The notes beneath the pieces were generated by a model, which ran no database searches, was not told the origin of the DNA, and worked only from the letters and a program-made list of their open reading frames with translations. Below are positions 1-64,000 of a stretch of DNA of 64,000 nt, piece after piece. Numbering within the stretch: the stretch's first letter is position 1; each line of letters opens with the position of its first letter. The DNA lies in assembly GCA_037892935.1 (NCBI GenBank), contig JAYXKI010000001.1, forward strand, positions 930,001 to 994,000. The letters run 5' to 3'. This DNA comes from Phlebopus portentosus (Eukaryota > Basidiomycota > Agaricomycetes > Boletales > Boletinellaceae). The translations under genes were made by a program, and so were the position numbers.

Positions 1-2025
1 CCTGACTTCGGAATATCCAGAGTCAAGTCCGCAATCGCAGTGACATTTGGCTTCTTCCAATTGTACCATGGGGACTTATACGTCTTGTTTAAGTTACGAA
101 CTGAGATAGCTACGCCTGGAGATGGAAACTTCGTATCACTCGTGGATGGTGACTTGCGTCTCCCCAAGCACCAGAGCCAGGATGACTTCGATCGTGATCG
201 TGGTGGCTCTCGAGCATCATACATCCTTCTTTCCCACCAGACCGCTACTAGAGGCCACACAATAATACCAATCTGAAAGAGAATCAGATAGATCTGTTTT
301 GACAAAGACGTGACGAGACTCACAAGGGCTGCAATTATTAATGGTAATAAGGTTAACTGATTGTCCGGGTCTTCTTTCAGCAAGTTTGTCGGGGTTCGGT
401 GATTCTCAAATCCGGCTATTGCGCGGACAGCGAAAATGTAGAATCCAGGCGGAAGAATGAGAGTATAAATGAACGCTGCTCCATCAGAAGCACCTCCAAA
501 AGCTTGAGCAATAACGGCGAAGACTATAGCCAAGAAGGTCGTAGCAACAGCAGCTAACTGAGGAGATTCTCCAAAGGGAGCACTGACGAAGAAAGACCAG
601 CTGGCTAGAGAGAATCTATAATCCGCAACCCGCACCAGTAAGCTCAAGAAAGTTAATGGTAGAGACGAGATAAAAGACTAACCCCAGCAAAAGATGCACG
701 AGAAGCACGATAACGATATGCGTCCCGGAGAAAATCCGAAAATGCCAGATGATTGCGACGATGATCCATGCAGGAAGATATGCAAGCGTTAGACTTGCAT
801 ACCATGACCTACAGAACAATCATCAATGAAAGAAACGATGTCGTGAGGTCTCTTTGTCGTACAGTATTCGTGCAGACTCCCGCAGCCCCATAGCTTGTTG
901 GTGGCTCGTGAGTAAATTTGCTCGTTCTCCCATATACAAACCAGGAAGCTGGTATGCAATTCCAATGTAGTTGACGAAACTATAGAATAGATGAGACGAT
1001 TTGAGGATACTGCCAGCGGCAGTGCTGCTTACAGCGCGAGTACAAGAAGTTCTCGAAGGCCACGGACGTAACCTTATCATACTGATCAGAACCCTTCCTA
1101 AGAAGCGGAGATCGAATGTTTACTTAGTCGGATCTCCTCAAACTGCTCTTCATTCGTTTCCTGCGTATAGGGCCTATAGTTTTTCAGCATAGACGAATAA
1201 CGAGTAAGACCAAGTGCTCTGCTCTCACCATTCCAGAGGTGTAGGGACTTCGCTTCCCGTCTGTAGCTCAATGATAGCCTGAACAGATCATCATAAGTCA
1301 ACTCAACCTTGGGATAAGACAAGATTGATTTACTAAATCAATTGCCCACTGAAGAGGAAGCACCCGTTTCTCATAGTCACTCGAATGGTCCTCAACATCA
1401 ACATGGATTAATCCACCATCGACGAAAATAGTATAATTCAGCGAAGCGTTATCCTCGGCAGACGAAGGCAAGGAGTCAAAAGAAACCGCGGCAAAGCACT
1501 CTGAGAACAGATTGAAGTTCTGCGGACAGGCTTCGACAATGTCGTCCCTTGTCGCTAATTGATGAACGGTGTTCATTTGGGCGCTCGTGAAGCCACTCGT
1601 GACACGGGCCATAATGTCGGCCGGAGAAGGCGTCCCAGAACCGTTGGTTCCATCTACCCAGTAAAGCGAAAGGGAAGTGTCTATGTTGTCGTTGAGAGGA
1701 CGGATTGCAGCCGGTTGCCCGAGACCATACTAATTCAGAAGCATAGTACATGAATGCTCTCTGGGTGCAATTTATTTATGTACATACATTGTTTGGTCTA
1801 TCCAGAAAGAGTTGAGCAACAGCGAGGAAGACGCCGTATCCAATCGGCATAGCGAAGCATGATAACAGATTCCCCTGAGGCGGATAGGCAGGTTTAGTTG
1901 CTTCTTACGCGAAAAAGAAAGCGCGAAGAACTCACAAAAGGATGCTTCGTAAGTACGATCCAGTTCTTCACGAAGAGGGCCAAGAATTGACGGCGGAACA
2001 CCTCATCAAAGAAGTTAAATCCCAT
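1..2025 (-). CDS. ABCA-family ABC transporter, 5' part (runs off left edge)
   Basis: The start codon at 2025 opens a reading frame beginning MGFNFFDEVFRRQFLALFVK, followed by NWIVLTKHPF, the N-terminal cytosolic and first-membrane region of fungal ABCA full transporters. It continues through several short introns (for example about 1930, 1750 and 1130) into a large extracytosolic loop with a CPQNFNLFSECFAAVSF segment (1298-1612), then RREAKSLHLWNGESR (1098-1322) and repeated hydrophobic helices (616-819 and further left). Those helices fit the ABC-2/ABCA permease domain. The nucleotide-binding domains would lie beyond the left edge and are not seen. ABCA proteins move lipids or lipophilic compounds across membranes; the substrate here cannot be told. 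Small plus-strand open frames in this stretch are antisense shadows. Splice sites are inferred, so exon borders are approximate. Confidence 0.85.
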
Positions 2026-2829
2026 GCCGAATGTCGAGTCCTAGCGAAACCTTTCTACCTTCGATGCTAGGCAAAAGTTGGTGGAAGCAAGTAAACAGGA
2101 GTGTTAGCTATCATACGAGCCTCGGTATGAGTCTATCGCTGACGCCGCGAGGAAATCGGAACAATGTGCGACGGTGGGCGGTACTCTCCCACCTGGCATC
2201 ACTGCGGACGAGAAACTCTCGGCGCGTCATATCTACTTACTGCAGTGCTTCACACTGCTTAGTAAGACCAGGTACAACGTTGGCTAATTGAATTGCCTTA
2301 TGTCTGGGCGTCACCCGCACCTAGCGTTTGTTTGCCTTTTTCGCAGATTGTCCCGTAGACGTAGAACCATGTGGCCAATCAAACTTCATTGGATAAAAGA
2401 AAAAAAGAACTATTCTCGCCAGTTTGTGACACTCTGCCCAGAGTTGGCAACTTGGCATGTCATCATGTCGAATCAAATACAACGTGTTCCAAAAATACAG
2501 ACTAGTGCAGTGCATTATCTACATCATGTACAATCTATATCCTGATCACAGCAACAGCCAACATCCCAACATGCTAATTACAGAAAATGGAGTGGGGCAA
2601 CAAGCATCGTGGAAGCATGAAGAACAACAACGCCTACTAGATAGTGCCGTGGAGAAGATCAAAGCGAACGAAGCGAATAGAGCGAACAACAGAAAGAAAG
2701 GCAACAATGCGATCCATTTGCAAAATGACACCAAAGTGGTTAGAGACGAGCTCCCGGGCAAGCCGGCTTCGACTAGATCCGAACCAAACCCAAAATCCAC
2801 TGAATGATTAGCGTACACAGAATGGTGCG
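2026..2829. other. Intergenic region with a doubtful small ORF
   Basis: This is the upstream region of the ABCA gene and the 3' flank of the serine-rich gene. A plus-strand frame from about 2571 to 2807 would encode about 78 hydrophilic residues rich in Lys, Glu and Asn (for example KIKANEANRANNRKKGNN). It has no recognisable domain and no clear promoter, so I do not call it a gene. Nothing else stands out. Confidence 0.4.
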
Positions 2830-4233
2830 TTAGCAACTCCTTTCGGGGAACTCGTTCTCCAGGTTCGCAGAAATGTCGATAGGGCGAACGGGTCGAATGG
2901 GTTGTGGTTGATATAACGGCACTTCGGCGAGTGGTGCTACAGATGAAATGGGTCGAATGGCGTTTAATGTGAGCAAAGCGGGTTTAGTATCCGCGTCTGA
3001 TGAAGAAGACCAGCCCACGAATGGTGACGATGAGAAGTATTCCCGCGAGTCTGAAGAATCACCCGGTGTCCGATGTGCTTCCCAGATTGCGGCTGGATCC
3101 GTCTGCTCCGACTGAGGCGAAAAAAGGTCGAGATGGAACGGATCTAACGAGGATGCGGATGAGGATGAACGCAGTGCAGGAGGAGACCACTGGTCCATGC
3201 ACTCGAAGTCTTGTAAATGACTTGGAAAGGACGCGACGGATGCTCTGCCATCCTCCGGTGCTGCTTCTGCGGCCGCACTAAAGCCCTCAAAGCCACCGCC
3301 CTCCTGTAATTTTGCCTCCGCTAATGCAAGTCTGAAGCTTTGCAGCATCAATGTTGAAAAGTCCTGTTGATCGAGTAAGGCGGGTAATACCGCGGGGTGC
3401 ATCTCGACGTCGGAAAAGTGAGGTGACGATGCTGCTGATCGAGGGTATGCATCGACGTTGTAATGGACCTCGAAGCCAGAAGTAGATCCCTCCCTTTCTC
3501 GGGCGGCTTCTTCCTTCCATTCTTCCGATTCTGTCCATTTATCAAGAAGGGTTCTGTAAGTCGCTTCGTTCATCAGAGCTGGCTCTCTGGGTAGAGTAGA
3601 AGTAAAGCCCATGGTCGACGAGCAAGAGGAAGGGCAAGGGGAGAATGCCAGGAAAGACGGGGCCTCGTCCATCACCTGTTGCCAGCAATTTAAGCCATCT
3701 TCATTCATTCGATCAGACGTGAAAGATATCGAGTCAAAACCTCGGGTTCGCCGATCAGAAAGTGGGTTGCTGCATGATGAGCCAGGAGCAGACATCTCGG
3801 CAGCTGCAGATAGATGGGAACGTAGCGAAGATGGGACTGTTCGAGGAGAATATAAGTCGCGATCCATATCCACGTCGCAGGGAACCTGAAGAGAGTTCGA
3901 TCGTAGAGGCGCCGAACGATGTAGCAACGGATGTTGCCCTGGGTCTACACCCGAAGCCCAGCTCCATATACTGTTGCGCGCGGTGTGTGCATGTTTACTA
4001 TTTCCACTAGTACTACCAGCACGTCCGTAAGATGGAAGAGTGGAGAAGGGTGTTGAATCTGCTCGAGACGAAGTATCAAACCCAACTGCACTCGAGAGGG
4101 GAACTTGCGAAGACTGTGATCGCTCCTTGATTTTTCCGGGCCGTTGAAGGCTTGCGGTTCTCGCGTTCCACGAATAAGTGACCGGCGTCATTTCGGTAGC
4201 TTTAAATGAAAGGCAACAGGGGAAGAAACCCAA
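2830..4233 (-). CDS. Serine-rich low-complexity hypothetical protein
   Basis: A single uninterrupted frame of 467 residues, unusual here where most genes carry introns. The protein is rich in Ser, Pro and acidic residues and has no transmembrane segment or domain that I recognise. A more ordered part (around residues 215-330) holds NEATYRTLLDKWTESEEWKE and LQSFRLALAEAKLQ, which could form helices. The first Met (MGFFPCCLSF) at 4233 or the internal Met at 4191 (MTPVTYSWNA) could be the start. The ending has a Pro/Arg stretch (QPIRPVRPIDI). Such composition is common in fungal regulatory or scaffold proteins, but no function can be assigned. The length of the open frame makes it a likely real gene. 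Confidence 0.6.
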   Translation of the reverse strand: MGFFPCCLSFKATEMTPVTYSWNARTASLQRPGKIKERSQSSQVPLSSAVGFDTSSRADSTPFSTLPSYGRAGSTSGNSKHAHTARNSIWSWASGVDPGQHPLLHRSAPLRSNSLQVPCDVDMDRDLYSPRTVPSSLRSHLSAAAEMSAPGSSCSNPLSDRRTRGFDSISFTSDRMNEDGLNCWQQVMDEAPSFLAFSPCPSSCSSTMGFTSTLPREPALMNEATYRTLLDKWTESEEWKEEAAREREGSTSGFEVHYNVDAYPRSAASSPHFSDVEMHPAVLPALLDQQDFSTLMLQSFRLALAEAKLQEGGGFEGFSAAAEAAPEDGRASVASFPSHLQDFECMDQWSPPALRSSSSASSLDPFHLDLFSPQSEQTDPAAIWEAHRTPGDSSDSREYFSSSPFVGWSSSSDADTKPALLTLNAIRPISSVAPLAEVPLYQPQPIRPVRPIDISANLENEFPERSC

Positions 4234-5446
4234 CTTCTGCGTCAGATCTGGTTGACTTTATACGAAACGGTGAAACAACGACGCCTACATTCATCATCAT
4301 CACTCCGACAGACCAGCGCCGGAGCGTGTGTAGATGCAGGAAGAAAGTCAAACGACCTGGATTCCGGGTGAAACGGTCTTTGCACGTCATTCTAAATGCG
4401 GTGTATATTCAGTAATCAGACCAAATACACTTAGATAGAAAATGAAATGAATGGAGCGAGTTGAATGCGGAGATTGTGTGAACAGATGGGTGAAAGGTGG
4501 CCGCACCAGACGTGAAGTGCTAGTACTATGCGCATGACGACTTGTGCGCGCTGACAGAGCGTCTATTCTTGTCTCCGAGTCTAATCTCGCCCGCTCAAAG
4601 TCCCTTCCTCTTCGGCGGCTAGACTGGGACTCGCGACTACCGCGTGAGTGCAGGTCTGTAGACGAGATGTAGAGGCGAGGGCAGAGGAACATCTATTACA
4701 CGAGGGCGAACACGGGACTGCCTCAAAGTAGATCGGGCCTCTATAGGACGGCATGAGTAAAGCCAAGTCCAAGTCGAGGACGATAAGGGCCAAACAAGGA
4801 GGGAACAGAACAGGAACGGCGAGTAGGCATAAATAAGAAAGTATTTGTACGGGGTGATAAAGGCAGCGAAAAACACGCGAGGGTCGGTTCACGATGGAGA
4901 TGCGTGTTGCATGGGTGGGCGTACAGGGTGATTCGGGTTGAGGAATCGAGAATCAGGGATGGTACGGGTAATTGTACTTATTGTAGACGAGACATAGGAA
5001 GGGAAGGATTGTTGGCTGCCGTTGCATAGCAACATTCTTTACCCAGGACTAAACCCGGCTCTCGCTTCATCACACACGTTGCCTTTCCTCCTTTTTGTCT
5101 CCCGCCCGCCCGCGGCAACCCGACCCCATTTCATCCATTCTCGTATCCCTCACGCTCTTGTTGTACAACATTACAAAATATTACGAAGAGACACAGAACA
5201 CATTCCAAATCGAAATGCAAGATAGAAAATGAGGATGGTCCAGATTTTTTCCGAACGTGTGGAATGAAAGCTAGACAGAATGATCGCGCTATCAATGCAA
5301 ATTCATGCCATGTTCTCTATTGTACTCATGAAACTTCCATATGCAGACGCATGGACGTGATTTATCAGTGCACCCTCCTCCACTAGCCCTGCACGCATGT
5401 CGACCTTTAGTTGATGCATCACCATATAAGAAGACATGCGCTTTGA
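4234..5446. other. Long leader/promoter region and 3' flank
   Basis: About 1.2 kb lies between the start of the serine-rich gene and the stop of the Nup96 gene. It contains pyrimidine-rich tracts (for example 5080-5130 with repeated cccgc) and several overlapping minus-strand open frames (4387-4892) that are CT-rich and lack recognisable protein character. It probably holds the promoter and 5' UTR of the serine-rich gene and the 3' UTR of Nup96. I see no RNA gene or repeat. Confidence 0.4.
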
Positions 5447-8070
5447 TTAACGGAGATAACGCACCTCTACACTGGGATCGACGCAATCCAGTAATCTCGA
5501 GAGCATATGAGACAACGCCGCCTTGCAATGATCTCCCGTGCCAGGTTTATCATGCAAAACGTCGGGTAAAATCTCAATAAGCCTCGGTATTCGAGTATTC
5601 AGCGCATCTAGTTCCGATTTTTCGGCCTCTGTAAGCTCTGTACCTTCTAATTGAACCTCCCTCAGTTCAGGAACCCGCGAGACAATGCGAGCATAGTCAA
5701 TGAACAGCTGGCGGGGAGCCACAAGGAGTAAGTTTAAATAGGCAAGTTGGCGACAACCGGACGCCGTACCTGACCGCCTACATCGAAACCCGAGACTCGA
5801 TTCGCATCCAGAGTCGTAAAGAGCCGTGTGAGAACATCAATTTCATCTCTCAGAACCGCCTCCGGTGCCAAGTACGTGATTGCCAATTCGTGGGCACTTT
5901 GGTACGCTTTCGCGTCCGTATATAACTCATACGCAAGATACACGTCGCCAGAATAGAACGCGTAAGTTGCCTAGTTGATGTAATTAGTAAGAAAGTGTAG
6001 ATCAAGCTGTTACTCGCCGCACCTTCGCTTCGTCAACCCACTCCATAGGTATTCTTAGACTACCACATAGCCCGGCGGTCTTGTATTCATCCAGAAGCGG
6101 AGCTGACCGGGATAAAAGTTCCTTGATAGCACTTTTACGCCTAAGGAACCAAACGTTTAGCAGATAGGAGGGGTCAACAGAAAGAGGGGCTCCTACATGA
6201 CTTCATCTTCCAGGAATAATAACACGTATGCCGATTCTTGGATGAGTTCTTCCTGTTCCAGCTGCCCAGCGAAGCTGGTCGTTAAGATATTCGCCACCTG
6301 ACTATATCCTTCGACTTCTTGAGTGGAGCCGGTGTCAACATCCATTGCAACAGACACTTGTCGGTCTATGAAATCTCGGATGCGTAGACACCGCGAGAGA
6401 AGGATGTACAAGAACCAAGGCATCCGATAGTCACGGGGATTTGAGGAAAACCCGAAAGGCTCGAGTGCGGATTCCAACCTCATTGAAGGCGTCAAAGATA
6501 GCTTCATGAGCTTGAAAAGACCGTCTTTTGAACAGCGATGTGTAGGGGTAGATTTGGAGTACCAGGGTGTCGGATATCCTACCTTATCGTAGTTCGCCTC
6601 GATAAACTCCTCGTAAACTTTGAACGTCTCGTCCAATGAAGCGTCAAAGGAAGCTGAATACCACAAGAGGAGACCTAGCACTCGTAACCAATCAAGGCCC
6701 TTGACCATGTCGATATTCCTATCGCGAGTGCTCCCGTCCAGTGCGACCACCTCGCCTGCGGCCAGCGCGTAAAGTTTGCGAATAGGCTCGCTCATATACG
6801 CATCCACCTTTTCCTCCTTCCATATCTCTAATTGCTCTGCTATGTCGGTCCGGAACTCAGCGTCGCCAGGTATCTGACTAACAATGGTGGCTAGTCGGAC
6901 ATTTCCTTTGTCCATTAGGGCTTCGGCAGCTCTCTCCACCTGGTATCCTGTAAGATATAAGAACGCCAACTGAGCAGAATCACTGGATGAAACGCCTCTA
7001 ATGTCCCGCTCTATTGACGCAGCTACTGTCCGAGCGAGCCATGACGACAAGGCGTCGGCACGTCGAAGAGCTATGACACGACTTCGAATATCCGAGGGTA
7101 CATCATCCTTGACGTGCAGGTTGATAGGGTCGAACAGCGCATGGCATAACCGAAAGACTGACGCGCCATGTGATCTGTCTCGAGCAAGAAACAACGCTGA
7201 GAAAGAGGAGAATGTAACGTCGGGTTTAGGCCATGCGGACGGAGTGTGGTCATTCTCGTCTGAAGGAGAAACGAGTTCAGAATTGGAAAGGAGATGCTGT
7301 AGGAGATCGGGAGTAGCGGGAGAATCCACTTTGAGTGATGTAATGTTTACTATTGAAGAGTTCGCTGTCGATGGACTAGAGAAATAAGTACTTTAGCAAT
7401 GGATTGACACACCAATTCTTCGAGAGACTTACGATGAGTCAGTACTGATCAACGTCCCGACATGAACTAGCTTGTTGCCAGGTCCCCAGCCAACTCGAAA
7501 AGAGCGGCCCATGCTCAATCCAGCGTCAACATACACATTTTCGTTTGTTGCAGATACAGACTCGTCAAGTGAGACCCGGACATATTTCCGAGGGGGTGGT
7601 TGTGATAGTGGTTGAGCAAACGAAGTACGGGTTCGAGACGCCTTTTTCTCAGAAATTATGTCCGAAGGGAGCCGACGTCTTAGAAAAGTGAAGTTGTCTT
7701 TGGTCGTCACTTTTTCCATGTCTGGAATTCGGAATAGGGACGTTTGCATAACGTTCACTTTATGAGGTTCGAGATTCAGCTGTTTGGCCCAGGCGGCTGA
7801 TTCTTCCTCTCCCACTTCTTCGCCTTGAGTCGATTCATCCTCCCCTGTAACATCACTTGATCCTGCATCCTCCTCTGCGGCGTATGATTCATCGTCCTCA
7901 CTGTCTTCTGTGGATGAGTCTGTGGAACCAGGAGCAGCATAACTAGGTTGATGTAAAGGTTTCCCGTTCGTGGACTTTGATTTCGATTGTCGTGGTGACC
8001 GTGTGGAAGAACTAGAAGACGAGCCTTCCTCATCAGACTCATCGAAAAAGGCCCTAAAGCGCGCCATAAA
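5447..8070 (-). CDS. Nucleoporin Nup96 (Nup145C-like), stand-alone
   Basis: This is a structural subunit of the Y-complex (Nup84/Nup107 complex) of the nuclear pore. The chosen start at 8070 gives MARFRAFFDESDEEGSSSSS, an acidic Ser-rich segment, then the Nup96 signature DAGLSMGRSFRVGWGPGNKL near the end of exon 1. A clear intron (7432 down to 7376, GTAAG...TCTAG) leads to the large helical exon (about 7375-6190), which contains ERDIRGVSSSDSAQLAFLYL and related alpha-solenoid helices. Further exons at about 6130-6030, 5943-5734 and 5722-5447 complete the helical domain. In many eukaryotes Nup96 is released from a Nup98-Nup96 precursor by autoproteolysis. Here no FG repeats or HFS cleavage site precede it, so it appears to be encoded alone. 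An in-frame Met at 8163 would add 31 residues and looks less likely. Confidence 0.85.
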
Positions 8071-8861
8071 GTCAAGAGCAGCGCGGGAGTGTCGTGTCGC
8101 GAGGATCACGTCGGGAACAAATCGAAAACAAGAGCTGATGCGCGCGTGGCCAGATCGGCTCACGTGGCCTAGCCGTGGGAATATTTTGGTCTGTTACAGT
8201 TACAAACTCAACATCCAACAAGCCCTTGACTTACTTCATGCTCTCAAGTCAAATTGCAAGTCCGTTCATCTGCACAGATCGGCTTGTGCCAAAGCAGAGC
8301 ACAGATGAAAGCCTGTGAATGTCTTAGTGCTCAGACACATGTCGCCGCGTTTTCAAGTCTCTTTGCATCAGTACTCCTTAACGCAGGGCCGGCAGTTCAC
8401 ACAAGTTTTTCTCTTCCACATACTCAATAGCAATGCATGGACTCATGCTACATGTGCACGACTCACGGACTGCCTATGGATTGGCGAGATCAGAGGGACG
8501 TTGTAGTTTATAGCGTGAATGAACATGCTTCCTTCGATTCTAAGCAATTCTGAAATGCCGCATTGAAGCAAACCAGATCTTTTCGCCTTTCTAGCGTAAA
8601 GGGCAAAGCACGAAATTCATCTTCATCATTAAATCATTCTACAACCAGAGAATGGTTATGGCTTGCAAAGAGAGGTGTGGAAGAGAAAACGGATAGATAT
8701 GGCATGCTCAGGCTCACGTGCTGGTTGTAGTGATCCGCGCGAGTCGCGTCAGTACTGTGTACTACTAGCGAGTAGCGAGACGCGTCGATGTTTTGTCACG
8801 CGTCGCGCCTTCAGGTATTTTGATTCCACCACACGCCTTTCTCTCTTTCATCCAGCCACCC
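8071..8861. promoter_or_regulatory. Divergent intergenic region, Nup96 / homeodomain gene
   Basis: About 790 bp separates two divergent start codons, so the region must carry both promoters. The part next to the homeodomain start (8680-8860) is rich in cg-containing words (gcgagtcgcgtc, gacgcgtcg) and pyrimidine tracts. I see no clear TATA box and no coding potential. Confidence 0.4.
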
Positions 8862-10003
8862 ATGTCCCATCCTTCAATATCTCGAGCAGACTCCCTATCT
8901 TCCGCTTCTTCTTTCTCTTCTGCCGACACCGATGTTGACTTTCAAACAACAACCTCGAAGCCATCTGAGATCAAACGTACCCGCAAACGTTTCTCGCAGG
9001 AGCAGCTCATCGTACTCGAACATGCATATCATAAGACCAGTCATCCAACTCGCGAGGATCGTGAGGAGATTGCAAAACAAGCAGACATGTACGTAGTCTG
9101 GTTCATCGCGATCTCTTTCTTAGTTCACATACTTCGTTCAGGAGCGTGAAGTCAGTCACCATCTGGTTCCAGAACAAACGTCAAGCCGAGAGAAAGCAAG
9201 CTCTCAATAAATCAACTGAGAACAATGCCCCGCCTCCTCTCGCAATGTATCCTGCACGTCCTTCATCCGCCCAGCCATTGTCAACCAATTCGTCCAATCG
9301 TCTCAGTCCCATGACGTCTCATTTGTCCATCCCACCTTCCAAGCCACAGTCACGTCTTCCAGCTCGTACTGCGAGCGGCTTCTTATCTCTCGACCGGATT
9401 GCATCTCGTACCGAACGTATCCTGCGAACACCAACGAAGCTTACTCGGCACATTTCTTTTTACGAACCGCGACCCCGTTCCCCGGGAGCATTATGGGATT
9501 CTATGCTATCTTCCCCTATCCAACCTGAACAAACCGGAAATATGCAAAATGCACCTCCAGAGTCACCATCCGCTCGTGATTATCTTGATTTTGCTTCCTC
9601 ACGCCGAGGAAGTCGCGGAAACGTTCGTGGCCGTTGCACACTCGAATTGGCATGCGCAGCTGCCCGCATGACAGTAGACAAGGCGGACGAGTTAAAGAAC
9701 TGCACTGAACGTTGCGGGGCATCGCCTGTGCTTGACTTCGAACAGGATAACCAAATTCTGCCAATGGAGGATGATGATGTTAGTACCGAGATCATCGATA
9801 CCGAGATGGAAAGCATTGGAGACAGCCACGAGGCAATAACGCCAAATGCCAGCCATATTATGTTTGACGAAGAACTGTCACCCTCCGACGTCCGCCTCAT
9901 AGACGTTGGGAAAATGATACTAGACGATTTCCACCCTGAAAAGGATACGGAGCTCTTAGATGCTGCCTGGGCTCTTTGCGGGCTTAGTACTCTCCGTAGA
10001 TGA
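8862..10003 (+). CDS. Homeodomain transcription factor
   Basis: Exon 1 (8862-9088) encodes a Ser-rich start (MSHPSISRADSLSSASSFSS) and the first part of a homeodomain, KRTRKRFSQEQLIVLEHAYH. A 53-nt intron (9089-9141) splits the domain before the recognition helix. Exon 2 resumes with KSVTIWFQNKRQAERK, which carries the invariant W, F, N and R of helix 3. The rest is Ser/Pro-rich, with an acidic region near residues 280-330 (MEDDDVSTEIIDTEMES) that could activate transcription. The total is about 360 residues. The domain is a typical 60-residue homeodomain. No linked second homeodomain gene is seen, so I do not infer a mating-type locus. Target genes are unknown. Confidence 0.88.
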
Positions 10004-10349
10004 CATAGAACGAGCAAAGCTTTTGCATAAAACTACCTTCTTGGACACAAGCGACGATAAACCACGAAAACCGGAAGGAACAATGAACTTCATGTCGAAT
10101 ACCATTTTGCCCTTTCACTTCTTGCTGTCGGCATTATCTACCACTTCAACTTCTTTACGCACCAACTACACTTGGACTTCAAAGTTTCATGCAATGTTTG
10201 TTTATTCATGTCCTGTAGATAGTACCTGCAATTAAGCCCAATACATGGTACAGTATATTGTCATCAGCTTGTCAGAGGTCTGTATCCAAATTGTTATAGC
10301 ATAAGCTATTGACAACACATAAACCCAGTAGAAAAAGGGAAAGTCGCGT
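10004..10349. other. Convergent 3' intergenic region
   Basis: About 350 bp lies between the stops of the homeodomain and methyltransferase genes, which point at each other. It should hold both 3' UTRs. No further signal is seen. Confidence 0.4.
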
Positions 10350-11624
10350 TCATACCCAGCAGATCTTGAGTAGCCGGTAGCCAGTCTCATCCCTCCTTCC
10401 CACTCCTTCGCACCTCTCTAAATCCTGAACTTGTACAACCTTCAGACGGCCAGCAGGCCGCTGTGACTGCACATCCAGAGTTGGGAATACGTCAAAGACT
10501 GCATCGGCGAGGCCTTCGTGTCGTCCGGTGTTGCGTAAAGCGATGATCATCCAGAAGACACCTCCCTCAGGGTCTGATTCAGTTGGTTTCCTAAGTAGAG
10601 TCGATACGCAATTTTCAATCCAATCTGCATGACGAGGATCATAAACGACGTCTGCGGCCAGAATCGTATCAAAGACCGTATCAAAAGGAGGTTCACAGGA
10701 CGGGTGCTGCCAATCAAAGGGATGAACAGCGACCGAGGCGTGGATGCCCGGGAAAAGGTTTGAAGCGATATTCCGCTGCAGGTTCCTGAGGACATCAGGG
10801 TGAAAATCCGTCGAAATAATTTCCGTGATCACCGGAGGCTCGCCGTCGCCCAGCGCATGAACAATCTTCGCAGTCGCAATACTGAGCATCCCCGTGCCCG
10901 CGCCCAGCTCTAGGATACGACGTGACTGGTCTGGTAGGATACCGAAACGAGCAGGATCTTCAGCGATCAAACGAGCGAAATGAATCGAACTTGCCCAACT
11001 TTGCAACCCGACGGAGCTGTGGTCTTCTGGGGCGATGAGGTCGTTTAGCTCCACGTCAATCGACTCTGCAGAACTGCGAGAGTCTAAAGGGAAGGTAAAG
11101 AGCCGAGAGAGTGCTTTGTCATTGTCCTCGTCCACGCGTGCGCAGGATGCCAGAAGTGAAGCCGCTTTCTCAACTAACGTCTCTCTTTCATCCGCCTCTT
11201 CGTCGCTCAGAACGGCATCAATCGGATAAAGCCACTGAGAAGAACGTGTGATAAATCCTGTCAACCAACGGATGGTGAAGTCCCGCTCAAACGAATCGTT
11301 TCTGACGATCTCGACGGACCCCATAAAGTCTTCGTCATCAGAATCTTCACCAGTCTCGTCATCCTCCGCTGATGCATATCCAGAGTCTACTACGGTATCT
11401 ACCTGGGTCTCTTTGCGACGTCGGTTTTTACGAAGGCTCGTGTCGAGGCGCGCAAGAGATCCATCGACCCGTCCTTTGCCGTGGCGTCCAGAAACAACCT
11501 GTGCATCGTCGCCCTTCGAATAAATCAAAGCCAGTTTCTCCATAACCATCTCCAGCTCTGCAGTCGAACTCGTACAAAGACGCGCAAGAGGAAACAAATA
11601 TCCAGATGGATTAAAGCCGTCCAT
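10350..11624 (-). CDS. Protein-lysine methyltransferase, Methyltransf_16 family
   Basis: An intronless 424-residue frame. The C-terminal half is a seven-beta-strand SAM-dependent methyltransferase: motif I is RRILELGAGTGMLSIATAKI, an acidic residue follows the next strand (IISTDFHPDVLRNLQRNI), and a post-motif segment reads DTILAADVVYDPRHADW. The preceding LQSWASSIHFARLI matches the family pattern in which a Trp-containing helix precedes motif I. Such proteins methylate lysines of elongation factors, chaperones and similar targets. The N-terminal third (MDGFNPSGYLFPLARLCTSS) is longer than in METTL21 and resembles the extension of the EEF2KMT/Efm3 group, but I cannot fix the substrate. An acidic linker (SAEDDETGEDSDDEDF) joins the two parts. 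Confidence 0.8.
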   Translation of the reverse strand: MDGFNPSGYLFPLARLCTSSTAELEMVMEKLALIYSKGDDAQVVSGRHGKGRVDGSLARLDTSLRKNRRRKETQVDTVVDSGYASAEDDETGEDSDDEDFMGSVEIVRNDSFERDFTIRWLTGFITRSSQWLYPIDAVLSDEEADERETLVEKAASLLASCARVDEDNDKALSRLFTFPLDSRSSAESIDVELNDLIAPEDHSSVGLQSWASSIHFARLIAEDPARFGILPDQSRRILELGAGTGMLSIATAKIVHALGDGEPPVITEIISTDFHPDVLRNLQRNIASNLFPGIHASVAVHPFDWQHPSCEPPFDTVFDTILAADVVYDPRHADWIENCVSTLLRKPTESDPEGGVFWMIIALRNTGRHEGLADAVFDVFPTLDVQSQRPAGRLKVVQVQDLERCEGVGRRDETGYRLLKICWV

Positions 11625-12155
11625 ATCGAACTATATGATCGTATAACGAAGGTCGAGATTCTATATGTCTATGCTGACGTCTATGTCTATCGTCGAGAAC
11701 GGGTATTGTCTATAGTCTATGAGTAAAAGATCAGAGATGTGAGGGTGGGGTCAGAGACCCCCGAGTCCATCCATTTTGAAAGAGATGATGATGGTTAGAG
11801 TCTAAGAAAGTAAAGTCAAAATTTAACTGATCGACGAAATAACCCATGATCGGTATTGCCATTTAGAGCCCCCGAAGTCAAACATGCACAAACACGCCCT
11901 TTAAGCCAGTAGGAGTAACAGTAACGTAACAAGACTCGGATTTGTCGTTGCTTGTTAGATACAGCTGTACAAAGCAAGAACAATGTGTCGCAATAAATAC
12001 GTATATGACAATCTTTGTGATGCTAATTTAGACCTTACGAAAAAGCAAATAATAAAGCGCATCACAAGTCCCTGAGTTCAATACCGTAACGCTTGTTTCT
12101 TTACACCCAAGACCTTTCCTCCGGGTCCAAAAATCGACACTGACGAAAACCTTCT
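11625..12155. other. Intergenic region
   Basis: Upstream region of the methyltransferase gene and 3' flank of the next minus-strand gene. It is moderately AT-rich with no coding potential, repeat or RNA gene that I can see. Confidence 0.35.
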
Positions 12156-13908
12156 TTAGAAATCTATAGACATCACATGGGATATACTATAGCTCACTTG
12201 TTCGTACTGAAGCGAGACGTTCTGAGGCTTCGTTGTTCTCACTTTCGAGCTGAACAGAGTCCGCTTCTTGCGACCGTTTGAGCGGCGTCGAGGCATGACC
12301 CAGGTACATTCATCCTCGTCCAGTAGGCTCAGCTGAATCAAGTAGCATATTAGATTTTGGGCTAGGTTACTATCAGGCTATAGCTTACGTTGCTATCTGA
12401 GCTCTTTGTCAGGTATACATTTGAGGTGTATGACGAGATATTGATGGTCGATGTGGTCGAGCTCCACGCTTGTTTTTCATCGTCCAGAAGGCTGCTCTGA
12501 GGGGAGGTGAGTGCTTTGGCAATAGGTCGACATCCAGGAGAACGCAGGACTGACTAAGGACTCTGTTCGGTCTTCCGAAAGGACAATTGCCTCTGGTTCA
12601 GGTACGACAAAGTCGACCTAGGAGGCAAAGTTTACTAAATAACTGGGTGGTTGACAAGTTCGTTCTACTTACCAGCGTGCTGCATTCAGAAGTATACGTC
12701 CCAGAAAGAGTGACGTCGTCGGAGTCAATCTTCTCTTTCTGCTTGTCCTCTGAGCGCTCATTTACAACTGAAGCAGAGAGAGCACGTACCCGTCGAAATG
12801 CAACGGAGAGAACGTCGCTGAGACTATTCTTGACTGTTTTTCGGATCATTTGTGGACGAGCTTTTGGCGTAATATTCTGTTATCCAGGATCAGTGATATC
12901 CTTCTTCGTCAACGATGATACAAACTCACAAACAAAGTGAGGAGCAGGCGTAAGAGCGGAAGGAGATGGTTGAAATTCGGATTGAGCGCGGGGAGTCTAA
13001 GTAGGTTCGTAGTCCACAGTTCCACGGTTATATGATCAGAAACTCTGGACGAATGCCGCCGGACCGTAATGCATATTACAATGCATGGCACGTGGAATGT
13101 CCGGCTACAAGGCAGAACCGCCAACACATCCAGAACAACATTGTATAGCGACGCCACGAGATCGATCACAGGATCAGAAGCCATATTTACTCTAACTTGG
13201 GCGGAACCGATATTCAACGAAGTATTCCATGCAATTGAAAACCTCGCCGGCATGCCCACTACATCAGCCCAACCTGCCCAACCGCAATACTGAGACGCTG
13301 GAACCTAAAATTAGCATTCAAAGACGCGGATAGCTCGGAAGCGGGTGACTGTGACACAGATTCCGGAGTAAATATGGGATTCTTTCGCTTCCGGCTCCGT
13401 TCCGACATTCTTTCCGGTGAATGAATCCAGTAAGCTCAGGTCAAATGGCTCATTGGAGAATCCCCCAGCATGGCGTGAAAGAAAAAGTGTAAACTCCCTA
13501 AACGGATTTCGTTTTCTTCTGCCGCCTAGAGAGTAAACAGGACCAGATTGTCCGAACCTCACCAGTAGTGCCAAATGGGGACGACGCCACGTTTCCGGCG
13601 CTGCGTCACTGGGCCAAGAGCAGGACCAGACCCTTGGGAGGTAGAGCACCAGGTTCTAGGATAAACGACGGCAGATTCGCGGAATAGAGCAATTCTAACA
13701 ACAAGGGCATTGCATAGACAGAGTTCAATAACGGATTGACGATTGTCATCGCAAGAGAAGTCGCCGAAGTTTCCTCTTCAAGCGACAGGTCAATGTGGAT
13801 AAGGACCGATCGATCTGTGAATATGATATCATACAATGAAACTACAGCAAGTCTATTTCAGTGCGAGAAATTGAAGCATTAATGAGAATCGGCTTACTCT
13901 TCTCCATC
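12156..13908 (-). CDS. Unrecognised multi-exon gene
   Basis: Several open segments on the minus strand can be joined. The proposed start at 13908 (MEK) is followed by an intron ending at a ctgtag, then a segment with YDIIFTDRSVLIHIDLSLEE and a leucine-rich stretch (13836-13606). Further segments are 13550-13330 (EFTLFLSRHAGGFSNEPFDL), 13305-12910 (PARFSIAWNTSLNIGSAQVR), 12849-12600 (RKTVKNSLSDVLSVAFRRVR) and a last exon at 12341-12156 with a basic stretch (MPRRRSNGRKKRTL). The basic, Ser-rich C-terminus suggests a nuclear protein. I recognise no domain, and the splice joins are uncertain. The gene lies between the methyltransferase and RVB2 genes, all on the minus strand. Confidence 0.4.
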
Positions 13909-14093
13909 CTATTGGTCTAGTCTGTCCCGCGACTGTCTAATCTTGACAAAACGAGTCGCAAAAGAACAGACGTATGATGATAACTAGAACACAATATGCG
14001 ACGGAAAATGGGAAAAAAAAACTCGGTCGCGATTCTATATCAATACCAGATTCATTGATGCCATTCGATCTGGACCGAATTCGCAAGAACAGT

Positions 14094-15818
<1,725 letters not shown>

Positions 15819-15976
15819 TCAGTCCACACCAACAAAGACGAGAATGAGAGTGCATACCATGGTTGTCTGAACTCAACTGTGGTCTCTGATGAAAAGTTGC
15901 GAAAGGTCACAGCGTGTCACGCTGAAGTCGAAAAGGATTCTCGTCACGGCGCTTTTTTTGTTACACCAGACCAGTC
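15819..15976. promoter_or_regulatory. Shared divergent promoter, RVB2 / uL2m
   Basis: Only 158 bp separates the two start codons, so both promoters must lie here or extend into the neighbouring transcripts. I see no obvious TATA box. A T-run (tttttttg) lies just before the uL2m start. Confidence 0.55.
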
Positions 15977-17177
15977 ATGTTTTCAGCAGCGAAGGCGGGT
16001 GTACGGTTGCTGAGAACGTGCTCGTCAACAAGCAGAGGAGTCCCTGGCACATTTCGGTGCTATGCGACGGAGGTCCAGCTACCATCCAACATCAATGATG
16101 CCCTCGCTCGGAATTCTGCACTTTTCAAAACATACAAGCCCGTTACTCCAGGTCTTCGACACCTTCGTCGGCCTCTTAACGATCATCTGTGGCGCGGACG
16201 TCCAATCAAAGCCTTGACTATTCCTCTAAGGAAAAAGGGAGGTCGCAATAACCAGGGCCGTATAACGATTCGTCACCGTGGCGGAGGTCACAAACGACGT
16301 CTTCGTACTGTCGACTTCATGCGTACGGACGGCGGGCCGCACGATGTTATTCGCATTGAATATGACCCTGGACGTACGGGACATATCGCTTTGATCCGTT
16401 CGCGAAGAGCAAAAGCCAACAATGGATTGCGCTACAGCTACATTATCGCACCTGAAAGCCTTAGAGCTGGAGATGTTGTACAAAGCTTTAGATGCGGTAT
16501 CCCTGCGGGAACTGTACCGGGATTTGACGGGAGATTGGACGCCTCCATGAATGTAACCGAGAACGAAGTGTCGACTAGGCAGAAATCGACGCAATCTCTT
16601 ACTATCGGTCTGCTTAGGGCAGCAACGGTCCGTACAGGAAACGTCCTTCCTCTCAAACTTATCCCACCGGGAACGCCGATTCATTGTATCTCTTTATTTC
16701 CCGAACGCCGAATGACCCTCGTACGCTCCGCTGGCACATATGCAATGGTTGTGACACATGAGGAGGATGGCAAATATTCACAAATAAAGCTACAGAGTGG
16801 CGAAGTACGAAGGGTGCTACAAGCATGCTGTGCGACAATCGGCAAGGTCAGCAACCCGTTACATAGATATCGTTCGCTCGGAAAGGCGGGGCGAAAGCGA
16901 TGGCTGGGGAGAAGACCTCATGTACGAGGTACAGCGATGAATAGGTTTGATACATGTCAATTTACATCCTGATTAAAATTGACTCCAATCGGTCTCCAGG
17001 TGTGATCATCCTCACGGAGGAGGTCGTGGCAAATCAAAGGGTAACAAGCATCCTCGTTCGATATGGGGTTGGCTCACGAAGGGCAAGCGCACGAGACGTC
17101 CTGGCCCGAAGGGTCCGAAGGGCAGCAACAAGATGGTGATTAAGGAACGCCCCAGAGGGAAGGAGAAGAGGCAGTAG
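15977..17177 (+). CDS. RML2: Mitochondrial large-subunit ribosomal protein uL2m
   Basis: Component of the mitochondrial ribosome close to the peptidyl-transferase centre. The N-terminus [20 protein letters not shown] is an Arg/Ser-rich mitochondrial targeting sequence. The uL2 core follows: [20 protein letters not shown] (RNA-binding domain) and [20 protein letters not shown]. The first exon ends in the codon for Arg of MNR at 16944. An intron (16945-16999) precedes exon 2, which begins with a Cys and gives [20 protein letters not shown], the conserved HPHGG loop, then a Lys/Arg-rich tail ending [11 protein letters not shown] at the stop (17175-17177). The intron sits right before the catalytically important loop. 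Total is about 382 residues, normal for fungal uL2m. Confidence 0.94.
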
Positions 17178-17309
17178 TTGGTTCACGTTGTCTTTCACAA
17201 TCAATAATTCATCTTCGTCTTTTCGAAAAGTTACTCGCTGTCGTCGTTCAGCTTGCATCTGAAAAGAATGAAGAAGTCGCTCACCCAAAAGGCAAGATTA
17301 TGATCTGCA

Positions 17310-17603
17310 CTATGATTCCTCTTCGCCTTCATTCGCGTCTTCATCCTCCTCATTTTGTCCCTTCTTCGGCTCTTTCTCATTCTCCAACATCCCCACTGCA
17401 TCCCTCCAGACTGTTAAGTCCGCTCCGATTCGCGCCTTTGCTTGCATGACAGCTTCGCGCAATGCGTTATAGAACTCCGAATTCGACTCGATATCAGCTG
17501 TAGGCACCTTAAACTCGTACACCTTGGAAGGCCGATGGGAATCCGGAATAACAGTGCCCGCCGGAGGATGAAGATTGCAGATGACTTTGAGTGCTTTTGA
17601 CAT
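17310..17603 (-). CDS. GON7-like subunit of the EKC/KEOPS complex
   Basis: A small acidic protein of 97 residues from the Met at 17603 (MSKALKVICNLHPPAGTVIP). The body has RPSKVYEFKVPTADIES, an amphipathic helix with LREAVMQAKARIGADLTVWR, and a glutamate-rich tail (EEDEDANEGEEES). A short N-terminal beta hairpin, one helix and an acidic tail match fungal Gon7, the small KEOPS subunit that contacts the Kae1/Pcc1 part and supports the tRNA t6A modification. Gon7 proteins diverge strongly, so the assignment rests on layout and the helix pattern. In-frame Mets upstream (17654, 17711) would add unconserved residues. The gene is convergent with uL2m (132 bp between stops). Confidence 0.55.
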   Translation of the reverse strand: MSKALKVICNLHPPAGTVIPDSHRPSKVYEFKVPTADIESNSEFYNALREAVMQAKARIGADLTVWRDAVGMLENEKEPKKGQNEEDEDANEGEEES

Positions 17604-17904
17604 TGTTACAAAGGGAAGAGCCGGTGGTGGCTGGTTGTTATGACTGAAGCTCATCAATATCGTGTGAGTGCAGATCTTCCTTTTGATCGACGCTGCCACA
17701 TATGTAAACAATAACGCCGTCTTTATTCCAAACCAGGCTTAACAACAAAGCTCATTCAACAGGTACAAATCAACCAAAACAAACAAATTCGACAGACAAA
17801 GAGCAAGAAAAAAGCGCATATGATGCTCCCGAAAGTCCTTCACAGTAATTCATGCCGATGATCCGTGTATACTTTAATCACCGCAGAGGCGTGGTAGGAC
17901 TGCT
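17604..17904. other. Intergenic region
   Basis: Promoter side of the GON7-like gene and 3' flank of the first secreted paralogue. A-rich around 17760-17820. No gene seen. Confidence 0.35.
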
Positions 17905-18679
17905 TCACAGACCTGCCAAGCCAAGGATGGTACCCAAAAGTCCCAATCCGACGCTACCGAGGATACCAGAGACGGCAGACAGGCTGTAATAGATCATCAG
18001 CATGAGGTTATTTCAAAGGAAAAGAAGCTTGTTTCTCTTTTCTTTGGGGGGGAGGGGGGGGCAGGACTTACAGGCCACCGACTGCAGTAGTGAGACCAGC
18101 GACAACAGCGCTTAGACCCACAACGAGCGTAGTCAGCGCGGCATCGATTTCGGGAATGAGAACACCGAGGATCGGAACCGCCGCGGCGCTACCAAGCAGA
18201 CTGTCTATGAGGCTGGTTATTTCCTGAATTGGTGATTAATTCTTCAGAATTGTGTTAGAATTCCCAACATTGTATTGGACTCACCTCTATGATCGCAGCG
18301 AGCTCTGCGGCAATGTCGGACACGTTCTGGCGCTTCTGGAGGGACGCTGGGACGCTGCGAGGAATGGTGGCAACCGAGTTGCGAGCGTTGTTGATCGCGG
18401 AAATGAGCTGGTTCATAAGTGGGACGACCGCAGCCTCAGTCACGTTGTTGTTCGCAACCATGTTCCCTATTGGTCGCATTAGCGGGTGCAAGTCACCCAG
18501 GAACATAGTTGGTGACACTCACTCAGCTCGGGAACGATGGTGTCGGTGGTCGACCTGAGGTTCGTGACAACATTCTGGACAGCTCCCAGGTTGGGCTGCT
18601 CAGCGGCGGGACTGGCAATAGACAGACCGCCAAGAGTCATGGAGAATGCGAAGAAGGATACGACACGAGAGAACAACAT
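17905..18679 (-). CDS. Secreted hydrophobic protein, paralogue 1 of 3
   Basis: The start at 18679 gives a signal peptide MLFSRVVSFFAFSMTLGGLS with an Ala-Ser-Pro cleavage region. Then comes GAVQNVVTNLRSTTDTIVPE and, after an intron, a helical segment (VTEAAVVPLMNQLISAINNA). A hydrophobic exon (LTTLVVGLSAVVAGLTTAVG) and a short last exon rich in Gly and Leu (LGLLGTILGLAGL) close the protein at 17905. No cysteines are visible in the exons I can join, so it is not a hydrophobin. The layout resembles small secreted proteins of agaric fungi, distantly like the hydrophobic-surface-binding HsbA type, but I cannot name a family. Two paralogues follow at 21033 and 23051. A g-rich run lies in the intron near 18046-18061. 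Confidence 0.72.
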
Positions 18680-19671
18680 AGTGTTAAAAAGCGCTTGAGG
18701 GCCTGTATGAGATGACTAGAGAGCAGTGCGAGTACTTGTTCGCCTGTTGGCCAACTTCAGTCATTTCAGTCAGTCTTTTATACCATTCTTTCTGCCACCG
18801 ATCTGAACAACTATGTTCCGCCAGTATCAACTCGTAAGGGTATGGCGTCATGAGGCAGATACTGAAAAAAATCATGAAGAAAACAGTGATCACAAGTAAG
18901 GCAGATCACAATCAATGGTGTAGAAGTTGTTGGAGAAGATCACGCTACTTTTGGGAAGAAAACAGAAGAATAGAACGGAAGTCGGTGTAAATCTGTTTCA
19001 GTTGACAGACGCTACGTACGATGAGAAAATAGTATTGTCCCAGGGGGCGAATGGCCTTGGGTTCCAACGATGCAGAATGGGCAGGACGATCTCCTTTTCC
19101 ATGGGACACGGACTTGACGCGGCTTCCAAAATATCGGCATTCGAAGTGCATGACGCACACCGGAGCGCTTACAATAATGGAGTCTTGCAGGTATCATTGT
19201 GCCGTCTATCATCTCTGAATCGTAGAAAGCACTTTGAAGGTCTACTTGCTCCAGCATAGACATTTGTTGAGAGTGTATTAGCGAGACTCAAAGAGCTTCT
19301 CGACTAAGGCGCTAGAAGCATCGTAAGTATGAGGCTCTGACTCAGATTTGCGCATCACGGACTCGACCTCGACTCAAATTCAACTCCACGGTAAGCCAGC
19401 TTCGCGGAAGAAACCGTACAACAATGATCAGAAAGATCATTCAAGTATAGAAACGAAGCTCAGGTAGCCATTGCCGATTGGGTTTAGTGGAGCGAGCGGC
19501 CACCAAGGTTGAATTCGATATTCCCAGGTACCAACGGTGCGAACAACGGAGACGGATTGCCTTTCTTGCTTTTCGACGATCACGACGCGAGCAAACCGAA
19601 ACGACCATTTTAAGCTATCAGAGGGTACAAGGAACCTCTTTTCGAGCACCTTTTTGCGGCGTTTAAGCGCA
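18680..19671. other. Intergenic region, no supported gene
   Basis: Promoter of paralogue 1 and 3' flank of the doubtful membrane gene. A plus-strand frame at 18927-19259 (110 residues) has no domain, signal peptide or intron support and overlaps an equally long antisense frame, so it is not called. A degraded paralogue could hide here, but I see no signal-peptide relic. Confidence 0.3.
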
Positions 19672-20256
19672 AAATTATTCTGATTCACGGCTTCCACGGC
19701 ACGAATCATTCAGCTCCACAATTTCGACCCTGAAAAAATTCTGTTGGATTGAGAAGATTGAATAAAGTAGGCGAACTGACTTTTTGAAATCGAAGATCTG
19801 AGATGTCGGTGCTGGTGCTGGTTCATAGTAGGCCGTTTGCAATTGCCTTTGATCATCCCAAATCTGGCTAATTGCCTTTTCAAACTCCGCGATCTGTATA
19901 TCCCAAACCGAATTTGTCAATGACCTAGTAGTATACAACAGCACAACAATCCAGATTTGCAAGGACATACAAAGTACTGTGTTGAAGGGATCAGAAGCGC
20001 AAAAGATGAAGGGGACGGGAAGAGTAAAACTCTGGACTACCGCTGCGAATCTCGGCGTTTCTTGTTCAATTGTACCTGTCAAGTTTCTTCTGAACAAATA
20101 CATCGGGGACCGTACAAAATGCGAGGCAAAGGATAATCTACTGAGAATATCGGTTCGGTATTGCTTCAGTCTTTCCAAATTAACTAACCAATAATTTTGA
20201 GTCGTTACACCGACGATTGACAGATATGTACATCCTACGAACCCTACCGCTCCCAC
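19672..20256 (-). CDS. Doubtful hypothetical membrane protein
   Basis: A frame from 20256 with hydrophobic segments (AVGFVGCTYLSIVGVTT; SLQIWIVVLLYTT) and a helical region (AEFEKAISQIWDDQRQLQTA). It reaches FDFKK, where a plausible intron (GTCAGT...TTTCAG, about 19780 to 19732) joins a short end VEIVELNDSCRGSRESE with a stop at 19672. A further minus-strand frame at 20669-20436 (RRGLFWLFVCILPSTPALMK) may be an upstream exon, giving more membrane segments. The start is uncertain. The region lies between two secreted paralogues and could be a lineage-specific gene or a decaying one. Confidence 0.3.
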
Positions 20257-21032
20257 CTCCGTGACGGACTGATTTCATATCGGTAGTCTTCACTTCTCTC
20301 CATTGAACTTTCAACAGTCAGTTTCTTCGAGGCATCCTTTCTTAACCGAAAACCTCTCGATAAGGTGGCCTAGATAATAATTCACAGCAACTAATTAGTT
20401 GGCAGAGAACTGTAGGAATAACTGATCGGAACACTCTACTGACATTTTCTGGAGGCAATATGGAACACACGGATTATCTCTATAGTATACGTGTCAAGGG
20501 AAAACCACAGAGGCCATGAAAGTTTCATAAGTGCAGGTGTCGACGGAAGAATGCATACGAACAGCCAAAAGAGTCCTCTGCGTTCCATTCGTTCGTGTCC
20601 ACTTGGACTTGTACGACTTTTGTAGTTAGAAATGTGATTGGTCGAGTCCTCAGAAGGCAGATCAAGCATCTCTTCAGAGCCCTTGATCAGTTCGAAACAT
20701 CACGTACCTTTCCCCTGTACCTCAAGATTTGAAGAGTATTTCAGGATCCTGCTTCTATGAATTGCTTCCTGATATTCAGTTCGTCCAAAATCATAATCAT
20801 CTCGTAAAACCTTGGAACGTGTTAGTGCTCTTTATCTACCCATGAAACTCTGAGTCTGTTGTATAGTTAGTCGACCAATAAATGACTCAGTCCGATACGC
20901 CACTCAAGATCAAAGTATTTTTTTTATCAAAATCATTGTCCCGGATTAACAGATTTGAAGATAGATGGAAAGCAGATAGCGTTTAAGGGGAGGAAGCTTT
21001 ATAAGTGCGACTGGTATTCACTACCGTGTTCT
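20257..21032. other. Intergenic region
   Basis: About 780 bp downstream of paralogue 2. It may include an upstream exon of the doubtful membrane gene (20436-20669, minus). Otherwise AT-rich with no signal. Confidence 0.3.
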
Positions 21033-21742
21033 TATAGCTTCAGCGCGGTGATCGTTTGAACGAAGCTGATATCTTCTAACGGTACCGTCAAACCCGCCAA
21101 GCTAGCCATACTTGTAAGCCCATCGCTCAAGACCTAAAAGGATATATACTCACAGTGTCGCTACAAGAGTAATGACACCAGCCACGATTACATCAAGGCC
21201 AAGAAGAATTTCAGCAAGGGCGAGGTCTATGCCAGATAGAAGTCCAGATAAATCTGTAATGTCCGTCGAATTTGCAAGAAGATCCAAGGTTTCGACGATG
21301 TCCTACCAGATCTGGAATCAGAACAGAATGCTGTTACATGTGAAACACCGTAGTCACTTACCGCAATAGTCTCAGCGATGAGTTCAACAAGGGTGTCGTT
21401 ACTTGCATCACTTGAGACAGGGCCAATCAAAGCGAGGGAATCCTGAGTCCCCTGAAGAGCCGAAATGAGCTCGATGACGAGTGGTCCGACGGACTCATTT
21501 GTCGCATTGCCTTCGCCAGCCAAGCCCTCTAGTATTGGATGAAGGTCAATCCTAAACTGCAGAAAAGAGCTTATAACGAGCTTACTGATCTGCGGGAGAA
21601 TATTGTTGGTGTTGGACTGAAGTGATGTGAACACATTCTGGACGGACGTCACGTCGCTGCGTGTAGCAACGGGTTTGCCGACGGCAAAGGTCCCCAAGGT
21701 AAGAGAGAAGGCAAGAAACGAGATGACATGAGTAAACAGCAT
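21033..21742 (-). CDS. Secreted hydrophobic protein, paralogue 2 of 3
   Basis: The start at 21742 gives the signal peptide MLFTHVISFLAFSLTLGTFA, then SDVTSVQNVFTSLQSNTNNI, aligned residue for residue with paralogues 1 and 3. The second exon has NESVGPLVIELISALQGTQD and the third a hydrophobic run (SGIDLALAEILLGLDVIVAG). The last exon encodes SMASLAGLTVPLEDIS and ends at 21033. This end differs from the Gly/Leu tail of the other two, so either the last exon has diverged or its splice site differs. Introns interrupt the gene at the same positions as in the paralogues. Function unknown; a secreted surface or matrix protein is the simplest reading. Confidence 0.7.
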
Positions 21743-22817
21743 GGTGATAAATGAGCGTGTTGAAGGAGCGAATGGCAAGTACGAGTAGAAAACAATAGTT
21801 TGCGCTGAACGAGACTGAGATTCTAGAGGGCATTTTATATGCGTTGGAGCTGGACACAGAATAACGACACCGCGCCCGCAATAGAAAAAGTAGAAAAGAA
21901 CTTCCCTGTTGAAATACACTCGGTGACGAGCTTCCCGGCCGCAGTCCATGGGATCCTCCAAGCGAGAATCACTTTCGTCGGTTGCGCCACAATTCCTAGG
22001 CCTCCAATACACAGAAGGTGGCTCCCATATCTTTTCAGTGTCATAAGTGCGGAGATAATAGTTATCTTGCGCCCGCATGGCCGTTTATCGCCTGGAAGAG
22101 TATTTATACTCTTGTTGTAGATCCTGCAGGAAGGTAGAAACCACCACACGTGTTCAAAAATGTTATGAAATAATACCTTTAGCAGCACATATAGTTCTTT
22201 TACCTCGAGATGTTTACAAAGGTCCCAATAAGGATAGTGAATAAGGGGGAAACACCGAATAACAATCTGCGAAAATTCTTAAAAAAAATTTTTGATTTCA
22301 GCTCCTGGTGGAAGATAAGTTTTTGCTCTGACATGATAAAATTGAATCGCTTCCTACAAGATAGATTCAGGTTTATGCATCGGCAAAATTAGACAAAGAA
22401 CGGCGGAAACAGAGTCCCAATGGGCACCTGTATCAGTCTTCGCGTGCATCAACAGACAACAGACGGGCTAAGATAGAATGAGCATGCGCAGGGAGAGAAC
22501 GCGGCGTACTACGAGTCGCCAAGCTTCAATCAACAAAGGAAGATTTTTTCTGGCAGTAGTATCAGAAGCGATCAGGGGAGAAGATGGTCTATTCTCGACC
22601 GCACTGAAGCCGCCAGATTCCCATAGGGCACTTCTGAGGAATGAGAAGACGAGTGTATACGTGATGAAAGCTGATGGAATAAGGAGTTATTGTGTGACAA
22701 CGAACTTGAAAGCGGACCGACGGGCCCGTACAATACAAATCTTCAATCTTTACATAATCAAGAGTCGAATCAATTTTCGAACTTTCAAAAGCCACGTCAT
22801 TTGAAAAGAATTCAAAT

Positions 22818-22854
<37 letters not shown>

Positions 22855-23050
22855 CACACAGATAGATAGATCTGTAAAGTAAGCACCATATTGCGAGACA
22901 CGGGATCGCGATTACATGAATTCGGGGACGACCACCGAGGGGGAAGCATGTGTTTCAAGATAATTTCTCCTCATGCACCAAATCAGTGTGGGAACTTGAA
23001 GAACGTAAGGAAGAAATGAAATTGAAGCTTAATTCCTCGAAGTAACTTCA
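21743..23050. other. Intergenic region with a dinucleotide repeat
   Basis: About 1.3 kb between paralogues 2 and 3. It includes an (AC)n microsatellite at about 22820-22850. Plus-strand frames at 22210-22392 and 22478-22804 have no recognisable protein features. Confidence 0.35.
22820..22850. repeat. (AC)n microsatellite
   Basis: An uninterrupted run of about 15 AC units directly readable in the sequence, followed by a short gata-type run (gatagataga). It lies in non-coding DNA. Confidence 0.95.
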
Positions 23051-23781
23051 TTACAGTCCAAGGAGGCCCAGCGTGAGGACAAATCCGAGGCCAGCTAGAA
23101 GTCCTCCCACTCCTTTGAGTCTGTTGAAGATCATTTGTTATCGATGGCAGCAGGAATAAGTGGTGATTGCAGAAAGACGTACAGACTACCAACGGCTAAC
23201 CCAAGGCCGACTAACGCAATATCAAGGCCCGTGAGGAGTTCAGCGAGAGCAACGTCCAGAGAGACAATAAGACCGGGGAGACCCGGAAAACCGAATGGGA
23301 TCAACTTGACTGCACCAGTAATGTCCTGAAACGGCACCGATTCAGGCGAAAACAACGTAAAAATAAAATGAACAAGAATCCTTACAGTGACTACGCCAGC
23401 GAAGGTAGTGGCAATCTCGTCCTGAGTCTGACGGCTCTTAAGCTTGATAGCCCCGCCCTGAGTAAGGGAGCTTTGAGCAGCGTTGAGTGCCGAGACGAGC
23501 TCATTGATAAGTGGTGTAATAGTCGCGGAGTTGGCTTGAGGGTTCGCTGCCGCGCTCTCTAGAGGTAAAAGGTGATCAATATGGATGTCTAGGTAATACG
23601 CAGAAGACCATAACTTACTGATCTGCGGTACGATCTGGTCAGTCTTCGACTTGAGTGTTGCAACGATGTTCTGAACAGAGGCAGCATCAGCGCGACTCTC
23701 AAGCTCGACCGGCTTGGCGACCGCGAGGATTCCGAGTGTCAAAATGAACGTGAAGAAAGACACGACGCGAGAGAACAGCAT
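23051..23781 (-). CDS. Secreted hydrophobic protein, paralogue 3 of 3
   Basis: The start at 23781 gives MLFSRVVSFFTFILTLGILA, nearly identical to the signal peptide of paralogue 1. ASVQNIVATLKSKTDQIVPQ follows. After an intron come NSATITPLINELVSALNAAQ and a long hydrophobic exon (DVALAELLTGLDIALVGLGL). The last exon (GVGGLLAGLGFVLTLGLLGL) stops at 23051. No cysteine is seen in the exons I join. Shared signal peptide, helix order, intron positions and Gly/Leu tail with paralogue 1 show tandem duplication. The upstream region contains a run of about ten C (23865-23874). Confidence 0.75.
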
Positions 23782-25032
23782 GATGCTCAGAAACGAGTTT
23801 AAGACTGAAGGACTTGGCTCGAGTAGTTAGTAGACAAGATAAAGGCTCGTCTGCTGAGCATTTCCCCCCCCCAGCAGACGCCCCTTTATAGGCAACATCC
23901 AAACCTGTAACTAAACAAGCGCAAAGCATATGACGGAATAAACGACGCCATAAGAGCACTAATCAACGTATCCATTCGGGTCGCTCTTTCTCCGTTCCGC
24001 GGGACTCAGATGGTGCAACAGATTCACTTCAGAACCGATTTCAAAAGTGCGCCAGAAGCTGCAAATCATTCATTCATTTGTAGCATCAGCAGAACAAATA
24101 ACAGAGTTTTTATTACATTACCGGCCGACAGTCACGACCCGAAATCGCATCGACCAACTTCGGCCAAGTAATGACTTTGGACCTCTGCGCTGCTGCAATG
24201 AGCACGGACAGAACAGAAAAGCAAGTCGTTATTCCATGTTTTCAGGAATTATGAAACAAAATTCGTAACCATTATCATTACTTCTCGAAGTCCTAGAAGC
24301 AAGAATTTTTCAATAGTAGATGACTATTCGCCTCAGAGACCTAGAACCAGTTTATCCAAATCTAGAGCCATGGATTTCGGGAACGAAGTCATAAGCAAGG
24401 TTTCAAACGCTTCAGAAATTTGAGACTGTCCGGATGTAGCATCTATTGAATCGAGACCATAGATCAGCACGAGCTTGTAAATTAAAGCGGAAATAGAAGG
24501 TTGCGCAATTTCAAGCCCTTTCGACGAAAGTTATTACATTGCATTGAAGACTGACACATCGCACTGATAGCATTTCAGCGACGAAACGAAGAACGACCAA
24601 GAACTGTCAAACATACTGATATTCATCTCATTCTTTGAGACACTATGCGGAGAAGCTTTTATTTCAGCCATGTACAAACATTAGGCGGAGATGTCCAGAC
24701 CGTTCATCCTTGGAGCCGATTTTAGGTTTCTTCTCGCACAGGAGACAGAAGGAAGTTACAAAACGGGTATGATGAGCAGAGAAGTAGCGAAATTAAACGC
24801 ATAAATCATACGGTCAGTAGGCAAATATAGCAAAAACAATCCGCCGAGATACTGCAACAACTGATGTGATCGATGAAGCAAAAGTGCGTGCGTTCGTAGA
24901 CTGAACATCGATGTGCGCTAATAATAATTTAGACTCCGCTTGGACAGTCACGCGTCCAGGCCGCCCGTGGCGTTACGGTTCACATTGGCTTTGGTTCTGA
25001 CCGTGACGCAAAGAATATCAATCCTACTACTC
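23782..25032. other. Intergenic region
   Basis: About 1.25 kb between divergent genes (paralogue 3 minus, UPF0396-like plus). No supported gene. Frames here are short and without protein character. Confidence 0.35.
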
Positions 25033-26359
25033 ATGACCTTTCGCCGTCGCTCGCGCTCACGATCTCCGATACACAGAAAGCGTTCTTTGTCGCCGGAATA
25101 TGAAAGAGATCATCGAAGACGACGTGACGAAGGCAAGAGGGAGAAAGATTCAAAGCCCCTTCCGCGCGGCGCACAACCACTGACCGACGGTGACTACTTC
25201 CTAAAAAATGCCGAATTCAGGGTCTGGTTGAAGGAAGAGAAGGACAGAGTGAGCGTTCGCAATCAACCACGTTGCATCTTCGCATCGCTGCTTTTTGTGC
25301 TCCGGTCAGATACGGTGCTCACCACACTTCGGGTTTGACAGTTCTTCGACGAGCTTTCGGGTGAGAAGGCGCGCAGGTACGTTGCGACCTCACTTCCCGA
25401 GGGTACTGAACGGCAGAGATTCTGATTCAATTCGGTGTTTTTATCACAAAAGCTACTTTCGCAAGTTTGTCAAGGTTTGCACAGAACAATACGTGCCATA
25501 TGATGGGTGTACAGACGTTTACAATGCATTTATCCTCAGGTTTGGAATCGCGGAAAGCTGCCGCGTGAGGATCCAAAGTAAGACATCCATGTCATATCGC
25601 ACTAAATATGTTGTCATTGCTAGAAACGTATTATTCTGGTGAAGCTGCCAGAAGTCAACCCGCGGTGGCGCAGACTGGACACCGTTGGTCATTTACTGAG
25701 AAGAGCACTCGATCAGACAAGGCAGCGATAGACGCAGCACGTAGGGCTGTTGAAGCTGCAACGAGCAACAAGGATCCAGAGGATACCGACACAATAGCGA
25801 ATGTACCAACTACCTCGCATGGTTCACGTGGGGAGTCAAGTAGGATGATAGGACCCACCCTTCCTTCCGCAAGTGACCGCGTATTATCACGCGAGGCACA
25901 AGAGGAGGCCCAATCCGCCGAGCGGAACTATGAACGTAGGCGCGCGAGACAAGAAGACAAAAACCGAACAGAGGAGATTGTGGGACCGAAAGAACAAGGA
26001 AGAGAAGGGATGTTAGAAAAGAAGAAGATGCGGAGAGAGGCGGATAGAGCTGCTCGTGATGCAAAAGACGACACACTGGGTGAATATGACGACAGCACCC
26101 TAATGGGCGGCGGAGACAGTTTTCAGGCGAGGTAGGTCTCATTGTCAAAGTTCTTGTCTTCGCGACTGATTTTATTAACTTCTCTTTCTGAAGAATTGCT
26201 CAACGCGATGCTGCTCGTCGCCGCTTTGAAGAGAAGCGCGTCACGGGACGCGAAGAGAAAGAAACCGCATTCCAAGAGAGGCAAGAAGCCATACGCTCAA
26301 AAGATAGAGCAACCATGGAGATGTTTAAGCAGATGGCCCGAGAAAGGTTTGGAGGGTAG
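25033..26359 (+). CDS. UPF0396-like RS-rich nuclear protein
   Basis: The start at 25033 gives an Arg/Ser stretch (MTFRRRSRSRSPIHRKRSLS) typical of splicing-associated proteins. Next is the conserved core DGDYFLKNAEFRVWLKEEKD. This core is split by very short exons at 25342-25376 (35 nt, FFDELSGEKAR), 25453-25474 (22 nt, YFRKFVK) and 25540-25564 (25 nt, VWNRGKLP) before QTYYSGEAARSQ at 25624. A long charged region follows (ERNYERRRARQEDKNRTEEI). The last exon (26194-26359) ends with MEMFKQMARERFGG. The core matches what I remember of the UPF0396 family (Drosophila CG6066, Ustilago UM04995), whose function is poorly known; I infer an RNA-processing role from the RS region only. The gene is convergent with eL21. 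Confidence 0.75.
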
Positions 26360-26552
26360 TGACTGTCTGATTTTGTTGTACCACGTGATGGTTTTCGTGA
26401 ATATGCGAAATAAAGCTATCAGGAAGAAACGAACAAAAGTGTTGCAAATGCATGATTCACAGAACGGAAAAGCATAACATCCACGGCGGTACACGCTACT
26501 CTACCCATGTGCTCTCAGCGATACGCGGTGTCAGATACGATAATACAAACAC

Positions 26553-27152
26553 TCAGATCGTCGTTTCGTATGGTACAGGGACAACGGTCTGCGGTGCATT
26601 GTCTTTTGATGAGACGATATGACTCTCTCGGGGAGCTGGCTGAACACGACGAAGTGAAGGTGCTGGTTCTGAGAAGACAAAATATTAGAATCTTGATGCA
26701 GTTCCGGAGTTGATCGTCACATACCGCCCTTTGCCTTCGCCTCCGCCCGAAGCTGCTCATTGCGCTTCACACGCTCAAGGAACTCCTGTCGGCATTTCGA
26801 GTGGCGAACGTGTTCGATGCGGATGTTCACGCGCTTTTCGATGTATCGGTTCCCGACCACCTTGTTGACGATGACACCAACCGCATGCGGGGTCACGTTG
26901 TAAACAATGCCGGTGCGACCATGGTAGAACTTATGTGGCATTCCCTTTTGTTGCGCCGCATTAGCCTTGATATCAACAATATCGCCGACACGATAATTCA
27001 GGAGGAAAGTGGACAATTTAATCGGACCATGTTCTAAGTAAAGAAAATCAACGTTAAATAAAGAAATATTCAATGTTCGTTATTTCCATACCCTTGAATC
27101 CACGCTTGAACATATCGCGCGTACGCGCCCTGTAACCATAGGAGTGCGGCAT
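26553..27152 (-). CDS. RPL21: Cytosolic ribosomal protein eL21
   Basis: Exon 1 from 27152 encodes MPHSYGYRARTRDMFKRGFK. After an intron comes EHGPIKLSTFLLNYRVGDIV, then IKANAAQQKGMPHKFYHGRT and KCRQEFLERVKRNEQLRAEA. The frame appears to stop at 26717, but a splice site within the GGM codons (intron 26724-26669) leads to a last exon with RRVQPAPRESHIVSS and VPVPYETTI, ending at 26553. The last exon restores the family's normal length of about 160 residues. The Asp-Ile-Lys and Lys-Cys-Arg motifs are the usual rRNA-contact regions. The gene is divergent from uS4 with 183 bp between starts. Confidence 0.95.
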
Positions 27153-27335
27153 CTTGAGGTTTGTGGCGAAGGTGCTAGTCTATGGTGCACGACAAAGTGT
27201 TTGAGTTTGAGAGATTATGTATCACGTGACTTATATGCTATACAGTTTATTTTCTCACGGTCCATGTGCAAGGTTTGCGTTGTCACATTTCACCCAAGGA
27301 CCTACTCACCGTCGACAACCTCCTCAAGACACAAA
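27153..27335. promoter_or_regulatory. Shared divergent promoter, eL21 / uS4
   Basis: A 183-bp gap between two divergent ribosomal protein start codons, so both core promoters lie within it. Pyrimidine-rich words near the uS4 start (acctcctcaag) resemble initiator tracts of ribosomal protein genes. I cannot name a specific factor site. Confidence 0.6.
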
Positions 27336-28102
27336 ATGCCTAGGTATGCCGCTCATCGCATTGGTGGACTATTTACTGATGATTGCGCAGGGCACCGAGG
27401 AACCACAGCAAGACGTGAGCATTGTTCTTTTCTTCAAGATCCTATTATGTGGATGGACGCGCTAAGCTGACTGCCGCGCATTGTGCCCCATGATAATACA
27501 GCTACAAGGTTCCCCGCCGTCCGTTTGAGTCGGCGCGCCTTGATGCCGAGCTGAAGCTCGCTGGTGAATACGGTCTGCGCAACAAGCGTGAGATCTGGCG
27601 TATTTCGCTTGTACTGTCCAAGATTCGTCGTGCCGCTCGTGAGCTCCTTAAGCTCGACGCAAAGGACCCGAAGCGTCTGTTCGAGGGCAACGCCCTCATT
27701 CGTCGTCTCGTTCGAATTGGTGTGCTTGATGAGACACGCATGCGGCTTGATTACGTGTTGGCTCTGAAGATTGAAGACTTCTTGGAGCGCAGGCTGCAAA
27801 CGCAGGTGTTCAAGGCTGGTCATGCCAAGTCGATCCATCACGCCCGTGTACTAATTAGACAGCGTCACATTCGGTTAGCCTTTTCGTGTTTGAAAGGTTG
27901 TTTCAGATCTCATTCTTCGTCTAGCGTTGGCAAGCAGATCGTTAACGTTCCATCCTTCGTTGTCCGTCTTGACTCTCAAAAGCATATTGAAATTGCTCCT
28001 ACCTCACCCTACGGTGGTGGCCGCCCTGGTCGTGTCAAGCGCAAGCGTGCAGCGGCAGCCGCGAAGAAGGAAGAGGGCGGCGACGAGGAGGAGGAAGAGT
28101 AA
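27336..28102 (+). CDS. RPS9: Cytosolic ribosomal protein uS4 (Rps9)
   Basis: The first exon is only 8 nt (ATG CCT AG, 27336-27343). Exon 2 (27391-27414) adds APRNHSKT, and the main exon (from about 27501) carries [40 protein letters not shown] and the S4 RNA-binding segment [21 protein letters not shown] last intron (about 27873-27921) splits RHIR from [15 protein letters not shown]. The tail is Lys/Ala/Glu-rich ([20 protein letters not shown]), ending at 28102. Length is about 190 residues, as expected. uS4 nucleates 40S assembly and lines the mRNA entry channel. Confidence 0.95.
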
Positions 28103-28778
28103 ATGTATCATTTCTTTCCTTGTTTCATGTTCCCACTTCTCATGTCGTATGCCATTATATGCCAAGCGTATTCTTGCGCTCTGAAAATCTGTATTTTCTG
28201 GCGTGCAATATGCTTTTATTGATGAAGGGACAACTATGCTCAGAAACTGCGAGAAGTTCTATTAATATTATTGTAAGAGTGACGCTCAAAGAAATCACAA
28301 GCAGGATAAAATGTTGAATTATCCAGCATTAGCGTAACCAGTGTTATTACGAAAACGATGATTGTGGTATATTTTAGACTGATGCGAAGGGTATATTTGC
28401 TGTGCTGTAGACCCTGGCCCTATTTGTCCCCGCGGGACAGGATTCGCTCGAGGAACTTGGTAATGTCCTAATTGCCGCTGAAAGTTGAATTGGCTATTTG
28501 TGAGATCCGGCCCCGGCTGTCGTTGACCTCGATCGTGGCTCCATCGCAACGCGGGCAACTGTTGTATATACTGCTTGGGCTGTAGATCCACTCGTGGGAA
28601 CTTGCATTGCTCTAGGCATGAGGCCGGACTCATTATCAGCGTGGTTTTTTTCTCCTCTGTCTATCCGATCGATTGGCAAGAAGTACACCCCCTCTGACCG
28701 TCCGCGTGCTCGTACTGATCTCTCCAGAACACGAATTGGCAATGTGGGAGAACGCACCAGAGTCCACAGACTCGTCAA
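28103..28778. other. 3' region of poly(A) polymerase gene, possible extra coding exons
   Basis: Two minus-strand frames (28494-28778 and 28319-28633) overlap here. The latter is rich in Gln, Pro and Asn (HNHRFRNNTGYANAG at its end) and could be a low-complexity C-terminal tail of the neighbouring poly(A) polymerase if a different last intron is used. I could not find a splice join that connects it cleanly, so it is left as undecided 3' sequence. Confidence 0.35.
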
Positions 28779-30232
28779 TTAGAGTTCGCCTCGTTTGATC
28801 CTACCAGCTACGTCAACAGACTGCAATCGATCAACCGGCACCTCTGTTTCTTACCTCCTCGGGAATCTCATAAATACGACTGAGTAACGAGTTGGCAGCC
28901 GTAGCTCTCTTGAATGATACATTCAGCAGAATATTGAGCGCCTCCTTGAATTGCTCAATAATTAAAGAGATCTTTGAGCATCCACGAGTGATATTGTTTT
29001 CTGGAACATGAGGCTCAGAAAAAGATGTAAGCACTAAGAATCTGATCATACCTGGATTAAGTATGCACTGTACAGCGAGTACTGCAGGGTTGCTTCTCTT
29101 GACTCCCCAAGACTTCAACTTTTTCGGAAGGACATCCCGCTCAGATACAGAGACATAGTGCGTCGCATACGGGAAGTCATGACCATAGTATCGAAAGAAG
29201 TCCATCAGCAACAACCCGAGAGATTTTGCCGTGTATGGATCATCCAATTGTTTTTTGGGTCTGCCTGTCGGATTCCGCTTGAAGAGGTCATAAGAACGAA
29301 CAGAGAAAGTATTTCCATGAAGAACACATACCTGGAGAAAGCTTATACACAGAAGAGTAATCGCATAACTACTCAACGTTCCTTGAGATGCATCATTCAG
29401 GTCACATAGAGACAGAAAGGCCTTCACAGCAACGATCAGAGGTCGTAAAGCTGGCAAATCCGCCAAATATTGTTTGATTAGCGGTATGGCTCGAACACCG
29501 GCATCCTCGCCATTACGTATGCTGATGTCAATGGTGATCTCTCCTAATTCTCTGATGGTCGTGAACGTGATAATAGGTACCCTTGCACCGAAAATTCTGT
29601 TCACCCAGATCGTCATCCCTGATCGTTTCAAGATGTCACCCATGGCTGCTAGTCGGGCCTTCCTGTCCAATTCTGACATTGAATGAATGGAATCAAAAGA
29701 CACGACCAAATCAATGTCTCTGTAATCAATATTAAAAACAAACCTCAATACAAGACGACACACTCACCCTCCTGTCAGATCAAGTCCCGTCACTGAGCTG
29801 CCAAACACGGTGACTTTGGCATCCGACCAGCGAGATTTAAGAAGTTTTTCTATTTGAACAACCAGTATGCTGCGCGCCTCTCGCTCCCGTTTGTTCGGAG
29901 TTATATAATCCACGAACTGCAACAGTTCATCATGTAGCCTTGTTGAATGGATTCAGATGGAATATCTTACTGAAGAGACGCACGGCTCACCGTTCCTCAC
30001 GTGTAGTTTCAGTTTCTGGCTCATTGAGAGCCTTCACCCACGGGACAAGGCGAAGGCTACCCTCGTCACGATTATCTGTTCCACGTCGCCGTTTGTTGGG
30101 CCGCTGATCCGTTTCGTCAGAAATGACTCTTTTCCTGAGCCGAGGCTTGTCTGCCTGGACCTTTGACCTGTTTTGCGGCGAAGGTGCTATTCGAGATAGG
30201 AGACTTCTGGTTGTTGAAGTACCGGCCGCCAT
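28779..30232 (-). CDS. Non-canonical poly(A) polymerase (TRF4/PAPD5-like)
   Basis: A nucleotidyltransferase that would oligoadenylate nuclear RNAs for exosome decay, as in TRAMP. The start at 30232 gives MAAGTSTTRSLLSRIAPSPQ and a basic nuclear segment (RRRGTDNRD). Exon joining gives the catalytic signature VTVFGSSVTGLDLTGG followed by DIDLVVSF: the GS motif and the two metal-binding Asp of the DxD pair. The third Asp lies in EITIDISI. The central domain follows (IKQYLADLPALRPLIVAVKA; SQGTLSSYAITLLCISFLQ), then the PAP-associated domain (LGLLLMDFFRYYGHDFPY). Short introns interrupt the gene. After IYEIPEE one join ends at the stop at 28779; a longer tail is possible. Confidence 0.85.
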
Positions 30233-30510
30233 GACATTGTAGTTGAAGTTCAATTGATCAAGCTAAGTCTGGTGCGGTCGTGTCGCGTAAGGCACTGCCA
30301 TGGGTCACGTGTAATGACCTCCATTGACTTCTCAGTAAACAGGCCTACTAGGACCAGCCTTGCAATCGCACGGCATTGACATCTTTACTGTTCTTTCCAT
30401 TTCACATTTCCGACAGTGACAATTAGAGTAAAGCACGACGTGGTCATATTTCGGATATGCTTAGCAGTACACTGAAAGAACATAGAAACCATGGGATGGA
30501 ACGAGCCCCA

Positions 30511-31398
30511 TTACGAAGACTTAATAGCCTTCTTTCCACGCGGCTTCTTCTCCAGTAAGGGCTTCTTCTCCTTCTGTGCGGCGAGAAGGGCAGATACGCG
30601 AGCAACAGCGGCCTAAGTAAAAGGAGGTGTCAATATTATGATATAAGGAGCAATGCCAAGGCAAGGAGAGACGGATCAATTTGTGAGCGCCAAAGAGTCG
30701 GGCGGACGCGAGGAGCATCGAACGTAACCCGATAGCGACATGGCGCGATCTCAGATGAAGTTTGATCGTCTTCACGAAGAGTTGGTTTGTTCTTGCAAAC
30801 ATGTCCACGCCCAGCTTTCATTTACCTTGCGGTGGATCCAGTGGGTTCTAGCGGGTTTGCGTCCGGCAAGAGAATGGCACAATAAAACTCACCCTGCGAA
30901 GGTCAGGACGGTACCCAGCCTTTGCCTTCTGAGCTGCAACACCAGCTGCCCTCCTAGGTCCCGATCGGGAGCGAATACTAGTGACGTGACGCGCAGACTT
31001 GACGGAGTGAGGAGATGCAGAAGACTTTCGAGTTATAATCTGGATGCCGGAAGGAGTGTCCGTGACACGAATGGTCTGCAAAGTAGCCAGTCAAACGAAG
31101 AGTCGATGGAAACATATTAGATGCGTGTACCTTCGAGTTCGCAAGTTCGGAGTACTTGTGCGAGTGAATGTTGAGAAGGTTACCCTACACAAATAGATTC
31201 TTTATTTCAGCCACGAGACCTGGCTTTAGCAATGGGTGCACGTACAGGTTCCTTTGAGAACACGGGTCCTTCTGGAACGGTGTCCACCACAAATGAATTA
31301 AATTTCTGCAAAAATAAAAACTGATCAATTGGTTTTAGGTGGAAGCTTAGCATCACAGTACGAACGCGAGTTAAAAACCAGACGAGGTCGGAAGACAT
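30511..31398 (-). CDS. RPL28: Cytosolic ribosomal protein eL28
   Basis: Exon 1 from 31398 is MSSDLVWFLTR. After an intron comes KFNSFVVDTVPEGPVFSKEP, then NLLNIHSHKYSELANSKTIR, SASPHSVKSARHVTSIRSRS and GPRRAAGVAAQKAKAGYRPD. The last exon encodes a basic tail (RVSALLAAQKEKKPLLEKKP) and RGKKAIKSS, ending at 30511. The order of segments is the full eL28 family layout, present in metazoans and basidiomycetes but absent from budding yeast. Several introns of 50-200 nt are present. Confidence 0.9.
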
Positions 31399-32083
31399 CT
31401 TGTTTGTTTGTTGCTCTATGGTGACCTGCAAGAGTACCCTCTAACCGCCTCACAATAATCGCTTGTCACGTAAGTGTGAGAAATCAGAAGCTCAAAAGAG
31501 GCTGCTATACAGTATTATGTAATAGAGCAAAAATAGATAGTTTAGTTTTGAATGAAATACTATCTACGCTGGTATTAATACTAGCAATAGAATAAGTCTA
31601 GTAGTAAATAATACACCAGTTATATACTGACGAGACTCACATCAAGAAAGGAGTACTAGTAGTACTACGGGATGCGGTACAGTGACTCATTTCCTAATTA
31701 GGAATTTGTGGCCTCAAGATCGATTAAGGTGACTAATATCGATTTCGCCTCCTCTTGCGCCTTTGAAATTGAAAGTCCATGCGACTTAAATATATAGCAA
31801 TAACTTACCTGCTAGAACTTGGCGGCAAATGCTGAAGTCGTTCAAAAATCGTGCTCGCAAGAAATCCCTTCACAATGCCCATAGTTCGTACTGGAGCTGT
31901 ATGACCTACTCAGAGGTTTGGCAGGCATTTAGTCCATACAATTATTCTTGGGAAGCAGCAAACGGTAGACAGAGTTACAATCCATTTCAATACATGAATA
32001 AGATAGCGGAATCTTCCGAACGTCGATGTCCGCACATACATCCAATGTACTTCACCAGATGAAATATTATTGTAAGAAATCGC
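31399..32083. other. AT-rich intergenic region
   Basis: Promoter side of eL28 and 3' flank of the hydrophobin gene. It is noticeably AT-rich (31500-31640). A plus-strand frame at 31829-32062 (77 residues) lacks any recognisable feature. Confidence 0.35.
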
Positions 32084-32578
32084 TCAAAGATTGATGTTGA
32101 TAGGGGTGCAGCCGAGAGAAATCAGGCCATCTGTCAGGCCAACGGTCAGTATCTGAACGATGGTATATAAAATATATGAGAGCTTACTAAAGTTATTGTT
32201 CTCGCAGCAAACTGGCGCAGCGTCGCAGCCAGCGCTACCAGCTCCAACGACCTTTATCCCAGTGAGCACACGTATGTCAGAGGAGACTCGTTAGATAAGA
32301 CTTACGGTGATGGGAGAACATGTCACTCCGACAGGAACATCAACACCCTGGAGCACAACTCCGAGGATGCTCAAGAGAGCGGCAATTGCATTGCTGGACG
32401 AGCTTTGGACGCTATCGCAGCATTGAAGTTCACCTGTTGCATTCATAAATATTATTGTTCCTGATCCCAAATCTCTTGCAAGCGTACCCGTATTACATTG
32501 GCTCGCAGACTGAGGAGTGGGTGTGGCAACCGCAAGAATAGCAAGGGACGAAACAACAGCCAATTTCGTGATATACAT
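32084..32578 (-). CDS. Class I hydrophobin
   Basis: A small secreted amphipathic protein that self-assembles at air-water interfaces and coats aerial hyphae. The start at 32578 gives a signal peptide [20 protein letters not shown]. Eight cysteines follow in hydrophobin order: QCNTG (C1), LQCCDSV (C2, C3), VTCSPI (C4) in exon 1, then [12 protein letters not shown] (C5, C6, C7) and LGCTPININ (C8) in later exons. The long C3-C4 spacing and the length of about 130 residues are class I features. Two introns (about 32285 and 32190) interrupt the C-terminal half, the usual agaric arrangement. No second hydrophobin lies in the window. Confidence 0.93.
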
Positions 32579-34477
32579 GTTTAAGTAGTTTAGTTGTCGG
32601 TTCGGATGGTTCGAGTAGGAGTAAGTAGAGTGTCAACTTGAAAGATCCCTGACAGAAAAGGGCAAGCCTCTGCATACTTTTATACTCTCGAAAAGAGTCA
32701 GTGCGCTCATATTGGTGTCCGAAAAGTACTGGAGAAAAACGAGACGATCTGCAGGACCATGAGGAACAAATGGAAGCTCCACTTGGACATTGCCAACAGA
32801 AAACAAAGAGTATTCATTTGACATGTTTTCCCGACATTGAGATCCTGCCGATGCGACTTTCTGCTCGAATACGGATCATAAGAGCCTTCCATTAAACATA
32901 GCAGTTTTGTACGAAGAGTCTAGTGTACCTCTATTCAGTGAGGCATTTGATCCGGAGCTGAAGACACGAGAAATAAAATAATGCATCACTCAGGGAAAGG
33001 AAATGCTAGCATGTTGCCACATCAAACTTGACATTAACAGCCAGCAAAAACTGATGCTGATGAGAGTAGAGTATCACCATATTGTGCAAGGCAGCGATCC
33101 TATTGACAGGCAGGCAGGTCGGCTATTGACTAGGCAAAGCGTAGAATATTATATTAGTCAGCTATCCTAGCAGGCAACCAGCTTGTCCAACCGGAAAACA
33201 TGCTACAAACGGAAGGTCAGAAACGAAGGGAATGAAAGAACAAATGGAAACACATGCTGGCATGTTAATAGTCTTGGTAGACTTACTAGAGCCATTTTGT
33301 GGACATGGACGTGAAGGAGATGAAGTGACGGTCCGAGTACCATGCTACCACGTTTCCACTGTGATCTAGATTTTCTCATGAGTATTTACCAGAGAAAGGC
33401 ATGTAGGTTCGGGACTGGGTCGAATTCCGGGGACAACGTGCCCGTAAGTTAGCCGACTGCGTCTCCCATGAGCTGACTTCGTGGCGCGGAAACGACCAGT
33501 TACCGACTGAACCGATTGCACAAAAATACTTCGTTAGGGGCAGCGCCATTTCGAGTTAAATGGAAAGGAACTACGTTGGACTTCGACTCTGGAAATTAAT
33601 CGATAGGTACCCGAAGACCTTATATGTAGATCTCAAACGTAACGCACCTCGACTTGTGCTCCACAATTTAACCCTCTTCTCAGAAACGTTGCGAGTCAGA
33701 AAGGATGTCCTTATACAGGTACAGGGCGGAATGATAGGGCGCGTGAGCACCATGAGGATTCATCTGCTGTGGAGAAAGGCAGAAGGTCGCAGAAATCAGG
33801 GCGCGGACCTACTTGTTGCCATTATAGTTACAGTTTCGGCGAATAGGAGAAGACACAACTGGTGGTAGCAGGATTCGAATGCTACAACTTCCGGGTAAGT
33901 GGCCGCTTGTGAGAATTATCTTGCACTTGTTCCATTTGGGTCCCCGAATTTGCTTGAGTTTTACCGATGTGAGCGGAATTGCATTTTTGCGTCAATTAAA
34001 CCTTTAACAGTCTCTTTGAGGTGGTAGACCGGGTAAGAAGCCGAAGTTGGGAAGCCATCACCAGGAACTTGACTGACAGCGGCAACAAGCTTGCTGCAGT
34101 TGCCGAGAGCTGGCACACGGACACCGTCGGTCTTATTAGACACTCGCTCCCAATGACGAATGAACGATCGTTATGTCATTATGCGGAAAAGAAATTATAG
34201 TCTCAAGAAGCTACTATTACACCATCTATCTCTTTCATTCACATCAGCCCACGATCATCACGAAAGTAGGAAAACTGCTCACGCAGACTAAAGTTCCAGG
34301 ATCGGAGAGGACAGAGCTATAGCTAGAAACATTGATTGATTCAACGGATGCAATGTAAGGAAGGGCTAAACTCACCTAACAAGAAATAACTTAACCAGAG
34401 CCCAATAAGAAGTGTGTGATGACAAGACGTGCATAACTTGCAGGTCTAACAGAAAAACACAAGTGAAGAGAACAGCT
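32579..34477. other. Gene-poor stretch of about 1.9 kb
   Basis: Promoter of the hydrophobin gene and 3' flank of the O-fucosyltransferase-like gene. Two short frames were considered (33560-33868 plus, 33961-34143 minus with NKTDGVRVPALGNCSKLVAA). The latter has an ordered protein look and could be the end of a decayed gene, but no joining exons were found. A tRNA-like T-arm near 33862-33890 does not fold into a complete tRNA. Confidence 0.35.
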
Positions 34478-36252
34478 TCACCATAGACGATTCGCCAAAG
34501 GATCGAAGTGCCAATTAAGTCGTAGGATAACAACATTCGCACTTAGGGAAGAGAACTGAATTGTAACCTGATGTCAGCCATCGATCGTGTTCAGTAATAC
34601 GTGGTCCTCACCCCATTTCCTATGAACACCTGGGAGCGCATTGCAAGAGCCATATCGACAGCTTGGCTGATGTACTTCTGCTCAGGGGTTAACGTGAGGT
34701 CGTCACCAGAGAGCACGCCATCCCATCCTCCTAATTCCATGATCTTCGCTTTCAATTCCGCTACCCAATCCGTTGGACCGTTCGTCATTATATACACCCG
34801 CTTGAGGCCGCGGCCCTGGGGTGTCCATCGCACCTCGTTAATTTTCAAGGCGATCTGGTCCATGTCTGGCCAACATTTTGCCATGTAATAGTCTCTGACA
34901 GCTTCATCATCGTCATCTGACTCGGCTAAAGGTGGCTCAAAACGGTCTATAATTAGAGGACTTTGTAGCCACCCCATAAATCGGCTTCTCCATCGCACCA
35001 AATTCTGACAATGCTCCTCATAGTCACCCCTACGAATGTGTATAGCGAGAAGCCCCGGAATCGGAGTGCCAGACTCAGGCTCATCGTCTGATTGAAGAAG
35101 TTGAATAGATGATAATGGTCTCCCAACAGGCGAGAGGGACTCGTCGAAAAGATGCATGTTAGCCAGAACGGCGTCGTTGACAAGGGTGGACCAAGCGAAG
35201 CGCTTCAACACAGGTGAATTCAGAAATTCGTCTAAAAACGGCAGGACTCGCTGTCCGTTTCCGAAGACCCTTCAGATGGTGTGAGTGAAGAAGAAGACAG
35301 TTTCAGCGGGATGCTCACATATAGCTGAATATTTGATCAGAATTCCCGACTTCAATGCACTTCGACGACGTTTCCTTGAGCGTTTCAGCCCATGCTTGCA
35401 TCATCACGCTCGCATCAGCGTCAGAGCCCAATCCGTCATTCACTTCATTAGATCGTATGAGAGTCGGTTCTGGGCACATTTTTCGATAATAAGGCTTGCT
35501 GACGGCTCTTGGTGCTGGATCACCATTGCCAAAAGAGCCTCCGACAGTCGGTCCTGGAAGGCTTATCATCCAATGATCACGAAAGAATATTGAGCGGACG
35601 AAACATACCAGCTATGAAAGCTGTGAATGGTATTCGTGAGGGTATCCATCTCCCATAATGGTAGGTATATGATTCGTTGAGGTCATAATTCCACGTGTAA
35701 ACATCGAAAACATAACTTTCAAAGCAAAGTTCACGTCAGCGCCAGTTCCAATGAACGTCTCTTACGGCAACTTGACACATACGTTCTGTTTGCAATGTAT
35801 GCTAGATGAGAAAGAAAAAGTTGCTCTTGTAACGCGTTGTTGAAACCTAGCCCTAGAACACGTGTTCAGGACAACTTTCGGTCTGAGAGACGTGTCGACA
35901 TACCCCAAACGTGATTCGAAGCGTAAAAGAACTGGGCATCCGCTCCTTCTGGGTACGGCAGAGATTCGTTTTGTTGAGGCAGATGGCGTTCGAATTCATA
36001 CCACTGTTCGTATAATGGAGGAGGGTCTTCGATCGGTGGCGTTGCTGGTGTTGTAGATTGCACTCCACCTGACGTGCTTCTCAAGACCGCCACTGGCGGC
36101 GCAAGCAAGCCGATGAACCACAAGAAGTAGAAAAGAGAAGAGCAAAGGAGAGCCGCGAGACACAATTTCGACTGCCGACGCCGATGAAGTGACTTCGCCC
36201 ATGTCTGTCCGATGTGCGAGTCGGGTCTATGTGCGTTCAGTGACAACGACAT
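34478..36252 (-). CDS. O-fucosyltransferase-like type II membrane protein
   Basis: The start at 36252 gives a short cytosolic part (MSLSLNAHRPDSHIGQTWAK), a single membrane anchor (LCLAALLCSSLFYFLWFIGL) and a Pro-rich stem, the layout of Golgi glycosyltransferases. The luminal part includes WNYDLNESYTYHYGRWIP (35690-35640), FAWSTLVNDAVLANMHLFDE and the signature IPGLLAIHIRRGDYEEH of the GDP-fucose protein O-fucosyltransferase superfamily. The frame seems to stop at 34591 after FIGNGV, but an intron (GTGAGG...CATCAG) joins FSSLSANVVILRLNWHFDPL and the stop at 34478. This restores the conserved C-terminal motif after Gly-Asn-Gly. Acceptor proteins are unknown. Confidence 0.8.
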
Positions 36253-36613
36253 TGCTGCGAAGTCGAAGTGTCGGAACTTGACGAACCATGGGCCACCGGG
36301 CATGAGTGTGGACGAGAGGAGCGAGCGCAGTTGATGCGGCAAAGCGATCCAACATAGGAATTTCTGTGTCAAACAAATCGTGCTCGGGACTGCGGCGCGG
36401 ACCTCGGATCCCGGTTCAGACACGGTCTTCCGCCGAGCCGATCGCTTTTATCAATTTAATAATAAATAATAATGTTGAAAAGCTAAGCACTCAAAAAATA
36501 ACTAGTTATAAATTGGGGTTGCAGCCGCTCGTGGCAGTCCTATCCTATTACAGCGTGCTCCGCCGAGAACCTTGACTTCAGGACCTCGGATGCTAATCCG
36601 TATGGGGAAAAAC

Positions 36614-36823
36614 GCAAACTTCTGCCGACCATCAACCAGATCAGAATGAATAGGCTTCCGTCGTGGATTTTGCAAGTGACCACAAAATAAAATAAATTGA
36701 TAGAGTAACAAAATCAAGGCAAACTTCTGCCGACCATCAACCAGATCAGAATGAATAGGCTTCCGTCGTGGATTTTGCAAGTGACCACAAAATAAAATAA
36801 ATTGATAGAGTAACAAAATCAAG
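36614..36823. repeat. 105-bp direct tandem duplication
   Basis: Two adjacent copies (36614-36718 and 36719-36823) read as identical by eye over the unit that begins gcaaacttctgccgacc and ends aacaaaatcaag. The lack of differences suggests a recent duplication. The unit length is a multiple of three, but surrounding sequence is non-coding in character. Confidence 0.93.
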
Positions 36824-36837
36824 GCAATTTACATCGG

Positions 36838-36946
36838 AAACCCTATTTCCGAACCTGAAAAATTTGGTCCGGAATTGGAAAGCTCAACTCTGATTGGCTG
36901 GATTCCAATTCCGGGTCAAAATTTTCAGGTTCGGAAATAGGTTTTT
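36838..36946. repeat. Imperfect inverted repeat (hairpin), about 43-bp arms
   Basis: The left arm (36838-36880, containing tatttccgaacctgaaaa and ccggaattggaa) is matched by the reverse complement on the right (36903-36946) with a few mismatches. The spacer is 22 nt. It starts about 15 bp after the tandem duplication. This is the shape of a small palindromic MITE or fold-back element. No flanking target-site duplication is certain. Confidence 0.85.
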
Positions 36947-37085
36947 GCCCCCTGTGATCGTTATTGTCACTCTCATCTCATCGAAGACACAATTTCCCGT
37001 CTGGTAGTGAATTTATCGCGCGAAGTAGAGTACTACGGACGGAATAGGCTAAGGAAGACCCGAGTTTTTTCGACCAAAAAGGCGG

Positions 37086-37205
37086 CATCGCAAAATTCTG
37101 CCCGGGTTTATAGCGGTTTATGTTGCCTTATGAGCTTTCATAATCAGTCATAAGCGGCTATAAACTGACGTAATACGACATAATACCGTGCAGAATTTTG
37201 CGATG
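37086..37205. mobile_element. MITE-like element with 16-bp terminal inverted repeats
   Basis: The sequence CATCGCAAAATTCTGC at 37086-37101 is exactly inverted at 37190-37205. The inner 88 bp also contain partly symmetric tata-rich words (tttatagcggtttat; gcggctataaac). With a length of 120 bp and no coding capacity this fits a miniature inverted-repeat transposable element. No clear target-site duplication is seen and no transposase lies in the window. Confidence 0.6.
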
Positions 37206-37578
37206 GATATATATGATGGTTCATTGGACCCTGGCTATTTGTAAGTTGCACGCATTGTCGTCGAAGCTTTCACAAACACCTGTAAATCGGTGTTATAAAT
37301 ACTTCATTCCGTCCTCCTGCTTGGGCCAGCGCAAGTGCATCAACAAACCGCGTCTATTGACCTGATCAGTTTCCCTCGGTGTCTCAGACTCCGAGACCAG
37401 AATACTCCAAATTTGGCTGCATGATGTCACATGATTCAGGGGCTTATGATCGACAGCTATATTGCGCTGCGTCACTCGTCGGGCAGGACTCTACTTTCCT
37501 CGTCAATCTACATAAGACGGCATCACTTCCAAGGCGCATCGCGGTCCCGGGAGTGTGTCGCTGACGATCGCTGCCATC

Positions 37579-40347
37579 ATGGGTATGTAGAATCCTTGCC
37601 AAACCTTTCGCTCACTGCTTACGATCTTTTTTAGCTTCCTCATCCACTTCCTTTGCATTTCCCTCCACAGAGTCTGCTGGCGGGTCCAGCCCGGCACCCA
37701 CTCCTGTTCCGTCACCTCAGCGTCGCCAGCACCTTCTTTCATTTCGAAGAATATCGCTTCCGGCTCCGTCCAATATACTGAATAGACACTCTTCGGCTAG
37801 CTTGGTGTCCTACGATTCTATTCCTCAGGAGAATACTGCATTGAACGGCCCCGAGGCCTCAAATGCTCCTCAAAGCTTTGGAGTGAAGCTTCCAAATAGG
37901 CCCTCTGCGGTTGATCCTGGCAAGAGGCCACATAGGAGAAGAGATAGCCTGAAGCCTATCGACGAGAGCAAAGCAGCTAAAAGACGGAAGATCATTACGG
38001 AATTTTACGAGACAGAACGCGCATATGTTGAGGGATTGGACCTGATTTATACAGTTAGTCCTCAATTTTCTCCCGTAGTCTCACTTCCAATCAATTTTAT
38101 CCAGCATTTTTTGACTCCCTTGATTGAGTCTCTTGATACCACTCCGCCTCTGCTCAGCAGAGAGGATCTAACAGTGGTCTTCTCGAACTTCATTGACATT
38201 TGGAATCTCCACTGCTCCTTTTTCACATCACTCACAGGCTTATTGTCTTCTCCATTGCCCCAGTCAGAGTCCGTGCCACCGCCTCTTTCGTCGGTCCTTA
38301 TATCTCACTTTCCATACCTCTCTCTTTATACACCCTTTGTGTCGAGTTTCTCTGAAGTCATCACTAAGCTTTCCGAGCTCCAGTCTTCTAATACTTCTTT
38401 TGATTCATTTATAATGGAGCGCGAAGCGGATGAACGATGTGGTAAACTCAAACTCCGGGATTGGCTTCTAACGATCGTACAACGTTGTCCTCGTTATCTT
38501 CTCCTTCTCAAGGATCTGATAAACTGTACGGACATTGAAGATCCAGAGCGTTCGAGCCTATTCGGCAGCCCATTCTCTGTTAACGAAAGGTAAGATTATT
38601 GAAACTTCTACCCACAGCAGTTGCTCAAATACCAAAATGAACAGTCACAACGTCTCTGGATACATCTCTACATACACATGCGCAAACACTGTCCCTCCTC
38701 GCGCTACAGCGGGCCACATATAACTTACCCATCCAACTCATCAGTCCGGGCCGGAGCTTTCTCAAGCGTGGGACTCTCATGCAGCTGGACAATTCTTCGG
38801 TTCCTAAGGAGCGTGAATTCCTCCTATTCTCAGACTGTCTTATCTGGCTCGCGAACGATAGAATGATCGAAGCAGAATGGTTAAAACGCAAAACGATTCC
38901 GGCATCGGTGGAGCCGGATTTGTTCGGGGCGTCTCTTCGGGTAAACGACCTGAATTTAAACGCAGCAGGAGCAAGAGCGAAAACGAAATACCAAACATGA
39001 CCAAATCTCATCAAAGAGAGGCCGGGACCAGCACGAAAAAGGCGAGTGCAGATCGGTCATCTAGCTACGAAGAAAGATGGTGGTTTAAGGGTAAAGCAGA
39101 ATTGGTTGACACAGAAGTTGTTCTCAGCACTGTCAGAGAAGCCGGTGATGAAAGGCGGATGGATATCTTAAACCCAGAGATGTCTTTCGCTCTATACGCC
39201 GATAATGAACAGGGCAGAGACGACTGGGTGTCTTCCATCCGATCTGCCAAAGCATCTCTTTTGGTTTCCTTGAATATTATGCATCCAAATTCTACGCTCT
39301 CGTCATCTTCTTCGACAAATCACATCCGTCGCTCCCTGCAAGCTTTGCCATACCTCCCAGAGGAAGATGAAACCCAGGCGCTGCCTAAGAGAGGAAAGGT
39401 AGACCACTTTGTGCCCGCTATTTGGGTTCCGGACGGGAGGACAGGTTCATGCATGAGATGCGGTAAAACCTTCGGATGGAGACGTCGGAGGCATCACTGT
39501 AGGCTATGTGGTCGTTGTGTCTGCGCCACATGTTCCGAAAGAGTCAGTTTTTCGCGTCCGCTTGACGCTCATAATGACTCAATATATCTTCATAGACATT
39601 CTTTATCGCCGATCCATCCTCAATTGACATCAGCAAGTCAGCACGAGCATGTAATTCTTGTTACGACGCGGTGTTCCCAGTCATCGAGTCCTCTGTGTCG
39701 GAAGGCGCTATTTCTTCAGCGCAGTCTGGTTCAACACTATCAAGTTTTCCGTCTTGGAGAACTCAGAAGCCGATGGCATGGAACTTCTCTAAGCCGTCGG
39801 AACTCATGGAGCTGGATGCACCCACATCTGGGTCTTCAAAGCGGGTGGACGTAATTCGGAGATCGAAAGCCAGACCACTAAGTCATCCGGTCATACCTGA
39901 AGTCTTCGGTATCTCGTTCGAGGAGTCCTTACGGAGGGTTTCGAGGCTGGACACAGGACAGCGAGAGGTAGCTGACGAAGTTGACCTCGATTCCCAGCAT
40001 CCGACAGATGTTGGGCAAGTTCTTGGAGATATTTCGAACTCGTCGGTATCCGTCGGGAATCTTCAGGACTCGTCTTGACTTCTTACTCTGAGGATATCTC
40101 ACCTCGAGCCAAGAAACGGTTTTCGATGCCTGCGATTGCCGTGCAGACGACCGCGGTGACAGCCCATCCAAAGATCAGTGGCGAAGGCCGTTCGAAGCGC
40201 TTCTCGCTCGTGCTTGGAAGCAAGCCGAAAGCGGCGGTACAGATGTCAGACCATACGCAAGCAAAAGTTAACGTAGATTTGAGACATGGTATTGCTGTTG
40301 CGAGATTACAGGAGCTGTTGGGAAGGACGAGTTCGGCGCAGACATGA
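37579..40347 (+). CDS. DH-PH-FYVE Rho guanine-nucleotide exchange factor (FGD-like), candidate frameshift
   Basis: Exon 1 is just ATGG (37579). After an intron (to about 37635) the frame gives a Ser/Pro-rich start (ASSSTSFAFPSTESAGG). The DH domain starts at KRRKIITEFYETERAYVEGL and includes LRDWLLTIVQRCPRYLLLLK. The PH domain follows (SFLKRGTLMQLDNSSVPKE; WWFKGKAELVDTEVVLS). The FYVE finger has WVPDGRTGSCMRCGKTF, WRRRRHHCRLCGRCVCATC and, after an intron, ARACNSCYDAVF. The C-terminus ends at 40347 after a small 47-nt intron at about 40046. FGD proteins activate Cdc42 on PI3P membranes. Near 38564-38565 an extra G appears to break the DH-PH linker frame. A probable intron at about 38880-38962 (GTTAAA...CGCAG) restores frame later. 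Confidence 0.85.
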
Positions 40348-40588
40348 TGGTGAGACTTATCTTGGACAAAAACTCGTTGTAAAATGTGAAATAAATAGAT
40401 GGCATGTATGACTATTTATTCAGATTCAGAATAGATGATATTATAGTATAACAATGTTTATTGGGCTCGGCGATTGCCGATGAACGATCACGTGCCATCG
40501 TGGTTTGAAAGAACACGATGATCTCCACCAAACCACGGTCTGCAACTTACTACATCAACGCTGTACAGAAGTGTGTAAAGTCGCCACC

Positions 40589-43500
40589 ATGTCGTGGGAC
40601 TTCACTGCAGATGACTTACGAAAGGAGCTGAAGGAGCTGAAGGAGAAGCTTGCCGTGCAAGGTACGCTGGCAGGACTTGTGTCGATAACAGCCCAGAAAA
40701 GACGGGTTGACTAATGGTACCTATAGCTGTGAAGGTCGGCGAGCAAGAAACCAAGATCATAAGGAATGAAGAGGAGCTGCGCGTCTCAAGGGAAAACTAT
40801 GCCGATGCTTTGAATAAGGTAAGCTCATCGTGTATTCGATTGCGTCTAGCTTGCTCAAAGGTTTCCGCATTGAAGCTACGAAAAGAAGCAGATCGCAGCC
40901 TGGGGCTGGAAGAGGAGCTCAAGAGGCGCACAGATGATCTTCGTAACGAGAAGAATGCCCGCGAGAACGTTGAAGAAGCTCTGCGATCAGCAAAGGAGGA
41001 GCGAGAGCGAGAGGCCGCAACAGCAAAGGAAGCGCAGCACTACCTGAATCGAGCCGCTGTCGAATCAAATGACTATCGCGAACAACGCGAAAAGTTGGCC
41101 GCAGAAAAGGCAAAGTTGGAGTCCCAGGTTCGAGAACTGCAAGGCGAATTACAGAGGCACCAAGCCGCTCCGCCTCCACCATCCAGAACACCAGCTAGAC
41201 CTCGTGCGTCGTCACTTACGAACCTTAACAAGGTGGCGATGCTTGAGCGGGATATCGAACAGATCCGTGCATCTGCGTCTTCTTCGGAACTTGACCTAAC
41301 ATCAACCCGAGAAAAACTGTCCAGGGTACATACGGATCTCATCCGCACCGAAAATGAAAAGGCTGCATTAGAGAAGAAGCTGAAGGAGCATGAACAGAAC
41401 GTGAAGGACATCTTATCGGAGAAGGAGGATCTGCAGGCGGAGCTCGACTTCTACCGCGAACGGACCGGCTCGCAATCGCATGAGGACGAGCTCATCGCCC
41501 GACTAGAAGAGGAAGAAGCTAAAGTTGCGCTGTTGGAGAAGCAGCTCACTCAAGCCAGTACCTCGACGCACGCGAAGCGTGCTTTCGATCAGCTTGAAGC
41601 GCGACTCAGCAATGAAATTTCTCGGCGTGAGGACCTCGAGGCTCGTGAAGCGCAACTCGTGCATGACAGGGAGGAAGCATTCAATGAAGTAGATGACTTG
41701 AAGAGGACCGTGGAAGAACTCGAACGAGCTATCTCTCAAAAGGAATTACGTATCAGTGAATACGAAACACAATGCAGGTGTGTCTTCTAGTATCAATAAA
41801 CTCGATCTATGCTAATTCGCACCTTTAGAACGCTTCAGCAACTATTGGACGATGCGAAGCAAGCTGCTTCTCATTCATCGAATATGGGAGAAGAACAAAT
41901 CACTGACATGGTGAATCGCATCGCGCGTCTCCGTGCTGAGCGTGACGAACTTAAAGCTCATTTGGACTTCGTTCAGATGGAAGCGCATTTCAAGGTTGAA
42001 GCTCTCGAAGGCAAACTGGCGAATCAGACAGTAAATGATACGCAGCTCAAAGAATACCAGTCACGTCACGCTCAGCTGGACCGTCAGCTCAACGGCGAGA
42101 AGCGTAGTTTACGGATCACCCTGCAAGCCATGGTTGTGACAATCCAACATTTGTATGCCCAGAATGAGCATCTAGGAGTTTCGGCTCTTACACCCACTTC
42201 GTGCGTTTACTCGGCGGCCGATTCCCGAGAAAGCAATCAAACGGTCCTCGAGCAACAAGCTGCACTTACGCTGAAGGAGCAAGAGACAAACGATCTCAAG
42301 CTTCGCTTGAATGATGTTACGATTGCCCTTCGTAAGGAAACCGACCTCCGTTCGAATTTCGAGGAACAAGTCCAACAGCTGGAGGTCGATTTAGATATGG
42401 CCAAGCAAGAGCTTGCAGACGCGACAGAACACTGCGAGCGTCTCGAAGCTAGACATTCTTCCGACGCATCTCATGATGCTGTAGTACGCTCCCTCAAGAA
42501 CGAGATAGAGGAGTTAAGAAACAGGGTCATGCGCCGTACGGAACAAATTGGCCTGCAGCAGCACGATATCAAGAGGCTCGAGACAAATATGCGTCTGACC
42601 GACGAGCGTCTTGAGGAAGCACTTGGCGAGTTAGAGATGGCAGAGACGGCGAAAGTCGCTATGCTCGAGGATTGCTCCATTGCACGCGAAGAACGAGATG
42701 ATGCCAAAAAGACGCTGGTGCAGGCTGAGCTTGAAATCGAACGGCTTTCCACTCATCTTCACGAGGTGGAGAAGGAAGCGCGCGAACTTCACGCTACGTT
42801 AGCGTATATGCAAGAGAAAGCAGACATTGCCCAAAATGATAAGTTATCGACGATGATCGAGACTGTAGCGGAACGCGACAGCCGGATTAGAACTCTAGAA
42901 GATAAACTGGAAGTTTCGGAGACATCATTACGCCGTGCATATGAGCAGATTGAGGGTCTTAGAGGAGAACTCAGGCAGTTACAGGAGTCGCGCCACCAAT
43001 CACTCGAAGGCTTGCAGAAAGATTTGCAAAGTAGCAGGGATGCTGCATCAGAGGTGCTTGAACAACGCGCTCAAGAGTTGCAGAGCTTATCCGAGGAAGT
43101 AAAAGGTCTGAAGTCAGCCATTGGCGAAGCTCAAAGCACCCTGGATGCGAAAACCGAAGATTGCAGGCGCGCTTTCACCGAAGTCGAGGTACTCACCTCG
43201 AAACTAGCAGATGCAGAAGCAAAGATTACGGACCATGCGCTGCCAGCTGAACAGTCTCTAGACGAGGAGAGGACTGCACATCATGAAACAAAGCGCATAC
43301 TTCTCGCTAAAGAGGAGGAGCTCAAGGCATGTACTGGCCATCTCCAACGACTAACATCCGAGCTTCATACGGCAAAGGCAAGCCGAGAAGAATCACTTCG
43401 CTTGCTGCATTCTAAGGAAAGACAACTGGACGCAAGCTCCGCGGAGTTCAATCGACTTCTTGCGGAGCTAGAGGCGAGGGATGGTGACCGAGTCCAGCTC

Positions 43501-45402
43501 AATGAGATGCGCGAAAATATCTCGCATCTCGAGACAGAGAAGGCGGTCTTGGTCCATAGGCTCGCCGTGTTCGAAAATGAAACCGAGAAGGAACTTTCGG
43601 ATTCCGCCTCGCTCCGCTCGATCTTAGAGGAAGAGAGGAGGCTCCACGAAGAGCTGATCAAGAAACTCGAATCTGACCTCTCATCCTTGGAAGCAGAAAA
43701 AGAGAAGCAAAAGAATGCTTCCGAGTCGGTCGAAAGAGACCTCAAGGCCCGTTGCGAAGAGACTCTTTCGTTTCTGGAGACGACGAAGGCCGAACTAGAA
43801 GAGAAACGTGAACTTTACGATACACTCGCCAATGAACAGCAGAAAACATCGTCGAGTCGGGAGGATGAGGTAGTGGACCTCAAGCAGCAGGTTGCCGATC
43901 TAACGTCGGAGATAGATTCTCTTCAGAAATCGCTTCAAGATGAGATTGACAGCAGGACACGCGCAGCTGAGGCTCATAAAGAGGAACTGGAAGCTGCGCT
44001 TGACAAGCAGGAGTCCTTGTGCGCGGTTGAGTCCGAACTTCGCCGGACTGTAGAAGATTATCAGCAGCAGTTGGCGGAAGTACGCTCGAACCTTATGACG
44101 CTCCAAGACGATAACACGGCACTGCAGTCGGAATTAGACAACCTTTCCGGAGAATGTCATCGCGCAAACCTCAAAAGCCAGGCTCTTGAAGGGCAACTGA
44201 CTTCAAACGGACGGGGGTTGTCTGAGCTACGTAGCGATCTCTCACGCTTGCGTGAGGCGCTTTCACAATCAGAGAGATCCGGGAAGACAGCCGAGATGAA
44301 TCTCCTCCTCATTAGTCAACAAAACGAGCGTACAATCTCTTCTCTGCGAAATCAGCTCAAGGAGCACGAGAAAGACGCCGAGCGTATCCAAAAACTTCAG
44401 CAGATTGTCGGCGAGACAAGAGAACAGATCAGCGAGATGGAGAGTCTGCTTAAAGAGAAGTGTGCGGAGATTGAAGAGAATGACGACAAATTCATTCAGT
44501 GAGCCGTCTTCTGGAGTCATATCCTATCGTGACCAAACCGATTAACTGATGCATCAACCAGGCTGTTAAAAGAGAAAAAGAAACTAACAGGCAAAGTCGA
44601 ATCTTTGACGAAGAAGAACAATGCCCTGCAAAAGAAACTTTCGACTCCTTCCGTAGAACCTTCTTCCCCAGAGAATTCTTCTAGATGGCGAAGCGCGGCC
44701 GCGGCTCCTACCACGATTCCTTCTGGATCAACGGCTCCTACTGCTCTCCCTACGATGGAGATGTCCGCGTTTTCTTCATCCAAAGCAAAGGCGCCCGAGG
44801 CCGATCATGTCTGTTCCCCTCAACCCGAAACTCCTAGGAAGACGCGACGGATATCTGGATCGAAAAGACGCCGGGAGTCCACGCCTCCTAGAGACGAAAT
44901 TTCCGTCACGACATCGATAGGAAAGAAGCGGCCTCTGCCTGATGATTCGGATTCAGGATGTGCTCCAGTTGAGGCGCGATTCCCAGATGCATTCAAAGCA
45001 GGCGCAAGCAACTCGACGTCGTTCCCTACTTCGTCTTCGTTACCGCAGATGCCTTCAATGCCGCTTGCTGCAGAATTTACCTCCACACCTCGGGCGCGGA
45101 GAACAACGCCAAGATCAGGTTTCACGCCTGTGCGAGGACAATCAGCCGCTCTTCGACCTACGCTTAGCCAGCCATCGCCTATCAAAAAGTCTAGAGCCGC
45201 TCAAGCATTGCAAGCTACAACGGTCATCTCAGACATAACAAACAGTCCTCCGCGGTCTAAACGCGTCTTTACAACAGAACCTGGGTCCGTGGAGCCTCGG
45301 ATTGAGAGGCCGGCTAGGAAGGGCTGGTTAGGAAAGATCCGTAGTGGAGCAAACCCACTTTCGAGAACGCGGCAGCAGCCCAACAACGAAAGTCGGTCAT
45401 GA
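40589..45402 (+). CDS. Large coiled-coil protein (about 1,500 residues)
   Basis: The start at 40589 sits in a strong context (gccaccATGtc) and gives MSWDFTADDLRKELKELKEK. Short introns near 40670, 40825, 41778 and 44505 separate very long exons (about 40870-41776 and 41820-44502). Nearly all of the protein is heptad-rich coiled coil (for example KEEREREAATAKEAQHYLNR; EKDAERIQKLQQIVGETREQ). The last part (44605-45402) is basic and Ser/Thr/Pro-rich with nuclear-type signals (RRISGSKRRRESTPPR; SPIKKSRAA) and ends PLSRTRQQPNNESRS. This layout resembles spindle, kinetochore or nuclear-envelope scaffold proteins, but no diagnostic domain is present. Homology to myosin-like or Uso1-like proteins would be due to coiled coil only. 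Confidence 0.8.
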
Positions 45403-45587
45403 TTCGCATTCGTAAAGGTCTATCGTTGTAGCTCACTACTGAAATCATATCCCCGCATTGTATACATAACTTCAGTCAGTTAATTTATTCTCTTCGGTCT
45501 ACGTTTAGTATTTGTTAGTCACGTGCGCTGGAGTACCCTTGGCTTTTTGGTCTCTTTCTACCATAATGAGTTCTCTGATGAACACTC

Positions 45588-48500
45588 ATGGCTCTGTTCG
45601 GTGGTCCAAAGGCCTTTCTTGACTTTTCTTACGAGCTGCGTGACAAACGAGATTGGAAGGTCGCTATCATCAGAGAAGCGGAGCACCTTACTAACCCAAC
45701 TGCTTTTGCTGTGGATGCCACGAATGGATTGCTTGCTGTCGGTGAGCCGCATTGAAGAGTGAAAGACGACGCTTTGGCTTACTATTATATTCAGGATCAA
45801 AGGATGGCAAAATTCTGGTCTTTGGATCTCCTGCAGCATCAGTTCTTTCCGGATCAAGAGGGCTATCAAATTCATTTCATTCGCTTCGCTTGTGTTCAAA
45901 CTCATTTGCATCGGTCTGTGTTTCCAACGATATGCTTGTAAACCTTTCTGCTCATGCCTGGCTAGATGATCATGGAACTCTCTACATGTGGGACCTCGGC
46001 CAGCTTGGAAGACCAAAATTTGTCACTTCTGAGTCGTTTAGAGAGCCTATAACGTATATCCCGGACTTGCATTACCTGTCTATGTTTACTGATGCTTATT
46101 GATAGTTGCGTCTCAACCTCGCCGTATCACAGTCATGTAAGAAGGCGCTTCCTTCTTCCTTCTCTGTTTAATTTTACCCCATAAGATATTCATCGGGTTA
46201 GAACGCGGTGACGTTGTCACATATGATATCTTGTGTCTGAAGCGCTCGCAATACACCATACCGAATGCATGGAAGGCTCAGGAAAAGGCGTCACTGCACT
46301 TGGGCATACCTTATTCTCTGGAGGCCATTTCGTGAGTCAGTTTCGACAGTTGTTGCAGGATCGCTCTAATCCATGCTAGGTCCGAAATATTTGACATTGT
46401 TGCCCATCCGAGAGACTTAAATCTTGTTTTCTTATTATTCCCTGGAGGTGTCATCCTCTATGACTTGGTGAGACCATTTAATGCGCTGAACATCAAAGCG
46501 ACTGATTATTGACTCGTACAGACTGAACGACGCCCTCTCCATCGCTATGAGCTCATTATTCCTCCTGGAGCTCCCGGAGCTCTTGGATACTGTGATCCTG
46601 TAAGGCTGTGCTCCTCCCGAGAAATGAGATCTTCTTATGCCGTTTCAGGACGTTATGAAGCCTCGCCGACCATCCGTTACTTCATTGTGCATCCACGCAT
46701 CCGGTCAATTGTTTGTTACCGGCCATATAGATGGGACTCTTGCTTTTTGGGCCGTTGGTGATGAAGATCGACCGCTCATGGTTAGGACTGTTCAGAAAGT
46801 TGATATTGACTATCCTGTTGGAGAAGAACTTGACCAAGTCCTCTCGAATCCTCAGCCTCCCTCGGAAGATGATATAGCGCGCCACCAGCTGGAACCCATT
46901 TTCAAATTGGCTTGGAGCTCATTCGGCTCGCAATCATTGAGCGATCCGTACAGCAGTGATACCATTCTGACCATACTTGGGGGTACCTTCCGTGGTCAGG
47001 AGACAGGCATCATGACGATTCATTTACCTCCGATATCCTTGCCATCCCCGTCTTCCAATGATACTGACAGGGTCCAGCCCGAAACACGAAAGATCCTTTC
47101 CAAATCTTTCTCTTCAATGGACATATATCTATATTCTACAATTGGGACCGCTATTGACTTCCTTCTGGTTCCCAAGGAAAATCCTCATTTCGAAGGCACT
47201 CTCGACCCGAGGGCAATTCTTATTATCTTTGAATGGCCAGAGGGATGCCGTAGTATTGATGCAAGGGAATATCCTCCTTCATCTTTTGGTATTGGCCTAC
47301 CTACTGAGATGCCTACTTCTGCTTCGTCCTCGCTCAAAGAGGTCGATAATCTGCCCATTTTAAAGCTTTCTCCAACACTGAAGTCTGTACGATTAAATGA
47401 TGTTCCGAGAGATTATACACAATCGCTTCCGTCAGCATTATGGAGTGGTCTGTATGGCATCTGCGATGGGGACGTCGTACGGCTCGAAAGCGAGCAGTAC
47501 GACCTGCTTCGAAAGGCTTACCATCCATCCATGTCGAACATATTTACGCAGATGGGAAGAGAAAAAGTCGCAGGAATCGCATGGGTCAATTATGCGGATC
47601 ATGATCAAGCGCAGGATGTACTCTTCACGAAGAGACAGGCAAATAGGCTACTTGTCACTCATCATCGTGATCGTTCCATTCGATTTCAAGATATCAGTCC
47701 GCAGCTCCTCCTTGCCTCGGTTTCTTCACCTCTTTCCTCATCCTTCCCGGCTCCTTTGCCACATTTGACGATTTCCTTGGCACGCCTTCTCACGGAGTCC
47801 TGCATTATTGAAGCTCGTAGACCCCTGACGTTGGATGAGGCGGATGTACAATCCGTGCAGTTGACAAGCGAGTCCAATGAATGCATGGTCGTTATGAGGA
47901 GCGGCCATGTTTTTGTTCTCGGTTTTGATCAACGACAAAGACATGTGTCCAATTTTGTGGATTTCCAGGATGATCTCATTCGTTTGATGCATGTGCCGTC
48001 GGAAGCAAATACTTTCCAACCGACTGTGATGATAGGGAATGTCTGGGGCCCTGTGACGGCTGCCGAGATGTCTGACATCGGTGAGCCCAGAATTTGATCT
48101 GCTTGATGACGTACTGACGACCATTTACCCGTCCAAGGTTTCCTTGCCGTTGCGTATAGTAACAGCGCCTTGATCATCGTGGATATGCGACGCCCAAGAA
48201 TAATTTTCCGCGACGAAATCGACCCCAAAGCTCAAAAGAGACTTTCAAAGGCTTTGCATCTGCTCGATTCAGATAATGAAAAGCAAGTAACATCAATGGA
48301 GTGGTTCGTTTGCGGTTTCGGTGATGGTCAGTATGATTTCAGACGTCATTCTCACTAAAAACTGAAATAATTCCCCAAAAGACTTTACTCCGAAAGTCCG
48401 TCTTATGGCATGCCAACGTTCTGGCAATGTCCGGGTCTTCACACTTTCTCAGTCTTCTTCTGGCGAGTGGCGAGTAGAAGATGTACAGAAACTTGAAGGA

Positions 48501-49695
48501 GCTGACAATCCGCTGCCTCGCGGAACATTCATCTTGCAAGCGAAGACCGGCACAAGTCGTTCTGCTTCGCGTGCAACATTTAGAGAGGCTTTGCAAGGCG
48601 GTGCGGAGCCTTCTCTAGTAACGAGAGACCCGAAGGATGATGGATCCCACTGCTTCTGGGTTTCCGCTGGCGAGAAAGGTGTAAAATGTTATGTCAACAT
48701 CACCGGAGGGCGCGCTGGCAAGATTGACTGGGGAAGAGGAAAGAAGATTGAATGCGTCCAAATTGTCACTCGAAATGGTACGTAGTATGTAAGCGAGCGC
48801 ACTTGAAACGTAATACCCAGTGGACTTATAGGTTCATATGCCTTGGTTGCTGCAATGGACACTAGAGAGATTTTTGTTTATTCCTTGCCTGCCTTGGAGC
48901 CCATGCATATTTTTCAACTCCCGAAGCACCCAGCTTCGTACGTTCGTTTCAACTCGTATGTGTTATGTCCAAGTGCTTACTCTATTTCAGCGTGATATCC
49001 ATCGATGATACTGGAGATTTCGTTGACTGGATATTCGATGACCAAGGTGAATCGATTGTTGCGATGACATTAGGAACTCTGTTCTCCATCCGGCGCGTTT
49101 TTGATGAACCTGTAATCGACTTTACTGTGGGAAGGCGGGCTGCACCAACTATGCCACCTCCGGTTCCACTTGCACCAATAAGCTACCTTGGTTCATGGTT
49201 TAACTTCAAGAAAGGCAAGAGCGGTGACGCAATTGACGATTTGCGTGAGTATATATAAGCATACTACTTGAAGAGAAGTCTGACTATTAGAAAAGTCGCT
49301 GGCCCAAATAGACCTATTCCACAAGACTCAGATACATCAAGCATTGTAAGAGGCGAATGGCAGGCTCAGATCCAGAGTCGAGCACAGGAGGTCGCGAAAC
49401 AAGCGAGTCAGACGAGCTCAAACCTCTACAACAATCTTTCTGACGCCGTGTCTGATAGAGGGTTAGTATGTCACAACTAGGCTAGCGGTGTCTGACTCCC
49501 CTTTCTAGTGATATGCTCAACGGTCTCCAGGAGCAATTTAGTTCTTTAGAAGCCGGCGGTAAGAAAATGATGTTGGAGGTACGTTTCGATTTTAAGTTAG
49601 TGTTAATAAGCCCTTGATACTATCACATGTTCTTCCTATATCAGGCCAAGAAACTTGCAGCGCAACAGACAGCTAAAGGCTGGTTCAAGTTTTGA
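45588..49695 (+). CDS. Lgl/tomosyn/Sro7-family WD40 protein
   Basis: The start at 45588 gives MALFGGPKAFLDFSYELRDK, then NPTAFAVDATNGLLAV joined by an intron to GSKDGKILVFGSPAASVLSG. Many introns cut a double WD40 propeller: HAWLDDHGTLYMWDLGQLG, FIGLERGDVVTYDI, CIHASGQLFVTGHIDGTLAF and VRSGHVFVLGF-like blades. The end (DMLNGLQEQFSSLEAGGKKM, then KKLAAQQTAKGWFKF, stop at 49693) looks like the C-terminal R-SNARE-like tail found in tomosyn and Sro7. These proteins bind plasma-membrane t-SNAREs and Rab GTPases (Sec4 in yeast) to control exocytosis and polar growth. Total length is about 1,100 residues. The first Met is preceded by other in-frame-free ATGs, so the start is likely but not certain. 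Confidence 0.85.
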
Positions 49696-49862
49696 CAAAA
49701 TCGTATCGATCATTGGTTGTCGAGTGTAGTTTAGCATGTAAACTTAGTTTCTCTATTCAAGAATTGTAGGAATATTACTCAGATAAATTCAAATGAGCGA
49801 CAGTTGAGCCGCGTCATTATTGAGGATTGAGGTTTCATTTCTCTAAACCTGTGATCGACACC

Positions 49863-51166
49863 ATGAGTGACACGCAGATCCACAACACTTGGCGCTTGAC
49901 TCTTGCTCTTGACATCGCCACCCTCTTCCTCTGCAGTTCGCTAAATCAGTCCTACTACGGTACCTATTCAACCATGTTTGGGGTCGATCGTGACTTGGAT
50001 AGTGACATGCTCCGAGTCTGGCATATGGTCCAGGAACTCAGCGAGCAGCTGGTTCACAATCAAAAGCTCGTGTCCACGCTACAGGCACAGGCGAATACAT
50101 TGAAGGTATCTCACACTCTGCCTATTTGAAATCCAAACTGGACTCTTATTTCGACATGATATAGGACCATTCGATACAGAATGGCACTGGATATGCTCTG
50201 AGGAGGTTTAACGTAGATCTTTCACAAGGTACGTCCGAGTATACTTGGGCCAGTCTCCCTATGATTATTTAGCCCTGCAGAGGTATTCGAGTCCGAACTG
50301 GAGAGGACGAATACACAGATGATAATTGAAAATCAAACGCTTATGCACGAAAACAAGCAGTTAAGCCAACTTTTGAAAGAGTACGAGCAGACTCTAGAGA
50401 ATGTCATGTCGAAATTTCGAAATCACTCGGTACGAGTTTTGTAGCGGATTGTCTTGCTCTTCGCTGACCTTCATTTTGGTAGCTTGCGGCCCAGCAACAT
50501 GAATTGACAATGACTCGACATTATGAAACCCTTCTCGTGGCTCGCGAGTCTAGTAGCGCGAGCTCGGAGCTGTCAAATAACGTGATAATTGCCGCTTCCC
50601 TACAAAGGCTGTCCCATAGTCTGCGGTGTTTACTTCGTTCCCTCTCGGGGGAGGACCCGGAATCGTCAAATGAGGACGACAGACCATTGGAGGAGCTTGC
50701 TGGTTTCCTTGAAGACGATAGTCGGAAAGATTGGGCTGTGGAACGCGAAGCTGAGATTTCTCGTCTTCAGAAGGAGAATGAAGAGCTGCGGAAGATGTTG
50801 GGTGTCGACTCAGAAAATGCGCAACGGATGGGCTGGAGCGGCGAAGAACCTGAGCATCGGCCTGTACTGCACATCCTAAAGGCGACTATGGCCAGCTCGC
50901 ATCCACATGAGACGTGGGTTCAACGAAGTCCGCCGCAGATGCAGCCCTTCAATGTGGGACCTGTTCCAGGAAATGCCGTTCCCATACCACATCCGAATAT
51001 ACCACTTCAACGGGGAAATGATTTTCAACCAGGAATGAGGGCTGTAAATACTTTACGGAGACCATCGATAATGAGGGGACGAGGATCTGCGCCTTTCTGG
51101 GGCCCATCGCCGCCAGCAACGGACCGGAGCTGGGTGCAAAACGGCGCGCTTGACTTGGCTGGTTGA
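49863..51166 (+). CDS. SIKE/FGFR1OP2-family coiled-coil protein (STRIPAK subunit, SCI1-like)
   Basis: The start at 49863 gives [40 protein letters not shown] follows, and exons at about 50165, 50280 and 50482 carry the diagnostic region: [20 protein letters not shown] and [16 protein letters not shown]. This matches the animal FGFR1OP2/SIKE pattern of ENRQ..LQQENKEL and LELIMSKYREQ. A later [20 protein letters not shown] matches their second coil. The C-terminal 110 residues are Pro/Arg-rich and fungus-specific. In Sordaria the orthologue SCI1 is a STRIPAK component controlling hyphal fusion and fruiting-body development. STRIPAK membership here is inferred from family similarity. Confidence 0.75.
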
Positions 51167-51307
51167 ATATAAACTTCTGTTTTATTTTTCTGTACTGTCA
51201 TTACCATCGTACGTTGGATCAAGTGTAGTCTGTTCGATTTTATTTGCTGTTCTGCCTATATAAAGTTTTGACGCAGAGGATAACGTAATCTACACGAAGA
51301 CAAATAA

Positions 51308-51853
51308 ATGGAAAGAAACGCGTCGCGTCCAATGGTCTCATCTACCTACAGATTCTACACGTCCTCCGCTGAAATAATGTATGCGACACATAGCGTTGCA
51401 AAGGCACGTCTCATTGCATCACGCTGTAATCGCGTTGGTCCCTTACTCATTCCTAGTGTTCCGCTCGTGAAGTGGCCCTAAGGGCTGAAATTACCAGCTT
51501 GCAGGAGCATCTTGGGTCAGTGGCATTGTGATCACACATTTCACAGCTTCACCGACCTCTAAGATAAAACTTAGGCAGGGTGAAGATCCAGACAAAGTTG
51601 TTAAGAATCACATCAAACTTCTGCACGACTACAATGAAGCAAAGGATGCAGCTCAGGTCCGTTCCCCCTCGTGATTGGCATAAGTTCACCTGGATGTAAC
51701 ATGGGGCACATAGATAATCATAGGGAAGGTTTGACGAAACCGCTCGGATATGAGCATTTCTCGTTCTGATATGCATTTACTCAGCTTGCAGTTTACAAGG
51801 AGACTACCATAAAGCAGCTGCACGAAGCTTATGGGCTTTCTCCGGATGATTAG
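51308..51853 (+). CDS. SWI5: Swi5-like recombination mediator
   Basis: Swi5 with Sfr1 stabilises Rad51 and Dmc1 filaments. The recognised part spans three small exons: REVALRAEITSLQEHLG (ending 51496), EDPDKVVKNHIKLLHDYNEA followed by KDAAQ (51558-51655), and LAVYKETTIKQLHEAYGLSP with DD (51788-51853, stop at 51851). PDK+VKNHI.LLH.YNE.KD is the Swi5 family hallmark. Introns at about 51497-51557 and 51656-51787 fit GT-AG rules. The first exon and start are uncertain; an ATG at 51308 opens a frame that needs one more small splice. The gene is convergent with the RCC1 protein (79 bp apart). Confidence 0.78.
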
Positions 51854-51931
51854 TAGCCAGGCTGTTTCCGGTCATCCAACCGTACTAGAGTTCAATGTTA
51901 AATCCACATAGAACACTCCCAAAAGTACATT

Positions 51932-53203
51932 TTATTCTTCGTCAACGACTATCCAGCTCGTGGCACAGCCGGCCCATACGCCAACGACCTTTCCTCGTTG
52001 ATGATCACCGGATGGCCATAATCGAGCAGGCTCATGGACGTCGAGGGTGTGCCCTAAACCGAGGTTTCCGTGTTCATTCCAACCCCATCCAAATACATCC
52101 AAGCCGCCACCATTGACCTGCGCGCCAGTTTGTGAAGAGAGAAGAACATGTTCGCTTCCACAGATAATATTCAGAGAAGCAGCCTCCGATGCATCTGCTG
52201 GTAAACTAATTTCATTCATCTGGCCCGCAGTAACTCCGGCGCCAGAAGCCAATGCCAACTGCCCGTTTGAGTTGCTGCCAGTGGCCAAAATAATCCATTT
52301 ATTGGAATTGTCATGCCTCTTGAGAAGATATGTGCCGTTCCAAGTGGCGTTGACTGCGCATATATGTTTTGCTGCGTCAATATCGCAGAGTTGATCTTTT
52401 TTGTTGGATCCAAGAGAAAGCACAGTGCCCTCTGAGGTTAAGAATACCGCATGCTGGCTTCCAACAGCGAAGGCGCTAATGCATGAAGTGAATGGGATGA
52501 TATTTGGTGAACTATATGTCGGTTGTGGCTTCTTCGAAGCAGGACCCTGTCCTAGTTGACCCTGTCGCGCAGCACCCCATCCCACGACGAGCCCTGCTTC
52601 CCGCTTACTTGCATCCAGGAATACGAGCTTTACGATCACGTTGTGGGGCCCAGCCTTCAGCTGAGCGATCCGTACATTCGAGGCTGCCGTCGGAAGTAAG
52701 TGTCTAAATCCGACTGGGCGCCAGATATCGGTTTCCTTCTGTCCTCCTGGTAAGCCACCTATGCCAAGGTCGCCAAAGTCGTCACCTCCAACAGATAGAA
52801 CCAGATCGCTATCCGATCCGGAGAGGACTGCGTAAGATGTCTCCCAAGAAGCGGCGATGAATGTGATATCGCAGTCGACGAATTCAGTAAATCGAGCATC
52901 ATCGCTTCGAAGAAAAATGCGATGGAAGACGGAGGAGGCGCCAAACTCTCGACGATATTGTGCTCCTAATTGGCCCCTGTGACCGTTCCCACAGCCCCAT
53001 ATTTGAGTGACGCCCTCCTGTGAGCGCAGTAAGAGAAGAGTGTGATTTGCCCCAGTTGTGATTGACAAAAGTTTGCTTCCGGCGAGCTCTCCGTCACTCA
53101 AACTTCCGTCAAATATACACTGTTTAAATCTATGGCTGTCCGCCTCTGAGCCTTGAGCGAGTTGACCGTGGGCATTGGAGCCCGATGAATAGACAGCGCA
53201 CAT
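51932..53203 (-). CDS. RCC1-repeat beta-propeller protein
   Basis: An uninterrupted 423-residue frame from the Met at 53203 (MCAVYSSGSNAHGQLAQGSE). RCC1 repeats are visible throughout: WGCGNGHRGQLGAQYRREFG, SVGGDDFGDLGIGGLP, VVGWGAARQGQLGQGPASKK, SLGSNKKDQLCDI, TGSNSNGQLALASGAG and FGWGWNEHGNLGLGHTLD. Repeats of this spacing give a six- or seven-bladed propeller. The length is close to small RCC1-type proteins such as yeast Ats1 rather than to the Ran exchange factor, which has a nuclear N-terminus that is missing here. Its partner is unknown. The start lies 383 bp from the divergent RdRP start. Confidence 0.85.
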   Translation of the reverse strand: MCAVYSSGSNAHGQLAQGSEADSHRFKQCIFDGSLSDGELAGSKLLSITTGANHTLLLLRSQEGVTQIWGCGNGHRGQLGAQYRREFGASSVFHRIFLRSDDARFTEFVDCDITFIAASWETSYAVLSGSDSDLVLSVGGDDFGDLGIGGLPGGQKETDIWRPVGFRHLLPTAASNVRIAQLKAGPHNVIVKLVFLDASKREAGLVVGWGAARQGQLGQGPASKKPQPTYSSPNIIPFTSCISAFAVGSQHAVFLTSEGTVLSLGSNKKDQLCDIDAAKHICAVNATWNGTYLLKRHDNSNKWIILATGSNSNGQLALASGAGVTAGQMNEISLPADASEAASLNIICGSEHVLLSSQTGAQVNGGGLDVFGWGWNEHGNLGLGHTLDVHEPARLWPSGDHQRGKVVGVWAGCATSWIVVDEE

Positions 53204-53586
53204 GATTGTAAAAAGTGACGAAGAGCCACTTCGGACCGTGAACGAAACTTGAAGTATCCGATCGCCGATCAGCAGGAGTGATCGACGCGACGCGTCCTTC
53301 GGAGTTTAAATTGCTTCCGGAAGTTGAAAAGTGAACTGAACTTTGGTGTGACACCCCTTGCTTCCTCATCTTATCTCTCGCGCTTTGCCATTTCACGTAT
53401 ACCCCGCGCTTCGTTTTTTTTTCTTGTCGCGATCTTGATTATACCACCTTATCGATTTACCCGGACCTTCATAAATACGAGATACCTGTGGATTCTTGCA
53501 CGCGTCGGACTGGATATCACCTCAGCCAGTCTCCTCTATATCTGTACGTCTCCTCGGAATACCGTAGCAGTCCAGCTCCTTACAGG
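53204..53586. promoter_or_regulatory. Divergent promoter of RCC1 and RdRP copy 1
   Basis: 383 bp between divergent start codons. A box at about 53438-53478 (attatacc, cggacctt, cataaata) is repeated upstream of RdRP copy 2 at a matching distance of about 110 bp from the start. The TATA-like cataaata would suit a transcription start some 30-60 bp downstream. A short GT-AG interval at 53544-53585 ends one base before the start codon and may be a 5' UTR intron. Confidence 0.5.
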
Positions 53587-56500
53587 ATGGCTCTGGACTC
53601 AGAGAGTGGTGTACTCTCCGCAAGTGCAGTGCGCAGCGTTATTCCTTCAAGCGAGCACACGACCACCAGCTTGGCTAAGGGGAATTCCGGTGAGCATATT
53701 TCCTTGTGTCGGAGGAAGGGATTCTGATCACCGCACAGCCACAAGCCTGCTGGTTGAATTATTCCGTAAATCCCCTTCGAGCAGCCCCAAAAAAGCCGGT
53801 CGCGTAATGTTAGAGAAAGGTGTCAGCACGATAGAAACAAGACGTGAGTTGGCTAGAAGGGTCTCTTTTCTCGTTGATTGCAATTGCCACTATAGCGGAT
53901 CCGCAGCAAAGGCAACCAATACGCGAAACTCCTGCGGAGCAGCTTTGTGAAATTAAGCATGTCGAACTATCACATTCGACCACGGAATCTGGAAAGAAAA
54001 AGGATTTGCGCTCAAGTAACGCTTCCAGCCAGGTTCGTCACTCCCATGCATAGCGGGGGGCCATGGTTCTACCTCTTCGATAAGTTGTCTTATTATATAG
54101 GCGACAAGGAATTTGAAGAGACTCTTGCGATGATGGACGAGGAACAAGGTATGAATTTCCAGTTGTTTTTGTATTAAAAAATAGACTGTTGATAATATAC
54201 TTAGTTGAAGGCTGTAAGTTGAGCTCGACTGTTCGACTAGAGAGGACTAATGGAGAGTCTATACAGTAGTCTACTCAATTCCTGATGTTCCTCAGTCCAA
54301 TAGTTCTAGCTCGGCAAGCTCAGGATCTTCTCTCTCACGGACCACCTCAGACTCGACCGTCGCGACTTCAGTGGAGTCCTCGATACCTGGGAGAAGCGAC
54401 AAGCGCAGAAAGAGACACGAAGCTGATGAGTATCCTTGCAGACGCGCAAAGGCTCTGTCGGAACGACAAGATAGTGATCAAGTCGTAAAGAAACCGCGTA
54501 GCAAGGATCTGGACGTTCGATCTTGTGAACTCCCTCTAACCGTGGTGGCCTCGCATCAGAAGCATAGCAAACTGGACCGCCCGTTACCTCGAAACCTATG
54601 TGATCCGGGCCACAGCGAGCCCGTAACGTCCACCACGAAGCTCGCTGTGAATTCGACTGGTGATGTGCCCGGTTCAGCTCACGAGACGCTGACGAAAAAA
54701 CTCACGATACAAGCTGGCCAAGTCAGCTCAGGAATAGGAAAGGAGGTCGTCGACCTAGAAGCAGGTGACTCCAAGAGGACTCCAGAACCGCATCCCTTGG
54801 CAACTTCCAAAGTTCCAAGCAGTACGAAATGTTCCAGCCCGCTGAGTACGAAGATAACCTCGAAATGCATCGTCCAGTCCAAGACGATTGCTGAGAATAA
54901 GATCCCGTCAAATACTCCAATCATCATAGCCCATGATCAAAATAAGCAGTGGCTTTTGGATGACGAAGGGATAGCGAAAGGCGTGCAATTTGAAATCGCC
55001 CGTGGTATCACTCATGGCTGGTGGACTTGGGAAGATATCACAGATGGAGTTGTAAAGCAGCTTCGTGGCACAAACTTCGAGAAAGCTGGGAAAGTCGCAG
55101 AAATCATCGGAAAGGTAACTAAAGAGCGCCTGAGTCCTTCTGTACTTGCAACCCGACAGGCAATTTAGTACGTATCTTCTTTTTTTGCCTTAAAGCAATT
55201 CAATTGACTGTCCTTCCAGCGCCGAGCTCGATAGGGAACAAAAGGCGTTTGCAGAAGGCAAGGGTCGTGGACTGGGTCTAATGGGTCCATGGGAGGGAAA
55301 GGATAACTGGCATGGTGGATGCGTCCAGTTGACCGCCAAACTGACGTTTGATAAGGAAAACCGGGACGGCCAGTCACCTTTCGCAATTCGCCTCAACAGC
55401 TTCGGCATGGGCAAGTCAAATCGGGCTGCACGACGTTTTACGTCGCTCTCCGTTTTGCAGCTTAAGTTCGAAAAGGAGGCATTGTACGACGAGAAGAAGT
55501 ATGAGCTAGTCATCGAACTCCTCAGTAGGAACGTCGTCATTTGCGGACGATTATACTATGCCTTTTGTACAAAGGAAGGGAAGATATTCTTCGTAGAGAC
55601 AAATGTGGATTACCAACGCCAGAAGAGAAGGATCATTGGGGATCATTTCAGACTGTCATATCGAAGAATCATCAATGCCATCAACCCGCTTGACCTCAAC
55701 AAGGAACAGGTTAGGAGTTCCTACTTATGACGTTTAGCATATCTGACGTATTCCTAGGCTATGAACAAATGGCTTGCTCGATGGTATGGCGCCTTTGATG
55801 TCGATAAGCTGCGCGCATCTAAGTTTCGTTTTTGTAGGCAGTTAATCTTATCAACGTCAAGACCTGTTGTCGAGTTCGAACCGGAGAATATCTATCTGGA
55901 TTTGGATGACGTCTGTACGTACTTCAAGCACCCGCGTTGTTTGACTCTACTAAGCTGCGAGAAGATGGAGATGATACCGATAAAGATAGCATTATGACGG
56001 ATGGATGCGGCTGGATCAATTTATCCGCTCTTAAGCAAAGTAAGAGACTCGGTTAGGTCTTGCGTATGTGTGTTGGATAACTTATTCTCATGTTCAAAGT
56101 TGCGGCCGTCACAAACTCGACCGTCCCGGGCGTTGTACAAGGACGGATTGCTGGTGCGAAGGGCCTTTGGGTGCTGCATCCCTCGCCGAAGCACAGAAGC
56201 GACACGGAGCCTCCGAAGATAGTGAGTTCTTGTCTAACAATCGAAGTTCTTCGAGGTCTGAGCCACTCCAAAGTGGATTCGACGGTCACAGCTTAAAATT
56301 AAACTACCTCGGAAAGAGGATTGGGATCGTGCACTACGAATCTTTGATCTTGTACGGCTACCTCGCCTCACAGTTCCAAGCGGGCTGAATATGCAAACAA
56401 TAATGAACATGTCACATAATGGCGTACAAGACAAAGTCTTTGTAAATCTAATGGACGAAGGATTGAAGAAGGAGATCGAATCATTGACGAAATGGGATGG

Positions 56501-58580
56501 AGACAATGCGTGCCTTCTGCTGGCGAGAGCAGTAGAAGAAGCTGGTGGTGTGATGTCATCACGTCGTAGTCGTGCTGCTGGTGGAGAGGCGCGACTGTAT
56601 AATTTCATTCGGGACGAGGCTGATGATGATGATGATTCTGGGGCAAACGTCGGACTAGTTGAAAGAGATCCGATCAGCGGGTGTCCTGCCACTCTTTATG
56701 AGTCCGCCCATGACATGTTAATTGCCGGCTTTAACCCGCTGCAAAACTTGGTCCTGCGGGAAAAACTGAAATACATTCTGAAAGAGGCGATTAAGTCGTA
56801 TATGGAAAAGTTTCATATACCAGTCATTTCGTCTGCAGAGGCATTCATCGCACCAGGTATGCACCACCTCTGAACAGGAACTTGCTTCTCACAAATGAAT
56901 AGACCCTTATGGAGTCCTGGAAGAAGGGGAAATCTACTTTCGGTGCTCAACTCCTGTCAGTGACCCGATGATTTCGATTGATCCCCATACCTTTTTGGGT
57001 CCTGTCCTTGTAAGTGGCTTTCTTGTCATTGTTACGTCGCTGATATGACAGTAAAGGTGAGCCGAAATCCGACACGAGTCCCGTCTGACATCCGGAAGGT
57101 AGACTACTAATTTCCTCATAAATGTCGTCGGTTTGACGGTTTCCAGGTTACAGCGGTTAGCCGGGACCAACTGCTATCCTACACCGATGTCATCATCTTC
57201 TCGACAAAAGGCAAAAGATCATTAGCAAGTGAGTGTTTTGAATCGCAATGGTTTCTTCTCTAAACTCATGTCCATTCAGGTTACCTGGGCGGTGGAGGTA
57301 TGCTGAATTGCTGAAGAAAATGAAAACTGACATTCACGAACCTGACTCACAGACTACGACGGAGGTATGTTCACGAGTTGCTAGGTATGACAGCAGTGTA
57401 CCTAATCAAGTGATGCAGACACCGTCACGATCATAGCTGATCCGGCTATCGTTAATGGTTTTCATAACTCTGAGTACATTCCGGAACCCCAGGAGGTTCG
57501 CGAGGCATTTGAAACAGACGTTGAAAAGGTGTCTGAATTCCTGGCGAAACTGGAAAAAATGGGGCGCGAAGAAAGGTATGCTCGAATCACCCACAAAGTC
57601 TTGCATGGCCTATCAGACGGGAAAGTTGGACTTTATTCACATATGCACGATAACGCGTAAGCCAGATGCTCGAATGTGCTAGAGCCTCGTGAATAACCTA
57701 TTGCTCATTTAGGATTTATGAGCTTGGATACAATAATCGAGAGACCATTCGCCTGGCATACATGTGGGTGATATGTTCAAGCGCTGTGCACGACTAACTC
57801 TTGTTTAGGTTCACAACTTGCTTGGACTCCGTCAAGTCAGGTCTACGAATCAAAGACTTGGTCTTCAAGGAAGACTCCAAAAGGTGGAACGCTCCGAGGC
57901 CAGAATGCATGCAGACAAATGATGAAATTGCCCGAAACCAATACAGGACGGGAGTCGGCAGGCGGTTGAACAGACCAGGGAACCTCGGACCGTTCGTCCT
58001 GGCGACGTTGAAGAAATGCGCTAAGGAACTTGGTGACAAAGCTCTATGTGAATTTGAAATGCTGAGTGACAAGGGAGAATCCTCGGGGCTCGACGAGGAC
58101 CTCGCGAAGCCGTATTATGAGATGAAGGAAATCGTGAACGGCTTGCACTGCGACGACAGACTACTTGCCGATCTGGAAGAAGTCAAGAAATTTGTCGAAT
58201 CATTGTGCGAGCAATATATCGCAGAAGTCGTGCCCCACTTCGGAGAGAAGAGCCCCCGTAAAAATGGCACAAACGATTCAGCATCGAGAACCCGGACGAT
58301 AACCCAAATTAACCGCGAGTATGCCAGGAGATTTAAAGAGGGCCTTTCTGATCGCCGTCTGTCCGTCCCTCCACGAGTATTGAGAGAGGTCAAGGCATCG
58401 TATGCACATGTTTACGGCTCATCGAAATCGAAAATGGGGAAAGTGTTCGGATTCGTAGTTGCCCATGACACTTTGTGCGCGTTGAAAAGCCTGGAGAAGG
58501 GAGGAGGCTCAGTGAGTAGAGAGTGTCGGGACTATACACTGGTCTCGTCTAACCTCGTGAAGTTGGTTCGTGATGAATGA
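53587..58580 (+). CDS. RNA-dependent RNA polymerase, copy 1 (QDE-1/RDR type)
   Basis: Eukaryotic RdRPs turn aberrant single-stranded RNA into double-stranded RNA for Dicer in RNA silencing. The start at 53587 gives MALDSESGVLSASAVRSVIP; exon 1 ends at 53689. A variable Ser/Lys-rich part (54371-54900) precedes the conserved KQWLLDDEGIAKGVQFEIAR, then GLMGPWEGKDNWHGGCVQLT, SIMTDGCGWIN, VVQGRIAGAKGLWVLHP, RALRIFDLVRLPRL, FHIPVISSAEAFIAP and VSRNPTRVPSDIRKV. The catalytic stretch SYLGGG-DYDGD-TVTII is spread over an 18-nt exon (57280-57297), a 12-nt exon (57353-57364) and the next exon (57419). All three catalytic Asp are present. The C-terminal helical part ends at the stop at 58578. About 20 introns are inferred; no internal break was seen. 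Confidence 0.93.
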
Positions 58581-59343
58581 TTTTGAATTTGTACGCATTT
58601 CTGTTACGTTTTGTGTACTATTCCTTTCCCTGAGGCTTTGGCGTCTTTGCAAAAATATTGACGGCTTTGCCCATGAAGACAAATTTGTGCCAGTGACATC
58701 GAGCTCGAATTGATAGTATTTGTGTACAACACATTGATTCTTCACATTCCGACTCGTTATTGAGTTCACCTTTTTTCAAATAGGAGTATCAGATCGCGAT
58801 TTGTTCCCGCTTTGATCGGTGAACTGTGCTTTCGAAGAGGGTCGAGTCGACCAGATTAGGAGAATATTCGCTTGAGGTTGTGGCTACCTTCCTTAGGTGT
58901 GAGCAAGCTGACCACATGAACGTTGAAGTGGACGAATAAATGGAGAAGAAAACATGATCGACCACTGGGAAGGTCGATTATCATTATCGATATCATGATC
59001 AATCATCAAGAAGGATCAGCAAGACACGTGCTTTTTCGGAGTCTGTATTGCTTCCGTGCCCATTCAAGTACTACTTTTGGTGCGTCGAATCAGCGTCAGA
59101 TCTTTCTTCCTCGTCTCGCATATTTCAGCTCTTCTATTTCACGTGTACAACATTCACTTCTTCACCTTTACCCTTGAGATCTCGATCATTCGGAATTATA
59201 CCCTCTTGTCAACTCACCTGGACCTTTATAAGCCTCTTGCTCTCTTGTCCGTGGCGTCCTGGATATCCCGGGTCCTTACTGTTTCTCCTCTCCTCTTGAT
59301 TTGTACGTGTTTGAAACGCTGTCTTCTGTCATGACCCTATAGG
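58581..59343. promoter_or_regulatory. Intergenic region and promoter of RdRP copy 2
   Basis: About 760 bp between the stop of copy 1 and the start of copy 2. The box at 59195-59232 (attatacc, tggacctt, tataa) matches the one upstream of copy 1. A GT-AG interval (59303-59342) again ends one base before ATG. An AT-rich symmetric stretch (cgattatcattatcgat) lies at about 58975. No gene is seen. Confidence 0.5.
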
Positions 59344-62300
59344 ATGTCATCTCGATCAGAGAGCCATGTATTTCAAGCTGGCGCTGAACACAGCGTCATT
59401 CCGTTGCGCGCAAATTCCGGTGGGATTGAATACTAAGTGCAAGGGAAAGGTTCTGATGATCCCACAGGTACGAGTCTGCTTATTAAGCTATTTCGAGACT
59501 CCGCGACAACAACGCGCAGTAAACCCGATCGCATCATGTTGGAGAAGGGCGTTGACCCGATGAACAGGGCAGGTGAGCTGGCTGTATTATTTCTTCCATT
59601 ATTGTAGGTTGACGATAATTAGAAACAGAAAGAGGACATCTGGGCTCTTCAACGTCTTCTACGCCGTCTTTTGATATGATGCAGGATGGATCTGCTGCGC
59701 CGTGCATGTCATCCGTTATAACAAGGGCCATCCCTTTGACCATTGCTTCCAGCAAGGTATGGCCTATTGTATGTTCAAGAATGTGTCCTGACTTTTGGGA
59801 CAGTCTTCCCACTATACCGGCACCGAGGAACTCGAGGTTCGTATGCTGCAGGTAACGGAAGAAGGTATGATATCCTGATCACTGTCGTTCGTTTAATCGA
59901 CTAACGAGAATAACAACAGCTGAAGAATGTGAGCTAAAGTCAGCAATGGATTTCAATTCAGTACTTACTTGGAAATTGGCCAGGGGACGATCCATTTGTT
60001 GATATTTGCGAGTCAGATTCGGGAAGCTCGACGTTACCTCTTTCACACAGTGGTGTAGATCAAGCTCCGCGCCTGCCCGCTGAAGCATCCACGTCCGGAG
60101 AGAACATGAATCGCTTCACACCAACTCCGAACGAATCGTCTTTCCGTAATGCAGAATGCGAAGTAGAACGAACCGGCAGTATCCCACGGTGTTGCGATAG
60201 CAAGGATCCGGACCTTCGATCTCCTAAGTCTGTATCCGCTGCTAATCGGAACCGGATCAAGCAGGACCGGCCCATACGTCGAAGTATACTTAATCCGGGT
60301 CATAGCACACCGATGACCTCGACCGTAAGGATCGCCGCGAGCGCCACAGGGACAGACGGATCACGGCAGATCGACAATGCCATGCAATCAGGAGAAGTCA
60401 ACGTTGGGGATGGAAACACCGAGGTACAACCAGACTGTACAGTAGAAGCTCGGATCTCGGAAAACTCTGGAGTCCATATAATCCCGGAAGTATCTAAGAC
60501 AGGTATGGCTGAGCAAGTTACAGTAGCTACTGGCGATGACTCCCTGGCGAGTACCTTTGCGGAGCAAGAATCTCCGATTATCATAGCTCACAATGAGCGA
60601 AAGCAACAACTTATAGATGGTAAAGGTATAGCAAAAGGAGTGCAGTTCGAGATCGCCCGAGGAATCACTCATGGTTGGTGGACATGGGACGACATCACGG
60701 ATGAAGTCGTTGACAGCCTCCGCGGAACAAATTTTGAGAAAGCCGGGAAAGTAGCGCAAACAATTGGCAAAAGGCCTAAAAGGGGATTGAGCGCACCGGC
60801 AGGCCCGATCGCACAGGCAATATAGTATGTTTTCTGCTAAAACGTCAACAGAGCATCACTGAACGGGACTTTTTAGTGCTGAACTTGACAGAGAGCAAGA
60901 GGCGTTTGTGGAACACGAGGATCGTGGACTGGGTCTCAAGGGTCCATGGAAAGGAAAGGATAACTGGTATGGCGGACGTGTCCAGTTGACCGCCAAGCTT
61001 GAGTTCAATAAAATGAACAAGACCGGCCAACCTGCGTTCACAATTCGCCTCAATGGTTTCCACACCGGCAAATCAAACCGAGCTGCAAGATTCTTCACGT
61101 CGCTATCATTCTTCAGCTTAAATTTGAGAAAGAAGCTCTCTTCAATATTGAGAACCACAAATTGGTGACAGAGCTTCTCGGCAGGCACGTCGTCATTTGT
61201 GGTCGCTTGTACTGTGCCTTCTGTACGAAAGAAGGAAAGATATTCTTCGTCGAAACGAACGAGGATTATCAGCGCAAAGCAAGAGAGAGCGATGGTGATC
61301 AGTATAGAATGTCGTATAGAAAGCTCGTCAAGACTATCAACCCTCTGGAACTTAACAAGGAACAGGTATGCTCCGTCTATCCAACGTGGCCGATTCTGAC
61401 TCATCTATTAGTCCATGAATAAATGGCTTGCACGTTGGTGAGCATCTCCCTCCGTGATTTCATGATTTCCATAGAGCTTCCTTTTCCAGGCAACTGATTT
61501 TGTCAACATCACGACCAGTGATCGAGTTCGAGCCACAGAATATTTTCTTGGGCTTAGACGACGTTTGTACGTTTCGACCCTTTGATTCTTAAAAGTCGAA
61601 CTAATCTTCCCAAAGATGGCGTTGAATCAGACAAGGAGTCCATAATGACAGATGGTTGTGGATGGATGAACTATACTGCTCTTCAACAAAGTACCGTGAT
61701 TCTAGCCAATTCTAAATGCCGTCACTCATACAGCTCATTTTCCTACTGGAAGTCGCCACTATAACGAATTCAAGCTTTCCAGTTGTCGTGCAGGGACGCA
61801 TCGGCGGATCGAAAGGCCTTTGGCTTTTACATCCCGCGGAAGAACACAGAAGTCCAACGGAACCACCGAAGATAGTGCGTCCAACTCTGGAAACTGTGTG
61901 GATTCAAGCCTGAGGCATTTCTTCGTAGTGGGTTCGACGATCACAGCTTAAAATAATCTTGCCACCGAAAGAGAAATGGCATCGTTCGCTTCGAATTTTC
62001 GATCTTGTTCGCCTACCTCGACTTTCAGTACCGAGTGGGCTGAACGAGCAGACCATTCTGAATATGTCTGATAATGGCATAGAAGACAGTGGTTTTGCTG
62101 ACCTTATGGAAGCCGGATTGAAGGCAGAAATCGAGCCTCTGACTAAGTGGGAAGGGAAAAACGCATGCATTCTGTTGGCGAAAGCTGTGGAAGAGGCAGG
62201 TAGGATAATGGCTGCACGTCGCCTTCGTGGCGCCGGGGGTGAAGCTCGTTTGTATAGCTATGTCCGAGATGAGGATGAAGAAGTTGACAACGATGCCGAT

Positions 62301-64000
62301 AACGATTCTGATCTCCTGGTCGAAAGGGACTCTGTCAGTGGCCTTCCTGTCTCGCTGTACGAGCACGCCCGCGACCTGCTGCTCTCTGGCTTTGCTCCCT
62401 CCCAAAGCCCGGTGCTGAGGGAGAAACTGAGGTACATTGTGAAGCAATCGATTAAGAATCGACTCGAGAAATTCCATATACCGATCGCATCTTCCGCCGA
62501 AGCATTCATAGTGCCGGGTAAGTGGCACACTAATTGATATCTGCTGGATGTTCAAGTTGTATAGATCCGTATGGAGTTTTGGAAGACGGAGAGATTTACT
62601 TCAACTGTACTACACCTGTCCTTGATACAAGCACATGCATTGATCCTCACACTTTCACGGGCCCGGTGCTGGTAAGTCACTCATATATCAACTTCTTAAA
62701 GACTAAATTTTCAATGTAAAGGTGAGCCGCAACCCGACGATGGTGCCGTCTGATGTACGAAAGGTGAGGTTTGAGATTTTAACGAATTAGTCTTGCGCTT
62801 CAAGGATTATAGGTGACGGCAGTCAGCCATGACCGACTTATTAAATATAAAGATGTAATCATTTTCTCGACGAAAGGCGGCCGATCGTTAGCGAGTAAGC
62901 ATTAACTTGAATCGGTTTAGAACATATGCTCATGCATGACTAGGTTACCTGGGTGGTGGAGGTATGCTTATTATCTCGGGAAATTGACGGCTACTAATGA
63001 ACATTTTCTCGTCTATAGATTACGACGGAGGTAAGACCAAGATCTGTTGAATATGATCCCAAGCCACTTAGCATCCGTAATTTAGATACTGCCACGATCA
63101 TTGCTGAACCGAGTATTGTCAGCGCATTCCACAACTCAGAACTCGTGCTTGAACCAATAACCGTCCGCGAGGCTTTTGAAGAGGAAATAGAGAAGGTGTC
63201 CGAGTTCATAGAAGGAATCAGATCGATCAATCGTCAGAAGTTCTCTAGGGAGATTTCAAACAGGGTTCTGCGCGGATTATCTGATGGCAAGTTCGGACTG
63301 TACTCCAGGTTTCACGACAACGCGTTAGTTGGTTTATACACTGTAGCTTTACAAATTCGCGGACGACTTATCATCTGACTTAGAGCTTATGAACTCGGGT
63401 ATAACGACCCGGAGACGATTCGGCTCGCATACATGTAAGTGCTTGAGGCAATGTCCGGTACTTTACTTATAGCTGTCCAGGTTTACAACGTGTTTGGATG
63501 CCGTGAAATCCGGTCTGCGAATCAAAGGCTCAATTTATACGGAAGATGCTAAAAGGTGGAACGTGCCAAGGCCCGAGTGCATGCAAAAAGAGGACGAACG
63601 CGATCGTATCCGTAACAGGGGAGAAATCTGTCGTCGACTGATCAGACGTCGAAATTTGAAGCCGTTTGTCCTCGACACGCTGAAAATTCACAGCAAAGAC
63701 CTTGCAGACAAAGCCCTATCCGCCTTTGAAGCACTTAGTAACAAAAGAAGACCCTTTTATGGCCTGCGGGAGAAACCTGACGAGGACCTCATACGGCCTT
63801 ATTTCGAGATGAAGAAATTTGTAACTCACCTTCAGGATAAATACGATATCACCAGTCCGCTTGAAGATCTGCAGAAAATTGAAACCTTCGTTCGATCGCT
63901 ATGTGAAGAATACATTCTTGCAGTGGTATCCCTTTACGGAAGTGAGGACAGGGGAGATAAATCGTCCTCGAAGTCGGAACCGATGGCCAAAATCAATCAC
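59344..64000 (+). CDS. RNA-dependent RNA polymerase, copy 2, 3' end beyond window
   Basis: Tandem paralogue of copy 1 in the same orientation. The start at 59344 gives MSSRSESHVFQAGAEHSVIP, matching SSEHTTTS-type sequence of copy 1. After a variable region (60106-60580) come IAKGVQFEIARGITHGWWTW, GLKGPWKGKDNWYGGRVQLT, SIMTDGCGWMNYTALQQ, VVQGRIGGSKGLWLLHP, SLRIFDLVRLPRLSVPSG and FHIPIASSAEAFIVPG. The catalytic stretch is again split: 18-nt exon 62944-62961, 12-nt exon 63019-63030 and an exon from 63086, giving YLGGG-DYDGD-TATII. The last visible exon (from about 63480) encodes the helical C-terminal part and runs into the right edge, so the last 100 or so residues are missing. No stop or frameshift was seen in the joins I checked. 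Confidence 0.92.

What the first reader, a model, noticed from the sequence alone, without database searches (positions are those of the whole stretch)
57229..57420. Catalytic DYDGD of RdRP copy 1 carried by a 12-nt microexon
By eye the sequence reads exon ending TTAGCA-A, intron 57229-57279, 18-nt exon GTTACCTGGGCGGTGGAG, intron 57298-57352, 12-nt exon ACTACGACGGAG, intron 57365-57418, then ACACCGTCACG. Only this splicing yields S-Y-L-G-G-G-D-Y-D-G-D-T. The metal-binding Asp codons are thus split across three exons, and skipping the 12-nt exon would stay in frame but delete the first part of the active site, a possible switch for making an inactive enzyme.
Basis: partly seen in the sequence, partly recalled or inferred. 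Interest (0 to 1): 0.75.

Follow-up and report, generated by a model that had tools for sequence, protein, structure and literature searches.

The report
Catalytic microexon in mushroom RNAi polymerase
In this medicinal mushroom, four key amino acids of an RNA-silencing enzyme's active site are written on their own 12-letter exon; the same tiny exon appears to be shared by mushrooms of several orders and is missing from about one in five of the related database proteins examined, most likely because annotation software overlooked it.

Summary
The window lies in a Sanghuangporus genome. Copy 1 (53587-58580) is an intact QDE-1-type cellular RdRP gene whose catalytic D-Y-D-G-D is assembled from an 18-nt and a 12-nt exon between three short phase-1 introns. 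Of 5593 splicings enumerated across the site, one gives SYLGGGDYDGDT, and all 10 that give D.DGD use the 12-nt exon. Tandem copy 2 keeps both microexons (one silent change each) although its introns have diverged to about 0.5 identity.

The feature reaches beyond this genome. Of 179 homologous proteins with sequence at the motif, 36 lack exactly the four residues of the 12-nt exon, in seven Agaricomycete orders; Fomitiporia lacks exactly the 18-nt exon. The loss is scattered at random on the tree, occurs between 99%-identical proteins, and has parallels only in other small exons, so it is best read as annotation error. Four Boletales contigs that look like spliced RNA include the motif.

The suggested switch is not supported, though not excluded: skipping stays in frame, but no skipped RNA was found. 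No RNA-seq of this species could be mapped. Conserved coding microexons are known; this one, at the catalytic centre of an RNAi enzyme, was not found described in eight searches.

The parts
53587..58580 (+). RdRP copy 1, start codon to stop codon (S. vaninii ortholog P0001, 1337 aa, matches from its first Met)
   Evidence: tblastn of P0001; exon model from 54266 on without internal stop; Pfam PF05183 323.5 bits
57147..57228 (+). exon I (82 nt), ends in phase 1 at TTAGCA-A
57229..57279 (+). intron 1, 51 nt, GTGAGT..CAG; retention gives an in-frame stop inside the intron
57280..57297 (+). 18-nt microexon (J18), encodes (S)YLGGG(D)
   Evidence: absent exactly from the Fomitiporia protein P0004
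57298..57352 (+). intron 2, 55 nt, GTATGC..CAG; retention gives a stop inside the intron
57353..57364 (+). 12-nt microexon (J12) ACTACGACGGAG, encodes (D)YDG(D): catalytic DxDG
   Evidence: missing exactly from 36 homologous proteins
57365..57418 (+). intron 3, 54 nt, GTATGT..CAG; retention gives a stop inside the intron
57419..57656 (+). exon K, completes the third catalytic Asp codon (G|AC)
57057..57098 (+). exon H (42 nt, VSRNPTRVPSDIRK); missing exactly from 8 of 120 homologs
57713..57763 (+). exon L (51 nt); missing exactly from 3 of 120 homologs
59344..64000 (+). RdRP copy 2 (tandem paralog; runs off the window end)
   Evidence: tblastn of P0003
62944..62961 (+). 18-nt microexon of copy 2, 17 of 18 nt identical to copy 1 (silent change)
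63019..63030 (+). 12-nt microexon of copy 2, 11 of 12 nt identical to copy 1 (silent change)

Best explanation
Copy 1 and its tandem copy 2 are functional QDE-1-type cellular (RNA-silencing) RNA-dependent RNA polymerase genes of a Sanghuangporus species. The catalytic D-x-D-G-D loop is carried mainly by a 12-nt coding microexon between two short phase-1 introns; in Sanghuangporus and Fomitiporia a third intron cuts out an 18-nt exon just upstream. The exons are normally (constitutively) included: each flanking intron of about 50 nt is recognised on its own (intron definition), and all exons must be joined to give an active enzyme. The 12-nt exon is an old feature of this RdRP clade across Agaricomycetes, kept because the introns have not been lost and the encoded residues cannot change. 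Gene finders often skip it, so many database proteins falsely appear to lack the active site. Shown: anatomy, conservation in copy 2, exact exon-shaped gaps in other species' predicted proteins, their random distribution. Inferred: constitutive inclusion in this species, common ancestry of the intron pair, annotation error as the cause of the gaps, catalytic activity.
For: Exact splice sites and a unique productive splicing, 1 of 5593. Open model in which retention of any of the 13 introns gives a premature stop and an RdRP domain at 323.5 bits; the motif aligns to DYDGD in QDE-1 crystal chains. Copy 2 keeps both microexons with one silent change each, while the 10 compared introns are only 0.48-0.57 identical and 8 other exons 0.61-0.74. 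The S. vaninii and S. weigelae models contain SYLGGGDYDGDT. 36 of 179 homologs with sequence at the motif lack exactly the four residues, in 7 orders; P0004 Fomitiporia has exactly the predicted J18-skip sequence RSLANYDGDTV. Near-identical proteins differ by this gap: P0043/P0037, 1066 of 1076 aligned residues identical; P0087/P0071 from one species, 905 of 966. Label scatter is random. P0129, an ORF on a 42.7-kb contig closest to Rhizopogon and Suillus, runs ..SLASYLGGGG and ends there, as expected where an intron GT follows GGG-G. Boletales-like 'lgn' proteins of 1016-1100 aa on 3.3-4.1 kb contigs, which look like spliced RNA, include the motif: P0022, P0030, P0150, P0155.
Against: No RNA read of this species was examined; inclusion in it is inferred. 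For other species only proteins were available, so their introns are inferred from exon-shaped gaps. The dependence on exon size is not smooth: the 18-nt exon is missing in 1 of 120 but the 42-nt exon in 8 of 120, which I explain by intron 1 being confined to few species. The acceptor of exon K is weak in both copies (rank 19 and 21 of 24), which could lower splicing efficiency. 131 of 179 homologs have the complete motif, and for those the presence of the microexon cannot be told. P0127 and P0128, ORFs on 7.1- and 19.3-kb environmental contigs, read straight through DYDGD, so some fungi lack these introns.
Confidence: 0.9

Rival explanations
1. Regulated cassette: the 12-nt exon is skipped under some conditions to make an in-frame, catalytically dead RdRP (an off-switch or dominant-negative for RNA silencing), and the exon is conserved for that reason.
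For: All three skip combinations stay in frame and open; both microexons are symmetric phase 1-1; 36 predicted proteins equal the skipped product, and whether RNA-seq entered any of those models is unknown; a regulated microexon exists in Trichoderma Xlr2 (PMC11121469).
Against: Skip forms are random on the tree; other small exons (H, L) are dropped too; none of the 36 skip forms (cluster representatives) carries an 'lgn' source, and 7 of 7 'lgn' proteins on 3.3-6.6 kb contigs include the motif; donors are ordinary; exon skipping is comparatively low in fungi (PMC6142364, passages).
Confidence: 0.07
2. The four-residue gaps are real gene deletions: many mushroom RdRPs are catalytically dead paralogs.
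For: 36 predicted proteins lack DxDG.
Against: The gap is scattered at random on the tree, 32 changes for 36 tips, and separates proteins 98.9% identical; its borders equal the Sanghuangporus exon; the Trichoderma authors report the same kind of annotation miss for their microexon.
Confidence: 0.02
3. Copy 1 is a decayed gene and the apparent microexons are a chance reconstruction of DYDGD from degraded sequence.
For: The motif is in pieces and a six-frame search sees only fragments with stops.
Against: Open model with GT..AG at all 13 introns, same exons in copy 2, 95% identical ortholog with the full motif.
Confidence: 0.01

Closest known systems
Conserved coding microexons of plants (1-15 nt) with pervasive misannotation, Yu et al. 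2022, PMC8831610 (abstract start and passages seen)
   Same: Tiny coding exon at a fixed place and phase across distant species; mostly missed by genome annotation; one plant cluster is also 12 nt long (phase 0).
   Different: Different kingdom and genes; here the exon carries the metal-binding catalytic motif of an RNA-silencing polymerase; no RNA-seq support yet.
Xlr2 20-nt microexon switch in Trichoderma virens, PMC11121469 (abstract, outline and section 2.4 seen)
   Same: Fungal microexon that encodes key residues of a functional domain, conserved among relatives, missed by the JGI gene model.
   Different: Xlr2 inclusion depends on glucose and was shown with RNA-seq; here no regulation is shown, the exon is shorter and the apparent spread is seven orders rather than one genus.
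Microexons (2-10 aa) in Phanerochaete chrysosporium P450 genes, PMC1184071 (passages seen)
   Same: Agaricomycete genes with 45-55 bp introns and exons down to 6 bp.
   Different: Spread over P450 families; in the passages seen not tied to one conserved catalytic motif.
Neurospora QDE-1 cellular RdRP (PDB 2j7n, 7y7p, 5fsw; organism recalled)
   Same: Same enzyme family and same DYDGD motif in aligned position.
   Different: The exon structure of the qde-1 gene was not examined here.

Membership tests
Cellular (RNA-silencing) RdRP, Pfam PF05183 | Domain score above the curated cut-off | tested here: met
   323.5 bits against cut-off 23.8, residues 354-998
Cellular (RNA-silencing) RdRP, Pfam PF05183 | DxDGD catalytic motif in place | tested here: met
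   Only with the 12-nt exon; aligned with DYDGD of QDE-1 chains
Cellular (RNA-silencing) RdRP, Pfam PF05183 | Polymerase activity / role in RNA silencing | not testable with these tools
   Needs enzyme assay or gene removal
Coding microexon (15 nt or less, as used in PMC8831610) | Internal exon of 15 nt or less between canonical introns, frame kept | tested here: met
   J12 12 nt, GT..AG both sides, phase 1-1. J18 at 18 nt meets only the wider definitions (30 or 51 nt, quoted)
Coding microexon (15 nt or less, as used in PMC8831610) | Conserved position and phase in related genes | tested here: met
   At DNA level in copy 2; in other species by exon-shaped gaps in 36 of 179 homologs
Coding microexon (15 nt or less, as used in PMC8831610) | Present in mature RNA | tested here: inconclusive
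   Apparent RNA contigs of Boletales include the motif; no reads of Sanghuangporus
Regulated microexon switch (Xlr2-like) | Condition-dependent inclusion or loss in RNA | not testable with these tools
   No RNA-seq available
Regulated microexon switch (Xlr2-like) | Skipping alters a functional domain | tested here: met
   J12 skip keeps the frame and removes DYDG

The most novel reading that the evidence does not exclude
An RNA-silencing switch kept across mushroom-forming fungi: controlled skipping of one 12-nt exon converts the RdRP into an in-frame, near full-length but catalytically dead protein that can still bind its partners, so that splicing efficiency tunes RNA silencing; some skip-type gene models would then reflect real transcripts. 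Since RNA silencing in some yeasts targets poorly spliced transcripts (recalled, Cryptococcus), the RdRP transcript could even regulate itself.
Probability: 0.07. Interest if true: 0.85.

Novelty: new member of a known kind. Interest (0 to 1): 0.55.

Why it matters
The catalytic centre of an RNA-silencing enzyme appears to hang on a four-codon exon kept over several orders of Agaricomycetes. Practically, about a fifth (36 of 179) of the homologous database proteins examined lack the active site for what is most likely an annotation reason, which could mislead surveys of which fungi have working RNA silencing. Biologically, it offers a conserved test of how fungal spliceosomes join a 12-nt exon between introns of about 50 nt, and whether such exons are ever used as switches.

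Tried and rejected
A search of viral contigs for the DNA of relatives gave no relative; no fungal genome other than the window's own was available to me, so introns of other species were inferred from proteins; genome contigs (bacteria and archaea) was not scanned. The 218-aa fragment search gave only 9 proteins, one of which (P0129) proved useful. Splice-site models from 24 introns are too small to predict skipping. Eight literature searches (open-licence PubMed Central only) listed no paper that by title or start of abstract describes an RdRP active-site microexon in fungi; only 12 of 43 papers were listed, and PMC8022950 (Cryptococcus annotation), which holds the words microexon and RNA-dependent RNA polymerase once each, was not opened. 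Subscription papers were not searchable. Passages of PMC3990503 and PMC10219462 gave nothing on this gene; the latter has 0 occurrences of 'RNA polymerase' in its main text. Pseudogene and real-deletion readings were considered and rejected (see rivals). Scripts ended in an error after partial output: after the other loci were read at the motif; exon M was not scored, and the 12-nt exon scored 0 there because MAFFT places the gap differently (GG----GD), so its count is taken. In one search the copy 1 model was still wrong at exon D (two bases short, frame lost in the printed translation); one search corrects it.

Full report
WHAT IS THERE. The window (47.9% GC) lies in a 38.4-Mb genome in 23 contigs. 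The best protein matches are Sanghuangporus vaninii (95% identity) and S. weigelae (92%), so the organism is a Sanghuangporus (Hymenochaetales). Copy 1 runs from the start codon at 53587 (tblastn of the S. vaninii ortholog) to the stop at 58580. From 54266 onward I built 14 exons: A 54266(partial)-55167, B 55220-55709, C 55758-55914, D 55965-56039, E 56100-56221, F 56274-56856, G 56903-57009, H 57057-57098, I 57147-57228, J18 57280-57297, J12 57353-57364, K 57419-57656, L 57713-57763, M 57809-58580. All 13 introns are GT..AG, 45-60 nt long, and each would bring a premature stop if retained, in the intron or, after a frame shift, behind it. The protein scores 323.5 bits against Pfam RdRP (cut-off 23.8), and the motif aligns with DYDGD in solved QDE-1 chains.

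THE OBSERVATION. I enumerated all splicings with up to three introns (GT or GC..AG, 35-130 nt) between D-V-I-I upstream and V-T-I-I-A-D-P downstream: 5593 splicings, 334 open and in frame, 10 with D.DGD, and one that gives RSLASYLGGGDYDGDTVT. All 10 use the exon 57353-57364. In copy 2 the numbers are 1705, 262 and 9, again all 9 with its 12-nt exon.

CONSERVATION IN THE TANDEM COPY. Copy 2 has the same intron positions and phases from exon D on. Its 18-nt exon differs from copy 1 by one base of 18 and its 12-nt exon by one of 12, both silent. The 10 introns compared have 0.48-0.57 aligned identity, whereas exons D-I, K and L have 0.61-0.74 (exon M is cut by the window end and is left out; exon D of copy 1 was two bases short in that call). 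So the microexons are under coding constraint while their introns have drifted. Three further RdRP loci in the genome do not share the arrangement by my reading of the sequence: at C1:2914k the motif DLDGD lies in one exon; at C2:2347k one intron sits after DLDG, two bases away from the copy 1 position; at C3:2682k one intron sits just before DLDGD, also two bases off.

OTHER SPECIES. Three protein searches gave 186 distinct proteins, each the representative of a 90% cluster (one search found 202 but listed 120, so 82 were not seen; searches scored only the 7987 candidates sharing most words). Around the motif, classed 131 as having D.DGD, 36 as lacking exactly four residues (GGGDYDGDT becomes GGGDT), 2 as possible 18-nt skips, 13 as other and 4 as uncovered. 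By reading the rows I split these further: P0004 (Fomitiporia mediterranea) reads RSLANYDGDTV; 11 'others' deviate at the motif in other ways (garbled, as P0053, P0144, P0171, or substituted, as P0178); 7 are set aside (P0126, P0129, P0181, P0184 uncovered; P0117, P0185 not aligned there; P0177 gapped over the whole stretch). That leaves 179, of which 36 lack exactly the four residues. This loss is what skipping the Sanghuangporus 12-nt exon would give, and the Fomitiporia sequence is what skipping the 18-nt exon would give, including the new Asn codon A|AC. The 36 fall in Hymenochaetales 2, Boletales 14, Polyporales 9, Agaricales 7, Gloeophyllales 2, Amylocorticiales 1 and Atheliales 1; one species per order was looked up, the other assignments are recalled.

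WHY THESE ARE MOST LIKELY ANNOTATION LOSSES. (a) On a FastTree of 161 proteins (copy 1 and 160 of the 186; the 'other' and uncovered rows, P0177 and rows under 750 aa were left out; P0004 counted as full; the motif columns were not removed) with 36 skip forms, the label needs 32 changes; 200 shuffles need 32.9 +/- 1.7, and 64 of 200 need 32 or fewer. The state does not follow descent. Sixteen sister pairs of tips differ in it. (b) P0043 Trametes sanguinea and P0037 T. coccinea agree at 1066 of 1076 aligned residues; apart from two gaps of 108 and 82 residues in the N-terminal part, the one gap is these four residues. P0087 and P0071, both Mycena galericulata, agree at 905 of 966 and differ by the same gap, among several others. 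(c) Among the 120 homologs, the loss of a whole exon (90% or more of its residues gapped, flanks present) is seen for the 18-nt exon in 1, for the 42-nt exon H in 8, for the 51-nt exon L in 3, and for none of the exons B, C, D, E, F, G, I, K of 75-583 nt (exon M not scored); for the 12-nt exon I take 26 of 120. The low count of the 18-nt exon breaks a smooth size trend; I explain it by intron 1 being confined to few species, since in P0129 and in the many gene models ending SLASYLGGG the stretch is continuous. (d) Eleven proteins come from source 'lgn' alone. Nine span the motif and have it (P0022, P0030, P0063, P0066, P0089, P0113, P0119, P0150, P0155). Seven of these lie on contigs of 3.3-6.6 kb with one long ORF and look like spliced RNA; P0113 and P0119 (7.9- and 16.5-kb contigs) may be genomic. 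The four nearest to Boletales (P0022, P0030, P0150, P0155; 1016-1100 aa on 3288-4137-nt contigs) matter most, since gene models of the same order carry the gap. None of the 36 skip forms has an 'lgn' source. That 'lgn' means assembled raw reads is my inference. In contrast P0129, from a 42.7-kb contig and closest to Rhizopogon and Suillus, looks genomic: it reads through the intron before exon H, reaches SLASYLGGG, adds one Gly (as G + intron GT would) and ends. This supports intron 2 in Boletales at the DNA level and shows that intron 1 is absent there.

HOW IT MOST LIKELY WORKS. Fungal introns of about 50 nt are taken to be recognised across the intron (established knowledge), so a 12-nt exon needs no exon definition. 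Both microexons end in GAG|GT, a good donor context; donors of introns 1-3 rank 5-12 of 24 in the two copies, acceptors 5-21, with the acceptor of exon K weak in both (19 and 21; a model from only 24 introns). I conclude that inclusion is constitutive (inferred). The skipped product would keep one of three Asp and should be inactive (inferred from the family). Fungi show comparatively little exon skipping (PMC6142364, passages seen).

AGAINST THE SWITCH, AND WHAT REMAINS OPEN. Symmetric phases and in-frame skipping permit a switch, and Xlr2 of Trichoderma shows that fungi can regulate a microexon (PMC11121469; abstract and section 2.4 seen). But the skip-like proteins are explained without regulation, and no RNA evidence of skipping was found in what I could see. 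Whether RNA-seq entered any of the skip-type gene models is unknown.

COMPARISON WITH THE KNOWN. Conserved coding microexons missed by annotation are documented in plants (PMC8831610; abstract start and passages), and microexons of 2-10 codons in Phanerochaete P450 genes (PMC1184071; passages). The present case is a member of that kind. What stands out is the place, the metal-binding loop of an RNA-silencing polymerase, and the apparent spread over seven orders. Eight searches of open-licence papers listed no report of it by title or start of abstract.

Noticed in passing
window 53587-64000: Two RdRP genes lie head to tail; the S. vaninii orthologs bear consecutive gene numbers (ACEPAH_1017 and ACEPAH_1016), and S. 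weigelae has a further 247-aa piece (P0121) with the motif.
   Followed up: partly
L009, L010, L011 (G000 C1:2914k, C2:2347k, C3:2682k): Three more RdRP loci with DLDGD instead of DYDGD and different intron positions around the motif.
   Followed up: partly
window 57057-57098: The 42-nt exon H is also missing exactly from 8 of 120 homologous proteins.
   Followed up: yes
P0108 (Ceratobasidium sp. AG-Ba): Named 'feruloyl esterase B' in its source but has the RdRP domain.
   Followed up: no
P0186 (Lentinula raphanica), P0029 (Hericium alpestre): RdRP domain in one predicted protein with PF13086 and PF13087 (helicase domains, name recalled) or with RRM domains; fusion or gene-model error.
   Followed up: no
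P0125, P0127, P0128: Environmental ORFs that read through LLGGGDYDGDTV; P0127 and P0128 look genomic (7.1- and 19.3-kb contigs), so the introns are not universal.
   Followed up: partly
window 6196-7392 (-), 10353-11630 (-), 15926-16969 (+), 28834-29763 (-), 37565-38590 (+), 51935-53305 (-): Ordinary neighbours by Pfam: Nup96, a lysine methyltransferase, ribosomal L2, a Cid1-type poly(A) polymerase, RhoGEF, RCC1 repeats; the 900-aa ORF 41800-44499 (+) has no Pfam match.
   Followed up: no
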